Source: an uncultured Lachnospiraceae bacterium
GTDB taxonomy: Bacteria > Bacillota > Clostridia > Lachnospirales > Lachnospiraceae
Assembly: GCA_947630005.1 (NCBI GenBank)
Contig: CANRGB010000009.1
Location: forward strand, 1-44,633
DNA length: 44,633 nucleotides
Direction: 5' to 3'
Part shown: one piece after another, positions 1 through 44,633 of the stretch
Position numbering within the stretch: the stretch's first letter is position 1
Layout of the letters: every line of letters begins with the position of its first letter
The notes under the pieces: generated by a model
What the model saw: the letters and a program-made list of their open reading frames with translations, nothing else
Database searches by the model: none
What the model was told of the DNA's origin: nothing
Position numbers and translations under genes: made by a program

Positions 1-802
1 CATAGACCAGGATGCGGCGGCGATTGAGGCTGCGGCCCGACGCCTTGGGGAGTTTGGAAATATAGTTACCATTATCCGCAGCAATTACTGCGAGATGAGA
101 CAGGAGCTTGGGAAACTTGGTATTACATCAGCAGATGGAGTCATTTTGGATCTGGGGGTTTCCTCCTATCAGCTTGATACGGCAGACCGCGGATTTACTT
201 ACAGAGAGGATGCGCCGCTGGACATGAGGATGGATCAGAGGCAGGAAATGACGGCAAAGGATATTGTGAACGGTTATAGTGAGATGGAGCTTTACCGCGT
301 CATCAGAGACTATGGGGAAGAGCGGTTCGCGAAAAATATCGCCCGTCATATCGTAAGTGCACGTAAAGAAAAAACACTGGAAACAACTGGGGAGTTAATT
401 CAAGTTATAAAAGCGGCGATACCAATGAAGATGCGGGCAGTTGGAGGACACCCGGCCAAAAGGACCTTCCAGGCGATTCGGATTGAGCTGAACAGGGAAC
501 TGGAGGTTCTTGAAAATTCGCTGGAAGATATGATAGACTTGTTAAATGACGGGGGACGTATCTGTGTGATTACGTTCCACTCTCTTGAGGACAGGATCGT
601 CAAGAATATCTTCCGGAAGTGCGAGAATCCATGTACCTGTCCGAAAGAGTTTCCTGTCTGTGTGTGCGGGAAGAAACCGAAAGGACATGTAGTCACAAGG
701 AAACCGGTCACTCCGGGAGAGGAAGAGCTGGCAGTCAATCCCAGAGCGAAAAGTTCAAAGCTGAGAGTTTTTGAACGGGAATTACAAAGGGAAGAGGAGT
801 GA
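1..802 (+). CDS. rsmH: 16S rRNA (cytosine-1402-N4)-methyltransferase RsmH, 5' end cut off
   Basis: RsmH (MraW) uses S-adenosylmethionine to methylate N4 of C1402 in 16S rRNA and is a standard early member of the dcw cluster. The reading frame is open from the first base: the first complete codon is at 2 and begins [19 protein letters not shown], followed by RSNY. These are conserved RsmH blocks that lie before the first internal ATG at 95. Further family landmarks are [44 protein letters not shown] and [13 protein letters not shown]. About 266 residues are visible, so roughly 45 N-terminal residues, including the first part of the SAM-binding fold, lie outside the window. It is followed after 4 bases by ftsL and is presumably co-transcribed with it. 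Identification is secure. Confidence 0.96.
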
Positions 803-806
803 GAAA

Positions 807-1286
807 ATGGCTGGAGCGGATAAAAAAAGAGGAACCGGAAAACAGAAGCAGACGTATGTGGAAGGCAATGTTGTGCGCAGGGTGCAGCCGGATCAGGGAA
901 ACGGGCAGCCTAAGAAGAGCCGGAAGACCAGCCGCGCGGTCAGAAAGAACAGGGAGCGCGCGCGGCAGATGAATTTTGGCTATGTCTTATTCCTGGCCGC
1001 GGTAGGGGCCGCTGCGGTTTTTGTGTGTGTGAATTATCTGAAACTGCAGTCTGAGAATACAAAGCTCCGGCAGGAAGTCACATCTCTTGCGGTAAGTCTT
1101 GATGAAGCGAAGCTTGAAAATGACGCTGACTATAACAGGATCATGGCGACTGTGGACATGGAGCATGTGAAGGATGTTGCCATGAACAAACTGGGCATGG
1201 ATCATGCGAGAAAAGGACAGATTGTGACATACAGCGGAATTGACAGCGACTATGTGCGTCAGTATACGGATGTACCCGAAGAGTAA
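807..1286 (+). CDS. ftsL: FtsL-like cell division protein
   Basis: A small bitopic membrane protein of about 159 residues. It has a long, very basic cytoplasmic N-terminus (about residues 1-55, rich in Lys, Arg and Gln), one membrane segment (FGYVLFLAAVGAAAVFVCV) and an extracytoplasmic coiled-coil-like stretch beginning LKLQSENTKLRQEV. This architecture, and the position between rsmH and the first PBP gene, are those of FtsL, which forms a subcomplex with DivIC and DivIB/FtsQ in the divisome. Sequence conservation in FtsL is always low, so position carries much of the argument. I chose ATG 807 because the Shine-Dalgarno-like GAAGAGGAG lies just upstream; a longer form from 771 would overlap rsmH. 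Next gene starts 12 bases downstream. Confidence 0.85.
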   Translation: MAGADKKRGTGKQKQTYVEGNVVRRVQPDQGNGQPKKSRKTSRAVRKNRERARQMNFGYVLFLAAVGAAAVFVCVNYLKLQSENTKLRQEVTSLAVSLDEAKLENDADYNRIMATVDMEHVKDVAMNKLGMDHARKGQIVTYSGIDSDYVRQYTDVPEE

Positions 1287-1298
1287 GCAGGTGGACAG

Positions 1299-3575
1299 TT
1301 GGCGAAAGGATATAAAGCAAAAAGGGAACAAAGATTCACACGGAAAATGCAGGCGAAGCTTTCGGTCGCGTTTGCACTGGTTTTAGTATTTCTGATTATC
1401 CTGCTTTTGCGGATCGTCTTCATCAATGTAAAGATGGGACAGCGGTACGCGAAGCAGGTTCTTTCGCAGGAAAATTATGACAGCCGCACACTGTACAGCA
1501 GAAGAGGCGAGATCCAGGATTCCAACGGCCGGGTCCTTGCTTACAGTGAGCGGCAGTATAATGTAATCCTGGACTGTTATGCGGTTAATTATTATAAAGA
1601 AAATGACAAAGAGCATTATGAAGAATATGTAGAAGCCACGGTGGACGCTCTTGAGGATGTATTTGATCTCGAACCGGATGCGATGGAGCATCTGATCAAA
1701 GATGAGAAGACGCGGGACAGCCAGTATCAGATCGTTAAGCAGGATGTGACGGAAGAAGTAAAGGACGCGTTTGAGGAATATACGTCGCTTGACGAGAGCC
1801 GGCATCTTTCCAAAGAAGAGCGCGCCAAAATAAGAAAGGTGACCGGAATCTGGTTTGAGGATAAGTACATACGAAAGTATCCGATGAACAGCGTCGCGAG
1901 TACCGTTGTGGGATTTTCCAACGAGATAGGGGACGGCATTGTGGGACTTGAGGCCTACTATGACGACATGCTCAAGGGCACGGACGGAAGGGTGTTCGGC
2001 TATCTGAATGAAAGCCAGGAATATCAGCGGCGCACGATTCCGCCGGAAAACGGCTACACGCTGAAATCGACGATCGATATCAATATCCAGCAGATCGTCG
2101 AGAAATACATCGCGGAATTTGACGATGAGTACGGCGACGCGAAGGACGACGGGACGGCAAAGCACGGCGCGAAAAATATCGGCGTTGTTGCGATGGATCC
2201 CAACAGCGGAGCGGTTCTCGCGATGGCGACAAATTCGGGCTACAACCTGAATGATCCGCAGAATATCTCGGCGTGGTACCCGCCGTCCGAACAGAACGAC
2301 ATGTCGGACGAGGAGCTTATCGAAGCCCTGAATACAATGTGGAAAAATTTCTGCGTGACCGACGGATATGAGCCGGGTTCTGTCGTAAAACCGATCCATG
2401 TGGCGGCCGCGCTTGAAAACGGGGACGTCACGCCGGCGGATACGTTTATCTGCGACGGCGGTGAGTTCGTGACAGATACACAGATCAACTGCGACAATAT
2501 ATACGGACACGGTACCGAGACGCTTGGGGAAGTGATCAAAAATTCCTGCAACGACGGCCTGATGGCAATCGGAAGGAAGATGGGAGTCGCACAGTTTATC
2601 GCGATGCAGTCCATGTTCAATTTCGGCAGGCGGACCGGGATTGACCTCCCGAATGAGGCCTCCGGCGCGGTCTACACGCGCGAGCGGATGAACGAGGTGG
2701 AGCTTGCGACGTGCTCGTTCGGACAGGGCTTTACCTGCACGATGGTACAGGAGATCACCGCGTTCTGTTCCATTGTGAACGGCGGATATTATTATCAGCC
2801 GCATGTGATCGACAAGATACTGGACGACGACGGCAAGGTGGTCAAGAGCATGGATAACCTCCTGCTGAAGCAGACGGTATCGACAGAAGTATCGGAAATC
2901 ATAAAGGACTTTCTGAAAACTGCCGTTCAGGAAGGTACGGGACGCAATTCCCGGGTTCCGGGCTATCTGACCGGGGGGAAGACCGGTACGGCGGAGAAGA
3001 TCAATCCGGATACAGGGCAGCGCTGGGAGGGACATTATCTGGTATCGTTCATTGGGGCGGCCCCGATCAATGATCCCGAGATTGTGATCTACGTGATCGT
3101 CGATGAGCCGAACGTGGCGGAGCAGGCGGTCAGCACATACGCGCAGGTTCTGTTCCGCAAGATCGCGATTGAAGTGCTTCCCTATCTGAATATATATCCG
3201 ACGGAGGAAGTAACGGATGAGCTGCTTGCCAGCCTTGGCCTGAGCAGGGAGGATCTGACAAAAGAAGAAGTGGAAAAACAGACATTTGATGCCATGGATG
3301 TATACGGAAATTATTATAAAGGCGCTTATGTCAGCGACGCCAATGTTGTTGTGACGGCGGAAGGTTCCCCGATCGAGGGAGCTTACGTGGATGATACCGG
3401 AGCCGTCTATGACGGTGTTATGAATCATGTGGCCGATCTTGAGCTTCCCGAGGAGGTTGAGCCGGAGGAGAAAGCGGATAATCCTGATATGGCGGTTCCG
3501 CCGTCGGATAACGCGTCCGCGGAGGACAACTCTTCCATGTGGGATCCTTCGGCGCTGCCTGAGGAAGAGGAATAA
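1299..3575 (+). CDS. Class B penicillin-binding protein (FtsI/PBP2B type), first of two
   Basis: A monofunctional transpeptidase that cross-links septal peptidoglycan. It is 758 residues from a TTG start at 1299, with AGGTGG a few bases upstream. Layout: basic N-terminus, one membrane anchor (about residues 20-42, VAFALVLVFLIILLLRIVF), PBP dimerisation domain, then the transpeptidase domain. The three catalytic motifs are all present: SVVK (Ser361/Lys364), SCN (416-418) and KTGT (561-564). After the catalytic domain there is an unusual acidic tail of about 130 residues with no PASTA repeat that I can recognise; it holds a motif shared with DivIB and ends in a Glu/Pro/Asp-rich stretch. The length is near that of FtsI/SpoVD relatives. 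Whether it serves vegetative division or sporulation cannot be read from sequence. Confidence 0.93.
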   Translation: MAKGYKAKREQRFTRKMQAKLSVAFALVLVFLIILLLRIVFINVKMGQRYAKQVLSQENYDSRTLYSRRGEIQDSNGRVLAYSERQYNVILDCYAVNYYKENDKEHYEEYVEATVDALEDVFDLEPDAMEHLIKDEKTRDSQYQIVKQDVTEEVKDAFEEYTSLDESRHLSKEERAKIRKVTGIWFEDKYIRKYPMNSVASTVVGFSNEIGDGIVGLEAYYDDMLKGTDGRVFGYLNESQEYQRRTIPPENGYTLKSTIDINIQQIVEKYIAEFDDEYGDAKDDGTAKHGAKNIGVVAMDPNSGAVLAMATNSGYNLNDPQNISAWYPPSEQNDMSDEELIEALNTMWKNFCVTDGYEPGSVVKPIHVAAALENGDVTPADTFICDGGEFVTDTQINCDNIYGHGTETLGEVIKNSCNDGLMAIGRKMGVAQFIAMQSMFNFGRRTGIDLPNEASGAVYTRERMNEVELATCSFGQGFTCTMVQEITAFCSIVNGGYYYQPHVIDKILDDDGKVVKSMDNLLLKQTVSTEVSEIIKDFLKTAVQEGTGRNSRVPGYLTGGKTGTAEKINPDTGQRWEGHYLVSFIGAAPINDPEIVIYVIVDEPNVAEQAVSTYAQVLFRKIAIEVLPYLNIYPTEEVTDELLASLGLSREDLTKEEVEKQTFDAMDVYGNYYKGAYVSDANVVVTAEGSPIEGAYVDDTGAVYDGVMNHVADLELPEEVEPEEKADNPDMAVPPSDNASAEDNSSMWDPSALPEEEE

Positions 3576-3620
3576 AACACATTTCAGGCTCCGCAGCGCG
3601 GAGTATACAAAAACTGCAGT

Positions 3621-3657
3621 ATGCCGCCGGCCAGATCAGACAGATGTCCGGCGGCAT
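3621..3657 (+). terminator. Strong hairpin after the first PBP gene, weak terminator
   Basis: The arms ATGCCGCCGG (3621-3630) and CCGGCGGCAT (3648-3657) are perfect complements around a 17-base loop, 45 bases after the stop codon. Only three T residues follow, so it may be an inefficient terminator or an mRNA-stabilising stem rather than a full stop. An interspersed repeat copy begins 8 bases later. Confidence 0.45.
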
Positions 3658-3664
3658 TTCGCGT

Positions 3665-3736
3665 GCACAGGCCCGTGTAAGGAAAATGCTGCTGACGCGG
3701 CGCGCAGGCAGGAGGGAAGACTGCCCCCTGTCCGAT
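3665..3736 (+). repeat. Interspersed intergenic repeat, copy 1 (degenerate)
   Basis: Begins GCACAGGCCCGTGTAAGGAA, contains the family core GCTGCTGACGCGGC, then a second part with CAGGCAGGAGG and CTGTCCGAT. The right arm of the first stem, clear in other copies (for example 13490-13577), is missing here, so only the inner GCTGC/GC(G)GC stem and a weakened second stem can form. It lies between the two PBP genes and ends just before the Shine-Dalgarno site for the possible ATG at 3753. Confidence 0.75.
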
Positions 3737-3797
3737 CCGAAGGAATTTTTTAATGATTTTTGCAATAGACTGTACCAAAACCGGAAAGAGGTTTTCC

Positions 3798-5570
3798 ATG
3801 CAGTCTGCCATGCAGAAAACAAAAAGCTTTCACCGCAGAAAAACGGCGGCCGTGTTTCTGTGCTGTTTCCTGGCGCTGGCCGCGCTGGCTGTCAGGCTGG
3901 TCAGCCTGATGGTCATCAATTCGGAATATTACGCCGAACTTGCGCAGGATCTTCATGAGAGGGAACGTCCGATCAAAGCCGCGCGGGGGAGGATCATGGA
4001 CCGCACAGGCAAGGTGCTGGCGGATAACCGCACGGTCTGCACCGTGTCCGTAATTCACAGCCAGATCAGGGAGCCTGAGCGGGTGATTGAAATTCTGAGC
4101 CGGGAACTGGAGCTTCCCGAGGAGAAAGTCAGAAAAAGAGTCGAAAAAGTCAGCTCGATCGAGCGCGTGGCGAAAAACGTGGAGAAAGCGGCGGGGGACA
4201 GGATCCGGAACTATGGACTGGAAGGAGTGAAGGTTGACGAGGACTACAGACGGTATTATCCGCTTGGAAGTCTGGCCTCCAAAGTTCTCGGATTTACAGG
4301 AGGGGACAATCAGGGGATCATCGGACTTGAGGTAAAGTACGAGGAGATTCTGCAGGGAACGCCGGGGCGGATTCTGACGCTGACGGACGCGCGGGGCGTC
4401 GAACTGTCCGATACAGGGGAACGCCGGGAGGAGCCGGTAAACGGCAGCGATCTCTATATCAGCCTTGACGCGAATATTCAGGAGTTTGCGGAACAGGCCG
4501 CGCGCAAAGTCATGGAGCAGAAAGAGGCGGACAGTGTTTCCATCATCATCATGAACCCGAAGAACGGGGAAATTTACGCGATGACAAACGTTCCCGAATT
4601 TGATCTGAATGATCCGTATACGCTGGCCGGCGGGAACGGGGAAGTTTCCGGACAGGAACTGCAGAACGCGCTGAACCGGATGTGGAGGAACGGATGCATC
4701 AACGATACATATGAACCGGGTTCCACGTTTAAGACCGTCACGGCGGCCGCGGGCCTGGAAGCGGGCGTCGTCTCAGTCTCCGACCAGTTTTCCTGCCCCG
4801 GCTTCAGGATCGTGGAGGACCGGAAAATCCGCTGCCATAAGGTGAGCGGCCACGGAAGCGAGACGTTTGTGCAGGCCACGCAGAATTCCTGCAACCCGGT
4901 GTTTATTGAGGTCGGGCTGAGGCTGGGAACAGAACGGTATTTCCAGTATTTTCATCAGTTTGCGCTGGATGAGAAAACGGGGATCGATCTTCCCGGAGAG
5001 GCAGCGACGATCATGCACAGACAGGAGAATGTCGGACAGGTGGAGCTCGCGACGATCTCTTTCGGCCAGTCGTTTCAGATCACGCCGATTCAGCTGATCA
5101 CGACCGTCAGTTCCCTCATCAACGGGGGGATGAGAATCACGCCGCATTTCGGCGCTCAGGCGAGAGCGGAGGACGGGGCCCTTACGAAAGTCTTCGAATA
5201 TCCGCAAAAGCGGCGGATCCTCTCGGCGGAGACTTCGGCGACGATGCGGTACCTCCTCGAACAGGTGGTGGACGGCGGAGGCGGGAAAAACGCTTATATT
5301 GAAGGGTACCGGATCGGCGGAAAGACGGCGACCTCGGAGACGCTGCCGCGCAGCGCCAACCGGTATATCTCTTCTTTCGTCGGCTTTGCCCCCGCGGATG
5401 ATCCGCAGGTGATCGGCATGTGCGTGATCAATAATCCTCAGGGGGTCTACTACGGGGGAACCATAGCGGCGCCGGTCATGCGCGAGGTGTTTCAGAACAT
5501 TCTTCCTTATCTTGGAATAAGGAAAAACGGCGCGGCAGACGACCCGCAAAAAAATGAGAAAACAGGTTGA
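3798..5570 (+). CDS. Class B penicillin-binding protein (SpoVD/FtsI type), second of two, with KTA in place of KTG
   Basis: A second transpeptidase of about 590 residues. A membrane anchor near the N-terminus (TAAVFLCCFLALAALAVRL) is followed by the PBP dimerisation domain and the transpeptidase domain. Numbering from an ATG at 3753, the nucleophile motif is STFK (Ser324/Lys327), SCN follows in NSCNPVF, and the third motif reads GGKTATSE (Lys524) where KTG[T/S] is expected. Both 3753 and 3798 have acceptable ribosome binding sites: GAAGGA with 8-base spacing for 3753, AAAGAGG with 6-base spacing for 3798. I prefer 3798 because it gives a normal short cytoplasmic tail. Tandem class B PBP genes in a dcw cluster usually mean one vegetative FtsI and one sporulation SpoVD; I cannot say which is which. 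Confidence 0.92.
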   Translation: MQSAMQKTKSFHRRKTAAVFLCCFLALAALAVRLVSLMVINSEYYAELAQDLHERERPIKAARGRIMDRTGKVLADNRTVCTVSVIHSQIREPERVIEILSRELELPEEKVRKRVEKVSSIERVAKNVEKAAGDRIRNYGLEGVKVDEDYRRYYPLGSLASKVLGFTGGDNQGIIGLEVKYEEILQGTPGRILTLTDARGVELSDTGERREEPVNGSDLYISLDANIQEFAEQAARKVMEQKEADSVSIIIMNPKNGEIYAMTNVPEFDLNDPYTLAGGNGEVSGQELQNALNRMWRNGCINDTYEPGSTFKTVTAAAGLEAGVVSVSDQFSCPGFRIVEDRKIRCHKVSGHGSETFVQATQNSCNPVFIEVGLRLGTERYFQYFHQFALDEKTGIDLPGEAATIMHRQENVGQVELATISFGQSFQITPIQLITTVSSLINGGMRITPHFGAQARAEDGALTKVFEYPQKRRILSAETSATMRYLLEQVVDGGGGKNAYIEGYRIGGKTATSETLPRSANRYISSFVGFAPADDPQVIGMCVINNPQGVYYGGTIAAPVMREVFQNILPYLGIRKNGAADDPQKNEKTG

Positions 5571-5595
5571 ATAATCCCTGAAAACCCTTTATACT
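5567..5595 (+). promoter_or_regulatory. Sigma-A-type promoter before mraY
   Basis: TTGAAT (5567-5572), a 17-base spacer and TATACT (5590-5595). The -35 box overlaps the stop codon of the upstream PBP gene. It lies about 90 bases before the mraY start and would allow mraY and the genes after it to be transcribed independently of rsmH-ftsL-PBP. Confidence 0.65.
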
Positions 5596-5683
5596 TGTAA
5601 CATATGATAATCGTGCGTGGTTCGCCGCCAAAGAAAAAGCAGGCAGGTTATCTGAAACAGAAGATCAAAAGAAGAGGTGTAAG

Positions 5684-6658
5684 ATGATAATAAGTCAGGA
5701 AGTATTGATTCCATTGTTTGCGGCTTTTCTGGTCAGCGTGCTGTTAAGCCCGATTGTGATCCCGTTTCTCCAGCGGCTGAAAGTCAGCCAGACGGAGCGG
5801 AAAGAAGGAGTAGAATCTCACCTGAAGAAAGCCGGCACTCCCACGATGGGAGGGCTGATTATCCTGATCAGCACAGCGGCGACTTCGATGCTGTTTATCG
5901 GGAAATATCCCAGGATCATTCCGGTCCTGTTTCTGATTCTCGGATTCGGGATCATAGGATTTCTCGACGACTATCTGAAAGTGGTGCTCAGGCGCTCTGA
6001 CGGACTGTACCCGAAACAGAAGATGGCAGGACAGCTGCTTGTCACGACGGTTTTTGTCGTGTATCTCTGGTTCATGGACGCTTCCTGCCTGGATATCCTG
6101 ATTCCGTTTTCGGGGGGAAAGATGCTTTCCGGGACGACCGTGCGGGCGCTTGCCGTGCCGCTTGCATATTTCGTGATCATCGGTACGGTGAACGGCGTGA
6201 ATTTTACGGACGGCCTTGACGGGCTTGCGACAGGTGTGACGACGATCGTCGCGGTTTTTTACACAGTGGTTTCCATGAGCATGAACGGCGGGATCGAACC
6301 GATCACCGCGGCGGTCGCGGGCGCTCTGCTGGGCTTTTTGCTGTTTAACACGTATCCCGCGCGGGTATTTATGGGAGATACGGGTTCGCTCGCGCTCGGC
6401 GGGTTCGTCGCCGGGTCGGCGTATCTTATGAGAATGCCCCTGTTTCTTCCGATTATCGGCCTGATCTACTGCGTGGAGGTTCTCTCCGTGATTATACAGG
6501 TCACTTATTTTAAGAAAACAGGCGGAAAACGTATCTTTAAGATGGCCCCGATTCATCATCATTTTGAAAAATGCGGCTGGCCGGAGACCAGAATCGTCAC
6601 AGTGTTCACTGTGATCACGACATTTTTGTGCGTGCTTGGTCTCGTAGCGGTCGGATGA
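5684..6658 (+). CDS. mraY: Phospho-N-acetylmuramoyl-pentapeptide transferase MraY
   Basis: An integral membrane enzyme that moves phospho-MurNAc-pentapeptide from UDP onto undecaprenyl phosphate, forming lipid I. It is 324 residues, the normal family length, and strongly hydrophobic with about ten membrane segments. Signature blocks: GTPTMGGLIIL near the N-terminus, the Asp pair in FLDDYLKV, NFTDGLDGLATG, FMGDTGSLALGG and the histidine-rich loop MAPIHHHFEKCGW. The ATG at 5684 has AGAGGTG just upstream. It follows its own likely promoter and is followed by murD after a gap of about 125 bases in which I see no other gene. Confidence 0.97.
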   Translation: MIISQEVLIPLFAAFLVSVLLSPIVIPFLQRLKVSQTERKEGVESHLKKAGTPTMGGLIILISTAATSMLFIGKYPRIIPVLFLILGFGIIGFLDDYLKVVLRRSDGLYPKQKMAGQLLVTTVFVVYLWFMDASCLDILIPFSGGKMLSGTTVRALAVPLAYFVIIGTVNGVNFTDGLDGLATGVTTIVAVFYTVVSMSMNGGIEPITAAVAGALLGFLLFNTYPARVFMGDTGSLALGGFVAGSAYLMRMPLFLPIIGLIYCVEVLSVIIQVTYFKKTGGKRIFKMAPIHHHFEKCGWPETRIVTVFTVITTFLCVLGLVAVG

Positions 6659-6783
6659 ACGCTTTCATCCCGTCCGGAATCTGACCGCAGAGGCCGGGAT
6701 ACCGCGGAAAATACCGCCAGGATTCGCGTATTCTGCGCGGAGGACAAAACAGAGATCACAGGATCATAATGGAGGAGCTTGAA

Positions 6784-8142
6784 ATGGAATGGACAGGAGA
6801 GACTGTGCTGGTGTTTGGTACCGGCATCAGTGGAATCGGAGCCGCCGGACTGCTGGTCAGTCTGGGGGCGGAAGCGGTTCTGTTCGATGAAAATACAGAG
6901 ATTGATACGGAGAAGGTGCTTGCGAAACTCCCGGCGGGGAGCAGAGCGAAAGTACTGACAGGAGAACTTCCGGAGGAAGAGATGAAGCGTCTGACGCTGG
7001 TCGTGCTCAGCCCCGGCGTCCCGTGCGATCTGCCTCTGGTGAACCGGCTCAGGGAGAGAGGACTTCCGATCTGGGGAGAAGTTGAGCTAGCTTTCCGGTG
7101 CGGAAAGGGAGAGGTTCTGGCGGTTACGGGGACAAACGGGAAGACGACGACGACCAGTCTCCTCGGCGAGATCATGAAGCACGTCCGAAGGGAAGTCTAC
7201 GTTGTCGGGAATATCGGGTTTTCCTATACGGAAGCGGTGCGGCATATGACGGAGCAGGCCGTGACGGTTGCTGAGATCAGCAGTTTTCAGCTTGAGACGA
7301 CGGAACGGTTTTCTCCGAAGGTCAGCGCGATCCTGAATATCACTCCGGATCATCTGAACCGCCATCACACAATGGAGGAGTATATCCGTGTGAAGGAGCT
7401 GATCACGGCGCATCAGGGGCCGGAGGATGTGTGCGTCCTGAACTACGAGGATGAGATACTGCGGAAATTCGGGGAGAAGCTTCCCATAAAAGTACTCTGG
7501 TTCAGCAGCGCCCGTGCGCTCGCGCGCGGAGTTTATCTTGAGGGGGACATGATCCGTTACGCGTCGGAGGCCGGAATTGAGGATATCTGTTCCGTGAAGG
7601 AAGTAAATCTGCTCGGCACACATAATTACGAAAACATCATGGCTGCGGCCGCGGCGGCGCTGGCTTACGGCGTCTCCATAGAGGAAATGCGCCCTGTCAT
7701 CTGCGCGTTTCAGGCGGTGGAGCACAGGATCGAGTACGTAGCGGAGAAACACGGCGTTGTATATTACAACGATTCCAAGGGGACGAATCCGGATGCGGCG
7801 ATCAAGGGGATCCAGGCAATGGAACGACCGACGCTGCTGATCGGGGGAGGCTATGACAAAAATTCTTCCTATGAGGAGTGGATTCGCGCTTTTGACGGAA
7901 AAGTGAAATATCTTGTGCTGATCGGACAGACAAAAGAAAAGATTGCCGAAGCAGCAAGGAACTGCGGTTTTTATGATATTCTGTTCGCGGAAACGCTCGC
8001 CGAGGCAGTCGATATCTGTGCCTCACGGGCCGAGCCGGGAGACGCGGTGCTTCTTTCACCGGCTTGTGCGAGCTGGGGAATGTTCCCGAACTATGAAGTC
8101 AGGGGACGGCAATTTAAAGAACTGGTACATCAATTGCCATAG
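6784..8142 (+). CDS. murD: UDP-N-acetylmuramoylalanine--D-glutamate ligase MurD
   Basis: A cytoplasmic ATP-dependent ligase that adds D-Glu to UDP-MurNAc-L-Ala. It has about 452 residues, typical for MurD. An N-terminal Rossmann-like domain (VLVFGTGISGIGAAGLLVSLG) binds the uridine nucleotide. The central Mur ligase domain carries the P-loop GTNGKTTTTSLLGE, ITPDHLNRH and a later NDSKGTNPDAA block. The C-terminal domain ends SPACASWGMFPNYEVRG, characteristic of MurD. The ATG at 6784 is preferred over 6769 because GGAGG at 6771-6775 is spaced 8 bases from it; the 6769 ATG would overlap that site. ftsW starts 11 bases after the stop. Confidence 0.97.
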   Translation: MEWTGETVLVFGTGISGIGAAGLLVSLGAEAVLFDENTEIDTEKVLAKLPAGSRAKVLTGELPEEEMKRLTLVVLSPGVPCDLPLVNRLRERGLPIWGEVELAFRCGKGEVLAVTGTNGKTTTTSLLGEIMKHVRREVYVVGNIGFSYTEAVRHMTEQAVTVAEISSFQLETTERFSPKVSAILNITPDHLNRHHTMEEYIRVKELITAHQGPEDVCVLNYEDEILRKFGEKLPIKVLWFSSARALARGVYLEGDMIRYASEAGIEDICSVKEVNLLGTHNYENIMAAAAAALAYGVSIEEMRPVICAFQAVEHRIEYVAEKHGVVYYNDSKGTNPDAAIKGIQAMERPTLLIGGGYDKNSSYEEWIRAFDGKVKYLVLIGQTKEKIAEAARNCGFYDILFAETLAEAVDICASRAEPGDAVLLSPACASWGMFPNYEVRGRQFKELVHQLP

Positions 8143-8153
8143 GAAGTGGTAAA

Positions 8154-9230
8154 TTGCATTTTCGACCTGGTAAACCGGACGGACTTCTGCTTGTCATTGT
8201 CCTGTTTCTGACTGGATTCGGACTTCTGGTTCTCTACAGTATGAGTTCATATAATGGGCAGGTCCGTTTCGGCGACTCTGCCTATTATTTTAAAAAACAG
8301 TTTTTTGCGATGGCGCTCGGCCTTGTGGTGATGTGCGGAATTTCCTCCGTGGATTATCATGCGCTGCGCCGTCTCTCGGTACCTGCCTATCTGGTTTCGC
8401 TGGCACTCTCGGGGGCGGTTCTTCTGGTTGGCGATACCTATAACGGATCGAAGCGGTGGCTCTCGCTCGGCCCGCTGTCTTTTCAGCCGTCCGAGTTCGC
8501 GAAGCCGGCTGTGATCCTGCTTCTGGCGGGAATCGTAAGCCGCATGCAGAAAAAAAAGAGCCTGGAAATGATCGTGCGTGTCACGCTCCCGGTACTTCCG
8601 ATCGTGGCGCTCGTCGGGACAAACAATCTGAGTACGGCGATCATTATTCTGGGGATCGCCGTGATCATGATTTTTATATCCAACCCGCGCTATCTGCCGT
8701 TTTTCTGGATTCTGCTCGGAGGCGGCGGCCTGATGGGGATCTTTCTGAGCCTGGAACAGTACCGTCTGGAGCGCCTCGCCATCTGGCGGCATCCGGAACT
8801 GTATGAGAAAGGATATCAGACCATGCAGGGGCTGTATGCGATCGGTTCGGGCGGACTGTTCGGACGGGGATTCGGCAACAGTCTGCAAAAGCTTGGCTTT
8901 GTGCCGGAGGCGCAGAACGACATGATTTTTTCGGTGATCTGCGAGGAGTTCGGCCTGTTCGGCGCATGGCTGCTGATACTTCTGTTCCTGCTGCTGCTGT
9001 GGCGCTTCATGGTGATAGCGACTCACGCCAGCGATCTGTTCGGAGCGCTGATAGCCGCGGGAATCATGGGGCACATCGCGATCCAGGTGATTCTGAACAT
9101 CGCGGTGGTTACCAACACGATCCCCAATACCGGAATCACGCTTCCTTTTATCAGCTATGGAGGAACTTCGGTTCTTTTTCTCCTTGCGGAGATGGGGCTC
9201 GCGCTTTCCGTAAGCCGGTGGAGCCGATAA
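8154..9230 (+). CDS. ftsW: FtsW-type SEDS peptidoglycan glycosyltransferase
   Basis: A SEDS-family polytopic membrane protein that polymerises lipid II into glycan strands together with a class B PBP. It is 358 residues from a TTG start at 8154, preceded by AGGAAGTGG. About ten membrane segments are apparent. Family blocks include GSKRWLSLGPLSFQPSEFAKPA, FGRGFGNSLQKLGFVPEAQNDMIFSVICEEFG and the C-terminal ITLPFISYGGTSVLFLLAEMG, which is closer to FtsW than RodA. The gene sits between murD and murA without murG, which normally follows ftsW in other dcw clusters. Two class B PBPs upstream are candidate partners. Confidence 0.94.
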   Translation: MHFRPGKPDGLLLVIVLFLTGFGLLVLYSMSSYNGQVRFGDSAYYFKKQFFAMALGLVVMCGISSVDYHALRRLSVPAYLVSLALSGAVLLVGDTYNGSKRWLSLGPLSFQPSEFAKPAVILLLAGIVSRMQKKKSLEMIVRVTLPVLPIVALVGTNNLSTAIIILGIAVIMIFISNPRYLPFFWILLGGGGLMGIFLSLEQYRLERLAIWRHPELYEKGYQTMQGLYAIGSGGLFGRGFGNSLQKLGFVPEAQNDMIFSVICEEFGLFGAWLLILLFLLLLWRFMVIATHASDLFGALIAAGIMGHIAIQVILNIAVVTNTIPNTGITLPFISYGGTSVLFLLAEMGLALSVSRWSR

Positions 9231-9305
9231 AATATGGCGGTACCGACATAGAAATAGAGGCGTAACTTTAGAGTTCATACTTTCACTGCCTCGCGAAGTG
9301 TGTTA

Positions 9306-9320
9306 CGTTCACGGAGTGAA
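9306..9320. repeat. Short inverted repeat before murA
   Basis: GTTCAC-GGA-GTGAAC is a 6-base inverted repeat. It is nested within a looser repeat (GTTAC before it and GTTAC after it) and is preceded by a second partial inverted repeat, TTCACTGCCTCGCGAAGTG. It sits between ftsW and the possible murA promoter, so it might be an operator or the 3' end structure of the upstream transcript. Confidence 0.4.
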
Positions 9321-9330
9321 CAGTTACACC

Positions 9331-9359
9331 TTGGACATTCTCCGCGCATATACTATTGT
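9331..9359 (+). promoter_or_regulatory. Possible promoter before murA
   Basis: TTGGAC (9331-9336), 17 bases, TATTGT (9354-9359), inside an AT-rich patch with several TATA-like hexamers (TATACT at 9349, TATTAT at 9361). The exact -10 is uncertain. The 195-base gap between ftsW and murA holds this and the inverted repeat at 9306, and I see no gene in it. Confidence 0.35.
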
Positions 9360-9425
9360 ATATTATGGTATAGGGCTTTTGCAGTTTATCTGCTGCATGA
9401 GTGTTTTCCAGAACGGAACCGGGGG

Positions 9426-10715
9426 ATGACCTTGAAGCATATAACGATAACAGGAGGAAAACCACTCTACGGACAGATAAAAATACAGGGGTCCAAGAAT
9501 GCGGCTTTACCTATTCTGACTTCCTGTATTCTGGGAAACGGAGTCTGCCGGATCGACAACTGTCCCTGCATCAGCGATGTGGATGTTACCCTTAGGATGC
9601 TTAAGACGGCGGGCTGCAGGGTCAGCCGCGGCGGCAGCACGGTGACTGTTGACGCGTCGCAGATTACCTGCTGCGAGGTACCTGAAAACGAAGCGTCCCG
9701 CATTCGTTCGTCTATCCTGTTTCTTGGGGCGCTGACCGGCAGGTGCCGGACCGCCTCGCTGCCGTTTCCGGGAGGCTGCGCGATCGGGGAAAGACCGGTC
9801 AATCTTCATATAGGCGCGCTGGAAAAGCTGGGCGTCTGTTTTGAGGATACCGGAAGGCTTGAGGCGGATGGAAGAGGGCTTCGCGGGGCGAGGGTGACGC
9901 TTCCGTTTCCGAGTGTGGGAGCGACGGAAAACGTTATACTCGCGGCGGTTCTCGCGCCCGGAAAGACGCTGATCCAGAACGCCGCCCTTGAGCCGGAGAT
10001 CGATGAGCTCTGCGAATTTCTGAATCTGCGCGGAGCAAGAACCGTCAGAAAACCGGACGGAAGTATTCTGATTGAAGGCGTCAGGACGCTGGGACCGGTC
10101 AGATATTCGATAAAACCGGACCGGATCGTCGCGGGAACCTATCTGTTCGCGGCCGCGGCCGCGGGCGGAAAGATCAGAATCTGCGGGCTGCCCGCGGCGG
10201 GACTGGAAAATCCGCTCGCGGTGCTGAAAAAGATGGGGATGAAGATAACGGCAGAGAACAGCTTCTGCGAGATAGATTCTCCCGGAATTATCCGGGCGGT
10301 TCCGTATCTGGAGACGGCTCCGTATCCGGGATTCCCGACGGATCTGCAGTCCCCGCTGCTTGCGGCGCTTTCAGAAGCCAGGGGAGAAAGCCTGATCCGG
10401 GAAAGAATATTTGAAAACCGTTTTCGTGTCGTTCCGGAACTTATACGGATGGGAGCGAAAATAAAGGAGGAAAAAGACTGCGTAAGAATCTGCGGGAGCC
10501 AAAGCCTGCATGGAGCGTCGGTCGCGGCGACCGATCTGCGGAGCGGGGCAGCGCTTGTGATTGCCGGGCTTGCGGCGCGCGGAGCAACAAAAGTGGGCGG
10601 CCTTGAATATATTGAGCGCGGATATGAGAATATTTGCCGTGACCTGAGTCTGCTCGGAGCGGAAATTTCTCTTTCTGACGGGGTTTTGGCGGAAGAAATG
10701 CCGCGGAAAGTATAA
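9426..10715 (+). CDS. murA: UDP-N-acetylglucosamine 1-carboxyvinyltransferase MurA
   Basis: Catalyses the first committed step of peptidoglycan synthesis, transferring enolpyruvate from PEP to UDP-GlcNAc; it is the target of fosfomycin. From ATG 9426 it has 429 residues, the normal MurA length. Diagnostic blocks: IQGSKNAALPIL (Lys and Asn of the active site), GGCAIGERPVNLHIGALEKLG with the PEP-binding cysteine (about Cys118), DRIVAGTYLFAAAAAGG, YPGFPTDLQSPLLAAL, RSGAALVIAGLAARG and YIERGYENI. Upstream frame continues to a GTG at 9300, but that stretch covers the inverted repeat and promoter-like DNA and does not look like MurA. The ribosome binding site is weak. MurA inside the dcw cluster is less common than its usual separate location. 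Confidence 0.95.
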   Translation: MTLKHITITGGKPLYGQIKIQGSKNAALPILTSCILGNGVCRIDNCPCISDVDVTLRMLKTAGCRVSRGGSTVTVDASQITCCEVPENEASRIRSSILFLGALTGRCRTASLPFPGGCAIGERPVNLHIGALEKLGVCFEDTGRLEADGRGLRGARVTLPFPSVGATENVILAAVLAPGKTLIQNAALEPEIDELCEFLNLRGARTVRKPDGSILIEGVRTLGPVRYSIKPDRIVAGTYLFAAAAAGGKIRICGLPAAGLENPLAVLKKMGMKITAENSFCEIDSPGIIRAVPYLETAPYPGFPTDLQSPLLAALSEARGESLIRERIFENRFRVVPELIRMGAKIKEEKDCVRICGSQSLHGASVAATDLRSGAALVIAGLAARGATKVGGLEYIERGYENICRDLSLLGAEISLSDGVLAEEMPRKV

Positions 10716-10758
10716 GATAAACAGGAATTGCACACGATGAAAAGGTACAGGTGAGAAG

Positions 10759-12003
10759 ATGGGGCGAATTAGAAGGAAAAGGCAGAGATTGATCCGTCTT
10801 GTAAGTTTAGCGTTACTGGTGGCGGCCGTCCTGATTATAATACTGGTATTTCAGGTGAAGACCGTGATCATAAACGGGAATGTGCGCTGGTCGGGCCAGG
10901 AGATTGCGGAGGATCTTTCGTATGATTTTTGGACGCAGAATACGCTGTTTCTGATGTGGAAGCACAGGAACGGGGAAGCGCTGGAGCGGCTGCCTTATCT
11001 TTCTTCCCTGAAAATCAAGCTTGATTCTCCCGGAAAGATCACGGTCACCGTGACAGAGAAGGAACTGGCAGGGTATGTATACGGCGAGGATCAGAATCTG
11101 TATTTTGACGAGGATGGGATCATACTGGATATCACGGATCAGGTATATGACGGGGTCCTGGCAGTCACCGGCGTGAAGATGGGGGAGCCTGTGCTGTACC
11201 AGAAGGTGCCGACGGAAAGCAGCGCGCAGCTGCGGACGATTCTGAGCATCACGCAGCTTCTGCGTTATCAGGAGCTCACCGCCCGGGAGATCCGTTTTTC
11301 CGATAACATGGATATCACGGTCAGGATCGGAAACGTGGACGCGGCGCTGGGCCAGGATGAGTATCTTGAGGAGAAGATTGCGAATCTGCGCGCGATCCTT
11401 GATGTGATGAGCGGCAGTTCAGGAACGCTTCATATGGAGAATTTTACCGGGAAAAACGAACCGGTGTCCTTCTCGGAAGGGGAGATACCGGAATCGGTCA
11501 ACAAGGAAAGCGGCGCGGAAGAAGAAACGGAACCGGAGAGCGGCGCGGATGAACTGCCGGCGGATGGAGAAGGCGCGGACGGAACCGGAGAAGCCCCGGC
11601 GGACGGAGAAAACGCGGACGGCGCCGGAACCGATGAAGCGCCGGCCGGCGGAGAAAACGGGGATGGCCCGGCGGATGGAGAAGACGCGGAGAACACCGGA
11701 GCTCCGGCGGAGCCGGACGACGGAAGCGGCGGCGCGGATGAAAACGCTGCGGACGGAGAAAACGCGGACGGACAGGATAATCCGGAGGAGGATGACGGCG
11801 AAGACCAGCCGGATGAGGAGCCTTTCTATTTTATGGTGTTTGATTCCTCCCATACGCTCCGGTATGACGCCCACGTTGTGGACGGAGTGGTTGTGGACTC
11901 GAACGGAGTTCCGATCGACGGATGCATCGTGCAGGAGGACGGAAATGTGAAGGACGCCTACTGGAATGTCATAGATCCGTCGACCGGCCAGCTTGCCCAG
12001 TAA
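10759..12003 (+). CDS. divIB: FtsQ/DivIB-type division protein with long acidic C-terminal extension
   Basis: A bitopic membrane protein of 414 residues: a basic N-terminus (GRIRRKRQRLIRL), one membrane segment (VSLALLVAAVLIIILVF), then a POTRA-like domain (VIINGNVRWSGQEIAEDL) and a beta domain resembling FtsQ (LKIKLDSPGKITVTVTEKELAGYV). It stabilises the FtsL-DivIC subcomplex of the divisome. Odd features lie after about residue 235: a low-complexity Ala/Gly/Asp/Glu/Pro region of about 120 residues, including the repeated octet ADGENADG at 281-288 and 331-338, then a final block of about 60 residues. Part of that block resembles the tail of the first PBP in this cluster. ATG 10759 is preceded by AGGTGAG. 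Confidence 0.9.
   Translation: MGRIRRKRQRLIRLVSLALLVAAVLIIILVFQVKTVIINGNVRWSGQEIAEDLSYDFWTQNTLFLMWKHRNGEALERLPYLSSLKIKLDSPGKITVTVTEKELAGYVYGEDQNLYFDEDGIILDITDQVYDGVLAVTGVKMGEPVLYQKVPTESSAQLRTILSITQLLRYQELTAREIRFSDNMDITVRIGNVDAALGQDEYLEEKIANLRAILDVMSGSSGTLHMENFTGKNEPVSFSEGEIPESVNKESGAEEETEPESGADELPADGEGADGTGEAPADGENADGAGTDEAPAGGENGDGPADGEDAENTGAPAEPDDGSGGADENAADGENADGQDNPEEDDGEDQPDEEPFYFMVFDSSHTLRYDAHVVDGVVVDSNGVPIDGCIVQEDGNVKDAYWNVIDPSTGQLAQ
11599..11771 (+). repeat. Exact 23-bp in-frame direct repeat inside divIB
   Basis: The 23 bases at 11599-11621 recur identically at 11749-11771. Both copies are in frame and encode ADGENADG. Shorter related units (GCGGATGGAGAA, GCGGACGGAG) lie between and before them. 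Such repeats can change copy number by slippage or recombination, so the length of this linker may vary between strains. Confidence 0.85.
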
Positions 12004-12073
12004 GCGCTCCGTCGACGCGGCCGGCAGTGTTTCGGAAGAAGGGATGAAAGTCGCAATATTTTTAAAATAGGTC

Positions 12074-12102
12074 TTGATAATTTTTTAGAATACCAGTATT
12101 AT
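12074..12102 (+). promoter_or_regulatory. Sigma-A-type promoter of ftsZ
   Basis: TTGATA (12074-12079), a 17-base spacer and TATTAT (12097-12102). Transcription would begin near 12109, giving ftsZ a structured leader of about 130 bases. Confidence 0.6.
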
Positions 12103-12111
12103 AGATAAGAG

Positions 12112-12156
12112 TACGGTGATACTGGGGCAAGTGCAGCCCAAAGATGCGGCACCGTA
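12112..12156 (+). other. Structured 5' leader of ftsZ
   Basis: The outer arms TACGGTG (12112-12118) and CACCGTA (12150-12156) pair perfectly and enclose an inner GGGC/GCCC stem. This 45-base element would be the very start of the ftsZ transcript. I do not recognise a known riboswitch class; it may stabilise the mRNA or be a binding site. Confidence 0.45.
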
Positions 12157-12240
12157 AATTATAGGATCAGAAAGAGGAGAGGCTGTTTTCGGAGAAAGTG
12201 TCAGTCGGTGTCCCGTCAGCTACAAGAAGGAGGAAACACG

Positions 12241-13434
12241 GTGTTAGAAATTATGTCAAATGAATCAGAGTCCGCTGCGAAGATACTGGTTATAGGTGTC
12301 GGCGGTGCTGGAAATAACGCGGTAAACAGAATGGTTGAGGATACGATCTGCGGTGTGGAGTTTATTGGAATAAATACAGATAAGCAGGCACTGCTGCTCT
12401 GCAAGGCTCCGACGACGATTCAGATCGGTGAGAAAGTTACCAAGGGACTCGGCGCGGGCGCAAAGCCTGAGGTAGGCCAGCAGGCCGCTGAGGAAAGCAC
12501 GGAAGAGATCCGCCAGGCAGTGCAGGGGGCGGATATGGTGTTTGTCACCTGCGGAATGGGCGGCGGTACAGGTACCGGGGCAGCTCCTGTTATCGCGGGT
12601 ATTGCGAAAGATCTGGGGATTCTGACAGTCGGCGTTGTGACGAAGCCGTTCCGTTTTGAGGGCAGAACCCGTATGAATAACGCGCTGGCGGGGATTGAGA
12701 AGCTGAAGGACAGTGTGGATACTCTGATCGTAATTCCGAACGACAAGCTCCTTGAGATCGTGGACCGCAGAACCACGATGCCGGAATCCCTGAAAAAGGC
12801 GGATGAAGTGCTTCAGCAGGCAGTGCAGGGAATTACGGACCTGATCAATCTTCCGGCCCTGATCAATCTTGACTTTGCGGACGTACAGACCGTCATGATC
12901 GATAAAGGAATCGCGCATATCGGAATCGGACAGGCCAAGGGAGATGACAAAGCGCTTGAGGCGGTAAAGCAGGCGGTTGCGAGCCCGCTGCTTGAGACGA
13001 CGATTGAGGGCGCTTCCCATGTGATTATCAATATTTCCGGAGATATCTCTCTGATGGACGCGAACGACGCGGCAAGCTATGTTCAGGAGCTGGCCGGCGA
13101 CAACGCGAATATTATTTTCGGAGCGCTGTATGACGATACATACGCGGATGAAGCAAGTGTTACCGTCATAGCGACAGGACTTGAGGATGTAAATTTAAAT
13201 CAGGGTTCGGGCCGTCAGACCGGCGGTATGAGAAACCAGAAAAACAGCGCGTCTGAATTCAGCTACAGGCGGGAGGCATCCTCCGGACCGTTCCCGTTCC
13301 AGAGAAATCAGACATCCGCGTCGGGAACGGGATCCCAGCCGCGTCAGACGACGCAGTTTGGATCAGTGCGCATGCCGGAGCGCAAGGTGCAGGAGAAGGA
13401 TATCCAGATACCGGATTTCCTGCGCAGGAATTAA
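12241..13434 (+). CDS. ftsZ: Cell division GTPase FtsZ
   Basis: The tubulin-like GTPase that forms the Z ring. It has 397 residues from GTG 12241, chosen because AAGGAGG at 12227-12233 is 7 bases upstream; an ATG at 12253 is possible. Landmarks: [17 protein letters not shown] at the N-terminus, the GTP-binding signature [21 protein letters not shown], and [11 protein letters not shown] of the synergy loop. After a variable Gln/Ser/Thr-rich linker of about 60 residues comes the conserved C-terminal peptide [11 protein letters not shown], the docking site for membrane anchors and regulators. It is the last gene of the dcw cluster here. No ftsA is adjacent, as is usual in clostridia that use SepF. 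Confidence 0.98.
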
Positions 13435-13449
13435 TTGAGGGCAGGTTAA

Positions 13450-13488
13450 GGCGTGGCTTCCTTTCGGGAAGTTCACGCCCTTCTTTTT
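13450..13488 (+). terminator. Rho-independent terminator of ftsZ
   Basis: GGCGTG (13450-13455) pairs with CACGCC (13474-13479), with an inner TTCC/GGGAA stem, followed by CTTCTTTTT. It starts 15 bases after the ftsZ stop and immediately precedes an interspersed repeat copy. Confidence 0.85.
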
Positions 13489-13489
13489 G

Positions 13490-13577
13490 TGCACAGGCCC
13501 AGGCAAGGAAAACAGCTGCTGACGCAGCCCTGGGCCGCGCGGGCGAGCAGGAGGGAAAAAACCGCCTCCTGCTCGAT
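13490..13577 (+). repeat. Interspersed intergenic repeat, copy 2 (complete)
   Basis: A full copy with two hairpins. Hairpin A pairs GGCCCAGG with CCTGGGCC around an inner GCTGC-TGAC-GCAGC stem. Hairpin B pairs GAGCAGGAGG with CCTCCTGCTC and ends CGAT. It lies between the ftsZ terminator and the spoIIGA promoter. The stretch is open in the spoIIGA frame, which would wrongly lengthen that gene if not recognised. Confidence 0.9.
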
Positions 13578-13598
13578 CACAGGCCCGATTCGCCTCAA

Positions 13599-13674
13599 TG
13601 TCGGATTATGTCGACAGAAAATAGGAAAAGCTCTCCCTGTTTTGACAAAAGAACATCGTTCTGTGGAGTATACT
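13599..13674 (+). promoter_or_regulatory. spoIIG-type promoter with long spacer and candidate Spo0A boxes
   Basis: TTGACA (13642-13647) and TATACT (13669-13674) are separated by 21 bases instead of 17. In B. subtilis the spoIIG promoter is known for a 22-base spacer and dependence on phosphorylated Spo0A. Here TGTCGACA at 13609-13616 matches the core of the 0A box (TGTCGAA), a near match TGTCGGA lies at 13599-13605, and the reverse strand over the -35 box reads TTGTCAAAA. Arrangement and target gene both fit Spo0A activation. Confidence 0.75.
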
Positions 13675-13713
13675 GTAGTCATACGGCAGCCGCAGGAGGT
13701 GTTCTTTTCTTTT

Positions 13714-14475
13714 GTGTATTTTGAAGTTTACATAGACCAGTTTTTTGCGGAACAGCTTTTATATGGATTTCTTCTGCTGTACCTGACGGCGCGGGCGCTC
13801 GGAGAAAAAAGGCCGGCGCCGGGGATCCTGGCCGCCGGAGCCATCTTCGCCGCCTGCCAGTGCGCGTACCTTCTCACGGGAAGGAGAGGACTGTCGGCTG
13901 CGGGAATGTTTCTGGGCGCGGCCGCGGCATTCGGGCGCGGGAAAAGGATCCGCGGGGCGTTTCTCCTGTTTTTAATCACATTTTGTTTTGGAGGAACACT
14001 CCAGGCAGTTCTGGCTCTGTTTTCCGTTCCGGTCTGCGCCGGCGCGCTGGCGGCGTTCTTTCTGCTTTCCTTCTCCTGGAGAAGATATGAGAGATGCCGG
14101 CGTCAGAAGGAACAGGAAGCGGATGTCTCTCTGTTCTGGAAAGGCCGGAACATCGCGCTTCGCGCGCTTGTGGACACGGGGAACCGGCTGAGGGAGCCGA
14201 TTACGCAGAAACCTGTGAGCATTCTGGACGCGGAGAGCGCGCGGAAATTTCTTGGAGACGGATGGGAACGGGAGAATGGATTTTTCCTTGTTCCATATCA
14301 CAGCATCGGAAGAGAACACGGCTGGATGCGGGCGGTTATTCTGGACAAAATGCAGATCAGTACGCCGTCCGGAAAAAGCGAGATTGAAAAACCCCTCCTG
14401 GCGGTCAGCAACGAAAGAGTGAGCCTGAAAGATACTTATCAGGTCATATTAAATCCGGAACATATCAAAATCTGA
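13714..14475 (+). CDS. spoIIGA: Sigma-E processing peptidase SpoIIGA
   Basis: A membrane-embedded aspartic protease that removes the pro-sequence of pro-sigma-E in the mother cell after a signal from the forespore. From GTG 13714 the protein has 253 residues: about five hydrophobic segments in the first 125 residues, starting [20 protein letters not shown], then a soluble domain with the catalytic motif [12 protein letters not shown] (Asp-Thr-Gly). The frame stays open upstream to 13453, but that region is the repeat and the promoter, so I reject the longer form. GGAGG at 13695-13699 is 14 bases from the GTG, a long spacing that leaves the exact start slightly uncertain. sigE follows after 19 bases, as in Bacillus and Clostridium. 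Confidence 0.93.
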
Positions 14476-14494
14476 CAGGAAAAGGAGAACGGAA

Positions 14495-15235
14495 ATGATA
14501 GTAAAAATTGCAATGCCTCAGCGCTTCCAGCTCAAAATGGCGGCGGGATTCGGAGATATGCTGTTTGGAAGGACGAACGATACGCATTATATCGGAGGGA
14601 CGGAGGTGCTTCCACCTCCTCTGGAACCGGAAGAAGAGCAGGCGCTTCTTGCCATGCTTGACCGGGGAGAGGAAGGAAAAGCGAAAAGCGAGCTGATCGA
14701 GAGGAATCTCAGGCTGGTCGTCTACATAGCGAAAAAATTTGACAACACCGGAGTCGGTGTGGAGGATCTGATCTCCATCGGCACGATCGGACTGATCAAG
14801 GCGATCAATACGTTTAAGACGGACAAAAAGATCAAGCTTGCCACCTATGCTTCCCGCTGTATTGAAAATGAGATCCTGATGTATCTGAGGAGGAACAGCA
14901 AGACGAGAATGGAGGTCTCGATCGATGAGCCGCTGAACGTGGACTGGGACGGAAATGAGCTGCTGCTCTCCGATATCCTCGGAACGGATGAGGATGCGAT
15001 CGGCCGGGACATCGAGACGGAAGCGGAGTACCATGTGCTGAACCGGGCGATCGACCATCTCTCGGAGCGTGAGCGCACGATCGTCCATCTGCGGTTCGGA
15101 TTTACTACGAGGGACGGGGAGGAAAAGACGCAGAAGGAGGTCGCGGATCTGCTCGGCATCTCCCAGTCCTATATCTCTAGGCTGGAAAAGCGGATCATCA
15201 AGAGACTCAGGCGGGAAATCGTCAGATTTGAATGA
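14495..15235 (+). CDS. sigE: RNA polymerase sporulation sigma factor, pro-sigma-E
   Basis: The early mother-cell sigma factor, made as an inactive precursor. It has 246 residues. The first 30 or so form a pro-sequence ([21 protein letters not shown]) that precedes [19 protein letters not shown], the conserved start of mature sigma-E where SpoIIGA cuts. Region 2 is clear ([52 protein letters not shown]), as is region 4 with the helix-turn-helix [20 protein letters not shown]. The ATG at 14495 has AAGGAG upstream. It is co-transcribed with spoIIGA from the candidate Spo0A-dependent promoter. Confidence 0.97.
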
Positions 15236-15302
15236 GCGCGGCTGTCAAGGGCTAAAACTTTTTTTATTTTATATCGGAAGCGAATAGCGCGGCTGTATAA
15301 GG
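15235..15302 (+). repeat. Short direct repeat between sigE and sigG
   Basis: AGCGCGGCTGTCAAGG (15235-15250) recurs as AGCGCGGCTGTATAAGG (15286-15302). The first copy overlaps the end of sigE and a run of seven T residues lies between the copies. The repeat is too short to be sure it has a role. Confidence 0.4.
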
Positions 15303-15343
15303 TGAATCATTTTACTGAACCTTACGTTTAGGAGGATGATCAC

Positions 15344-16123
15344 ATGTCGTTGAATAAAGTAGAAATATGCGGTGTCAACACGTCCAGACTTCCGGTGCTG
15401 ACCGCGAAAGAGAAGGAAGAGCTCTTTTCGCGGATCAAAGACGGAGACGAGGAAGCGCGCGAGCTGTACATCAAAGGAAATCTGAGGCTTGTGCTCAGCG
15501 TGATCCGGCGTTTTTCCGCAAGCAATGAGAACGCGGATGATCTGTTTCAGATCGGGTGTATCGGACTGATGAAGGCAATCGATAATTTCAATACAGAGAT
15601 GGATGTGAAATTCAGTACCTATGCCGTGCCAATGATTATCGGGGAAATACGCCGTTATCTCAGAGACAACAACTCAATCCGTGTCAGCCGCTCTCTGCGG
15701 GATACGGCGTACAAAGCGATCTACGCAAAAGAAAATTATACGAAGACACACCAGAAAGAGCCGACGATCCATGAGATCGCGGAGGAGATCGGGGTTTCAA
15801 AAGAGGACATCGTCTACGCGATGGACGCGATACAGAGTCCGGTCAGCCTGTATGAACCGGTCTACACAGAAGGCGGAGATACGCTGTATGTGATGGATCA
15901 GATCAGCGACAAAAAAAATAAAGAAGAAAACTGGGTGGAATCCATTTCCTTAGGGGAGGCAATCAAACGGCTCGACACAAGAGAGCGCCATATCATCGAA
16001 ATGCGGTTTTTTGAGGGCAGGACTCAGATGGAAGTGGCCTCCGAGATCGGAATTTCCCAGGCCCAGGTCTCAAGACTTGAAAAAAATGCTTTAAAAAGCA
16101 TGAGAAATTATCTGCGGGTGTGA
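15344..16123 (+). CDS. sigG: RNA polymerase sporulation sigma factor G
   Basis: The late forespore sigma factor. It has 259 residues and starts with the sigma-G-specific block NKVEICGVNTSRLPVLT, which distinguishes it from sigma-F and carries the region contacted by the inhibitor CsfB/Gin in Bacillus. Region 2 reads GNLRLVLSVIRRFS and LFQIGCIGLMKAIDNFN. Region 3 includes VSRSLRDTAYKAI, and region 4 holds QMEVASEIGISQAQVSRLEK. TAGGAGG lies upstream of ATG 15344. The order spoIIGA-sigE-sigG is conserved across spore-forming Firmicutes. The gene runs into a terminator hairpin shared with the opposing ylmC-like gene. Confidence 0.97.
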   Translation: MSLNKVEICGVNTSRLPVLTAKEKEELFSRIKDGDEEARELYIKGNLRLVLSVIRRFSASNENADDLFQIGCIGLMKAIDNFNTEMDVKFSTYAVPMIIGEIRRYLRDNNSIRVSRSLRDTAYKAIYAKENYTKTHQKEPTIHEIAEEIGVSKEDIVYAMDAIQSPVSLYEPVYTEGGDTLYVMDQISDKKNKEENWVESISLGEAIKRLDTRERHIIEMRFFEGRTQMEVASEIGISQAQVSRLEKNALKSMRNYLRV

Positions 16124-16141
16124 GATCACCCGCATTTTTTT
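16114..16141. terminator. Bidirectional terminator embedded in two converging gene ends
   Basis: GCGGGTG (16114-16120) and CACCCGC (16127-16133) flank six bases containing both stop codons. On the plus strand A and seven T residues follow, giving a good terminator for sigG. On the minus strand the stem forms the last codons of the ylmC-like gene. Confidence 0.85.
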
Positions 16142-16383
16142 AAGGCTGCTTCCTCATCGATATCGACCAGTATGATATCGGGACCGGTCTGTACGATACA
16201 GCCCCAGGGAATGATATATTCCGTATCGCGCCCGAAAAACCAGCAGAATTTGCCCGGCCCCGGAACCGTCAGCGCGCAGACGCAGCCGGTCCGGCAGTCG
16301 ATATCGAGATCGCTGACGCACCCGATCGAGCGGCAGGTGCGGACATTGATGACTTCCTTTCGTTTCAGTTCAAACAAGCGCAT
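16126..16383 (-). CDS. YlmC/YmxH-family PRC-barrel sporulation-associated protein
   Basis: An 85-residue soluble protein of the YlmC/YmxH family (a single PRC-barrel-like domain), usually found near sporulation genes; its biochemical role is not established. Family features: start MRLFELKRKEVINV, the ISDLDID-like block SDLDIDCRTGCVCALTVPG, GKFCWFFGRDTEYIIPWGCI and the end DIILVDIDEE. I chose the ATG at 16383 because GTGAGG is well placed before it and because homologues begin with MRL; the frame extends 12 codons further upstream. It converges with sigG, with only two bases between the stop codons. It has several more cysteines than I would expect for the family. Confidence 0.85.
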   Translation of the reverse strand: MRLFELKRKEVINVRTCRSIGCVSDLDIDCRTGCVCALTVPGPGKFCWFFGRDTEYIIPWGCIVQTGPDIILVDIDEEAALKKCG

Positions 16384-16494
16384 CCCGGCCTCACTTCTTA
16401 TCCGGCATATTTTTATCATGATATGCGCGAAGGGAAAGGAATGTGAACAGTGGCTGTAACGGCGGCCGTTCTCCTGTTTTTCCGTTCATTCTGA

Positions 16495-16523
16495 TTGACA
16501 TTATTCCTGCGAATCGGTATAGT
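16495..16523 (+). promoter_or_regulatory. Sigma-A promoter of aroE
   Basis: A consensus TTGACA (16495-16500), 17 bases, and TATAGT (16518-16523), about 78 bases before the aroE start. It also separates the sporulation block from the shikimate genes. Confidence 0.75.
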
Positions 16524-16601
16524 TATCAGGAAGGCTTATTGTGAAAGAACGGATTTCAAACCGCTTTTATAAACAGGAATTTACGAAAGAAGGGGATTAT
16601 C

Positions 16602-17468
16602 ATGTCAATTCAGATCACCGGACACACAAGGCTCGGCGGACTGCTCGGCTCGCCTGTCGGACACAGCCTTTCGCCGCTGATGTATAATGAAACGTTCCGT
16701 CTGCTGGGAATCGACTGGGTCTATCTGTGCTTTGATACCGGGCAGGCCGATCTGAGAGATCTGGTCCGGGGCTTTCGGGCGATGAACGTGTTCGGCTTCA
16801 ATATCACAATGCCCGACAAAGAACGGATCATGGAGCACCTGGACGGACTTTCCGAGGCGGCAAAGATGATCGGAGCGGTCAATACCGTGAAAAATGAAGA
16901 CGGAAAACTGATCGGGCATAACACGGATGGGATCGGGTATGTGCGTTCGGCCGCGGAACAGGGATATGACATCAAAAGCGGACCGATGACGCTGCTCGGG
17001 GCAGGAGGAGCAGCCTCTTCCATTGCGGTGCAGGCCGCTCTTGACGGGGTTCCTGTCCTCCATATTGTCAACAGGAAGGGCCGCTCCTGGAGTCACGCGC
17101 AGCATATCGCCGATCTGATCAGCCGCAATACCGCCTGCCGCGCCGATCTGACGGATCTGGCAGATCAGACGGCCCTGAGGAAATGCCTTGCGGAGAGCAC
17201 GCTTCTGACGAACGCCACATCCATCGGAATGGCTCCGCTTACGGATGCCTCTCCGATCCCGGATGTCTCCATGCTGCATCCCGGGCTGACCGTTTCGGAT
17301 ATCATATACAATCCGGGGTGCACGAAGCTTTTGTCGGATGCCGGCCGGGCGGGCTGCAAAACCTTCAACGGAATGTATATGCTGCTTCATCAGGGCGCGG
17401 CGGCGTTTCGGATCTGGACCGGACTTGACATGCCGGTGGAAAAGATCCGGGAAAAATATTTCAGATAA
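16602..17468 (+). CDS. aroE: Shikimate dehydrogenase AroE
   Basis: An NADP-dependent cytoplasmic enzyme that reduces 3-dehydroshikimate to shikimate on the way to chorismate. It has 288 residues. Substrate-binding blocks: LLGSPVGHSLSPLMYN (Ser pair), NITMPDKE with the catalytic Lys, and AVNTV...GHNTDGIGYV with the catalytic Asp. The nucleotide-binding loop is LLGAGGAASSIAVQAALDG, and the C-terminus has FNGMYMLLHQGAAAFRIWTG. ATG 16602 follows AAGGGG. It converges with aroD, which supplies its substrate, with 16 bases between their stop codons. Confidence 0.97.
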   Translation: MSIQITGHTRLGGLLGSPVGHSLSPLMYNETFRLLGIDWVYLCFDTGQADLRDLVRGFRAMNVFGFNITMPDKERIMEHLDGLSEAAKMIGAVNTVKNEDGKLIGHNTDGIGYVRSAAEQGYDIKSGPMTLLGAGGAASSIAVQAALDGVPVLHIVNRKGRSWSHAQHIADLISRNTACRADLTDLADQTALRKCLAESTLLTNATSIGMAPLTDASPIPDVSMLHPGLTVSDIIYNPGCTKLLSDAGRAGCKTFNGMYMLLHQGAAAFRIWTGLDMPVEKIREKYFR

Positions 17469-17484
17469 AAGTCCAAATATAAAG

Positions 17485-18249
17485 TCAGGACAGCAGGTCC
17501 AGAGCGCTGCTCACTCCCGCCGCGTTCATCTGTCCGGGAGCGGAGGCTCTGCCTGCCGCCGCGAAAGTGACGGCGGAGCCGTCCAGATATCCGGCAAGGC
17601 GGCTGAGCGCGCCGAGCCGGCCCATTGACATTGTGATGAAAGGCCGGTCCGCGTACTGTTCCTCCATCTCGGCGGAAGCGCGCAGAAGTTCCAGGACATC
17701 GAAGCGGCTCTGCGGCATGACGGCCATTTTGGTGATATCCGCGCCGAGGGACTGCATCCGGCAGAGCATGCGCACGATCTCCCGGCTGTCCGGAGTCTTT
17801 GCGAAATCGTGGTAGGAGCAGATCACCCCTGTCCCGGTGCCGTGTATCGCCGGGATCAGACTTTCCAGAATTTCATTTCCCATATGGTATTCCACGTCGA
17901 TCAGATCTGTCAGGCCCGATCCGGCGGCCGCCAGACAGAGCTCCTGATAATTTTTCGCCGAAATTTCCTGTTCTCCGCCCTCGGATCCGGTGCGGAAGGT
18001 AAACAGCAGCACAGTGCCGGCGAGCTGGCGGCGGATGTCCCGAAGCGTTTCCAGAACGTGATCCTTGTCCGTCCCGTCCGTCAGATAATCCGCGCGCCAT
18101 TCAACAAGATCGTAGGGGCCTGCTTTTATCTGACTGATCTGTTCTCTCAGGTCGCCGGCGTTCTGCCCCGCCAGGGGGACGCAGATCATGGGGCGCTCTG
18201 CGCCGAGCTTCAGATTCCCGACCGAAAAAGGTGCGTATCTTTTTTTCAT
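17485..18249 (-). CDS. aroD: 3-dehydroquinate dehydratase, type I (AroD)
   Basis: Converts 3-dehydroquinate to 3-dehydroshikimate through a Schiff base. It is about 254 residues, a TIM-barrel of the type I family. Key blocks: ICVPLAGQNAGDL, DLVEWRADYL (substrate-binding Glu/Arg), VICSYHDFAKTP (general base His) and GADITKMAVMPQS (Schiff-base Lys). Near the C-terminus come SMGRLGALSRLAG and the GSAVTFA block. ATG 18249 is assumed; a TTG at 18252 has a better-spaced AGGAG. It is expressed from its own minus-strand promoter, divergent from nrdR, and makes the substrate for the adjacent convergent aroE. Confidence 0.96.
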   Translation of the reverse strand: MKKRYAPFSVGNLKLGAERPMICVPLAGQNAGDLREQISQIKAGPYDLVEWRADYLTDGTDKDHVLETLRDIRRQLAGTVLLFTFRTGSEGGEQEISAKNYQELCLAAAGSGLTDLIDVEYHMGNEILESLIPAIHGTGTGVICSYHDFAKTPDSREIVRMLCRMQSLGADITKMAVMPQSRFDVLELLRASAEMEEQYADRPFITMSMGRLGALSRLAGYLDGSAVTFAAAGRASAPGQMNAAGVSSALDLLS

Positions 18250-18301
18250 CAATAATCATCTCCTGCTGTAATTTTAATAACTCTGAAAAATTCATCGATT
18301 C

Positions 18302-18330
18302 AGTATAGCGTATCCGACAGGAAAAGACAA
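18302..18330 (-). promoter_or_regulatory. Sigma-A promoter of aroD
   Basis: Read on the minus strand: TTGTCT (18330-18325), 17 bases, TATACT (18307-18302). It lies about 50 bases before the aroD start and 16 bases from the back of the divergent nrdR promoter, so the two may influence each other. Confidence 0.7.
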
Positions 18331-18345
18331 CCTGTTTTGAAATGA

Positions 18346-18374
18346 TTGACAGTATTCGCGGATTCCGTTATACT
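18346..18374 (+). promoter_or_regulatory. Sigma-A promoter of the nrdR operon
   Basis: TTGACA (18346-18351), a 17-base spacer and TATACT (18369-18374). No other promoter is evident before the three downstream genes of unknown function, so this probably drives all four. Confidence 0.8.
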
Positions 18375-18428
18375 CAATGATAGAAAAATCATGGATGGGA
18401 ATGACAGCCAATAAGGAGGGGATTTTTC

Positions 18429-18878
18429 GTGAGATGTCCGTTTTGCAACAGGGATAATACGCATGTGGTGGATTCCAGGCCTGCGGACGATAATTGTGCG
18501 ATCCGCAGAAGAAGGCTGTGCGATGACTGCGGGAGACGGTTTACCACTTATGAGAAAGTGGAGACGATTCCGCTGATCGTCATTAAAAAAGATCAGACGC
18601 GTCAGGAATATGACAGAAGCAAGATAGAGGCGGGCGTCATGCGCGCGTGCTATAAGCGTCCGCTCCCCATTGATGAGATACGTGAGATGATAGACCGCAT
18701 CGAATTTGAGATATTTAATCTCGAGGAAAAAGAGATCGCGAGCAGCGTGATCGGCGAGATTGTCATGGACAAACTGAAGGATCTGGATGCGGTGGCATAT
18801 GTCAGATTTGCGTCGGTTTACCGCGAATTCAGGGATATTAATACGTTTATGGATGAACTGAAGAAGATTCTGGAATGA
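18429..18878 (+). CDS. nrdR: Transcriptional repressor NrdR
   Basis: A zinc-ribbon and ATP-cone repressor of ribonucleotide reductase genes that senses ATP and dATP. It has 149 residues, near the family norm. The zinc-binding N-terminus reads MRCPFCNRDNTHVVDSRPA with a second CDDCGRRF pair, and IRRRRLC between them forms the DNA-contact region. TTYEKVETIPLIVIKKD leads into the ATP-cone (about residues 46-136). The GTG start at 18429 has AAGGAGG 9 bases upstream. It is the first gene of a run that continues, 24 bases later, into three genes of unknown function. I saw no ribonucleotide reductase gene in the window. Confidence 0.97.
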   Translation: MRCPFCNRDNTHVVDSRPADDNCAIRRRRLCDDCGRRFTTYEKVETIPLIVIKKDQTRQEYDRSKIEAGVMRACYKRPLPIDEIREMIDRIEFEIFNLEEKEIASSVIGEIVMDKLKDLDAVAYVRFASVYREFRDINTFMDELKKILE

Positions 18879-18902
18879 GTTTTCAGATACGAAAGCGATT
18901 CG

Positions 18903-21900
18903 GTGATTGATTTGAGAAAAAGAATAGAGCAGTTGCTAAATGGTAAATTTGAGTATAAAGCCCCGCGTCTTCTGATGGAGCCGGAGACGCTGACGCTGCA
19001 TATGCGGCCGGGGGAGCGCATGCAGGGAAGTTTCCGCCTGTCGGCGGATTCGGGCGTAAAATTCAGAGGCTTTCTTTTTTCTTCGAATCCGCGCATGCTG
19101 TTCGAACCGGCGGAGTTTGCCGGCATGACGAATGAGATCCGCTATCAGGCGGACACGAGCGGGATGAGCAGCGGGATGACGGAAGACGGTGTTTTTACGA
19201 TCTGTTCGGAGCTGGGCGAGCACACGCTTCCGTATTCGATTTCTGTGGAGGAGGAACCGCAAAAGGAGGAAAGCAGCGAGGTTCCGGATGTCAAAGAGCT
19301 CGCGGCGCTTGCCGAGCAGGACTTTCAGAAAGCTTATCGCTGTTTTATCTCGGAGGATTTCAGGAAGCTGCTTGAAAAAGACTGGCCGGGGCTTTACGGC
19401 ATGTACGAGTCGATCCGGAAGTCTTCGTTTAATTATCAGAGTTTCGAAGAATTTTTAAACGGCGCGGGAGTGAAAGAACCGGTTGAGATCTCGGTGGACG
19501 CGGATCGGATCGTCCACTACGGCGTGAAGGAAACGGCGCAGGAATCGTTCCGCGTGACCAGACGCGGATGGGGATTTACGAGAATCTCGCTGCAGTCGGA
19601 TGCGCCGTTTGTCCGGCTTGAAAAAACCCTGATCACGACGGATGAGTTCGCGGGGAGCACGTTCGATGTGCGCTACATACTGGATCACGCGCTCATGCAT
19701 GCCGGAAATAATTATGCGCGGGTGCGGATCGACACGGTTTATCAGACGATCTATGTGAACTTTATTTTAAAGAAATCCGGGGATCCTTCCCGCGTTCACG
19801 CGGGGCGCATCCGCAAAAGGATGCAGTACAAGCTGGAGAACCATTACGTGAGCTTCCGTCTGCAGAAACAGAAAGCCGAGACCTGGATCTCACGTTCGGT
19901 CAAACTGATAGGAAACTACAAAAGGTCGGGCGGAACGGATGTGTTCGCGGATCTGTTTCTCATTCAGCTGTACTACGCGGACAATAAAAAACAGAAGGCG
20001 GTCCGCCTTTTAAAAGAGATCAAGGAAAATACCGGAAGGCTGGAAACGGTGGAGCAGTATGGATTTTATCTGTATCTGACGACATTTTTCTGCCAGGATG
20101 CCTCTTATGTGGATCAGATGGAAGACGAGGTCCGGAAACTGTTTGAGGCGAACAAAACGAGCTGGGTACTCCAGTGGATCCTGCTGTATCTCCAGGAGGA
20201 GCTTCTTGCCAACGACGACGCGAAATATCAGGCGGTGTCCCGTCAGTTTGACTGCGGATGCCGCAGCAGAATCATGTATCTTGAGGCGTATCAGATCCTG
20301 AAGCGCAATCCGTTCATGCTCCGCCGTCTCGGCGGCTTTGAGCTGCATCTGCTTCGCTTTGCCGCGCAGGAGGAGGTGCTCACGGAGGAGATCGCGGTCC
20401 AGCTTTCGGAGCTTGCCCTGCACTACGGAACGTATGATCCGATTCTGTACAGGGTGCTTGAGTACGCCTGCAGGATTTTCCCGTCGGACGAACTGGTGCG
20501 GGCGATCTGCCTGCTCCTGATGAACGGGCAGAAAAAGGGGCCGGAATATTTTAAATGGTACGCATCAGGCGTAGAGCGCGGGATCCGTCTCACAGGGCTC
20601 TATGAATATTATATGGGATCGATGGAATTTACGGACATGAACGATATGCCCCAGATCATCCGGATGTATTTTTCGTATGATACGTCGCTTGGCTATGAAA
20701 AGCGCGCGGCGGTATACCGCAATGTCCTTGCAAATAAGGAACTGGATCCGCAGACTTACCGGACGCACCGGTCCGCAATGCAGAAATTTGTGCTGGAGCA
20801 GCTCGAGATGGGACATCTGACGGAAGATCTCGTTGTGCTCTACCAGGAACTGCTCCGTCCGGAGGCGCTGAACCGCTCCTGCGTGGAGAAACTGTTCCGC
20901 ATGCTGGAGAGTTATGAGGTGGTCTGCGAGTCCCCCCAGATGAAACAGGTGGAAGTCTGCTCCCCGTATATGAATTATGAGGAAGTGACTCCGTTTGTGA
21001 ACGGCCGGGCGGTGATCCAGGTATATGAACCGGACTCTGCCGTCATGGTGGTCGATCAGGAAGGGAGCCGTTATCCGGCGTTTCTGCTGTGCAGTATCCG
21101 GAGGATTTTTGAAAATGAGACGCTGCTTGGCTGGTGCGTCAGGAAACGGACCGAACTGCCCGGCGCGATGCTGTATGTCACGAGCCGCGCGCTTCAGAAG
21201 GAAGAGCCGGGGCCGGATGAGTTCTGGTATCTGTCGAACGCGTGTGAGAAGGGATACTTTACCGGAAAATACAGGGACCGGCTCAGAGAGCGGGTTCTTC
21301 TGTATTACACGGCGCATCCGCTGGACGAAACGATATCGGAATTTGTGAGGAAAATTCCGATTCAGGAATATGTAAAAGTGAATAAGGCGGCGCTTGTCGC
21401 TCTGCTTGCGGAAGAGGGCCTGTGCGAGCTGGCTTTTGATCTGCTCGACCGGTACGGAGTGGAGGGGATCCCTCTGATCCAGCTTGTCCGTGTCTGCAGC
21501 CGCATGGTGCTCGCCTGCGAATTTGAGGAGAAGCGTACGCTGCTCTCTTTATGCCATTACTGTTTCGCAAGCGGGAAATACGATGATAAGCTTCTCCGCT
21601 ACCTGCTTCTCTATTATGAGGGGCCGGTGCAGGATATGATGCAGATCTGGCAGGCCGGAACGGAATTTGAGCTTGACACAATGCTGATCGAGGAAAAAAT
21701 CATAACGATGCTGCTGTTTACGCGCTGCCATACGCAGGGGACCGAACCTGTTTTTGAGGCGTACCGGAAAAAGATGGGGCGCAGAAAGCTGTGCCTTGCC
21801 TATGTAAATATGAAGGCCTATGAGTATTTTGTGAAGGGCGTGCCCGTCGCGGCCTCCGTGTTCCGGTATATCGAGCAGGATTATGAGGAGCTCTGGGAGA

Positions 21901-22463
21901 GAGGCAGGCTGAATGAGCAGGAAGATGTGTGCAGGCTTGCGCTGCTGCAGTATTACGCGAACTGTCCGCCGCTTGGCGAGCGTCAGGAGCTGTTTGCGGA
22001 GAGGCTTCTCGAGGAATACAACGCAAAGAATATGAGATTTGCCTTCTGGACGAAGTTCAGCGAAAAACTGCTGGCTCCGTATCAGATGGAAGGAAAGGTT
22101 TATGTCGAATACGCCGCCGATCCGAAGAGTACGGTGCTCCTCTATTTTCGCAAAAACAAAGAGGAGGATTACAGGAAAGAGACGATGAGGAACTGCTTTG
22201 AGGGGATATTTGTCAGAGAGTTCACACTGTTTTACGGTGAGGAGCTGGAATGCCGCCTGGAAGAAGTTTCGGAAGGAAACGTGAAGCGTTCGGATACAAG
22301 GTATTTGTCGGCGGGCGCCGGCAGAACCGATTTTACAAAGTACGGGCTTTTAAACAGTATGATCCGGACGAGAGAGCAGGGAGACGAAAAGACCCTGAAG
22401 GAGGAACTGGAGGCGTTTGTGATCCAGGAATACCTGGCAAAAGAATTATTTACACTGGTATAG
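18903..22463 (+). CDS. Large DUF5717-like protein: beta-sandwich domains plus helical repeats
   Basis: A 1186-residue protein of unknown function. I recall this type as DUF5717, common in Lachnospiraceae; the name is from memory. No signal peptide or membrane segment is visible, so it is probably cytoplasmic. About residues 20-120 look like a beta-sandwich (LTLHMRPGERMQGSFRLSAD), and residues 195-300 like a second one (EISVDADRIVHYGVKETAQE). From about 335 to 720 the sequence is helical with repeat character like TPR or HEAT (LFLIQLYYADNKKQKAVRLL, LEYACRIFPSDELVRAICLL). A short beta insert follows near 690-760, then more helices, and a final region with VYVEYAADPKSTVLLYFRKN. The GTG start has a weak ribosome binding site. 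It lies directly between nrdR and an actin-fold protein gene. Confidence 0.75.
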   Translation: MIDLRKRIEQLLNGKFEYKAPRLLMEPETLTLHMRPGERMQGSFRLSADSGVKFRGFLFSSNPRMLFEPAEFAGMTNEIRYQADTSGMSSGMTEDGVFTICSELGEHTLPYSISVEEEPQKEESSEVPDVKELAALAEQDFQKAYRCFISEDFRKLLEKDWPGLYGMYESIRKSSFNYQSFEEFLNGAGVKEPVEISVDADRIVHYGVKETAQESFRVTRRGWGFTRISLQSDAPFVRLEKTLITTDEFAGSTFDVRYILDHALMHAGNNYARVRIDTVYQTIYVNFILKKSGDPSRVHAGRIRKRMQYKLENHYVSFRLQKQKAETWISRSVKLIGNYKRSGGTDVFADLFLIQLYYADNKKQKAVRLLKEIKENTGRLETVEQYGFYLYLTTFFCQDASYVDQMEDEVRKLFEANKTSWVLQWILLYLQEELLANDDAKYQAVSRQFDCGCRSRIMYLEAYQILKRNPFMLRRLGGFELHLLRFAAQEEVLTEEIAVQLSELALHYGTYDPILYRVLEYACRIFPSDELVRAICLLLMNGQKKGPEYFKWYASGVERGIRLTGLYEYYMGSMEFTDMNDMPQIIRMYFSYDTSLGYEKRAAVYRNVLANKELDPQTYRTHRSAMQKFVLEQLEMGHLTEDLVVLYQELLRPEALNRSCVEKLFRMLESYEVVCESPQMKQVEVCSPYMNYEEVTPFVNGRAVIQVYEPDSAVMVVDQEGSRYPAFLLCSIRRIFENETLLGWCVRKRTELPGAMLYVTSRALQKEEPGPDEFWYLSNACEKGYFTGKYRDRLRERVLLYYTAHPLDETISEFVRKIPIQEYVKVNKAALVALLAEEGLCELAFDLLDRYGVEGIPLIQLVRVCSRMVLACEFEEKRTLLSLCHYCFASGKYDDKLLRYLLLYYEGPVQDMMQIWQAGTEFELDTMLIEEKIITMLLFTRCHTQGTEPVFEAYRKKMGRRKLCLAYVNMKAYEYFVKGVPVAASVFRYIEQDYEELWERGRLNEQEDVCRLALLQYYANCPPLGERQELFAERLLEEYNAKNMRFAFWTKFSEKLLAPYQMEGKVYVEYAADPKSTVLLYFRKNKEEDYRKETMRNCFEGIFVREFTLFYGEELECRLEEVSEGNVKRSDTRYLSAGAGRTDFTKYGLLNSMIRTREQGDEKTLKEELEAFVIQEYLAKELFTLV

Positions 22464-22473
22464 GGTGAAGAAT

Positions 22474-23745
22474 ATGATACAGGCGGTAAATGAACTGATT
22501 CTCGGAATTGATCTGAGAAGGGAACATTCGCAGGTGAGTTATTATCATCAGTCCTTTAAGGAACCGGTGACGGCAGGCATGTCCCAGGGGGAGGAGGATC
22601 CTTTTCTCCCGATGGCTCTGCGGATGGACGAGGACGGGAACTGGCATTTCTGGGATGGTCTGCCGGACGAAAAAAATCAGAAGGACAAGTGCAGGGTAGC
22701 GGGGATCTATGAGCTGGTCGAGCGGGGGGACGATACGCCGGTGTGCGGTGAGAAAGTGTCCCCCGCGGGAATTCTCGGCATTTATTTCAGATGCTGCATG
22801 GATCTTCTGCGCTTTGTCACGAAACAGACAAGATATCAGGTTATGGTAACGGTCCGGAAACTGACGGAACCGTGGAACAGTGTGATTGTGGAAGCGCTTG
22901 AGAGCATCGGGATCGAACGGAAATATATTTTCCTTCAGGATTATCTCTCATCCTTCTACTATTACACGGTAAATCAGAAAAAAGAGCTCTGGCAACAGGA
23001 TGTCGCGCTTCTCGAATATGAGGAGGAAGCGATGGTCGGCTATGTTCTCCATATTGACCGTTCTACCCGTCCGGCTGTCGCGGCGGTTGAGAAAGTGGCC
23101 ATACAGCCGGTCGGCAGCGAGGTCCGCAGGGACAGGAGCGGCAAAGAGTGGGACGCGGAGAAGGACCGGCTGTTTTTTGAGCTTCTCAAAAAGGTATTTG
23201 AGCGCAGGAACATCTCGGTCAGTTATATGACCAGCGACTTTTACAGCAAAAGCTGGGCGGTGCGCTCCATACAGTATATGTGCTACAGACGGCGCGCTTA
23301 CCAGGGACAGAATCTGTATTCCCGCGGCGCGTGCTATGCGGCGATGGAGCGGGCCGGAATCATTGCCGACCGGGGAATCATTTTCAGCGGAGGCGATATG
23401 GTGGCCGTCAATCTCGGAATGGAGATGCGGATCCGCGGAAAAGAGACGTATTATCCGCTTGTGACGGCCGGGGTCAACTGGTATGAGGCCCATCATGTCT
23501 GTGAGTTTATTCCGGCCGGAGAACGTGAGATCCGGATTCTGTCGCGCCCGATGAGGGCGGGGGACATGGTGACGCACATCCTGCGGCTGAACGGACTGCC
23601 GGACCGGCCGGACCGCACGCTGCGGCTGAGGATGACTTTGTATTTTACGTCTGTAAACTGCTGCCATGTGGAGCTGGAGGATATGGGATTCGGAGGACTG
23701 TTCCGCTCTTCCGGCATGCGCTGGGAGCGGGATATCCTGTTTTAG
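22474..23745 (+). CDS. Actin/Hsp70-fold-like protein (DUF5716-like)
   Basis: A 423-residue protein that I take to be DUF5716-like (name from memory). Weak actin/Hsp70 features: the start LILGIDLRREHSQVSYY resembles the phosphate-1 strand-loop of Hsp70 (GIDLGTTNS) but lacks the Gly-Thr-Thr; ERKYIFLQDYLSSFYYY fits the helix before the second subdomain; ADRGIIFSGGDMVAVNLGMEM resembles an adenosine-type Gly-Gly motif. The last 75 residues (IPAGEREIRILSRP, LRLRMTLYF, VELEDMGFGGLF) are beta-rich, like the start of an Hsp70 substrate-binding domain. ATP binding is therefore possible but not assured. ATG 22474 follows AGGGTG; a GTG at 22465 is an alternative. It almost overlaps the gene before it and is followed 17 bases later by a TPR gene. 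Confidence 0.7.
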   Translation: MIQAVNELILGIDLRREHSQVSYYHQSFKEPVTAGMSQGEEDPFLPMALRMDEDGNWHFWDGLPDEKNQKDKCRVAGIYELVERGDDTPVCGEKVSPAGILGIYFRCCMDLLRFVTKQTRYQVMVTVRKLTEPWNSVIVEALESIGIERKYIFLQDYLSSFYYYTVNQKKELWQQDVALLEYEEEAMVGYVLHIDRSTRPAVAAVEKVAIQPVGSEVRRDRSGKEWDAEKDRLFFELLKKVFERRNISVSYMTSDFYSKSWAVRSIQYMCYRRRAYQGQNLYSRGACYAAMERAGIIADRGIIFSGGDMVAVNLGMEMRIRGKETYYPLVTAGVNWYEAHHVCEFIPAGEREIRILSRPMRAGDMVTHILRLNGLPDRPDRTLRLRMTLYFTSVNCCHVELEDMGFGGLFRSSGMRWERDILF

Positions 23746-23762
23746 GAGGGCGGGTAGGAAAC

Positions 23763-24557
23763 ATGAGTTATGATCTGTGCCTGTCGGAACAGGCGAAAAC
23801 GCCGTATTTTATTGAGAGCATACGAGCGGATATCTATTCTCTCGAGGAACTGTGCTACTATCTGTATCATAATATCTATCTGATCGACGAGTCCATCATA
23901 AACGAGAAGCTGTGCGACTGGATCCGAGACGAGCTGGGGCTGACCAGGCTGTACCGGCAGCTTTACGCTCAGCTGGAGAAAAAAGAAGGGGCCGCGCTTT
24001 TCGTGTTTCCGATCTTCCGGGAGGCGGGCTACCTGAACGTGCAGGAGGGAAGAGAATTTCAGGAAAAGCTTTCGCGCCTTGAGGTCCAGTCCGAGGAAGT
24101 CCGTCAGAAAATGCGGGGAGATTATCTCGTAAAAGGAAAAATGTTTGCGAGGGCCATCGGCATATACCGCCGGATCCTGGAGAAAAAAGGTCCCGGCAGG
24201 CTTGGCGTGCAGTTTTATTCTTCCATCTGGAACAACCTGGGCGCCGCGTACGCGGGGCTGTTTCAGTATGATAGGGCGGCGGAATGTTTTCTCGAGGCCT
24301 GGAAGCTGGGAAGAACCAAAGAGGCGTTCCGCAAATATGTCAGCGTCCTTCCCCTCTATATGTCTGAGCAGGAGTATGAGAAGAAGCTGAAAGAGCTGGA
24401 TGCGGACTCTTATCTTGTTCAGAGGATCCAGGAGTATAACGCCGATCTGTGCAGAAAAGCGGGCGCGCGGGAGAAGGTGGAGGAGATATGCTCCGGGGAT
24501 GTGGACGCGTATCTCGACGATTTAAAGCGGCAGTACCGCAGGAGCGCGAAATTGTAG
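23763..24557 (+). CDS. TPR-repeat protein of unknown function
   Basis: A 264-residue soluble protein and the third member of the cassette after nrdR. The first 75 residues are alpha-helical (SLEELCYYLYHNIYLIDESI) with LCDWIRDELGL. A long helix follows (EFQEKLSRLEVQSEEVRQKM), then at least one clear TPR pair: KGKMFARAIGIYRRILEK and SSIWNNLGAAYAGLFQYDRA continuing AECFLEAWKLG. The charged C-terminus ends RQYRRSAKL. TPR domains bind peptides or proteins, so it may be an adaptor for the actin-fold partner, but that is inference. The ATG at 23763 follows TAGGAAAC. The purC promoter begins 30 bases after the stop. Confidence 0.75.
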   Translation: MSYDLCLSEQAKTPYFIESIRADIYSLEELCYYLYHNIYLIDESIINEKLCDWIRDELGLTRLYRQLYAQLEKKEGAALFVFPIFREAGYLNVQEGREFQEKLSRLEVQSEEVRQKMRGDYLVKGKMFARAIGIYRRILEKKGPGRLGVQFYSSIWNNLGAAYAGLFQYDRAAECFLEAWKLGRTKEAFRKYVSVLPLYMSEQEYEKKLKELDADSYLVQRIQEYNADLCRKAGAREKVEEICSGDVDAYLDDLKRQYRRSAKL

Positions 24558-24587
24558 TGAAATCCGCAGGTCTCTTTTACTTCTCTC

Positions 24588-24616
24588 TTGCTTTCTGGAA
24601 ACAGATAAGATATAAT
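24588..24616 (+). promoter_or_regulatory. Sigma-A promoter of the pur cluster
   Basis: TTGCTT (24588-24593), 17 bases and a perfect TATAAT (24611-24616), about 98 bases before purC. It is the only clear promoter before purC, so it probably drives at least purC-purF-purB. Confidence 0.75.
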
Positions 24617-24625
24617 TTGCAGGTG

Positions 24626-24674
24626 GCTGCCGCGGCAGCATGAAACAGGAAGTCCCAGGCAATGTCCGGGACTT
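24626..24674 (+). other. Two hairpins in the purC leader
   Basis: A perfect 14-base palindrome GCTGCCGCGGCAGC (24626-24639) is followed by AAGTCCC (24650-24656) pairing with GGGACTT (24668-24674). No T-run follows, so these are not terminators. They do not resemble the purine riboswitch. They may be an operator near the transcription start or RNA structure in the leader. Confidence 0.4.
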
Positions 24675-24714
24675 TGCGATGCCAACGACATAGAAAAAGA
24701 GGACAGGTGAATTT

Positions 24715-25422
24715 ATGGAAAAAAGAGAATTGCTTTATGAAGGTAAGGCCAAGAAAGTGTACAGCACGGATGACAAAGATGTCGTTATCGTAGATTACAA
24801 GGATGACGCGACCGCGTTCAACGGGTTGAAAAAAGGAACGATTACGGGCAAGGGCGTGGTGAATAACCGCATGACGAACCATGTGTTCAAGATTCTTGAG
24901 GCAGAAGGAGTTCCGACTCACCTGATCGAGGAGCTGAGCGACCGCGAGACGGCAGTCCGCAAAGTGGAGATCGTGCCGCTTGAGGTTATTGTCAGAAATA
25001 TCGCGGCGGGAAGCTTTTCCAAGCGCCTCGGGGTGCCGGAGGGCACGCCGTTTAAGGAGCCGACGCTGGAATTCAGCTACAAAAATGATGAACTGGGCGA
25101 TCCGCTGATCAACGATTACTTTGCGGTCGCGCTTGGTCTCGCGACCAGAGAGGAGATCGAAACGATCGCGAAGTACGCGTTCAAGGTGAACGACGTTCTG
25201 AAGAAATATTTCCTTCAGGCAAATATCGAGCTGGTCGATTTTAAGATCGAGTTCGGACGTTATAAGGGACAGATTCTCCTCGCGGATGAGATCTCGCCGG
25301 ATACCTGTAGACTGTGGGACGCGGATACGCATGAAAAACTTGACAAAGACCGCTTCCGCAGGGATCTCGGAAATGTGGAGGAAGCCTACAACGAAGTATT
25401 CAGACGTCTGGGACTGGCTTAA
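24715..25422 (+). CDS. purC: Phosphoribosylaminoimidazole-succinocarboxamide synthase PurC
   Basis: Joins CAIR and aspartate using ATP to form SAICAR, the eighth step of purine synthesis. It has 235 residues, the normal length for the bacterial enzyme. Key blocks: [30 protein letters not shown]-like [62 protein letters not shown] and [18 protein letters not shown] 24715 is preceded by AGGTGA. It leads a run of four same-strand purine genes in the order purC-purF-purB-purA. Confidence 0.98.
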
Positions 25423-25515
25423 GGGAACCGGAGTCCGGCACGCAGGAGGCAGACGGCAGCCTGTCGGTTTCTGCTGCACCGCTCATATATGGGATTGACG
25501 GGAGAGTAAAGACAG

Positions 25516-26973
25516 ATGAAGAGTGAAATCTATGAGCAGACCGACTCCGCGGACAAATTAAAAGAGGAGTGCGGCGTCTTCGGAATATATGATTTTTCCG
25601 GGGAGGATGTCGCTTCAACGATCTATTACGGACTGTTCGCGCTGCAGCACCGCGGCCAGGAGAGCTGCGGGATCGCTGTCAGCGACACGGGCGGTCCGCA
25701 GAGAAAGGTTCTGTCCCACAAAGGGATGGGACTGGTCAATGAAGTTTTTTCGGGGAAGCACCTCGCGAAGCTGAAGGGTGATATCGGGATCGGTCACGTC
25801 CGCTACTCGACGGCAGGAGGAAGCACGCGCGAAAATGCGCAGCCCCTTGTACTGAATTATGTGAAAGGAACACTCGGACTTGCGCACAACGGCAATCTGG
25901 TCAACGCGCCGGAGCTCCGCCGGGAACTGGAATACGACGGGGCGATTTTTCAGACGACGATTGACACGGAAGTGATCGCCTATCATATCGCGCGCGCAAG
26001 AACGAAGACCGCGAGTGTGGAACAGGCAGTCGCAGCCGCGATGCGCAGGCTTTCCGGATCCTACTCGCTGATTGTCATGTCTCCGCGAAAACTGATCGGT
26101 GCCCGCGATCCTTATGGATTCCGGCCGCTCTGCATCGGAAAGCGCGATAACGCGTGGATTCTCGCGTCGGAAACGTGCGCACTCGATACGATCGGCGCCG
26201 AGTTTGTGCGGGATGTAAAACCCGGGGAGATTGTGACGATCACTCCGGATCAGGGGATCGTCTCTGACTGCAGCATGTGTCTTGACGAGACAAAGGGTGA
26301 AAAGCCCGCGCGCTGTATTTTTGAATATATTTATTTCGGAAGACCGGACAGCCGGATGGACGGAGTCAGCGTCTATAATTCCAGGCTTCTTGCCGGGAAA
26401 TATCTGGCTCTGGATTCGCCGGTGGAAGCGGATCTTGTGGTCGGGGTTCCGGAGTCCGGCAATGTCGCCGCTCTTGGCTATTCACTTGAGTCGCGGATTC
26501 CGTACGGGACCGCTTTTGTAAAAAACAGTTATGTCGGACGTACTTTTATTAAGCCAAAGCAGAGCAGCCGTGAATCGAGCGTCCGCGTAAAGCTGAATGT
26601 GCTGCGGGACGCCGTGGAAGGCAGGCGTGTGATCATGATTGACGACTCGATCGTCCGCGGGACGACAAGCGACCGGATTGTGCGGATGCTGCGCGAGGCG
26701 GGAGCAAAAGAGGTGCATATGCGCGTCAGTTCGCCTCCGTTTTTGTATCCCTGCTACTTCGGCACGGATGTTCCGGAGAGCGACCAGCTGATCGCGTGGA
26801 ACCGTTCGGTCGAGGAGATCCGGCAGATCATCGGCGCGGATTCGCTGGCTTATCTCAATCTGGATCGTCTGGAGCAGATGGTGGGCGGTCTGTCCATCTG
26901 CAAGGGATGCTTCACAGGGAATTATCCGGTGGCGCCTCCGACAGAAGATATCCGTGGGGAGTATGACCGGTAG
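25516..26973 (+). CDS. purF: Amidophosphoribosyltransferase PurF (iron-sulfur type)
   Basis: Makes phosphoribosylamine from PRPP and glutamine, the committed step of purine synthesis. It has 485 residues. The N-terminal Ntn-hydrolase glutaminase starts after a short propeptide: the catalytic residue is Cys19 in KLKEECGVFGIYD, exposed by removal of 18 residues. GHVRYSTAGGSTRENAQP and LAHNGNLVNA are glutaminase blocks. The phosphoribosyltransferase domain has the PRPP loop VIMIDDSIVRGTTSDRIV. The C-terminal GLSICKGCFTGNYPV carries a Cys-x2-Cys pair of the kind that ligates the 4Fe-4S cluster in B. subtilis PurF, suggesting oxygen-labile regulation. Confidence 0.98.
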   Translation: MKSEIYEQTDSADKLKEECGVFGIYDFSGEDVASTIYYGLFALQHRGQESCGIAVSDTGGPQRKVLSHKGMGLVNEVFSGKHLAKLKGDIGIGHVRYSTAGGSTRENAQPLVLNYVKGTLGLAHNGNLVNAPELRRELEYDGAIFQTTIDTEVIAYHIARARTKTASVEQAVAAAMRRLSGSYSLIVMSPRKLIGARDPYGFRPLCIGKRDNAWILASETCALDTIGAEFVRDVKPGEIVTITPDQGIVSDCSMCLDETKGEKPARCIFEYIYFGRPDSRMDGVSVYNSRLLAGKYLALDSPVEADLVVGVPESGNVAALGYSLESRIPYGTAFVKNSYVGRTFIKPKQSSRESSVRVKLNVLRDAVEGRRVIMIDDSIVRGTTSDRIVRMLREAGAKEVHMRVSSPPFLYPCYFGTDVPESDQLIAWNRSVEEIRQIIGADSLAYLNLDRLEQMVGGLSICKGCFTGNYPVAPPTEDIRGEYDR

Positions 26974-26996
26974 ACAGAGTGTGAAGGGAGAATCTT

Positions 26997-28430
26997 ATGA
27001 GCACAGACAGGTATCAGAGTCCGCTTTCGGAGCGGTACGCGAGCAAGGAGATGCAGTATATCTTTTCACCGGATATGAAATTCCGCACATGGAGAAAGCT
27101 CTGGATCGCGCTTGCCGAGACAGAGCAGGAGCTTGGGCTTGCGATTACGGACGAACAGATCGCAGAGATGAAGGCGCACAGGGACGACATCAATTATGAA
27201 GTGGCGCGGGAAAGAGAGAAGGTCGTGCGCCATGATGTGATGTCGCATGTCTATGCGTACGGAGTCCAGTGCCCGAAAGCAAAGCCGATCATCCATCTCG
27301 GGGCGACTTCCTGCTATGTGGGGGACAATACCGATATCATCATCATGACGGAAGCGCTTCATCTTGTGAAGAAGAAGCTGGTTAACGTCATTGCCCAGCT
27401 GGGAGATTTTGCCGATAAATATAAGGATCAGCCGACGCTGGCGTTTACGCATTTTCAGCCTGCGCAGCCGACGACTGTCGGAAAGAGAGCGACGCTCTGG
27501 ACCCAGGAATTTCTGATGGATCTTGAGGATCTTGACTATGTGCTCTCGACAATGAAGCTGCTCGGGTCGAAGGGAACCACGGGAACACAGGCGAGTTTTC
27601 TTGAGCTGTTTGACGGAGATCAGGAGAAGATCGGCCGGATTGATCCGATGATCGCGCAGAAGATGGGATTTTCCGCCTGCGTGCCGGTATCGGGTCAGAC
27701 CTATTCCAGAAAAACGGACACCCGGGTGCTGAACGTTTTGGCGGGGATCGCGGCGAGCGCACATAAGATGTCGAATGACATCCGCCTGCTGCAGCATCTG
27801 AAAGAAGTGGAGGAGCCGTTTGAGAAGACGCAGATCGGATCCTCGGCGATGGCGTATAAGAGAAATCCGATGCGCAGCGAGCGCATTGCTTCTCTCTCAA
27901 GATATGTGATCTGTGACGCGCTGAATCCCGCGGTTACATCCGCATGTCAGTGGTTTGAACGGACGCTGGATGATTCCGCGAACAAGAGACTTTCCGTGGC
28001 GGAAGGATTCCTTGCCGTGGACGGCATTCTTGATCTGTGTCTGAATGTGACGGACGGCCTGAAAGTGTATCCGAAGGTGATCGAAAAGCACCTGATGGCG
28101 GAGCTGCCGTTTATGGCGACGGAAAATATCATGATGGATGCCGTCAAGGCCGGCGGCGACCGTCAGGAACTTCACGAGAAGATCCGGGAACTCTCGATGG
28201 AGGCCGGAAGGAACGTCAAGGAAGAAGGCGGAGAAAACAATCTGCTTGAGCTGATCGCGGCGGATCCTTCTTTCAGGCTGTCGCTGGAGGAGCTCAGGGC
28301 TTCCATGCAGCCGGCCAGATACGTCGGCCGCTCAAAGGAGCAGGTGGAGGCGTTTCTTTGCGGCGTGGTCCGTCCGGTACTTGAAAAGAATCAGGAACTG
28401 CTCGGGATCAAAGCCGAGATCAATGTCTGA
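26997..28430 (+). CDS. purB: Adenylosuccinate lyase PurB
   Basis: A fumarase/aspartase-superfamily enzyme that acts twice in purine synthesis, releasing fumarate from SAICAR and from adenylosuccinate. It has 477 residues. Features: SPLSERYASKEMQYIFS at the N-terminus, HDVMSHVYAYG, IHLGATSCYVGDNTD, LAFTHFQPAQPTTVGKRA with the catalytic His, and the superfamily signature GSSAMAYKRNPMRSERI (mobile Ser loop). ATG 26997 follows GGGAG. It starts 23 bases after purF and works with PurC upstream and PurA downstream. Confidence 0.98.
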   Translation: MSTDRYQSPLSERYASKEMQYIFSPDMKFRTWRKLWIALAETEQELGLAITDEQIAEMKAHRDDINYEVAREREKVVRHDVMSHVYAYGVQCPKAKPIIHLGATSCYVGDNTDIIIMTEALHLVKKKLVNVIAQLGDFADKYKDQPTLAFTHFQPAQPTTVGKRATLWTQEFLMDLEDLDYVLSTMKLLGSKGTTGTQASFLELFDGDQEKIGRIDPMIAQKMGFSACVPVSGQTYSRKTDTRVLNVLAGIAASAHKMSNDIRLLQHLKEVEEPFEKTQIGSSAMAYKRNPMRSERIASLSRYVICDALNPAVTSACQWFERTLDDSANKRLSVAEGFLAVDGILDLCLNVTDGLKVYPKVIEKHLMAELPFMATENIMMDAVKAGGDRQELHEKIRELSMEAGRNVKEEGGENNLLELIAADPSFRLSLEELRASMQPARYVGRSKEQVEAFLCGVVRPVLEKNQELLGIKAEINV

Positions 28431-28433
28431 TGA

Positions 28434-28509
28434 TGCGCGGCCGCGCGGAAAGTAACTGCCGATATGGCCGCGCAGGGAGGCGGAACGGATACGGAGAAAT
28501 CCGTCCGCC
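28434..28509 (+). other. Two strong hairpins between purB and purA
   Basis: TGCGCGGCC (28434-28442) pairs with GGCCGCGCA (28466-28474). Next, GGCGG-A-ACGGAT (28479-28490) pairs with ATCCGT-CCGCC (28499-28509) with a single bulged A. No T-run follows, and the purA ribosome binding site lies 12 bases beyond. This could attenuate or stabilise the purB-purA transcript. Confidence 0.5.
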
Positions 28510-28536
28510 GGAAAAAAGATTTAGGAGGAATTGTCT

Positions 28537-29811
28537 ATGGTACAGGCAGTCGTTGGAGCCAATTGGGGCGATGAAGGAAAGGGTAAGATCACAGATATGC
28601 TCGCTGAGAAGGCGGATATTATTGTGCGGTTTCAGGGAGGCGCGAACGCGGGGCATACGATTGTGAACAATTATGGAAAATTTGCGCTTCACACGCTTCC
28701 GTCCGGCGTGTTCTATGACCATACGACCAGTATTATAGGAAACGGAGTTGCCCTGAACATACCGGTACTGTTTCAGGAGATCAAAGGGATCACCGACCGC
28801 AATGTCCCGATGCCGAAGATTCTTGTCTCGGACCGCGCGCAGATGGTCATGTCGTACCATATTCTGTTCGATCAGTATGAGGAGGAGCGCCTTGCGGGTA
28901 AATCCTTCGGTTCGACCAAATCCGGGATTGCTCCGTTTTATTCGGATAAATACGCAAAAATCGGGTTCCAGGTAAGCGAGCTTTTTGATGAGGAGCTTCT
29001 GGCGGAGAAGGTGCAGCGCGTCTGCGAAATCAAGAACGTACAGCTTGCGTATCTGTATCACAAACCGACGCTTGTTCCGGAAGAGATCCTCGCGGAACTG
29101 AAAGGCTACCGGGAGATGATAGAGCCGTTTGTCTGCGATACATCCGCTTATCTGTATGACGCGCTCAAGGCGGGAAAGAACATTCTTCTGGAAGGCCAGC
29201 TCGGCTCGCTGAAGGATCCGGACCACGGGATCTATCCGATGGTTACCTCGTCTTCCACGCTTGCGGCTTACGGCGCGATCGGAGCGGGGATCCCTCCGTA
29301 CGAGATCAAAAAGATCATCACGGTCTGCAAGGCGTATTCGAGCGCCGTCGGGGCCGGGGCTTTTGTCAGCGAGATTTTCGGGGATGAGGCGGACGAACTC
29401 AGAAAGCGCGGCGGCGACGGCGGCGAGTACGGCGCGACGACCGGGCGTCCGAGACGCATGGGCTGGTTTGACTGTGTGGCCTCCAAATATGGCTGCCGCA
29501 TCCAGGGAACGACCGACGTGGCGTTCACGGTTCTCGATGTTCTCGGGTATCTGGATGAGATTCCGGTCTGCGTGGGATATGAGATCGACGGAGAGGTGAC
29601 GACGGATTTCCCGACGACGGCAAAGCTCGCGAAGGCGAAACCGGTACTCGAGCTCCTGCCCGGATGGAAGACGGATATCCGCGGCATCCGCAGATATGAA
29701 GATCTTCCGGAAAACTGCAGGAACTACGTCGAGTTTATTGAGAAACGGATCGGCTTCCCGATCACGATGATATCAAACGGACCGGGAAGAAAAGATATTA
29801 TTTACAGATAG
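28537..29811 (+). CDS. purA: Adenylosuccinate synthetase PurA
   Basis: A GTP-dependent enzyme that joins IMP and aspartate, the first step from IMP to AMP. It has 424 residues. Landmarks: VGANWGDEGKGKITDMLAE (P-loop and catalytic Asp), GGANAGHTIVNNYGKFALH (catalytic His), GVALNIPVL, SFGSTKSGIAPFYSDKYAKIG, LLEGQLGSLKDPDHGIYPMVTSS, and GEYGATTGRPRRMGWFD. The ATG at 28537 has TAGGAGG with 8-base spacing; a TTG at 28531 is unlikely. It ends just before an interspersed repeat that probably terminates transcription. Confidence 0.98.
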   Translation: MVQAVVGANWGDEGKGKITDMLAEKADIIVRFQGGANAGHTIVNNYGKFALHTLPSGVFYDHTTSIIGNGVALNIPVLFQEIKGITDRNVPMPKILVSDRAQMVMSYHILFDQYEEERLAGKSFGSTKSGIAPFYSDKYAKIGFQVSELFDEELLAEKVQRVCEIKNVQLAYLYHKPTLVPEEILAELKGYREMIEPFVCDTSAYLYDALKAGKNILLEGQLGSLKDPDHGIYPMVTSSSTLAAYGAIGAGIPPYEIKKIITVCKAYSSAVGAGAFVSEIFGDEADELRKRGGDGGEYGATTGRPRRMGWFDCVASKYGCRIQGTTDVAFTVLDVLGYLDEIPVCVGYEIDGEVTTDFPTTAKLAKAKPVLELLPGWKTDIRGIRRYEDLPENCRNYVEFIEKRIGFPITMISNGPGRKDIIYR

Positions 29812-29814
29812 AAT

Positions 29815-29893
29815 CGAGTAGGAGGCAGCTTTCCCCCTGCCTGCATGCTGCTGACACAGCATGCGGGCAGGAGGAAAAAACGTTTCCTACTCG
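29815..29893. repeat. Interspersed intergenic repeat, copy 3 (long cruciform form)
   Basis: CGAGTAGGA (29815-29823) pairs with TCCTACTCG (29885-29893), enclosing CTGCCTGCATGCTG (29837-29850) that pairs with CAGCATGCGGGCAG (29857-29870) around the family core CTGCTGACACAGC. Here the B-type arms are split to either side of the A-type core, unlike the A-then-B order elsewhere. It fills the space between converging purA and a small membrane protein gene, whose stop codon (29887-29889) lies inside the right arm. A T-run follows on the plus strand. Confidence 0.8.
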
Positions 29894-30147
29894 CTTTCTT
29901 TTTTAATCTTAGATGTTTTCCTGTTTTCCGGACCTTCATCTTCCGCTCCGCCGTGGCTGCCAAGAACTCTTGCGATCAGCATCATCCCGTAAAGCAGACA
30001 GGGAAAGATCACGGTGCAGGCGACCGCGGCCATGAGCATGTTTTTTGTGGCGGGGCTTGCCGTCAGCCCCAGGATCAGGACGATCAGGTACATTCCGGCA
30101 AGGATGACCACGCCGGCAAGGGCAAAGATTCGTTTCAGTTTCTGCAT
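29887..30147 (-). CDS. Small two-helix membrane protein, function unknown
   Basis: An 86-residue protein with a short basic N-terminus (MQKLKRIF), two hydrophobic segments (about residues 9-29, ALAGVVILAGMYLIVLILG, and 37-60, MLMAAVACTVIFPCLLYGMML) and a charged tail ending KTSKIKKESE. The tail is probably cytoplasmic. I know of no function. The ATG at 30147 is chosen because GAGGTG lies 7 bases before it; a GTG three codons upstream is possible. It is a lone minus-strand gene converging on purA, and its last codons overlap the repeat at 29815-29893. Real coding is supported by the clear membrane pattern and ribosome binding site. Confidence 0.7.
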   Translation of the reverse strand: MQKLKRIFALAGVVILAGMYLIVLILGLTASPATKNMLMAAVACTVIFPCLLYGMMLIARVLGSHGGAEDEGPENRKTSKIKKESE

Positions 30148-30338
30148 AAAGAACACCTCAGATTTTCCGTATAATTTTCAGTGATTGTAAAAGAATTCCG
30201 AAATGCCTTCCCGGTCCCCGGTTCCGGAATCCTCAAAATCATTTTAACAGAATTGTCAGAAGAAAAAAAGATAAATTTTCGGATCTGCGGGAAAGATCCG
30301 CCCATAACACGAAGTCATCATAAATCATCAAAAAGATG

Positions 30339-30367
30339 TTGACATTCATTCAGAAAGGTATTACTAT
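30339..30367 (+). promoter_or_regulatory. Sigma-A-type promoter of the comM-dprA-topA region
   Basis: TTGACA (30339-30344), 17 bases and TACTAT (30362-30367). It lies about 225 bases before the comM start, leaving a long leader with four hairpins. The 446-base gap between the membrane protein gene and comM otherwise holds no gene that I can support. Confidence 0.6.
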
Positions 30368-30423
30368 AAATATAATCGACACAGGGAAATTCTGTTATTC
30401 TTATAATATTTCTTAAATAAGCA

Positions 30424-30493
30424 CATTCTGACAGGAACACAGAATGATGTCTTTTTATCTGTTCTGCCCTTGATCCGGGCAATCATCATTTTT
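30424..30493 (+). terminator. Two tandem terminator-like hairpins in the comM leader
   Basis: CATTCTG (30424-30430) pairs with CAGAATG (30440-30446), followed by ATGTCTTTTT. Then TGCCC (30465-30469) pairs with GGGCA (30477-30481), followed by ATCATCATTTTTT. Both lie between the promoter and the gene, so they may attenuate transcription or end a short RNA made from that promoter. Confidence 0.5.
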
Positions 30494-30504
30494 TACGAAA
30501 TACT

Positions 30505-30575
30505 GCCGCGGAGACTTTTGACGCGGCGGCGGCTTTTTGTCTGCCGTTAAACCGCGCAGCGTTTTTTGGCTGCGC
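30505..30575 (+). other. Two more hairpins directly before comM
   Basis: GCCGCG (30505-30510) pairs with CGCGGC (30522-30527), followed a few bases later by TTTTT. GCGCAGC (30554-30560) pairs with GCTGCGC (30569-30575). The second stem ends 5 bases before the comM ribosome binding site GGGAGG and could affect its access. Confidence 0.45.
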
Positions 30576-30593
30576 CGCAAGGGAGGTATGTTT

Positions 30594-32108
30594 TTGTTTG
30601 CATCAGTTATTTCAGGAGCGGTCTGCGGGATTGAGAGCAGACTGATCTCCGTGGAGGTGGATATTTCCAACGGACTTCCGGGGTTTTCGATGGTGGGATA
30701 TCTGTCCTCCGAGGTGAAGGAGGCGCAGGACCGGGTGCGGGCCGCGCTTCACAACTCAGGAATTCACCTGGATCCGAAGAAAATTACGGTAAATCTCTCG
30801 CCTGCCGATATCCGGAAAGCGGGATCCGGGTTTGACCTGCCGGTCGCCGTGGCGATGCTGGCGGCTTACGGCCGCATTCCGGCTAAAACGGTGGAGGGAA
30901 TCTTCTTTGCGGGGGAGCTGAGTCTGAATGGGGAACTGAGAGGAATTCACGGGATACTGGGAATGGTCGGCGAGGCGAAAAGAGCCGGCTGTCATTCCTG
31001 CGTTATTCCCGCGGCAAACGCGCGGGAAGGAGCCGTTATTCAGGGGATCCGCGTGTACGGCGCAAAGGATCTTGACGGGACCGTGAAACATCTGTTGGGG
31101 GAAGAAATACTGGAACCGTATACTATTAATATAGAAGAAACTTTTCAAAACGGCGGAAAATGTCCAAAAGAGGATTTTTCCGACATCAAAGGACAGGAGA
31201 TTGTGCGGAGAGCTGCCGAAATCGCGGCTGCGGGAAGACATAATCTTCTGATCAGCGGACCTCCCGGAACCGGAAAATCCATGATAGCCAGGCGTATTCC
31301 TTCCATACTCCCGCCGATGACATTTGACGAGTCTCTGGAGGTATCGATGATTCACAGCGTGGCGGGAATTCTTCCGGAGGAAGGGATTCTCTGTGAACGG
31401 CCGTTTCGGATGCCGCACCACACGGTTTCCGCGGCAGGTCTGGCGGGCGGCGGGACAGTTCCCAGGCCGGGAGAGATCAGTCTCGCGCACAGGGGCGTAC
31501 TGTATCTGGACGAACTTCCGGAATTTCAGAAAGAAACGCTGGAGATCCTGCGCCAGCCGCTTGAAGATAAGAACATTGTCATCACCCGGAACACCGGTTC
31601 CTTTGTGTTTCCGGCCGATTTTATTCTCGTGGCGTCGAGGAATCCCTGTAAATGCGGCTATTATCCGGACAGGACAAGATGCCGCTGTTCCGAACATGAG
31701 GTGCGCAGATATCTGCACCGGATCAGCCGTCCGCTGCTTGACCGGATCGATCTTCATGTCAGCGCGGAACCGGTGACCTACGAGGAACTGCAAAACGACG
31801 CGGGAGGAGAAAGCTCCGCGGCGATACGCGCCCGCGTGCTTAAGGCCCATAAGATGCAGACGGAGCGCTATGCGGGATATAAAATCCGGTTTAACGGGGA
31901 ACTGCCGGCGGAAGCCGTATCAAAGTACTGTCAGACGGATGAGGAAGGCAGGGAACTGATGCAGTCGATATTTACGAAAAAGAGGCTCACGGCCCGCACG
32001 TACCACAGGATCCTGAAAGTGGCCAGGACGATTGCGGATCTGGAAGGAGAAGAAAAGATACAGACAAAACATTTAAGCGAGGCCGTCTGCTATCGGCCGG
32101 AAGAGTAG
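30594..32108 (+). CDS. comM: YifB/ComM-family Mg-chelatase-like AAA+ ATPase
   Basis: An AAA+ helicase-like protein; ComM drives branch migration during natural transformation in some bacteria. It has about 504 residues. Order: N-terminal ChlI-like fold (SVISGAVCGIESRLISVEVD, SLNGELRGIHG), AAA+ core with Walker A GPPGTGKSMIARRIPSILPP and Walker B GVLYLDELPEF, four cysteines in CKCGYYPDRTRCRCSEHE, and a C-terminal helical domain (RTYHRILKVARTIADLEG). I prefer TTG 30594 because GGGAGG is 7 bases before it and homologues begin M-[F/L]-A-x-V; ATG 30588 sits only one base after the site. It is followed 17 bases later by dprA, a sensible functional pairing. Confidence 0.93.
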   Translation: MFASVISGAVCGIESRLISVEVDISNGLPGFSMVGYLSSEVKEAQDRVRAALHNSGIHLDPKKITVNLSPADIRKAGSGFDLPVAVAMLAAYGRIPAKTVEGIFFAGELSLNGELRGIHGILGMVGEAKRAGCHSCVIPAANAREGAVIQGIRVYGAKDLDGTVKHLLGEEILEPYTINIEETFQNGGKCPKEDFSDIKGQEIVRRAAEIAAAGRHNLLISGPPGTGKSMIARRIPSILPPMTFDESLEVSMIHSVAGILPEEGILCERPFRMPHHTVSAAGLAGGGTVPRPGEISLAHRGVLYLDELPEFQKETLEILRQPLEDKNIVITRNTGSFVFPADFILVASRNPCKCGYYPDRTRCRCSEHEVRRYLHRISRPLLDRIDLHVSAEPVTYEELQNDAGGESSAAIRARVLKAHKMQTERYAGYKIRFNGELPAEAVSKYCQTDEEGRELMQSIFTKKRLTARTYHRILKVARTIADLEGEEKIQTKHLSEAVCYRPEE

Positions 32109-32125
32109 AAGAGGGGGGGCAGACC

Positions 32126-33223
32126 GTGGATAAAACAAATTGTGATGAAATATACTGGGCGTGGCTCTGCGGAATTCCGGGGCTGTATCTGCCGCACCAG
32201 ACAATGCTGCTGAACCGGTGCGGGAGTCCCCGGGCGGTATGGGAAATGCCGGAAAGCGGCCTTAGAGAACTGGAGAAACAGGGAGTCTGCTGGGTCGAAA
32301 AGGTGAGGCGGTTTCAGAGAGAAAAAACGCCGGAGCAGTTCGCGGCTGCCCTGGCGGAGAGAAAAATCCGGTTTGTAAGCCGGGAAAACGAGCGATATCC
32401 GAAACGCCTTCGGACGATAGAAAACGCCCCGCTCGGCCTTTTTTATAAGGGAAAGCTTCCGGAGGAAGACAGAACTTCCGTTGCAATCGTGGGGGCCAGA
32501 ATGTGCACGCGCTACGGCAAAGAGACGGCGGAACAGATCGCGCGCATGACGGCGCTTGGCGGCGGACAGGTTATCAGCGGCGCGGCATACGGGATCGACG
32601 GGGCGGCGCAGATGGCGGCGCTTGAAAGCGGCGGCTTAAGCTTTGGCGTACTGGGATGCGGGGCGGAAACGGTCTATCCGCGGGGAAACCGTCTGCTTTT
32701 TGAACGGCTGGAACAACAGGGCGGCATCCTCTCGGAGCTTCCGCCGGGCGCCGCTCCGCTGCGGTCCCATTTTCCGGTGAGAAACCGGCTGATCAGCGGA
32801 CTTGCGGATGTGGTGGTTGTGGTGGAGGCCAGAAAACGCAGCGGTTCCCTGATTACGGCGGACTACGCGGCGGATCAGAACCGGGAAGTTTATGCCGTTC
32901 CCGGGAGGGCCGGAGATGAACTGAGCGAAGGCTGCAATGAGCTGATTTCTCAGGGATCTGGTATCTTTTTGTCCGTAAGTCATCTCAGAAAGAATATTTT
33001 CGGCTCATCCGCGGAGGAAAAAACGGAAAAATCAGCCGGTCTGGCACTTGCACCCTCTGAAAAATTGGTGTATAGTAATCTCGGTTTGCATGCCCGGAGT
33101 TTGTATGAGCTTCAGACGAGCACAGGACTGCCCCTTTCTGAACTTGGGGAAATTCTTCTGCGGATGGAGCTTGACGGACTTGCAAGGGAGACTGCAAAGA
33201 ATTATTACGCGAAAGTGAAATGA
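32126..33223 (+). CDS. dprA: DNA-processing protein DprA
   Basis: Binds incoming single-stranded DNA and loads RecA during transformation; it also occurs in many species not known to be competent. It has 365 residues: an N-terminal helical part (WAWLCGIPGLYLPHQTML), the Rossmann-like core (VAIVGARMCTRYGKETAEQIA, ISGAAYGIDGAAQMAAL, VLGCGAETVYPRGN, FPVRNRLISGLADVVVVVEA, GSLITADYAADQNREVYAVPG) and a C-terminal winged-helix-like domain (LHARSLYELQTSTGLPLSEL). GTG 32126 follows a run of Gs. It sits between comM and topA. Confidence 0.96.
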   Translation: MDKTNCDEIYWAWLCGIPGLYLPHQTMLLNRCGSPRAVWEMPESGLRELEKQGVCWVEKVRRFQREKTPEQFAAALAERKIRFVSRENERYPKRLRTIENAPLGLFYKGKLPEEDRTSVAIVGARMCTRYGKETAEQIARMTALGGGQVISGAAYGIDGAAQMAALESGGLSFGVLGCGAETVYPRGNRLLFERLEQQGGILSELPPGAAPLRSHFPVRNRLISGLADVVVVVEARKRSGSLITADYAADQNREVYAVPGRAGDELSEGCNELISQGSGIFLSVSHLRKNIFGSSAEEKTEKSAGLALAPSEKLVYSNLGLHARSLYELQTSTGLPLSELGEILLRMELDGLARETAKNYYAKVK

Positions 33224-33268
33224 TGCGGCAGTTTGCTGTGCCGCGCCATTTTACGGGAGGGTACAGTT

Positions 33269-35353
33269 ATGCCAAAGTATTTAGTTATTGTTGAGTCACC
33301 TGCAAAAGTGAAAACGATCAAAAAGTTCCTTGGCTCGAATTATGAGGTGCTCGCCTCAAACGGACATGTGAGAGACCTGCCAAAGAGCCGTATGGGAATC
33401 GACATAGAACACGGATATGAGCCGAAGTACATCACGATAAGAGGGAAGGGAGATATCCTGGCGGCGCTGCGGAAAGCGGAGAAAAAGGCGGATAAGGTTT
33501 ATCTGGCGACGGATCCAGACCGGGAAGGAGAAGCGATATCCTGGCATCTCGCGGAAGCTTTGAAGCTTGAGCCTGCCAAACAGAAACGGATTACTTTTAA
33601 TGAGATAACAAAAAATGCGGTCAAGGAGTCTTTAAAGCATGCGCGGGCGATCGATATGAATCTTGTCGACGCGCAGCAGACGAGAAGAATCCTGGACCGC
33701 ATGGTAGGTTATAAGATCAGTCCGCTCCTCTGGGAGAAGGTGAAGCGCGGACTGAGCGCCGGCCGCGTGCAGTCGGTCGCTCTCAGGATAATCGGCGACC
33801 GGGAGGACGAGATCAACGCGTTTATTCCGCAGGAGTACTGGACGCTGGACGCCTCGTTCACGCCCAAAGAAGGAGGTCAGCCGCTGACGGCCCGGTTCTA
33901 CGGAAAGGATAAAAAGATACTGATTACCTCCAGGGAGCAGATGGATCAGATCATACAGGAGCTCTCCGGAGCTGATTTTGTCGTGGACGACGTGAAAAAG
34001 GGTGAGCGCCAGAAGAAGCAGCCGCATCCTTTCACGACAAGTACCTTACAGCAGGAGGCGGCGAACGTGCTGAATTTTTCCACGCAGAAGACGATGCGGA
34101 TCGCCCAGCAGCTGTATGAGGGAATCGAACTGAAGGAAAGCGGAACAACCGGACTGATCACGTATCTGCGTACGGATTCCACCCGTATTTCGGAGGAGGC
34201 GCAGAGTGCGGCGGCCTCTTATATCAGTGAGCAGTACGGCAGCGAGTACCTTGCCGAGAAAAGCCAGCCAAAGGAAAGCGGAAAAAAGATTCAGGATGCG
34301 CATGAGGCGATCCGGCCCTCCGATATCAGAAGGCTTCCGTCGTCCGTAAAAGAATCGCTGAGCCGGGACCAGTTCCGGCTGTATCAGCTGATCTGGAAAA
34401 GGTTCGCGGCAAGCCAGATGGCCCCCGCGCGGTATGAAACGATGACGGTCAGGATCCAGGCGGGAGAGTACCGCTTTCAGATGTCCGCTTCCCGCCTTGC
34501 GTTTGAAGGGTTTATGTCGGTTTACACCGAGAGCGGAGAAGAAAAGGAAGAAACCGTTGTTCCGGGCATTCCGATCGAAAAGGGAATGAAGCTGAAGCTG
34601 GCCGATTTTGACGGCAGACAGCATTTTACGCAGCCTCCCGCTCATTTTACGGAGGCGTCGCTTGTGAAAGCGCTTGAAGAGCAGGGAATCGGCCGTCCGA
34701 GCACATACGCGCCGACGATCACGACGATCATCGCAAGGCGTTATGTGGCGAAGGAGAACCGGAATCTGTATATGACGGAGCTCGGCGAGGTTGTCAACAA
34801 CATTATGAAGGAGGCCTTTCCGAGTATTGTGGATGTCACGTTTACCGCGAATATGGAATCGCTTCTCGATTCGATCGAAGAGGGCGTTATTCCCTGGAAA
34901 ACGGTAGTTGAGAATTTTTATCCGGATCTGGCTCAGGCTGTGGATGAAGCGGAGAAAACGCTTGAGAAGGTCACGATCGAGGACGAGGAAACAGACGTCG
35001 TCTGTGAGGAATGCGGAAGGAACATGGTGATCAAGTACGGTCCGCACGGGAAATTTCTCGCGTGTCCGGGATTTCCGGAATGCAGGAACACGAAGCCGTA
35101 TCTTGAAAAGATCGGAATCCCCTGTCCCCTTTGCGGAAAGGATCTGGTTATCCGCAAGACGAAGAAAGGAAGAAAGTATTATGGCTGCGAGGCGGCCCCC
35201 GAATGTGAGTTTATGTCCTGGCAGAAGCCGGTATCGGAGCGGTGTCCGGAGTGCGGGGGGTATATGGTCAGGAAAGGGAACCGGATCGTATGCGCCGACG
35301 CGTCATGCGGATATGTGGCAGGCAAAGAGGAGACGGCGGAGGAAATACACTGA
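33269..35353 (+). CDS. topA: DNA topoisomerase I (type IA) TopA
   Basis: Relaxes negative supercoils. It has 694 residues from ATG 33269, preceded by GGGAGG; the longer frame from 33233 is unlikely. Toprim domain: YLVIVESPAKVKTIKKFLG and VYLATDPDREGEAISWHLAEAL (metal-binding DxD). The catalytic Tyr lies in GLITYLRTDSTRIS. Other core blocks are RVQSVALRIIGDREDEI, GIGRPSTYAPTITTI and FTANMESLLDSIEEG. Three C-terminal four-cysteine zinc ribbons follow: CEECGRNM...CPGFPEC, CPLCGKDL...CEAAPEC and CPECGGYM...CADASC. The dprA-topA order is conserved in many Firmicutes. Confidence 0.98.
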   Translation: MPKYLVIVESPAKVKTIKKFLGSNYEVLASNGHVRDLPKSRMGIDIEHGYEPKYITIRGKGDILAALRKAEKKADKVYLATDPDREGEAISWHLAEALKLEPAKQKRITFNEITKNAVKESLKHARAIDMNLVDAQQTRRILDRMVGYKISPLLWEKVKRGLSAGRVQSVALRIIGDREDEINAFIPQEYWTLDASFTPKEGGQPLTARFYGKDKKILITSREQMDQIIQELSGADFVVDDVKKGERQKKQPHPFTTSTLQQEAANVLNFSTQKTMRIAQQLYEGIELKESGTTGLITYLRTDSTRISEEAQSAAASYISEQYGSEYLAEKSQPKESGKKIQDAHEAIRPSDIRRLPSSVKESLSRDQFRLYQLIWKRFAASQMAPARYETMTVRIQAGEYRFQMSASRLAFEGFMSVYTESGEEKEETVVPGIPIEKGMKLKLADFDGRQHFTQPPAHFTEASLVKALEEQGIGRPSTYAPTITTIIARRYVAKENRNLYMTELGEVVNNIMKEAFPSIVDVTFTANMESLLDSIEEGVIPWKTVVENFYPDLAQAVDEAEKTLEKVTIEDEETDVVCEECGRNMVIKYGPHGKFLACPGFPECRNTKPYLEKIGIPCPLCGKDLVIRKTKKGRKYYGCEAAPECEFMSWQKPVSERCPECGGYMVRKGNRIVCADASCGYVAGKEETAEEIH

Positions 35354-35390
35354 AAATAATGCCGTCCGTCCGGGGTTTAAAGGAATTATC

Positions 35391-35419
35391 TTTCCAATTC
35401 GTGTTTTATATAATATAAT
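35391..35419 (+). promoter_or_regulatory. Promoter of codY (P1)
   Basis: TTTCCA (35391-35396), 17 bases and a perfect TATAAT (35414-35419) within an AT-rich stretch. A second possible promoter, TTGATT (35435-35440), 17 bases, TAAGAT (35458-35463), lies just downstream. Confidence 0.6.
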
Positions 35420-35436
35420 ATAGCGTAATATTCATT

Positions 35437-35451
35437 GATTTTCCGAAAACA
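35437..35451 (+). promoter_or_regulatory. Candidate CodY-binding box before codY
   Basis: GATTTTCCGAAAACA matches 11 of 15 positions of the known CodY consensus AATTTTCWGAAAATT, including the TTTTC-n-GAAAA core. It lies downstream of P1 and between the -35 and -10 of the second possible promoter, where binding could repress. CodY autoregulation is known in other Firmicutes. Confidence 0.55.
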
Positions 35452-35482
35452 GTATGTTAAGATAAGGAGGAAATCTGTAAGG

Positions 35483-35518
35483 ATGTTTATGACAGAGCCC
35501 ATGCGCGTAATTTTGTGA
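35483..35518 (+). CDS. Possible 11-codon upstream ORF in the codY leader
   Basis: ATG 35483 to TGA 35516-35518 encodes MFMTEPMRVIL. A strong Shine-Dalgarno site AAGGAGG (35464-35470) is 12 bases before it, or 18 before the in-frame ATG at 35489. Such a good site with no large gene behind it suggests translation of a leader peptide, but spacing is long and no run of regulatory codons is present. Speculative. Confidence 0.3.
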   Translation: MFMTEPMRVIL

Positions 35519-35568
35519 CTGGGCGGATGGATGGACAGTTGCAGTGTTATGCGATAGGAGGTTTTGTG

Positions 35569-36354
35569 ATGAGTGTACAGTTGCTGGATAAAACGAGGAA
35601 AATAAATCAGCTTCTGCATAACAACAATACCAGCAAGGTGGTGTTTAATGACATCTGCGACGTTTTGACGGGCATTTTGAATTCGAATATTCTCGTAATC
35701 AGCCGCAAGGGGAAAGTGCTTGGTGTTGGTTTGTGCGATGGCGTTGAGGAGATCAGGGAGCTGATTTCTGACAATGTGGGAGGGCATATCGATCCGCTGC
35801 TGAATGAAAGGCTTCTTGGCGTTCTCTCGACAAAAGAGAATGTGAATCTTCAGACGCTTGGTTTTGAAGGGGAGAATATCCGGCAGTATCAGGCGATCAT
35901 CAATCCGATCGATATTGCGGGAGAACGCCTCGGAACCGTATTTATGTACAAAAACGGGAGCCAGTACGAGATTGATGATATCATACTGAGCGAGTACGGC
36001 ACAACGGTGGTCGGACTTGAGATGATGCGGTCGGTGAATGAGGAGAACGCGGAGGAGAACCGCAAGATTCAGATTGTCAAATCGGCGATCAGTACCTTGT
36101 CCTTCTCCGAGATGGCGGCTGTCATCCATATTTTTGATGAACTTGACGGGACAGAGGGAATCCTTGTCGCGAGCAAGATTGCCGACCGCGTCGGGATCAC
36201 GCGCTCGGTGATCGTCAATGCTCTGCGCAAGTTCGAGAGCGCGGGCGTGATCGAATCGCGGTCTTCCGGCATGAAGGGAACCTACATAAAAGTGCTGAAC
36301 GACGTTGTGTTCGACGAGCTTGAGCATCTCCGGAAGGAAAAAAATATCAACTGA
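35569..36354 (+). CDS. codY: Global transcriptional regulator CodY
   Basis: A GTP- and branched-chain-amino-acid-sensing repressor that controls nutrient-limitation, virulence and sporulation-entry genes. It has 261 residues from ATG 35569, which has GGAGG 7 bases upstream; the frame extends to 35515 but without a good site. The N-terminal GAF domain begins LLDKTRKINQLLHNNNTSKVVFNDICD and includes NERLLGVLSTKENVNLQTLG. The C-terminal winged helix-turn-helix reads ILVASKIADRVGITRSVIVNALRKFESAGVIESRSSGMKGTYI, nearly invariant in CodY. In Bacillus codY follows clpY; here it follows topA directly, with no codV/xerC or hslVU between. Confidence 0.97.
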   Translation: MSVQLLDKTRKINQLLHNNNTSKVVFNDICDVLTGILNSNILVISRKGKVLGVGLCDGVEEIRELISDNVGGHIDPLLNERLLGVLSTKENVNLQTLGFEGENIRQYQAIINPIDIAGERLGTVFMYKNGSQYEIDDIILSEYGTTVVGLEMMRSVNEENAEENRKIQIVKSAISTLSFSEMAAVIHIFDELDGTEGILVASKIADRVGITRSVIVNALRKFESAGVIESRSSGMKGTYIKVLNDVVFDELEHLRKEKNIN

Positions 36355-36392
36355 ATACCCGCCAGAGTCAGAGGAAGACAAAACCTGGCGAA

Positions 36393-36427
36393 AAGCCGCA
36401 CCCTTATCCGGTGCGGCTTCTTATTTT
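36393..36427 (+). terminator. Rho-independent terminator of codY
   Basis: AAGCCGCACC (36393-36402) pairs with GGTGCGGCTT (36410-36419) around a 7-base loop, followed by CTTATTTT. Confidence 0.9.
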
Positions 36428-36429
36428 AT

Positions 36430-36555
36430 GCGCAGGCCCGTGTAAGGAAGTCAGCTGCTGACGCAGCACACGGGCCGCGCGGCGAGCAGGAGGAAAAACC
36501 GCCTCCTGCCCGATCGCAGGCCGCATAAGGAGATTAGCTGCTGCCGCAGCACATC
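36430..36555 (+). repeat. Interspersed intergenic repeat, copy 4, plus a truncated second unit
   Basis: A full copy at 36430-36514: GGCCCGTGT (36435-36443) pairs with ACACGGGCC (36468-36476) around GCTGCTGACGCAGC; then GCAGGAGG pairs with CCTCCTGC and ends CGAT. It is followed at once by a decayed A-type unit, GCAGGCCGCATAAGGAGATT and GCTGCTGCCGCAGCACA, with no B part. Together they look like a tandem duplication that partly eroded. Between here and the groES promoter lies about 100 bases of AT-rich DNA with no gene. Confidence 0.88.
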
Positions 36556-36657
36556 CCTATTAATTTGAAATAATAAGAAAAATTAAGATAAAAAGAGAAA
36601 AAATTAGAATTACAGAAAAAACGAGAGATATAGCGATATATATCTGAGTAATAGAAG

Positions 36658-36686
36658 TTGCATAATTTACATATTTTAACTAATAT
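36658..36686 (+). promoter_or_regulatory. Sigma-A promoter of groESL
   Basis: TTGCAT (36658-36663), 17 bases and TAATAT (36681-36686), placing the start of transcription just before the CIRCE operator. Confidence 0.7.
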
Positions 36687-36697
36687 AAGGATGCTAG

Positions 36698-36724
36698 TTA
36701 GCACTCAAACCTAGTGAGTGCTAA
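36698..36724 (+). promoter_or_regulatory. CIRCE operator (HrcA binding site)
   Basis: A perfect match to the CIRCE consensus: TTAGCACTC (36698-36706), nine bases, GAGTGCTAA (36716-36724). HrcA binds this to repress groESL until heat shock. It lies between the promoter and groES. Confidence 0.98.
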
Positions 36725-36765
36725 TAAATCAAAAGGATATAGGATCATCGAAGGAGGAATCAGAT

Positions 36766-37050
36766 ATGAAGTTAGTACCGTTAGGAGACCGTGTTGTACT
36801 GAAACAGGGAGCTGCAGAAGAGACGACAAAATCAGGCATTATTCTGACCAGCAAATCACAGGAAAAGCCGCAGGAAGCGGAAGTGATCGCAGTAGGACCG
36901 GGCGGAATGGTAGACGGGAAAGAAGTTACGATGCAGGTAAAGGTCGGAGACAAGGTTATCTACTCGAAATACTCAGGAAACGAAGTAAAACTTGGCGATG
37001 AAGAATACATCATTGTAAAACAGTCTGATATACTTGCGATTGTGGAATAA
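36766..37050 (+). CDS. groES: Co-chaperonin GroES
   Basis: The heptameric lid of the GroEL chamber. It has 94 residues from ATG 36766, with GAAGGAGG upstream. Typical blocks are LVPLGDRVVLKQ, a mobile loop TTKSGIILTSKSQEKPQEAEVIAVGPG, KVGDKVIYSKYSGNEVKLGDEEYIIVKQSDILAI. It is controlled by the CIRCE element 42 bases upstream. The 142-base gap to groEL holds no other gene. Confidence 0.98.
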   Translation: MKLVPLGDRVVLKQGAAEETTKSGIILTSKSQEKPQEAEVIAVGPGGMVDGKEVTMQVKVGDKVIYSKYSGNEVKLGDEEYIIVKQSDILAIVE

Positions 37051-37186
37051 TGAAACTGCGGAAGAACTGCGGCGGCCCGCTTTTTCCCGCCGAACGGCAG
37101 AAACAGGAATCAGGACGGGATCAGAATACGGACCGCGGCGAGTCGTTCACAAAGAGACAGACAATTAATCAAAACAGGAGGATTGA

Positions 37187-38818
<1,632 letters not shown>

Positions 38819-38881
38819 GGCCGGCGCACAGACTGTAACGGAAAAAGCTGCGGAATAAACCTAAAATTAATATAAAATGGG

Positions 38882-38912
38882 GGGTAAGCGGATAGACGTT
38901 TACCCTCTTTTG
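38882..38912 (+). terminator. Terminator of groEL
   Basis: GGGTAA (38882-38887) pairs with TTACCC (38900-38905), followed by TCTTTTG. The stem is modest, but its position after groEL supports the call. Confidence 0.65.
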
Positions 38913-39005
38913 TGTTAGAATATTTAGCAGAATTTTAACCTGACAGGGAACTGGCGCGGATATGCGGCGGTTCCGTCTCAAAATTATGATGCGGAGGATA
39001 AAAAA

Positions 39006-39506
39006 ATGAGTGATTTGTACAGAGAAATTTTGGTTCCGAGAAAAACGCCGCTGAAGAACAAGCTGGCGAAGGCAGGCCTGGTTATCCTGACTGTCCTTGG
39101 CTTTCTTGCCGGCATGGTCTTTATTCCCCTGATGCTGCTGGGACTCGCGGGGATCGCGGCCTGCGTTTTTCTCATGCCGAGGCTGGAAGTCGAGTATGAA
39201 TATCTGTATGTGAACGGCGATCTCGATATAGACGCGATCTATTCCAGACAGAAAAGAAAGAGAATCGCGGAGTATCATGTGGAGGAGCTGGAGATCCTTG
39301 CGCCGGAGAAGTCGCATGCGCTTGACAGCTACCGGAACAAAGCAGGCATCAAGGTGAGGGATTTTACATCCGGGGATCCGAACAAAAAGGCGTACGCCAT
39401 GGTCATGAATATGGAGAAGGGGCAGGAACTGGTAAAGGTTGAGATCGACGAGGTGGTTCTGGGAGATCTGCGCAGGCTTGCGCCGCGGAAAGTGAATTTA
39501 ATGTAG
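39006..39506 (+). CDS. DUF6106-like membrane protein, function unknown
   Basis: A 166-residue protein with a charged N-terminus (MSDLYREILVPRKTPLKNKL), one or two hydrophobic segments (about residues 22-57: AGLVILTVLGFLAGMVFIPL then MLLGLAGIAACVFLM) and a cytoplasmic-looking domain with LEVEYEYLYVNGDLDIDAIY and SRQKRKRIAEYHVEELEILAP. The YEY...NGxLDIDxI...RKR pattern matches the family I recall as DUF6106 in Lachnospiraceae; the name is from memory. The soluble part looks like a small beta-rich domain of the PH-like kind, which is only a guess. It stands alone between the groEL terminator and the guaB promoter. Confidence 0.7.
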   Translation: MSDLYREILVPRKTPLKNKLAKAGLVILTVLGFLAGMVFIPLMLLGLAGIAACVFLMPRLEVEYEYLYVNGDLDIDAIYSRQKRKRIAEYHVEELEILAPEKSHALDSYRNKAGIKVRDFTSGDPNKKAYAMVMNMEKGQELVKVEIDEVVLGDLRRLAPRKVNLM

Positions 39507-39596
39507 GGGATGCCTTTTCGGATCTGTTTTCTGTCCGCCGCTTGCGGTCAATTCCCTTGAAAATTTCGAAAAAATGTGCTTTTTGTATTTCAGTGG

Positions 39597-39625
39597 TTGA
39601 CATTGAAAACTGAATTTGTTAGAGT
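39597..39625 (+). promoter_or_regulatory. Sigma-A promoter of guaB
   Basis: TTGACA (39597-39602), 17 bases and TAGAGT (39620-39625), about 90 bases before guaB. The 208-base gap before guaB contains this and otherwise nothing I can identify; no purine riboswitch is apparent. Confidence 0.65.
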
Positions 39626-39684
39626 AGATAACATTCAACAATCTTGTTTTAAAAACCACAGGGCAGGCTCTGCGGAAATTATGA

Positions 39685-41169
<1,485 letters not shown>

Positions 41170-41194
41170 AGCATCGGACGCGCGGAACACGGAC

Positions 41195-41230
41195 GGGCAG
41201 GAGGAAAAGTCGCCTCCTGCCCGATTTTTT
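41195..41230 (+). terminator. Terminator of guaB, built from the B half of the interspersed repeat
   Basis: GGGCAGGAGG (41195-41204) and CCTCCTGCCC (41213-41222) form a perfect 10-base stem followed by GATTTTTT. The sequence is the same as hairpin B of the repeat family and ends in a real T-run, so here the repeat clearly serves as a terminator. Confidence 0.92.
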
Positions 41231-41232
41231 AT

Positions 41233-41318
41233 GCACAGGCCCAGGCATGGAAATCAGCTGCTGGCGCAGCACCTGGGCCGCGCAGACGAGCAGGAGGAAA
41301 ACCCGCCTCCTACTCGAT
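41233..41318 (+). repeat. Interspersed intergenic repeat, copy 5 (complete)
   Basis: GGCCCAGG and CCTGGGCC pair around GCTGCTGGCGCAGC (hairpin A). GAGCAGGAGG then pairs with CCTCCTACTC, with one mismatch, followed by GATTTATTTT (hairpin B). With the preceding terminator the local order is B-A-B. Confidence 0.92.
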
Positions 41319-41336
41319 TTATTTTGAAAAAGGGGA

Positions 41337-41372
41337 TACACAAATCTCCGGATTTGTTGTATACTAACAAAT
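41337..41372 (+). promoter_or_regulatory. Promoter of the amidase gene with inverted repeats over the -10 box
   Basis: TACACA (41337-41342), 17 bases and TATACT (41360-41365). ATTTGTT (41352-41358) and AACAAAT (41366-41372) form an inverted repeat centred on the -10 box. A second, overlapping one is CAAATC (41341-41346) with GATTTG (41351-41356). This is the layout of a repressor operator, though no regulator can be named. Confidence 0.5.
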
Positions 41373-41430
41373 ATGCCGCCTGACGGTACGACATGCGGAA
41401 ATAAACTGACAAAGAAAAGTGTGAATATCG

Positions 41431-42168
41431 ATGAGAAAAAAGAAACCGAGAAACAAAAAGAGAGAAAACGGAAAGCGCCGCTTTTGGTCCGCAGACATGC
41501 TGGTGTGGCTGACAGCGGTCATACTGACAGTACTGGCGGTTCGGTTTTTGCTGAATATGATTCCGGAGGATGATATTGATGTGGACGCTCTTCTGGAAGA
41601 GCCTGTGACGATTGAGATTGAGACGGATCCGCCGGAACCCGAATATGTAAATCCTGTCCCGAGACCGGATATCGATGTGCAGCTTCTGACGGTGAATGAC
41701 TATTCCAGGCCGGGAGAGGCGACAGACGCGATTAATTATATTGTAATCCATTATCTTGGGAATCCAAAGACTACGGCGCAGGAGAATCACGATTATTTTG
41801 AGAGTCTCAAGGATCTGCAGGATACTTCGATGAGCGCTAATTTTATTGTCGGACTGGAAGGTGAGATCATTGAGTGCGTACCGCCCGGAGAGATTGCGTA
41901 CGCCTCCAATTCCATGAATCATGAATCGATCTCGATTGAAAACTGCCACCTGGATGAGACGGGGCGGTTCACGGAGGCGACTTATGATTCCTGCGTAAAG
42001 CTTGCCGCGTATCTTGCCGCGGAATACCGGATCGACCGGGATCATATCATCCGCCATTACGATGTGAACGGCAAGGAATGTCCCGTGTACTATGTCAGAA
42101 ACGAGGATAAATGGGAAGCGATGAAAGATGATATTATGAATTACATAGCGCAGTTTAGCGGATCATGA
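41431..42168 (+). CDS. Membrane-anchored N-acetylmuramoyl-L-alanine amidase (Amidase_2/PGRP fold)
   Basis: A 245-residue protein with a very basic N-terminus (MRKKKPRNKKRENGKRR), one uncleaved membrane segment (about residues 23-43, MLVWLTAVILTVLAVRFLL), an acidic linker (PEDDIDVDALLEEP) and an extracytoplasmic zinc amidase domain. Zinc-site features are His107 in NYIVIHYLGN, His209 in IIRHYDVNGKECP and Cys217 in the same block. FIVGLEGEIIECVPPGEIAYA is a typical Amidase_2 stretch. It likely cuts the bond between MurNAc and L-Ala in peptidoglycan. The ribosome binding site is weak. A methyltransferase gene follows after 20 bases, with no evident functional tie. Confidence 0.88.
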   Translation: MRKKKPRNKKRENGKRRFWSADMLVWLTAVILTVLAVRFLLNMIPEDDIDVDALLEEPVTIEIETDPPEPEYVNPVPRPDIDVQLLTVNDYSRPGEATDAINYIVIHYLGNPKTTAQENHDYFESLKDLQDTSMSANFIVGLEGEIIECVPPGEIAYASNSMNHESISIENCHLDETGRFTEATYDSCVKLAAYLAAEYRIDRDHIIRHYDVNGKECPVYYVRNEDKWEAMKDDIMNYIAQFSGS

Positions 42169-42188
42169 ATGTCTGAAAGGCGGGTCGT

Positions 42189-43751
42189 ATGGTAGAAAAA
42201 TATTACGAAAAGATATGCGCGGGCGAGGAGATCCGCAAAAATCTGATCTCTCTGCGCGGCGCGCTGACGAATGAAAAGGAAAAGCGCAGCCTGGCCTATC
42301 TTCTGGCCGGAGACTTTGCGGAACTGACGGGTCTTCTCGCGCATGAAGACCCGAAAGTCAGAAAAAACGCGGCTTTGATTTTGGGTGAGATGGAATCGGA
42401 AGATCTGCTTCCGGTTCTTTTTGACGCCTATAGAAAAGAAGAGACGCTGTTTGTCAGGCCGGATTATCTTCAGGCAATGAGGAATCTGGATTATCAGCCG
42501 TATCTCCCCGCGTTAAAAAAGCGCCTGGCGTTTCTGCGGGAGACGGATCAGGAGGATGAAGGAAAAAAGCACAGGAAGGAAGAGATCCGCGCGCTGCAGC
42601 AGCTGATACTGCGGTATGAAACCCCGGCGTCCCATCGGTTTACCGGGTATGATTACCGGAAGGCTGTGATTCTGACGGTGAACCGCAGCCAGCGGGAAGC
42701 GACGGCGGGACAGTTTCCGGATGGGAAAACGACGCTTCTTCAGGGAGGCGTCCGGGTAAAGGACATCGCGCTGGAAGACATTCTCCCGGTCAGAACATAC
42801 CGGGAGCTGCTTTTTCCGATTGAAGGCATGGTGCTTCCTGATGCCGGGCCGGAAGAAATCGGGAAGATTCTGGCCGACGGCCGGCTTCTGGCCCTCGTGC
42901 AGGGGACTCATGAAGGACTTCCGCCTTTCTGTTACCGTATTGAGCTGAAAAGTACGCTCGCTCCGGAAAAAAAGGGGGATTTTATCCGCGGGGTCGCGGA
43001 AGCGTTTGAACGTTTTTCGCATGGAATGTGGATTAATTCCACCTCCGGATATGAGCTGGAAATCCGGCTTCTGCAGAGGAAGGACGGAACCTATCTTCCG
43101 ATGGTGAAGTTTTTCACAATAAAGGACCGCCGGTTCCGTTATCGGAAAGAGTATACGGCCGCTTCGATGTCGCCGGTCAACGCGGCGCTTTCCGCGCAGC
43201 TGGCGCGCCCTTACCTGAAAAAGGACGCGCAGATTCTTGATCCGTTCTGCGGTGTGGGGACGATGCTGCTCGAGCGCAATTACGCGGTGAGGGCCAGGAC
43301 GATGTACGGAATCGATATATTCGGAGAAGCGGTGGAGAAAGCGCGGATCAACGCGGCGATCGCGGGTGTGGCCATAAATTATATCAACAGAGATTTCTTT
43401 GCGTTCACTCATGAATATCCGTTTGATGAAATCATTACCGAATTTCCGCAGGCAACGCAGAATACGCCGCGTCCCCGGATCCGGGAACTCTATGAGAAGT
43501 TTTTTGATTATGCGCGGGGCCTGCTGAAAGCGGAGGCAGTGCTGATACTTTATTCCACGGAACCATCGTTTGTCAGGACGGAGGTAAAAAAATATCCGGA
43601 ATACCGGATCAGCGAAAGTTTTATGCTCAATGAGCGGAACCAGACGACATTGTTTGTGATTCAGTTTGGAAAAAAAGATAGGCAGACAGGAACAGAACAG
43701 GCACAGCCGGCGTTTGTCGGGACGAAGGCAGACGAAAGGCGGAGACAGTGA
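42189..43751 (+). CDS. HEAT-repeat and class I SAM methyltransferase fusion, variant motif IV
   Basis: A 520-residue soluble protein. Residues 1-120 look like HEAT-type helical repeats (LLAHEDPKVRKNAALILGEM). Residues 145-330 hold a domain resembling the THUMP/pre-methyltransferase part of RNA-modifying enzymes (YDYRKAVILTVNRSQ, FCYRIELKSTLAPEKKGDF). Residues 335-490 form a Rossmann methyltransferase of the UPF0020/TrmN-like type: LDPFCGVGTMLLE (motif I, Asp351-Gly357), MYGIDIFGEAVEKARINAAIAG, and LILYSTEPSFVRTEV. Motif IV, normally (N/D)PPY for N-methylation of bases, reads EFPQ (418-421). SAM binding is well supported; the substrate is unknown, and the missing motif suggests altered chemistry or loss of activity. 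The ATG at 42189 is preceded by GAAAGGCGGG. Confidence 0.8.
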   Translation: MVEKYYEKICAGEEIRKNLISLRGALTNEKEKRSLAYLLAGDFAELTGLLAHEDPKVRKNAALILGEMESEDLLPVLFDAYRKEETLFVRPDYLQAMRNLDYQPYLPALKKRLAFLRETDQEDEGKKHRKEEIRALQQLILRYETPASHRFTGYDYRKAVILTVNRSQREATAGQFPDGKTTLLQGGVRVKDIALEDILPVRTYRELLFPIEGMVLPDAGPEEIGKILADGRLLALVQGTHEGLPPFCYRIELKSTLAPEKKGDFIRGVAEAFERFSHGMWINSTSGYELEIRLLQRKDGTYLPMVKFFTIKDRRFRYRKEYTAASMSPVNAALSAQLARPYLKKDAQILDPFCGVGTMLLERNYAVRARTMYGIDIFGEAVEKARINAAIAGVAINYINRDFFAFTHEYPFDEIITEFPQATQNTPRPRIRELYEKFFDYARGLLKAEAVLILYSTEPSFVRTEVKKYPEYRISESFMLNERNQTTLFVIQFGKKDRQTGTEQAQPAFVGTKADERRRQ

Positions 43752-43766
43752 CGAGGCGGGAGCAGA

Positions 43767-43851
43767 ATCGGGCAGGAGGCTGTTTTCCCTCCTGCCCGCC
43801 GTGCGGCCCGGGTGCTGCGTCAGCAGCTGTGTTCCCTGCACGGGCCTGAGC
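43767..43851 (-). repeat. Interspersed intergenic repeat, copy 6 (inverted orientation)
   Basis: Read on the minus strand it starts GCTCAGGCCCGTGCAGGGAA, contains AGCTGCTGACGCAGC and CCGGGCC, then GGCAGGAGG pairing with CCTCCTGCC and ending CGAT. It is the only copy clearly in reverse. It begins 15 bases after the methyltransferase stop and lies between converging genes, next to the fba terminator. Confidence 0.9.
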
Positions 43852-43852
43852 A

Positions 43853-43882
43853 GGAAAACAGGGCGCCGCATTTGCGGCGCCC
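43853..43882 (-). terminator. Terminator of the fructose-bisphosphate aldolase gene
   Basis: On the minus strand GGGCGCCGC and GCGGCGCCC (43882-43861) form a perfect stem with a 4-base loop, followed by TGTTTTCC. It lies about 80 bases after the fba stop codon. Confidence 0.85.
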
Positions 43883-43964
43883 TGACTGATTTCGCAGACG
43901 GACACACCGGTGAAAAATGCCGAAGCGGCCGGAATCTGCCGGCGTCCTTCTGTTTTCAGACTTT

Positions 43965-44633
43965 TCAGGCTTTTCCGTCGCTGCCGAGTACGTTCTTGAT
44001 CTTGTGGGCAACGATAGCCTTGACGTTCGCGCGGCCGACCTTCAGATATTCTCTCGGATCGAATGCGGCCGGGTTCTCCCACATTACCTGACGGATACCA
44101 GCCGTCATGGCAAGACGAAGGTCAGAGTCGATGTTGATCTTGCAGACTGCGGATCTTGCGGCCTGACGGAGCATATCCTCCGGAATGCCGATGGCGTCTT
44201 TCAGATTTCCGCCGTGCTCCTGGATGATCTTCACATATTCCTGGGAAACGCTGGAAGCGCCGTGAAGAACGATCGGGAACTCCGGAAGACGTCTTGAAAC
44301 TTCATCAAGAATGTCGAAACGAAGCTGCGGCTTCTGGCCCGGTTTGAACTTGAACGCGCCGTGGCTTGTACCGATAGCGATTGCCAGAGAGTCAACGCCT
44401 GTGCGGCTTACGAATTCTTCTACTTCATCCGGATGTGTATATTTTGCATCCTCAGCGGATACCTTGACATCATCCTCGATACCTGCGAGCTGGCCAAGCT
44501 CTCCTTCTACTACGACGCCCTTTGAGTGAGCATACTCAACGACTTTCTTTGTGAGAGCGATGTTCTCCTCGAACGGATGATGAGAACCGTCGATCATGAC
44601 AGAAGTAAATCCGCCGTCGATGCAGGCCTTGCA
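43965..44633 (-). CDS. fba: Class II fructose-1,6-bisphosphate aldolase, 5' end cut off
   Basis: A zinc-dependent aldolase of glycolysis and gluconeogenesis that splits fructose-1,6-bisphosphate into dihydroxyacetone phosphate and glyceraldehyde-3-phosphate. The frame is open to the window edge, and residues before the first internal Met (CKACIDGGFTSV) fit the family, so the gene continues beyond. Visible blocks: VMIDGSHHPFEENI (zinc and substrate loop), VVVEGELGQLAGIEDD (zinc-ligand Glu region), AIAIGTSHGAFKF (zinc His), FPIVLHGASSVS (zinc His) and VCKINIDSDLRLAMTAGI. About 222 residues are present. The C-terminus GSDGKA is complete. The sequence is that of the FbaA/GatY class; a tagatose-bisphosphate role cannot be fully excluded. 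Confidence 0.95.
   Translation of the reverse strand, partial: CKACIDGGFTSVMIDGSHHPFEENIALTKKVVEYAHSKGVVVEGELGQLAGIEDDVKVSAEDAKYTHPDEVEEFVSRTGVDSLAIAIGTSHGAFKFKPGQKPQLRFDILDEVSRRLPEFPIVLHGASSVSQEYVKIIQEHGGNLKDAIGIPEDMLRQAARSAVCKINIDSDLRLAMTAGIRQVMWENPAAFDPREYLKVGRANVKAIVAHKIKNVLGSDGKA

Follow-up and report, generated by a model that had tools for sequence, protein, structure and literature searches.

Pseudo-Hsp70 proteins are already known from eukaryotes, and the locus described here would represent a bacterial variant. The eukaryotic ribosome-associated complex includes Ssz1, which, according to the sections of PMC7083937 that deal with this protein, lacks a lid, does not hydrolyse ATP and has its SBDβ held by a partner. 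In the DnaK/GrpE system, the exchange factor GrpE acts by moving lobe IIB, as stated in an excerpt of PMC4753570. Among published descriptions, the closest one found concerns a GAP1-N2 subset of the GAP1-N2/DO-GTPase systems (Kaur et al. 2020); according to the relevant passages of PMC7159879, this subset comprises two HSP70s, GrpE, and proteins in which FNIII repeats are joined to DnaJ or TPR. The Pfam entries PF18980 (DUF5716_C), PF18984 (DUF5717_N) and PF18983 (DUF5717) give no function, while the open-access literature searched yielded no paper on the operon or these families, either DUF name being met in one paper only, on an unrelated subject.

DUF5716 shares the order and fold of NBD and SBDβ with DnaK, but lacks the ATPase residues and the lid, and its three-gene locus (the trio) is without a GrpE gene. 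It also shares the Hsp70 fold and the missing lid with Ssz1, which, as portrayed in that source, differs in binding ATP and in pairing with a J-domain protein, whereas DUF5716 is without nucleotide motifs, its lobe-IIB region is shortened, and its neighbours are a solenoid and a TPR protein. Hsp70, GrpE, TPR and β-sandwich parts co-occur both here and in the GAP1-N2/DO-GTPase systems, as far as the passages on the latter extend; however, no GTPase or GAP1 was found here, and near-universal family genes stand against a variable conflict locus.

The three-gene locus and its predicted proteins

The window, that is, the whole stretch of 44,633 nucleotides analysed from an uncultured Lachnospiraceae bacterium, carries the following features:

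18346..18374, + strand: sigma-70-like promoter match 5′ of nrdR (TTGACA-17-TATACT, 11/12 consensus; a consensus match only)
18429..18878, + strand: nrdR (Zn_ribbon_NrdR, E 1.6e-19; ATP-cone, E 1.6e-21), a neighbour judged to lie outside the system
18903..22463, + strand: DUF5717 gene, 1186 aa, GTG start (PF18984, E 1.9e-233; PF18983, E 6.8e-88)
22465..23745, + strand: DUF5716 gene, 426 aa from GTG or 423 aa from ATG at 22474 (PF18980, E 1.5e-91)
23763..24557, + strand: TPR protein gene, 264 aa, with phmmer and family profile matches to the TPR gene of a larger operon

The DUF5716 start is likely the ATG at 22474, which leaves gaps of 10 bases to the DUF5717 gene and 17 bases to the TPR gene. 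The open reading frames and Pfam matches bear out the original prediction of three closely packed genes 3′ of nrdR, with the lengths and both gaps as claimed, as well as the family names DUF5716 and DUF5717, of which the window proteins are clear members. The promoter that it placed upstream of nrdR likewise corresponds to the 11/12 match, but its claim that there is no internal promoter is not borne out by the consensus scan, where 10/12 matches occur on the + strand at 21673-21700 and 22449-22478; across both strands of the trio region, 15 promoter-like sites were observed versus 6.1 expected. No Rfam match was obtained in the window at gathering scores. Heat-shock control through a CIRCE-type element was rejected, as no exact inverted repeat lies near the trio with the single pattern tried, which we take to be that of CIRCE. 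Within the window the repeat has a single occurrence, 36701-36721, at a great distance from the trio; it was also present in 1/187 loci, namely the stretch holding grpE and the start of dnaK of the window's genome (L164).

The structural model of the DUF5717 protein (pLDDT 88.6) contains two β-sandwiches, at about residues 20-118 and 192-292, and long helical repeats, as had been anticipated for this 1186-residue protein. The modelled architecture comprises two PapD/MSP-like β-sandwich domains and a TPR-like α-solenoid, with fold matches that mostly span the β-sandwiches and an alignment that barely probes the remainder, and a scaffold role is proposed. DUF5717 forms one protein in the window's family, whose counterpart in several further families of the same order is a pair of distinct genes. 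In the DUF5716 model, an NBD (about residues 9-303) is followed by an SBDβ (about residues 304-426), the two-domain order and fold of Hsp70, and the fold matches are to DnaK, with the Hsp110 (Sse1) and Ssz1 structures among the best; the Hsp70/actin-like fold suggested for the second gene agrees with both lines of evidence. A sequence-only search of the PDB returned a single match, to argininosuccinate synthase (E 0.035). The third protein, predicted to be a 264-residue TPR protein, matches Pfam TPR models weakly and below their cut-offs (best E 5.6e-4), but it has a counterpart in the larger operon: the family profile matches the clear TPR protein encoded there (E 1.5e-26), and in the six compared loci with the operon TPR gene the window protein matches it by phmmer at 6.4e-7 to 4.5e-12.

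Relation to a larger Hsp70/GrpE/VWA operon

A larger operon, encoding DUF5717_N, DUF5717, Hsp70-1, a GrpE-domain protein, DUF5716, Hsp70-2, Hsp70-VWA and a TPR protein, is found in other families of the order. DUF5717 is often split, the three Hsp70s, one of them VWA-fused, have intact ATPase motifs, and the TPR protein is usually present. A ninth gene is sometimes found after the TPR gene (L042, L050, L170, L179 and seven loci of the type of the window's family); its product looks like a coiled-coil protein and has two TM-like stretches. Thirteen loci from other families were compared, of which L042-L050, L170 and L179 derive from ten of the 67 genomes outside the window's family with a DUF5716_C match, and L171 and L180 from genomes with a DUF5717_N match only. 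Hsp70-1, GrpE, DUF5716, Hsp70-2 and Hsp70-VWA are all present in 10/13, counting the Hsp70-2 of L179, which was removed by the overlap filter yet sits at a Pfam-profile match. Some of these genes are missing from L047 and L048, both situated at contig ends; L046 begins inside DUF5717 and L049 holds GrpE-DUF5716 only. No TPR match was found in L171 and L180, while the Hsp70-VWA and TPR genes of L042 are each split into two frames.

All three trio members have operon counterparts by sequence or profile comparison, and the order DUF5717, DUF5716, TPR is common to the trio and the nine-gene operon. The chaperone-like complex put forward in the original prediction is hereby sharpened into a relation by descent. 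The DUF5716 family profile aligns end to end with operon Hsp70-2 (hhalign: 99.1%; E 9.4e-19; 398 columns), against an E of 0.54 for a control comparison of an unrelated family pair. Furthermore, the L043 Hsp70-2 matches DUF5716 in 8/9 outgroup loci (phmmer: 3e-43 to 5e-66), DUF5716 of the ninth, L042, being absent among the three matches listed for this query. The window DUF5716 yields no direct match to Pfam HSP70, and the full-operon DUF5716 of L050 matches that model at 1.9e-16. By profile comparison and predicted structure, DUF5716 is shown to be a diverged relative of the second Hsp70 of the operon.

In a phylogenetic tree, Hsp70-2 and all DUF5716 proteins are split from Hsp70-1, Hsp70-VWA and DnaK by a 100/100 branch. 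Trio-type DUF5716, defined as DUF5716 without operon Hsp70s alongside, forms one group (100/100), which the DUF5716 of the full-operon locus L042 joins at 100/95. As the DnaK-rooted tree nests the trio inside full-operon carriers, reduction is the simpler reading, with the weak points of the tree being its long branches, above all L171, and its rooting, for which DnaK served as outgroup. The trio-only locus L172 of genome G202, from outside the window's family, has a DUF5716 that falls within the trio-type group and likely reflects transfer or contamination. Both the descent of the trio from an Hsp70 machine and the Hsp70 fold of DUF5716 are well supported.

No intact Hsp70 or GrpE-domain gene was found near the trio in the window or in loci L031-L041 and L071-L150. 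A genome-wide search covering Hsp70-2, Hsp70-VWA and GrpE gave matches to the two operon Hsp70s of at most 43% identity in 27 trio genomes, compared with 55-100% in 7/7 full-operon genomes, and no orthologue-level match in the former; nor do the other Hsp70s of the window's genome qualify as operon orthologues. Two GrpE matches occur in 7/7 full-operon genomes and one in 24/27 trio genomes. Among the remaining trio genomes, G215 has a second GrpE-domain gene over the cut-off, beside an Hsp70 and away from the trio, while G063 and G169 have a weak second match.

ATPase residues, lid and peptide groove of DUF5716

In what we take to be the DnaK numbering, K70, E171 and the GGGT motif are all kept in Hsp70-1 (9/9), Hsp70-2 (9/9), Hsp70-VWA (8/8 rows reaching the site, leaving out the L042 fragment) and DnaK (4/4). 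Among the DUF5716 rows, which comprise 12 full-operon and 25 trio-type sequences, the latter including L172, equivalents of K70, E171 and GGGT are present in 0/37, 1/37 and 0/37, respectively, and none of the three is found in any of 80 trio-type sequences. As the motifs are gone from full-operon DUF5716 too, the ATPase loss would already have taken place in the full operon. The degenerate phosphate-1 loop noted earlier is seen in the model and motif comparison of the 25 sampled trio-type sequences, and the retained Hsp70 fold without ATPase residues is consistent with the proposal of a pseudo-ATPase at the centre of the trio. Judged by its missing motifs, DUF5716 is ruled out as an active ATPase; nucleotide binding without hydrolysis may be compatible with the same motif loss.

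The SBDα lid is absent from DUF5716, where 138 residues follow the NBD, compared with about 272 in DnaK, and the model stops at SBDβ. Operon Hsp70-1 and Hsp70-2, with medians of 148 and 164 residues past the NBD, also have no room for a lid. The segment between the phosphate-2 and adenosine motifs, which presumably holds lobe IIB as in DnaK, has a median length of 145.5 residues (116-152) in the 12 full-operon DUF5716 proteins, versus 73 residues (63-110) in the 25 trio-type proteins. The set of 80 gives the same values as the 25, and two of its members reach 110 residues, L108 through an insertion beside phosphate-2. One full-operon lineage (L171 and L180) has a short DUF5716 of 412 aa adjoining GrpE, and the L171 segment, the shortest among full-operon DUF5716 proteins, has GrpE alongside, such that a short segment need not go with the loss of GrpE.

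The Hsp110 (Sse1) and Ssz1 structures among the best matches, and the fact that Ssz1 is likewise lidless and without ATP hydrolysis in the account of PMC7083937, raise the prospect of a co-chaperone of the housekeeping DnaK, with an Hsp110- or Ssz1-like DUF5716 that DUF5717 and the TPR protein bring to clients. This is unlikely, as these matches do not rank above DnaK itself, Ssz1 binds ATP whereas the nucleotide motifs are absent in DUF5716, no J-domain match was obtained among the operon proteins scanned, and a strong housekeeping-type GrpE is present in 27/27 trio genomes.

The peptide groove gives mixed signals. Among 105 DUF5716 rows, in which some sequences are repeated and two sets overlap, the DnaK M404 position is occupied by Gly in 103, the A429 position by Asp, His or Asn in 81, and the V436 pocket position by a hydrophobic residue in all 105. 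The arch residues of the DnaK groove are not kept in DUF5716, which makes peptide binding uncertain, nor are they kept in operon Hsp70-1 and Hsp70-2. Client binding by DUF5716 would be favoured by the hydrophobic V436 position, with the missing arch residues speaking against it. The loss of the arch, together with the long solenoid and β-sandwiches of DUF5717 and the coiled-coil partner with two TM stretches that some genomes of the family encode, could instead indicate a purely structural scaffold, in which the Hsp70 fold serves as a building block that organises a membrane or another machine and handles no unfolded clients. We consider this doubtful, given that the V436 pocket is hydrophobic throughout and that relatives of the trio are found alongside intact Hsp70s and GrpE, an association indicative of client handling.

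Distribution, neighbourhood and proposed role

In a sample of 200 genomes (199 genera) of the window's family, DUF5716 is present in 195, DUF5717 in 196 and the TPR gene in 194, mostly as single copies. All three occur together in 193/200, two genomes have none (G535 and G596; 93% and 98% complete) and five are partial, of which four are 67-70% complete, while the fifth, G603, is 99% complete and has DUF5717 only. Within the window's genus, DUF5716 is found in 33/35 genomes. Across 196 genomes of the order, DUF5717_N is present in 94 and DUF5716_C in 89, with both in 87, one alone in nine and neither in 100; two of the nine (G104 and G166) carry a diverged DUF5716. A class-wide sample gave DUF5717_N matches in 11/291 genomes. 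Ten of these belong to the window's family, counting the window's own genome; the remaining match, in G342 from another order (E 8.3e-5), was discounted, being weak and lacking operon-like neighbours.

Among 81 loci (the window and the best 80 of 273 fetched via a DUF5716 match, most of the 80 bearing a Lachnospiraceae label), the trio is complete in 79, always in the same order and strand, while the remaining two, L076 and L117, end at a contig end. Co-occurrence and order, which exceed what chance would give, held up in the genome survey by which the original prediction was to be judged. Independent occurrence of the genes, which it had named as evidence to the contrary, does exist but is rare: G545 has DUF5717 on another contig than DUF5716-TPR, away from contig ends, and G603 retains DUF5717 only, whereas the break in G517 is a contig end. 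Compared with three close relatives (L071-L073), dN/dS is 0.087-0.089 for DUF5717, 0.069-0.083 for DUF5716, 0.039-0.046 for the TPR gene and 0.019-0.030 for nrdR and purF. Against the more distant L074, it is 0.146 for DUF5716, 0.085 for the TPR gene and 0.040 for purF, with DUF5717 and nrdR saturated. The trio is under strong purifying selection relative to the three close relatives, and these are working genes.

A link of the trio to deoxynucleotide status via nrdR, also suggested originally, is hardly credible. Although nrdR lies directly upstream of the trio in 44/79 of these loci, it is not immediately 5′ in 35/79 (72/79 loci hold more than 800 bases upstream and 7/79 hold 800 or less), being nearby on the other strand in L079, L082 and L105, and it was found in 0/13 full-operon-type loci. 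Other neighbours are about as common, with purC or purF close downstream in 38/79 loci; the nrdR link is one of neighbourhood only.

The two-TM coiled-coil gene is present in 90/200 genomes of the family sample and absent from the window's genome and the other same-genus genome of the sample. Among the best 20 rows of the 90 genomes, with distances compared by hand, it lies at most about 200 bases from the TPR gene in 19, the twentieth having no TPR position listed. Its presence hints that some members of the family have the system at the membrane.

The HSP70, GrpE and TPR parts listed for the GAP1-N2 subset in the passages of PMC7159879 also bring to mind a defence or conflict system of the kind described by Kaur et al. 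(2020), here deprived of its GTPase. A DO-GTPase/Hsp70/Hsp70-VWA locus does exist elsewhere in the window's own genome, and three operon Hsp70s match the candidate-defence model PDC-M61B (E 4e-5 to 3.9e-11). PDC-M71B is matched by the operon TPR protein (2e-9); shared domains probably explain these matches. However, no DO-GTPase or GAP1 domain was detected in the trio or in the operon proteins of L050, L042 and one of L043 (E up to 1), the trio has no PADLOC match at E 0.01, and almost every genome of the family sample carries it, mostly in one copy, unlike patchy defence systems, rendering this origin very unlikely.

We favour, with a probability of roughly 0.55, the reading that the cassette is a reduced Hsp70 machine that serves as an ATP-free docking scaffold, its cellular job being one that we infer. 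With the operon Hsp70s and the GrpE-domain gene gone from the locus in the window's family, DUF5716 would no longer cycle with ATP and may act as a constitutive docking and assembly module. The solenoid and β-sandwiches of DUF5717, along with the TPR protein, would hold it in a stable complex, its SBDβ would hold a client or a neighbouring strand, and the two-TM partner may place the complex at the membrane in roughly half of the family. More tentatively, the family as a whole may have lost the operon ATPases and exchange factor and kept the pseudo-Hsp70, scaffold and TPR protein as a nucleotide-independent client-docking complex, partly at the membrane.

With such a complex, the pseudo-Hsp70s of eukaryotes would gain a bacterial counterpart. 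The path that leads from the complete operon, driven by ATP, to a remnant apparently free of it would furthermore provide a natural series on the Hsp70 fold without ATP, and the function of these near-universal but uncharacterised genes of the family becomes testable in culturable gut bacteria.

Variant copies of the three-gene cluster

A diverged second copy of the DUF5717, DUF5716 and TPR protein gene cluster is found on contig C245 of genome G031 (loci L041/L176), which also contains the usual trio. The DUF5716 product of this copy shows 29% identity, while its DUF5717 gene is cut by the contig end and the contamination of the genome amounts to 5%. A trio is furthermore present in a genome of another family (locus L172; G202:C40), with its DUF5716 placed within the group of the window's family (f1), and is likely to represent either a transfer or contamination. 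A group of shorter DUF5717 proteins, with reading frames of about 1091-1111 aa, comprises that of G692 (locus L187) and those of genomes such as G541, G542 and G649; the PF18984 match in this group reaches only to about position 780.

Gene structure in the larger operon

The GrpE-domain proteins of the full operon (L050:7375-9309 and its relatives) carry a long N-terminal part of up to about 500 aa, for which no Pfam match was obtained at cut-off in the L050 protein. In the full operon at L042, the TPR and Hsp70-VWA genes (4208-5231 and 5343-7384) are each split over two reading frames; the genes may be genuinely interrupted, or the assembly may be at fault.

Chaperone-related loci in the window and its genome

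An exact match to a CIRCE-type inverted repeat (window 36701-36721) is located ahead of two ORFs (36718-37050 and 37193-38818), the lengths of which would fit a putative groES-groEL pair. Elsewhere in the genome, an Hsp70-like N-terminus is found on a 952-aa protein (L162, G000:C6:18000-32000; 6239-9094), while a weak Hsp70-like protein of 596 aa is followed two genes later by an NB-ARC-type ATPase of 822 aa (L163, G000:C3:30000-42000; 4235-10180). A further locus (L161, G000:C2:5000-24000; 6017-17182) consecutively encodes a DO-GTPase1 protein, a product that gave no match, an Hsp70, an Hsp70-VWA fusion of 761 aa and a 1046-aa protein, a gene row resembling the GTPase-centred systems described by Kaur et al. 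2020 (PMC7159879).
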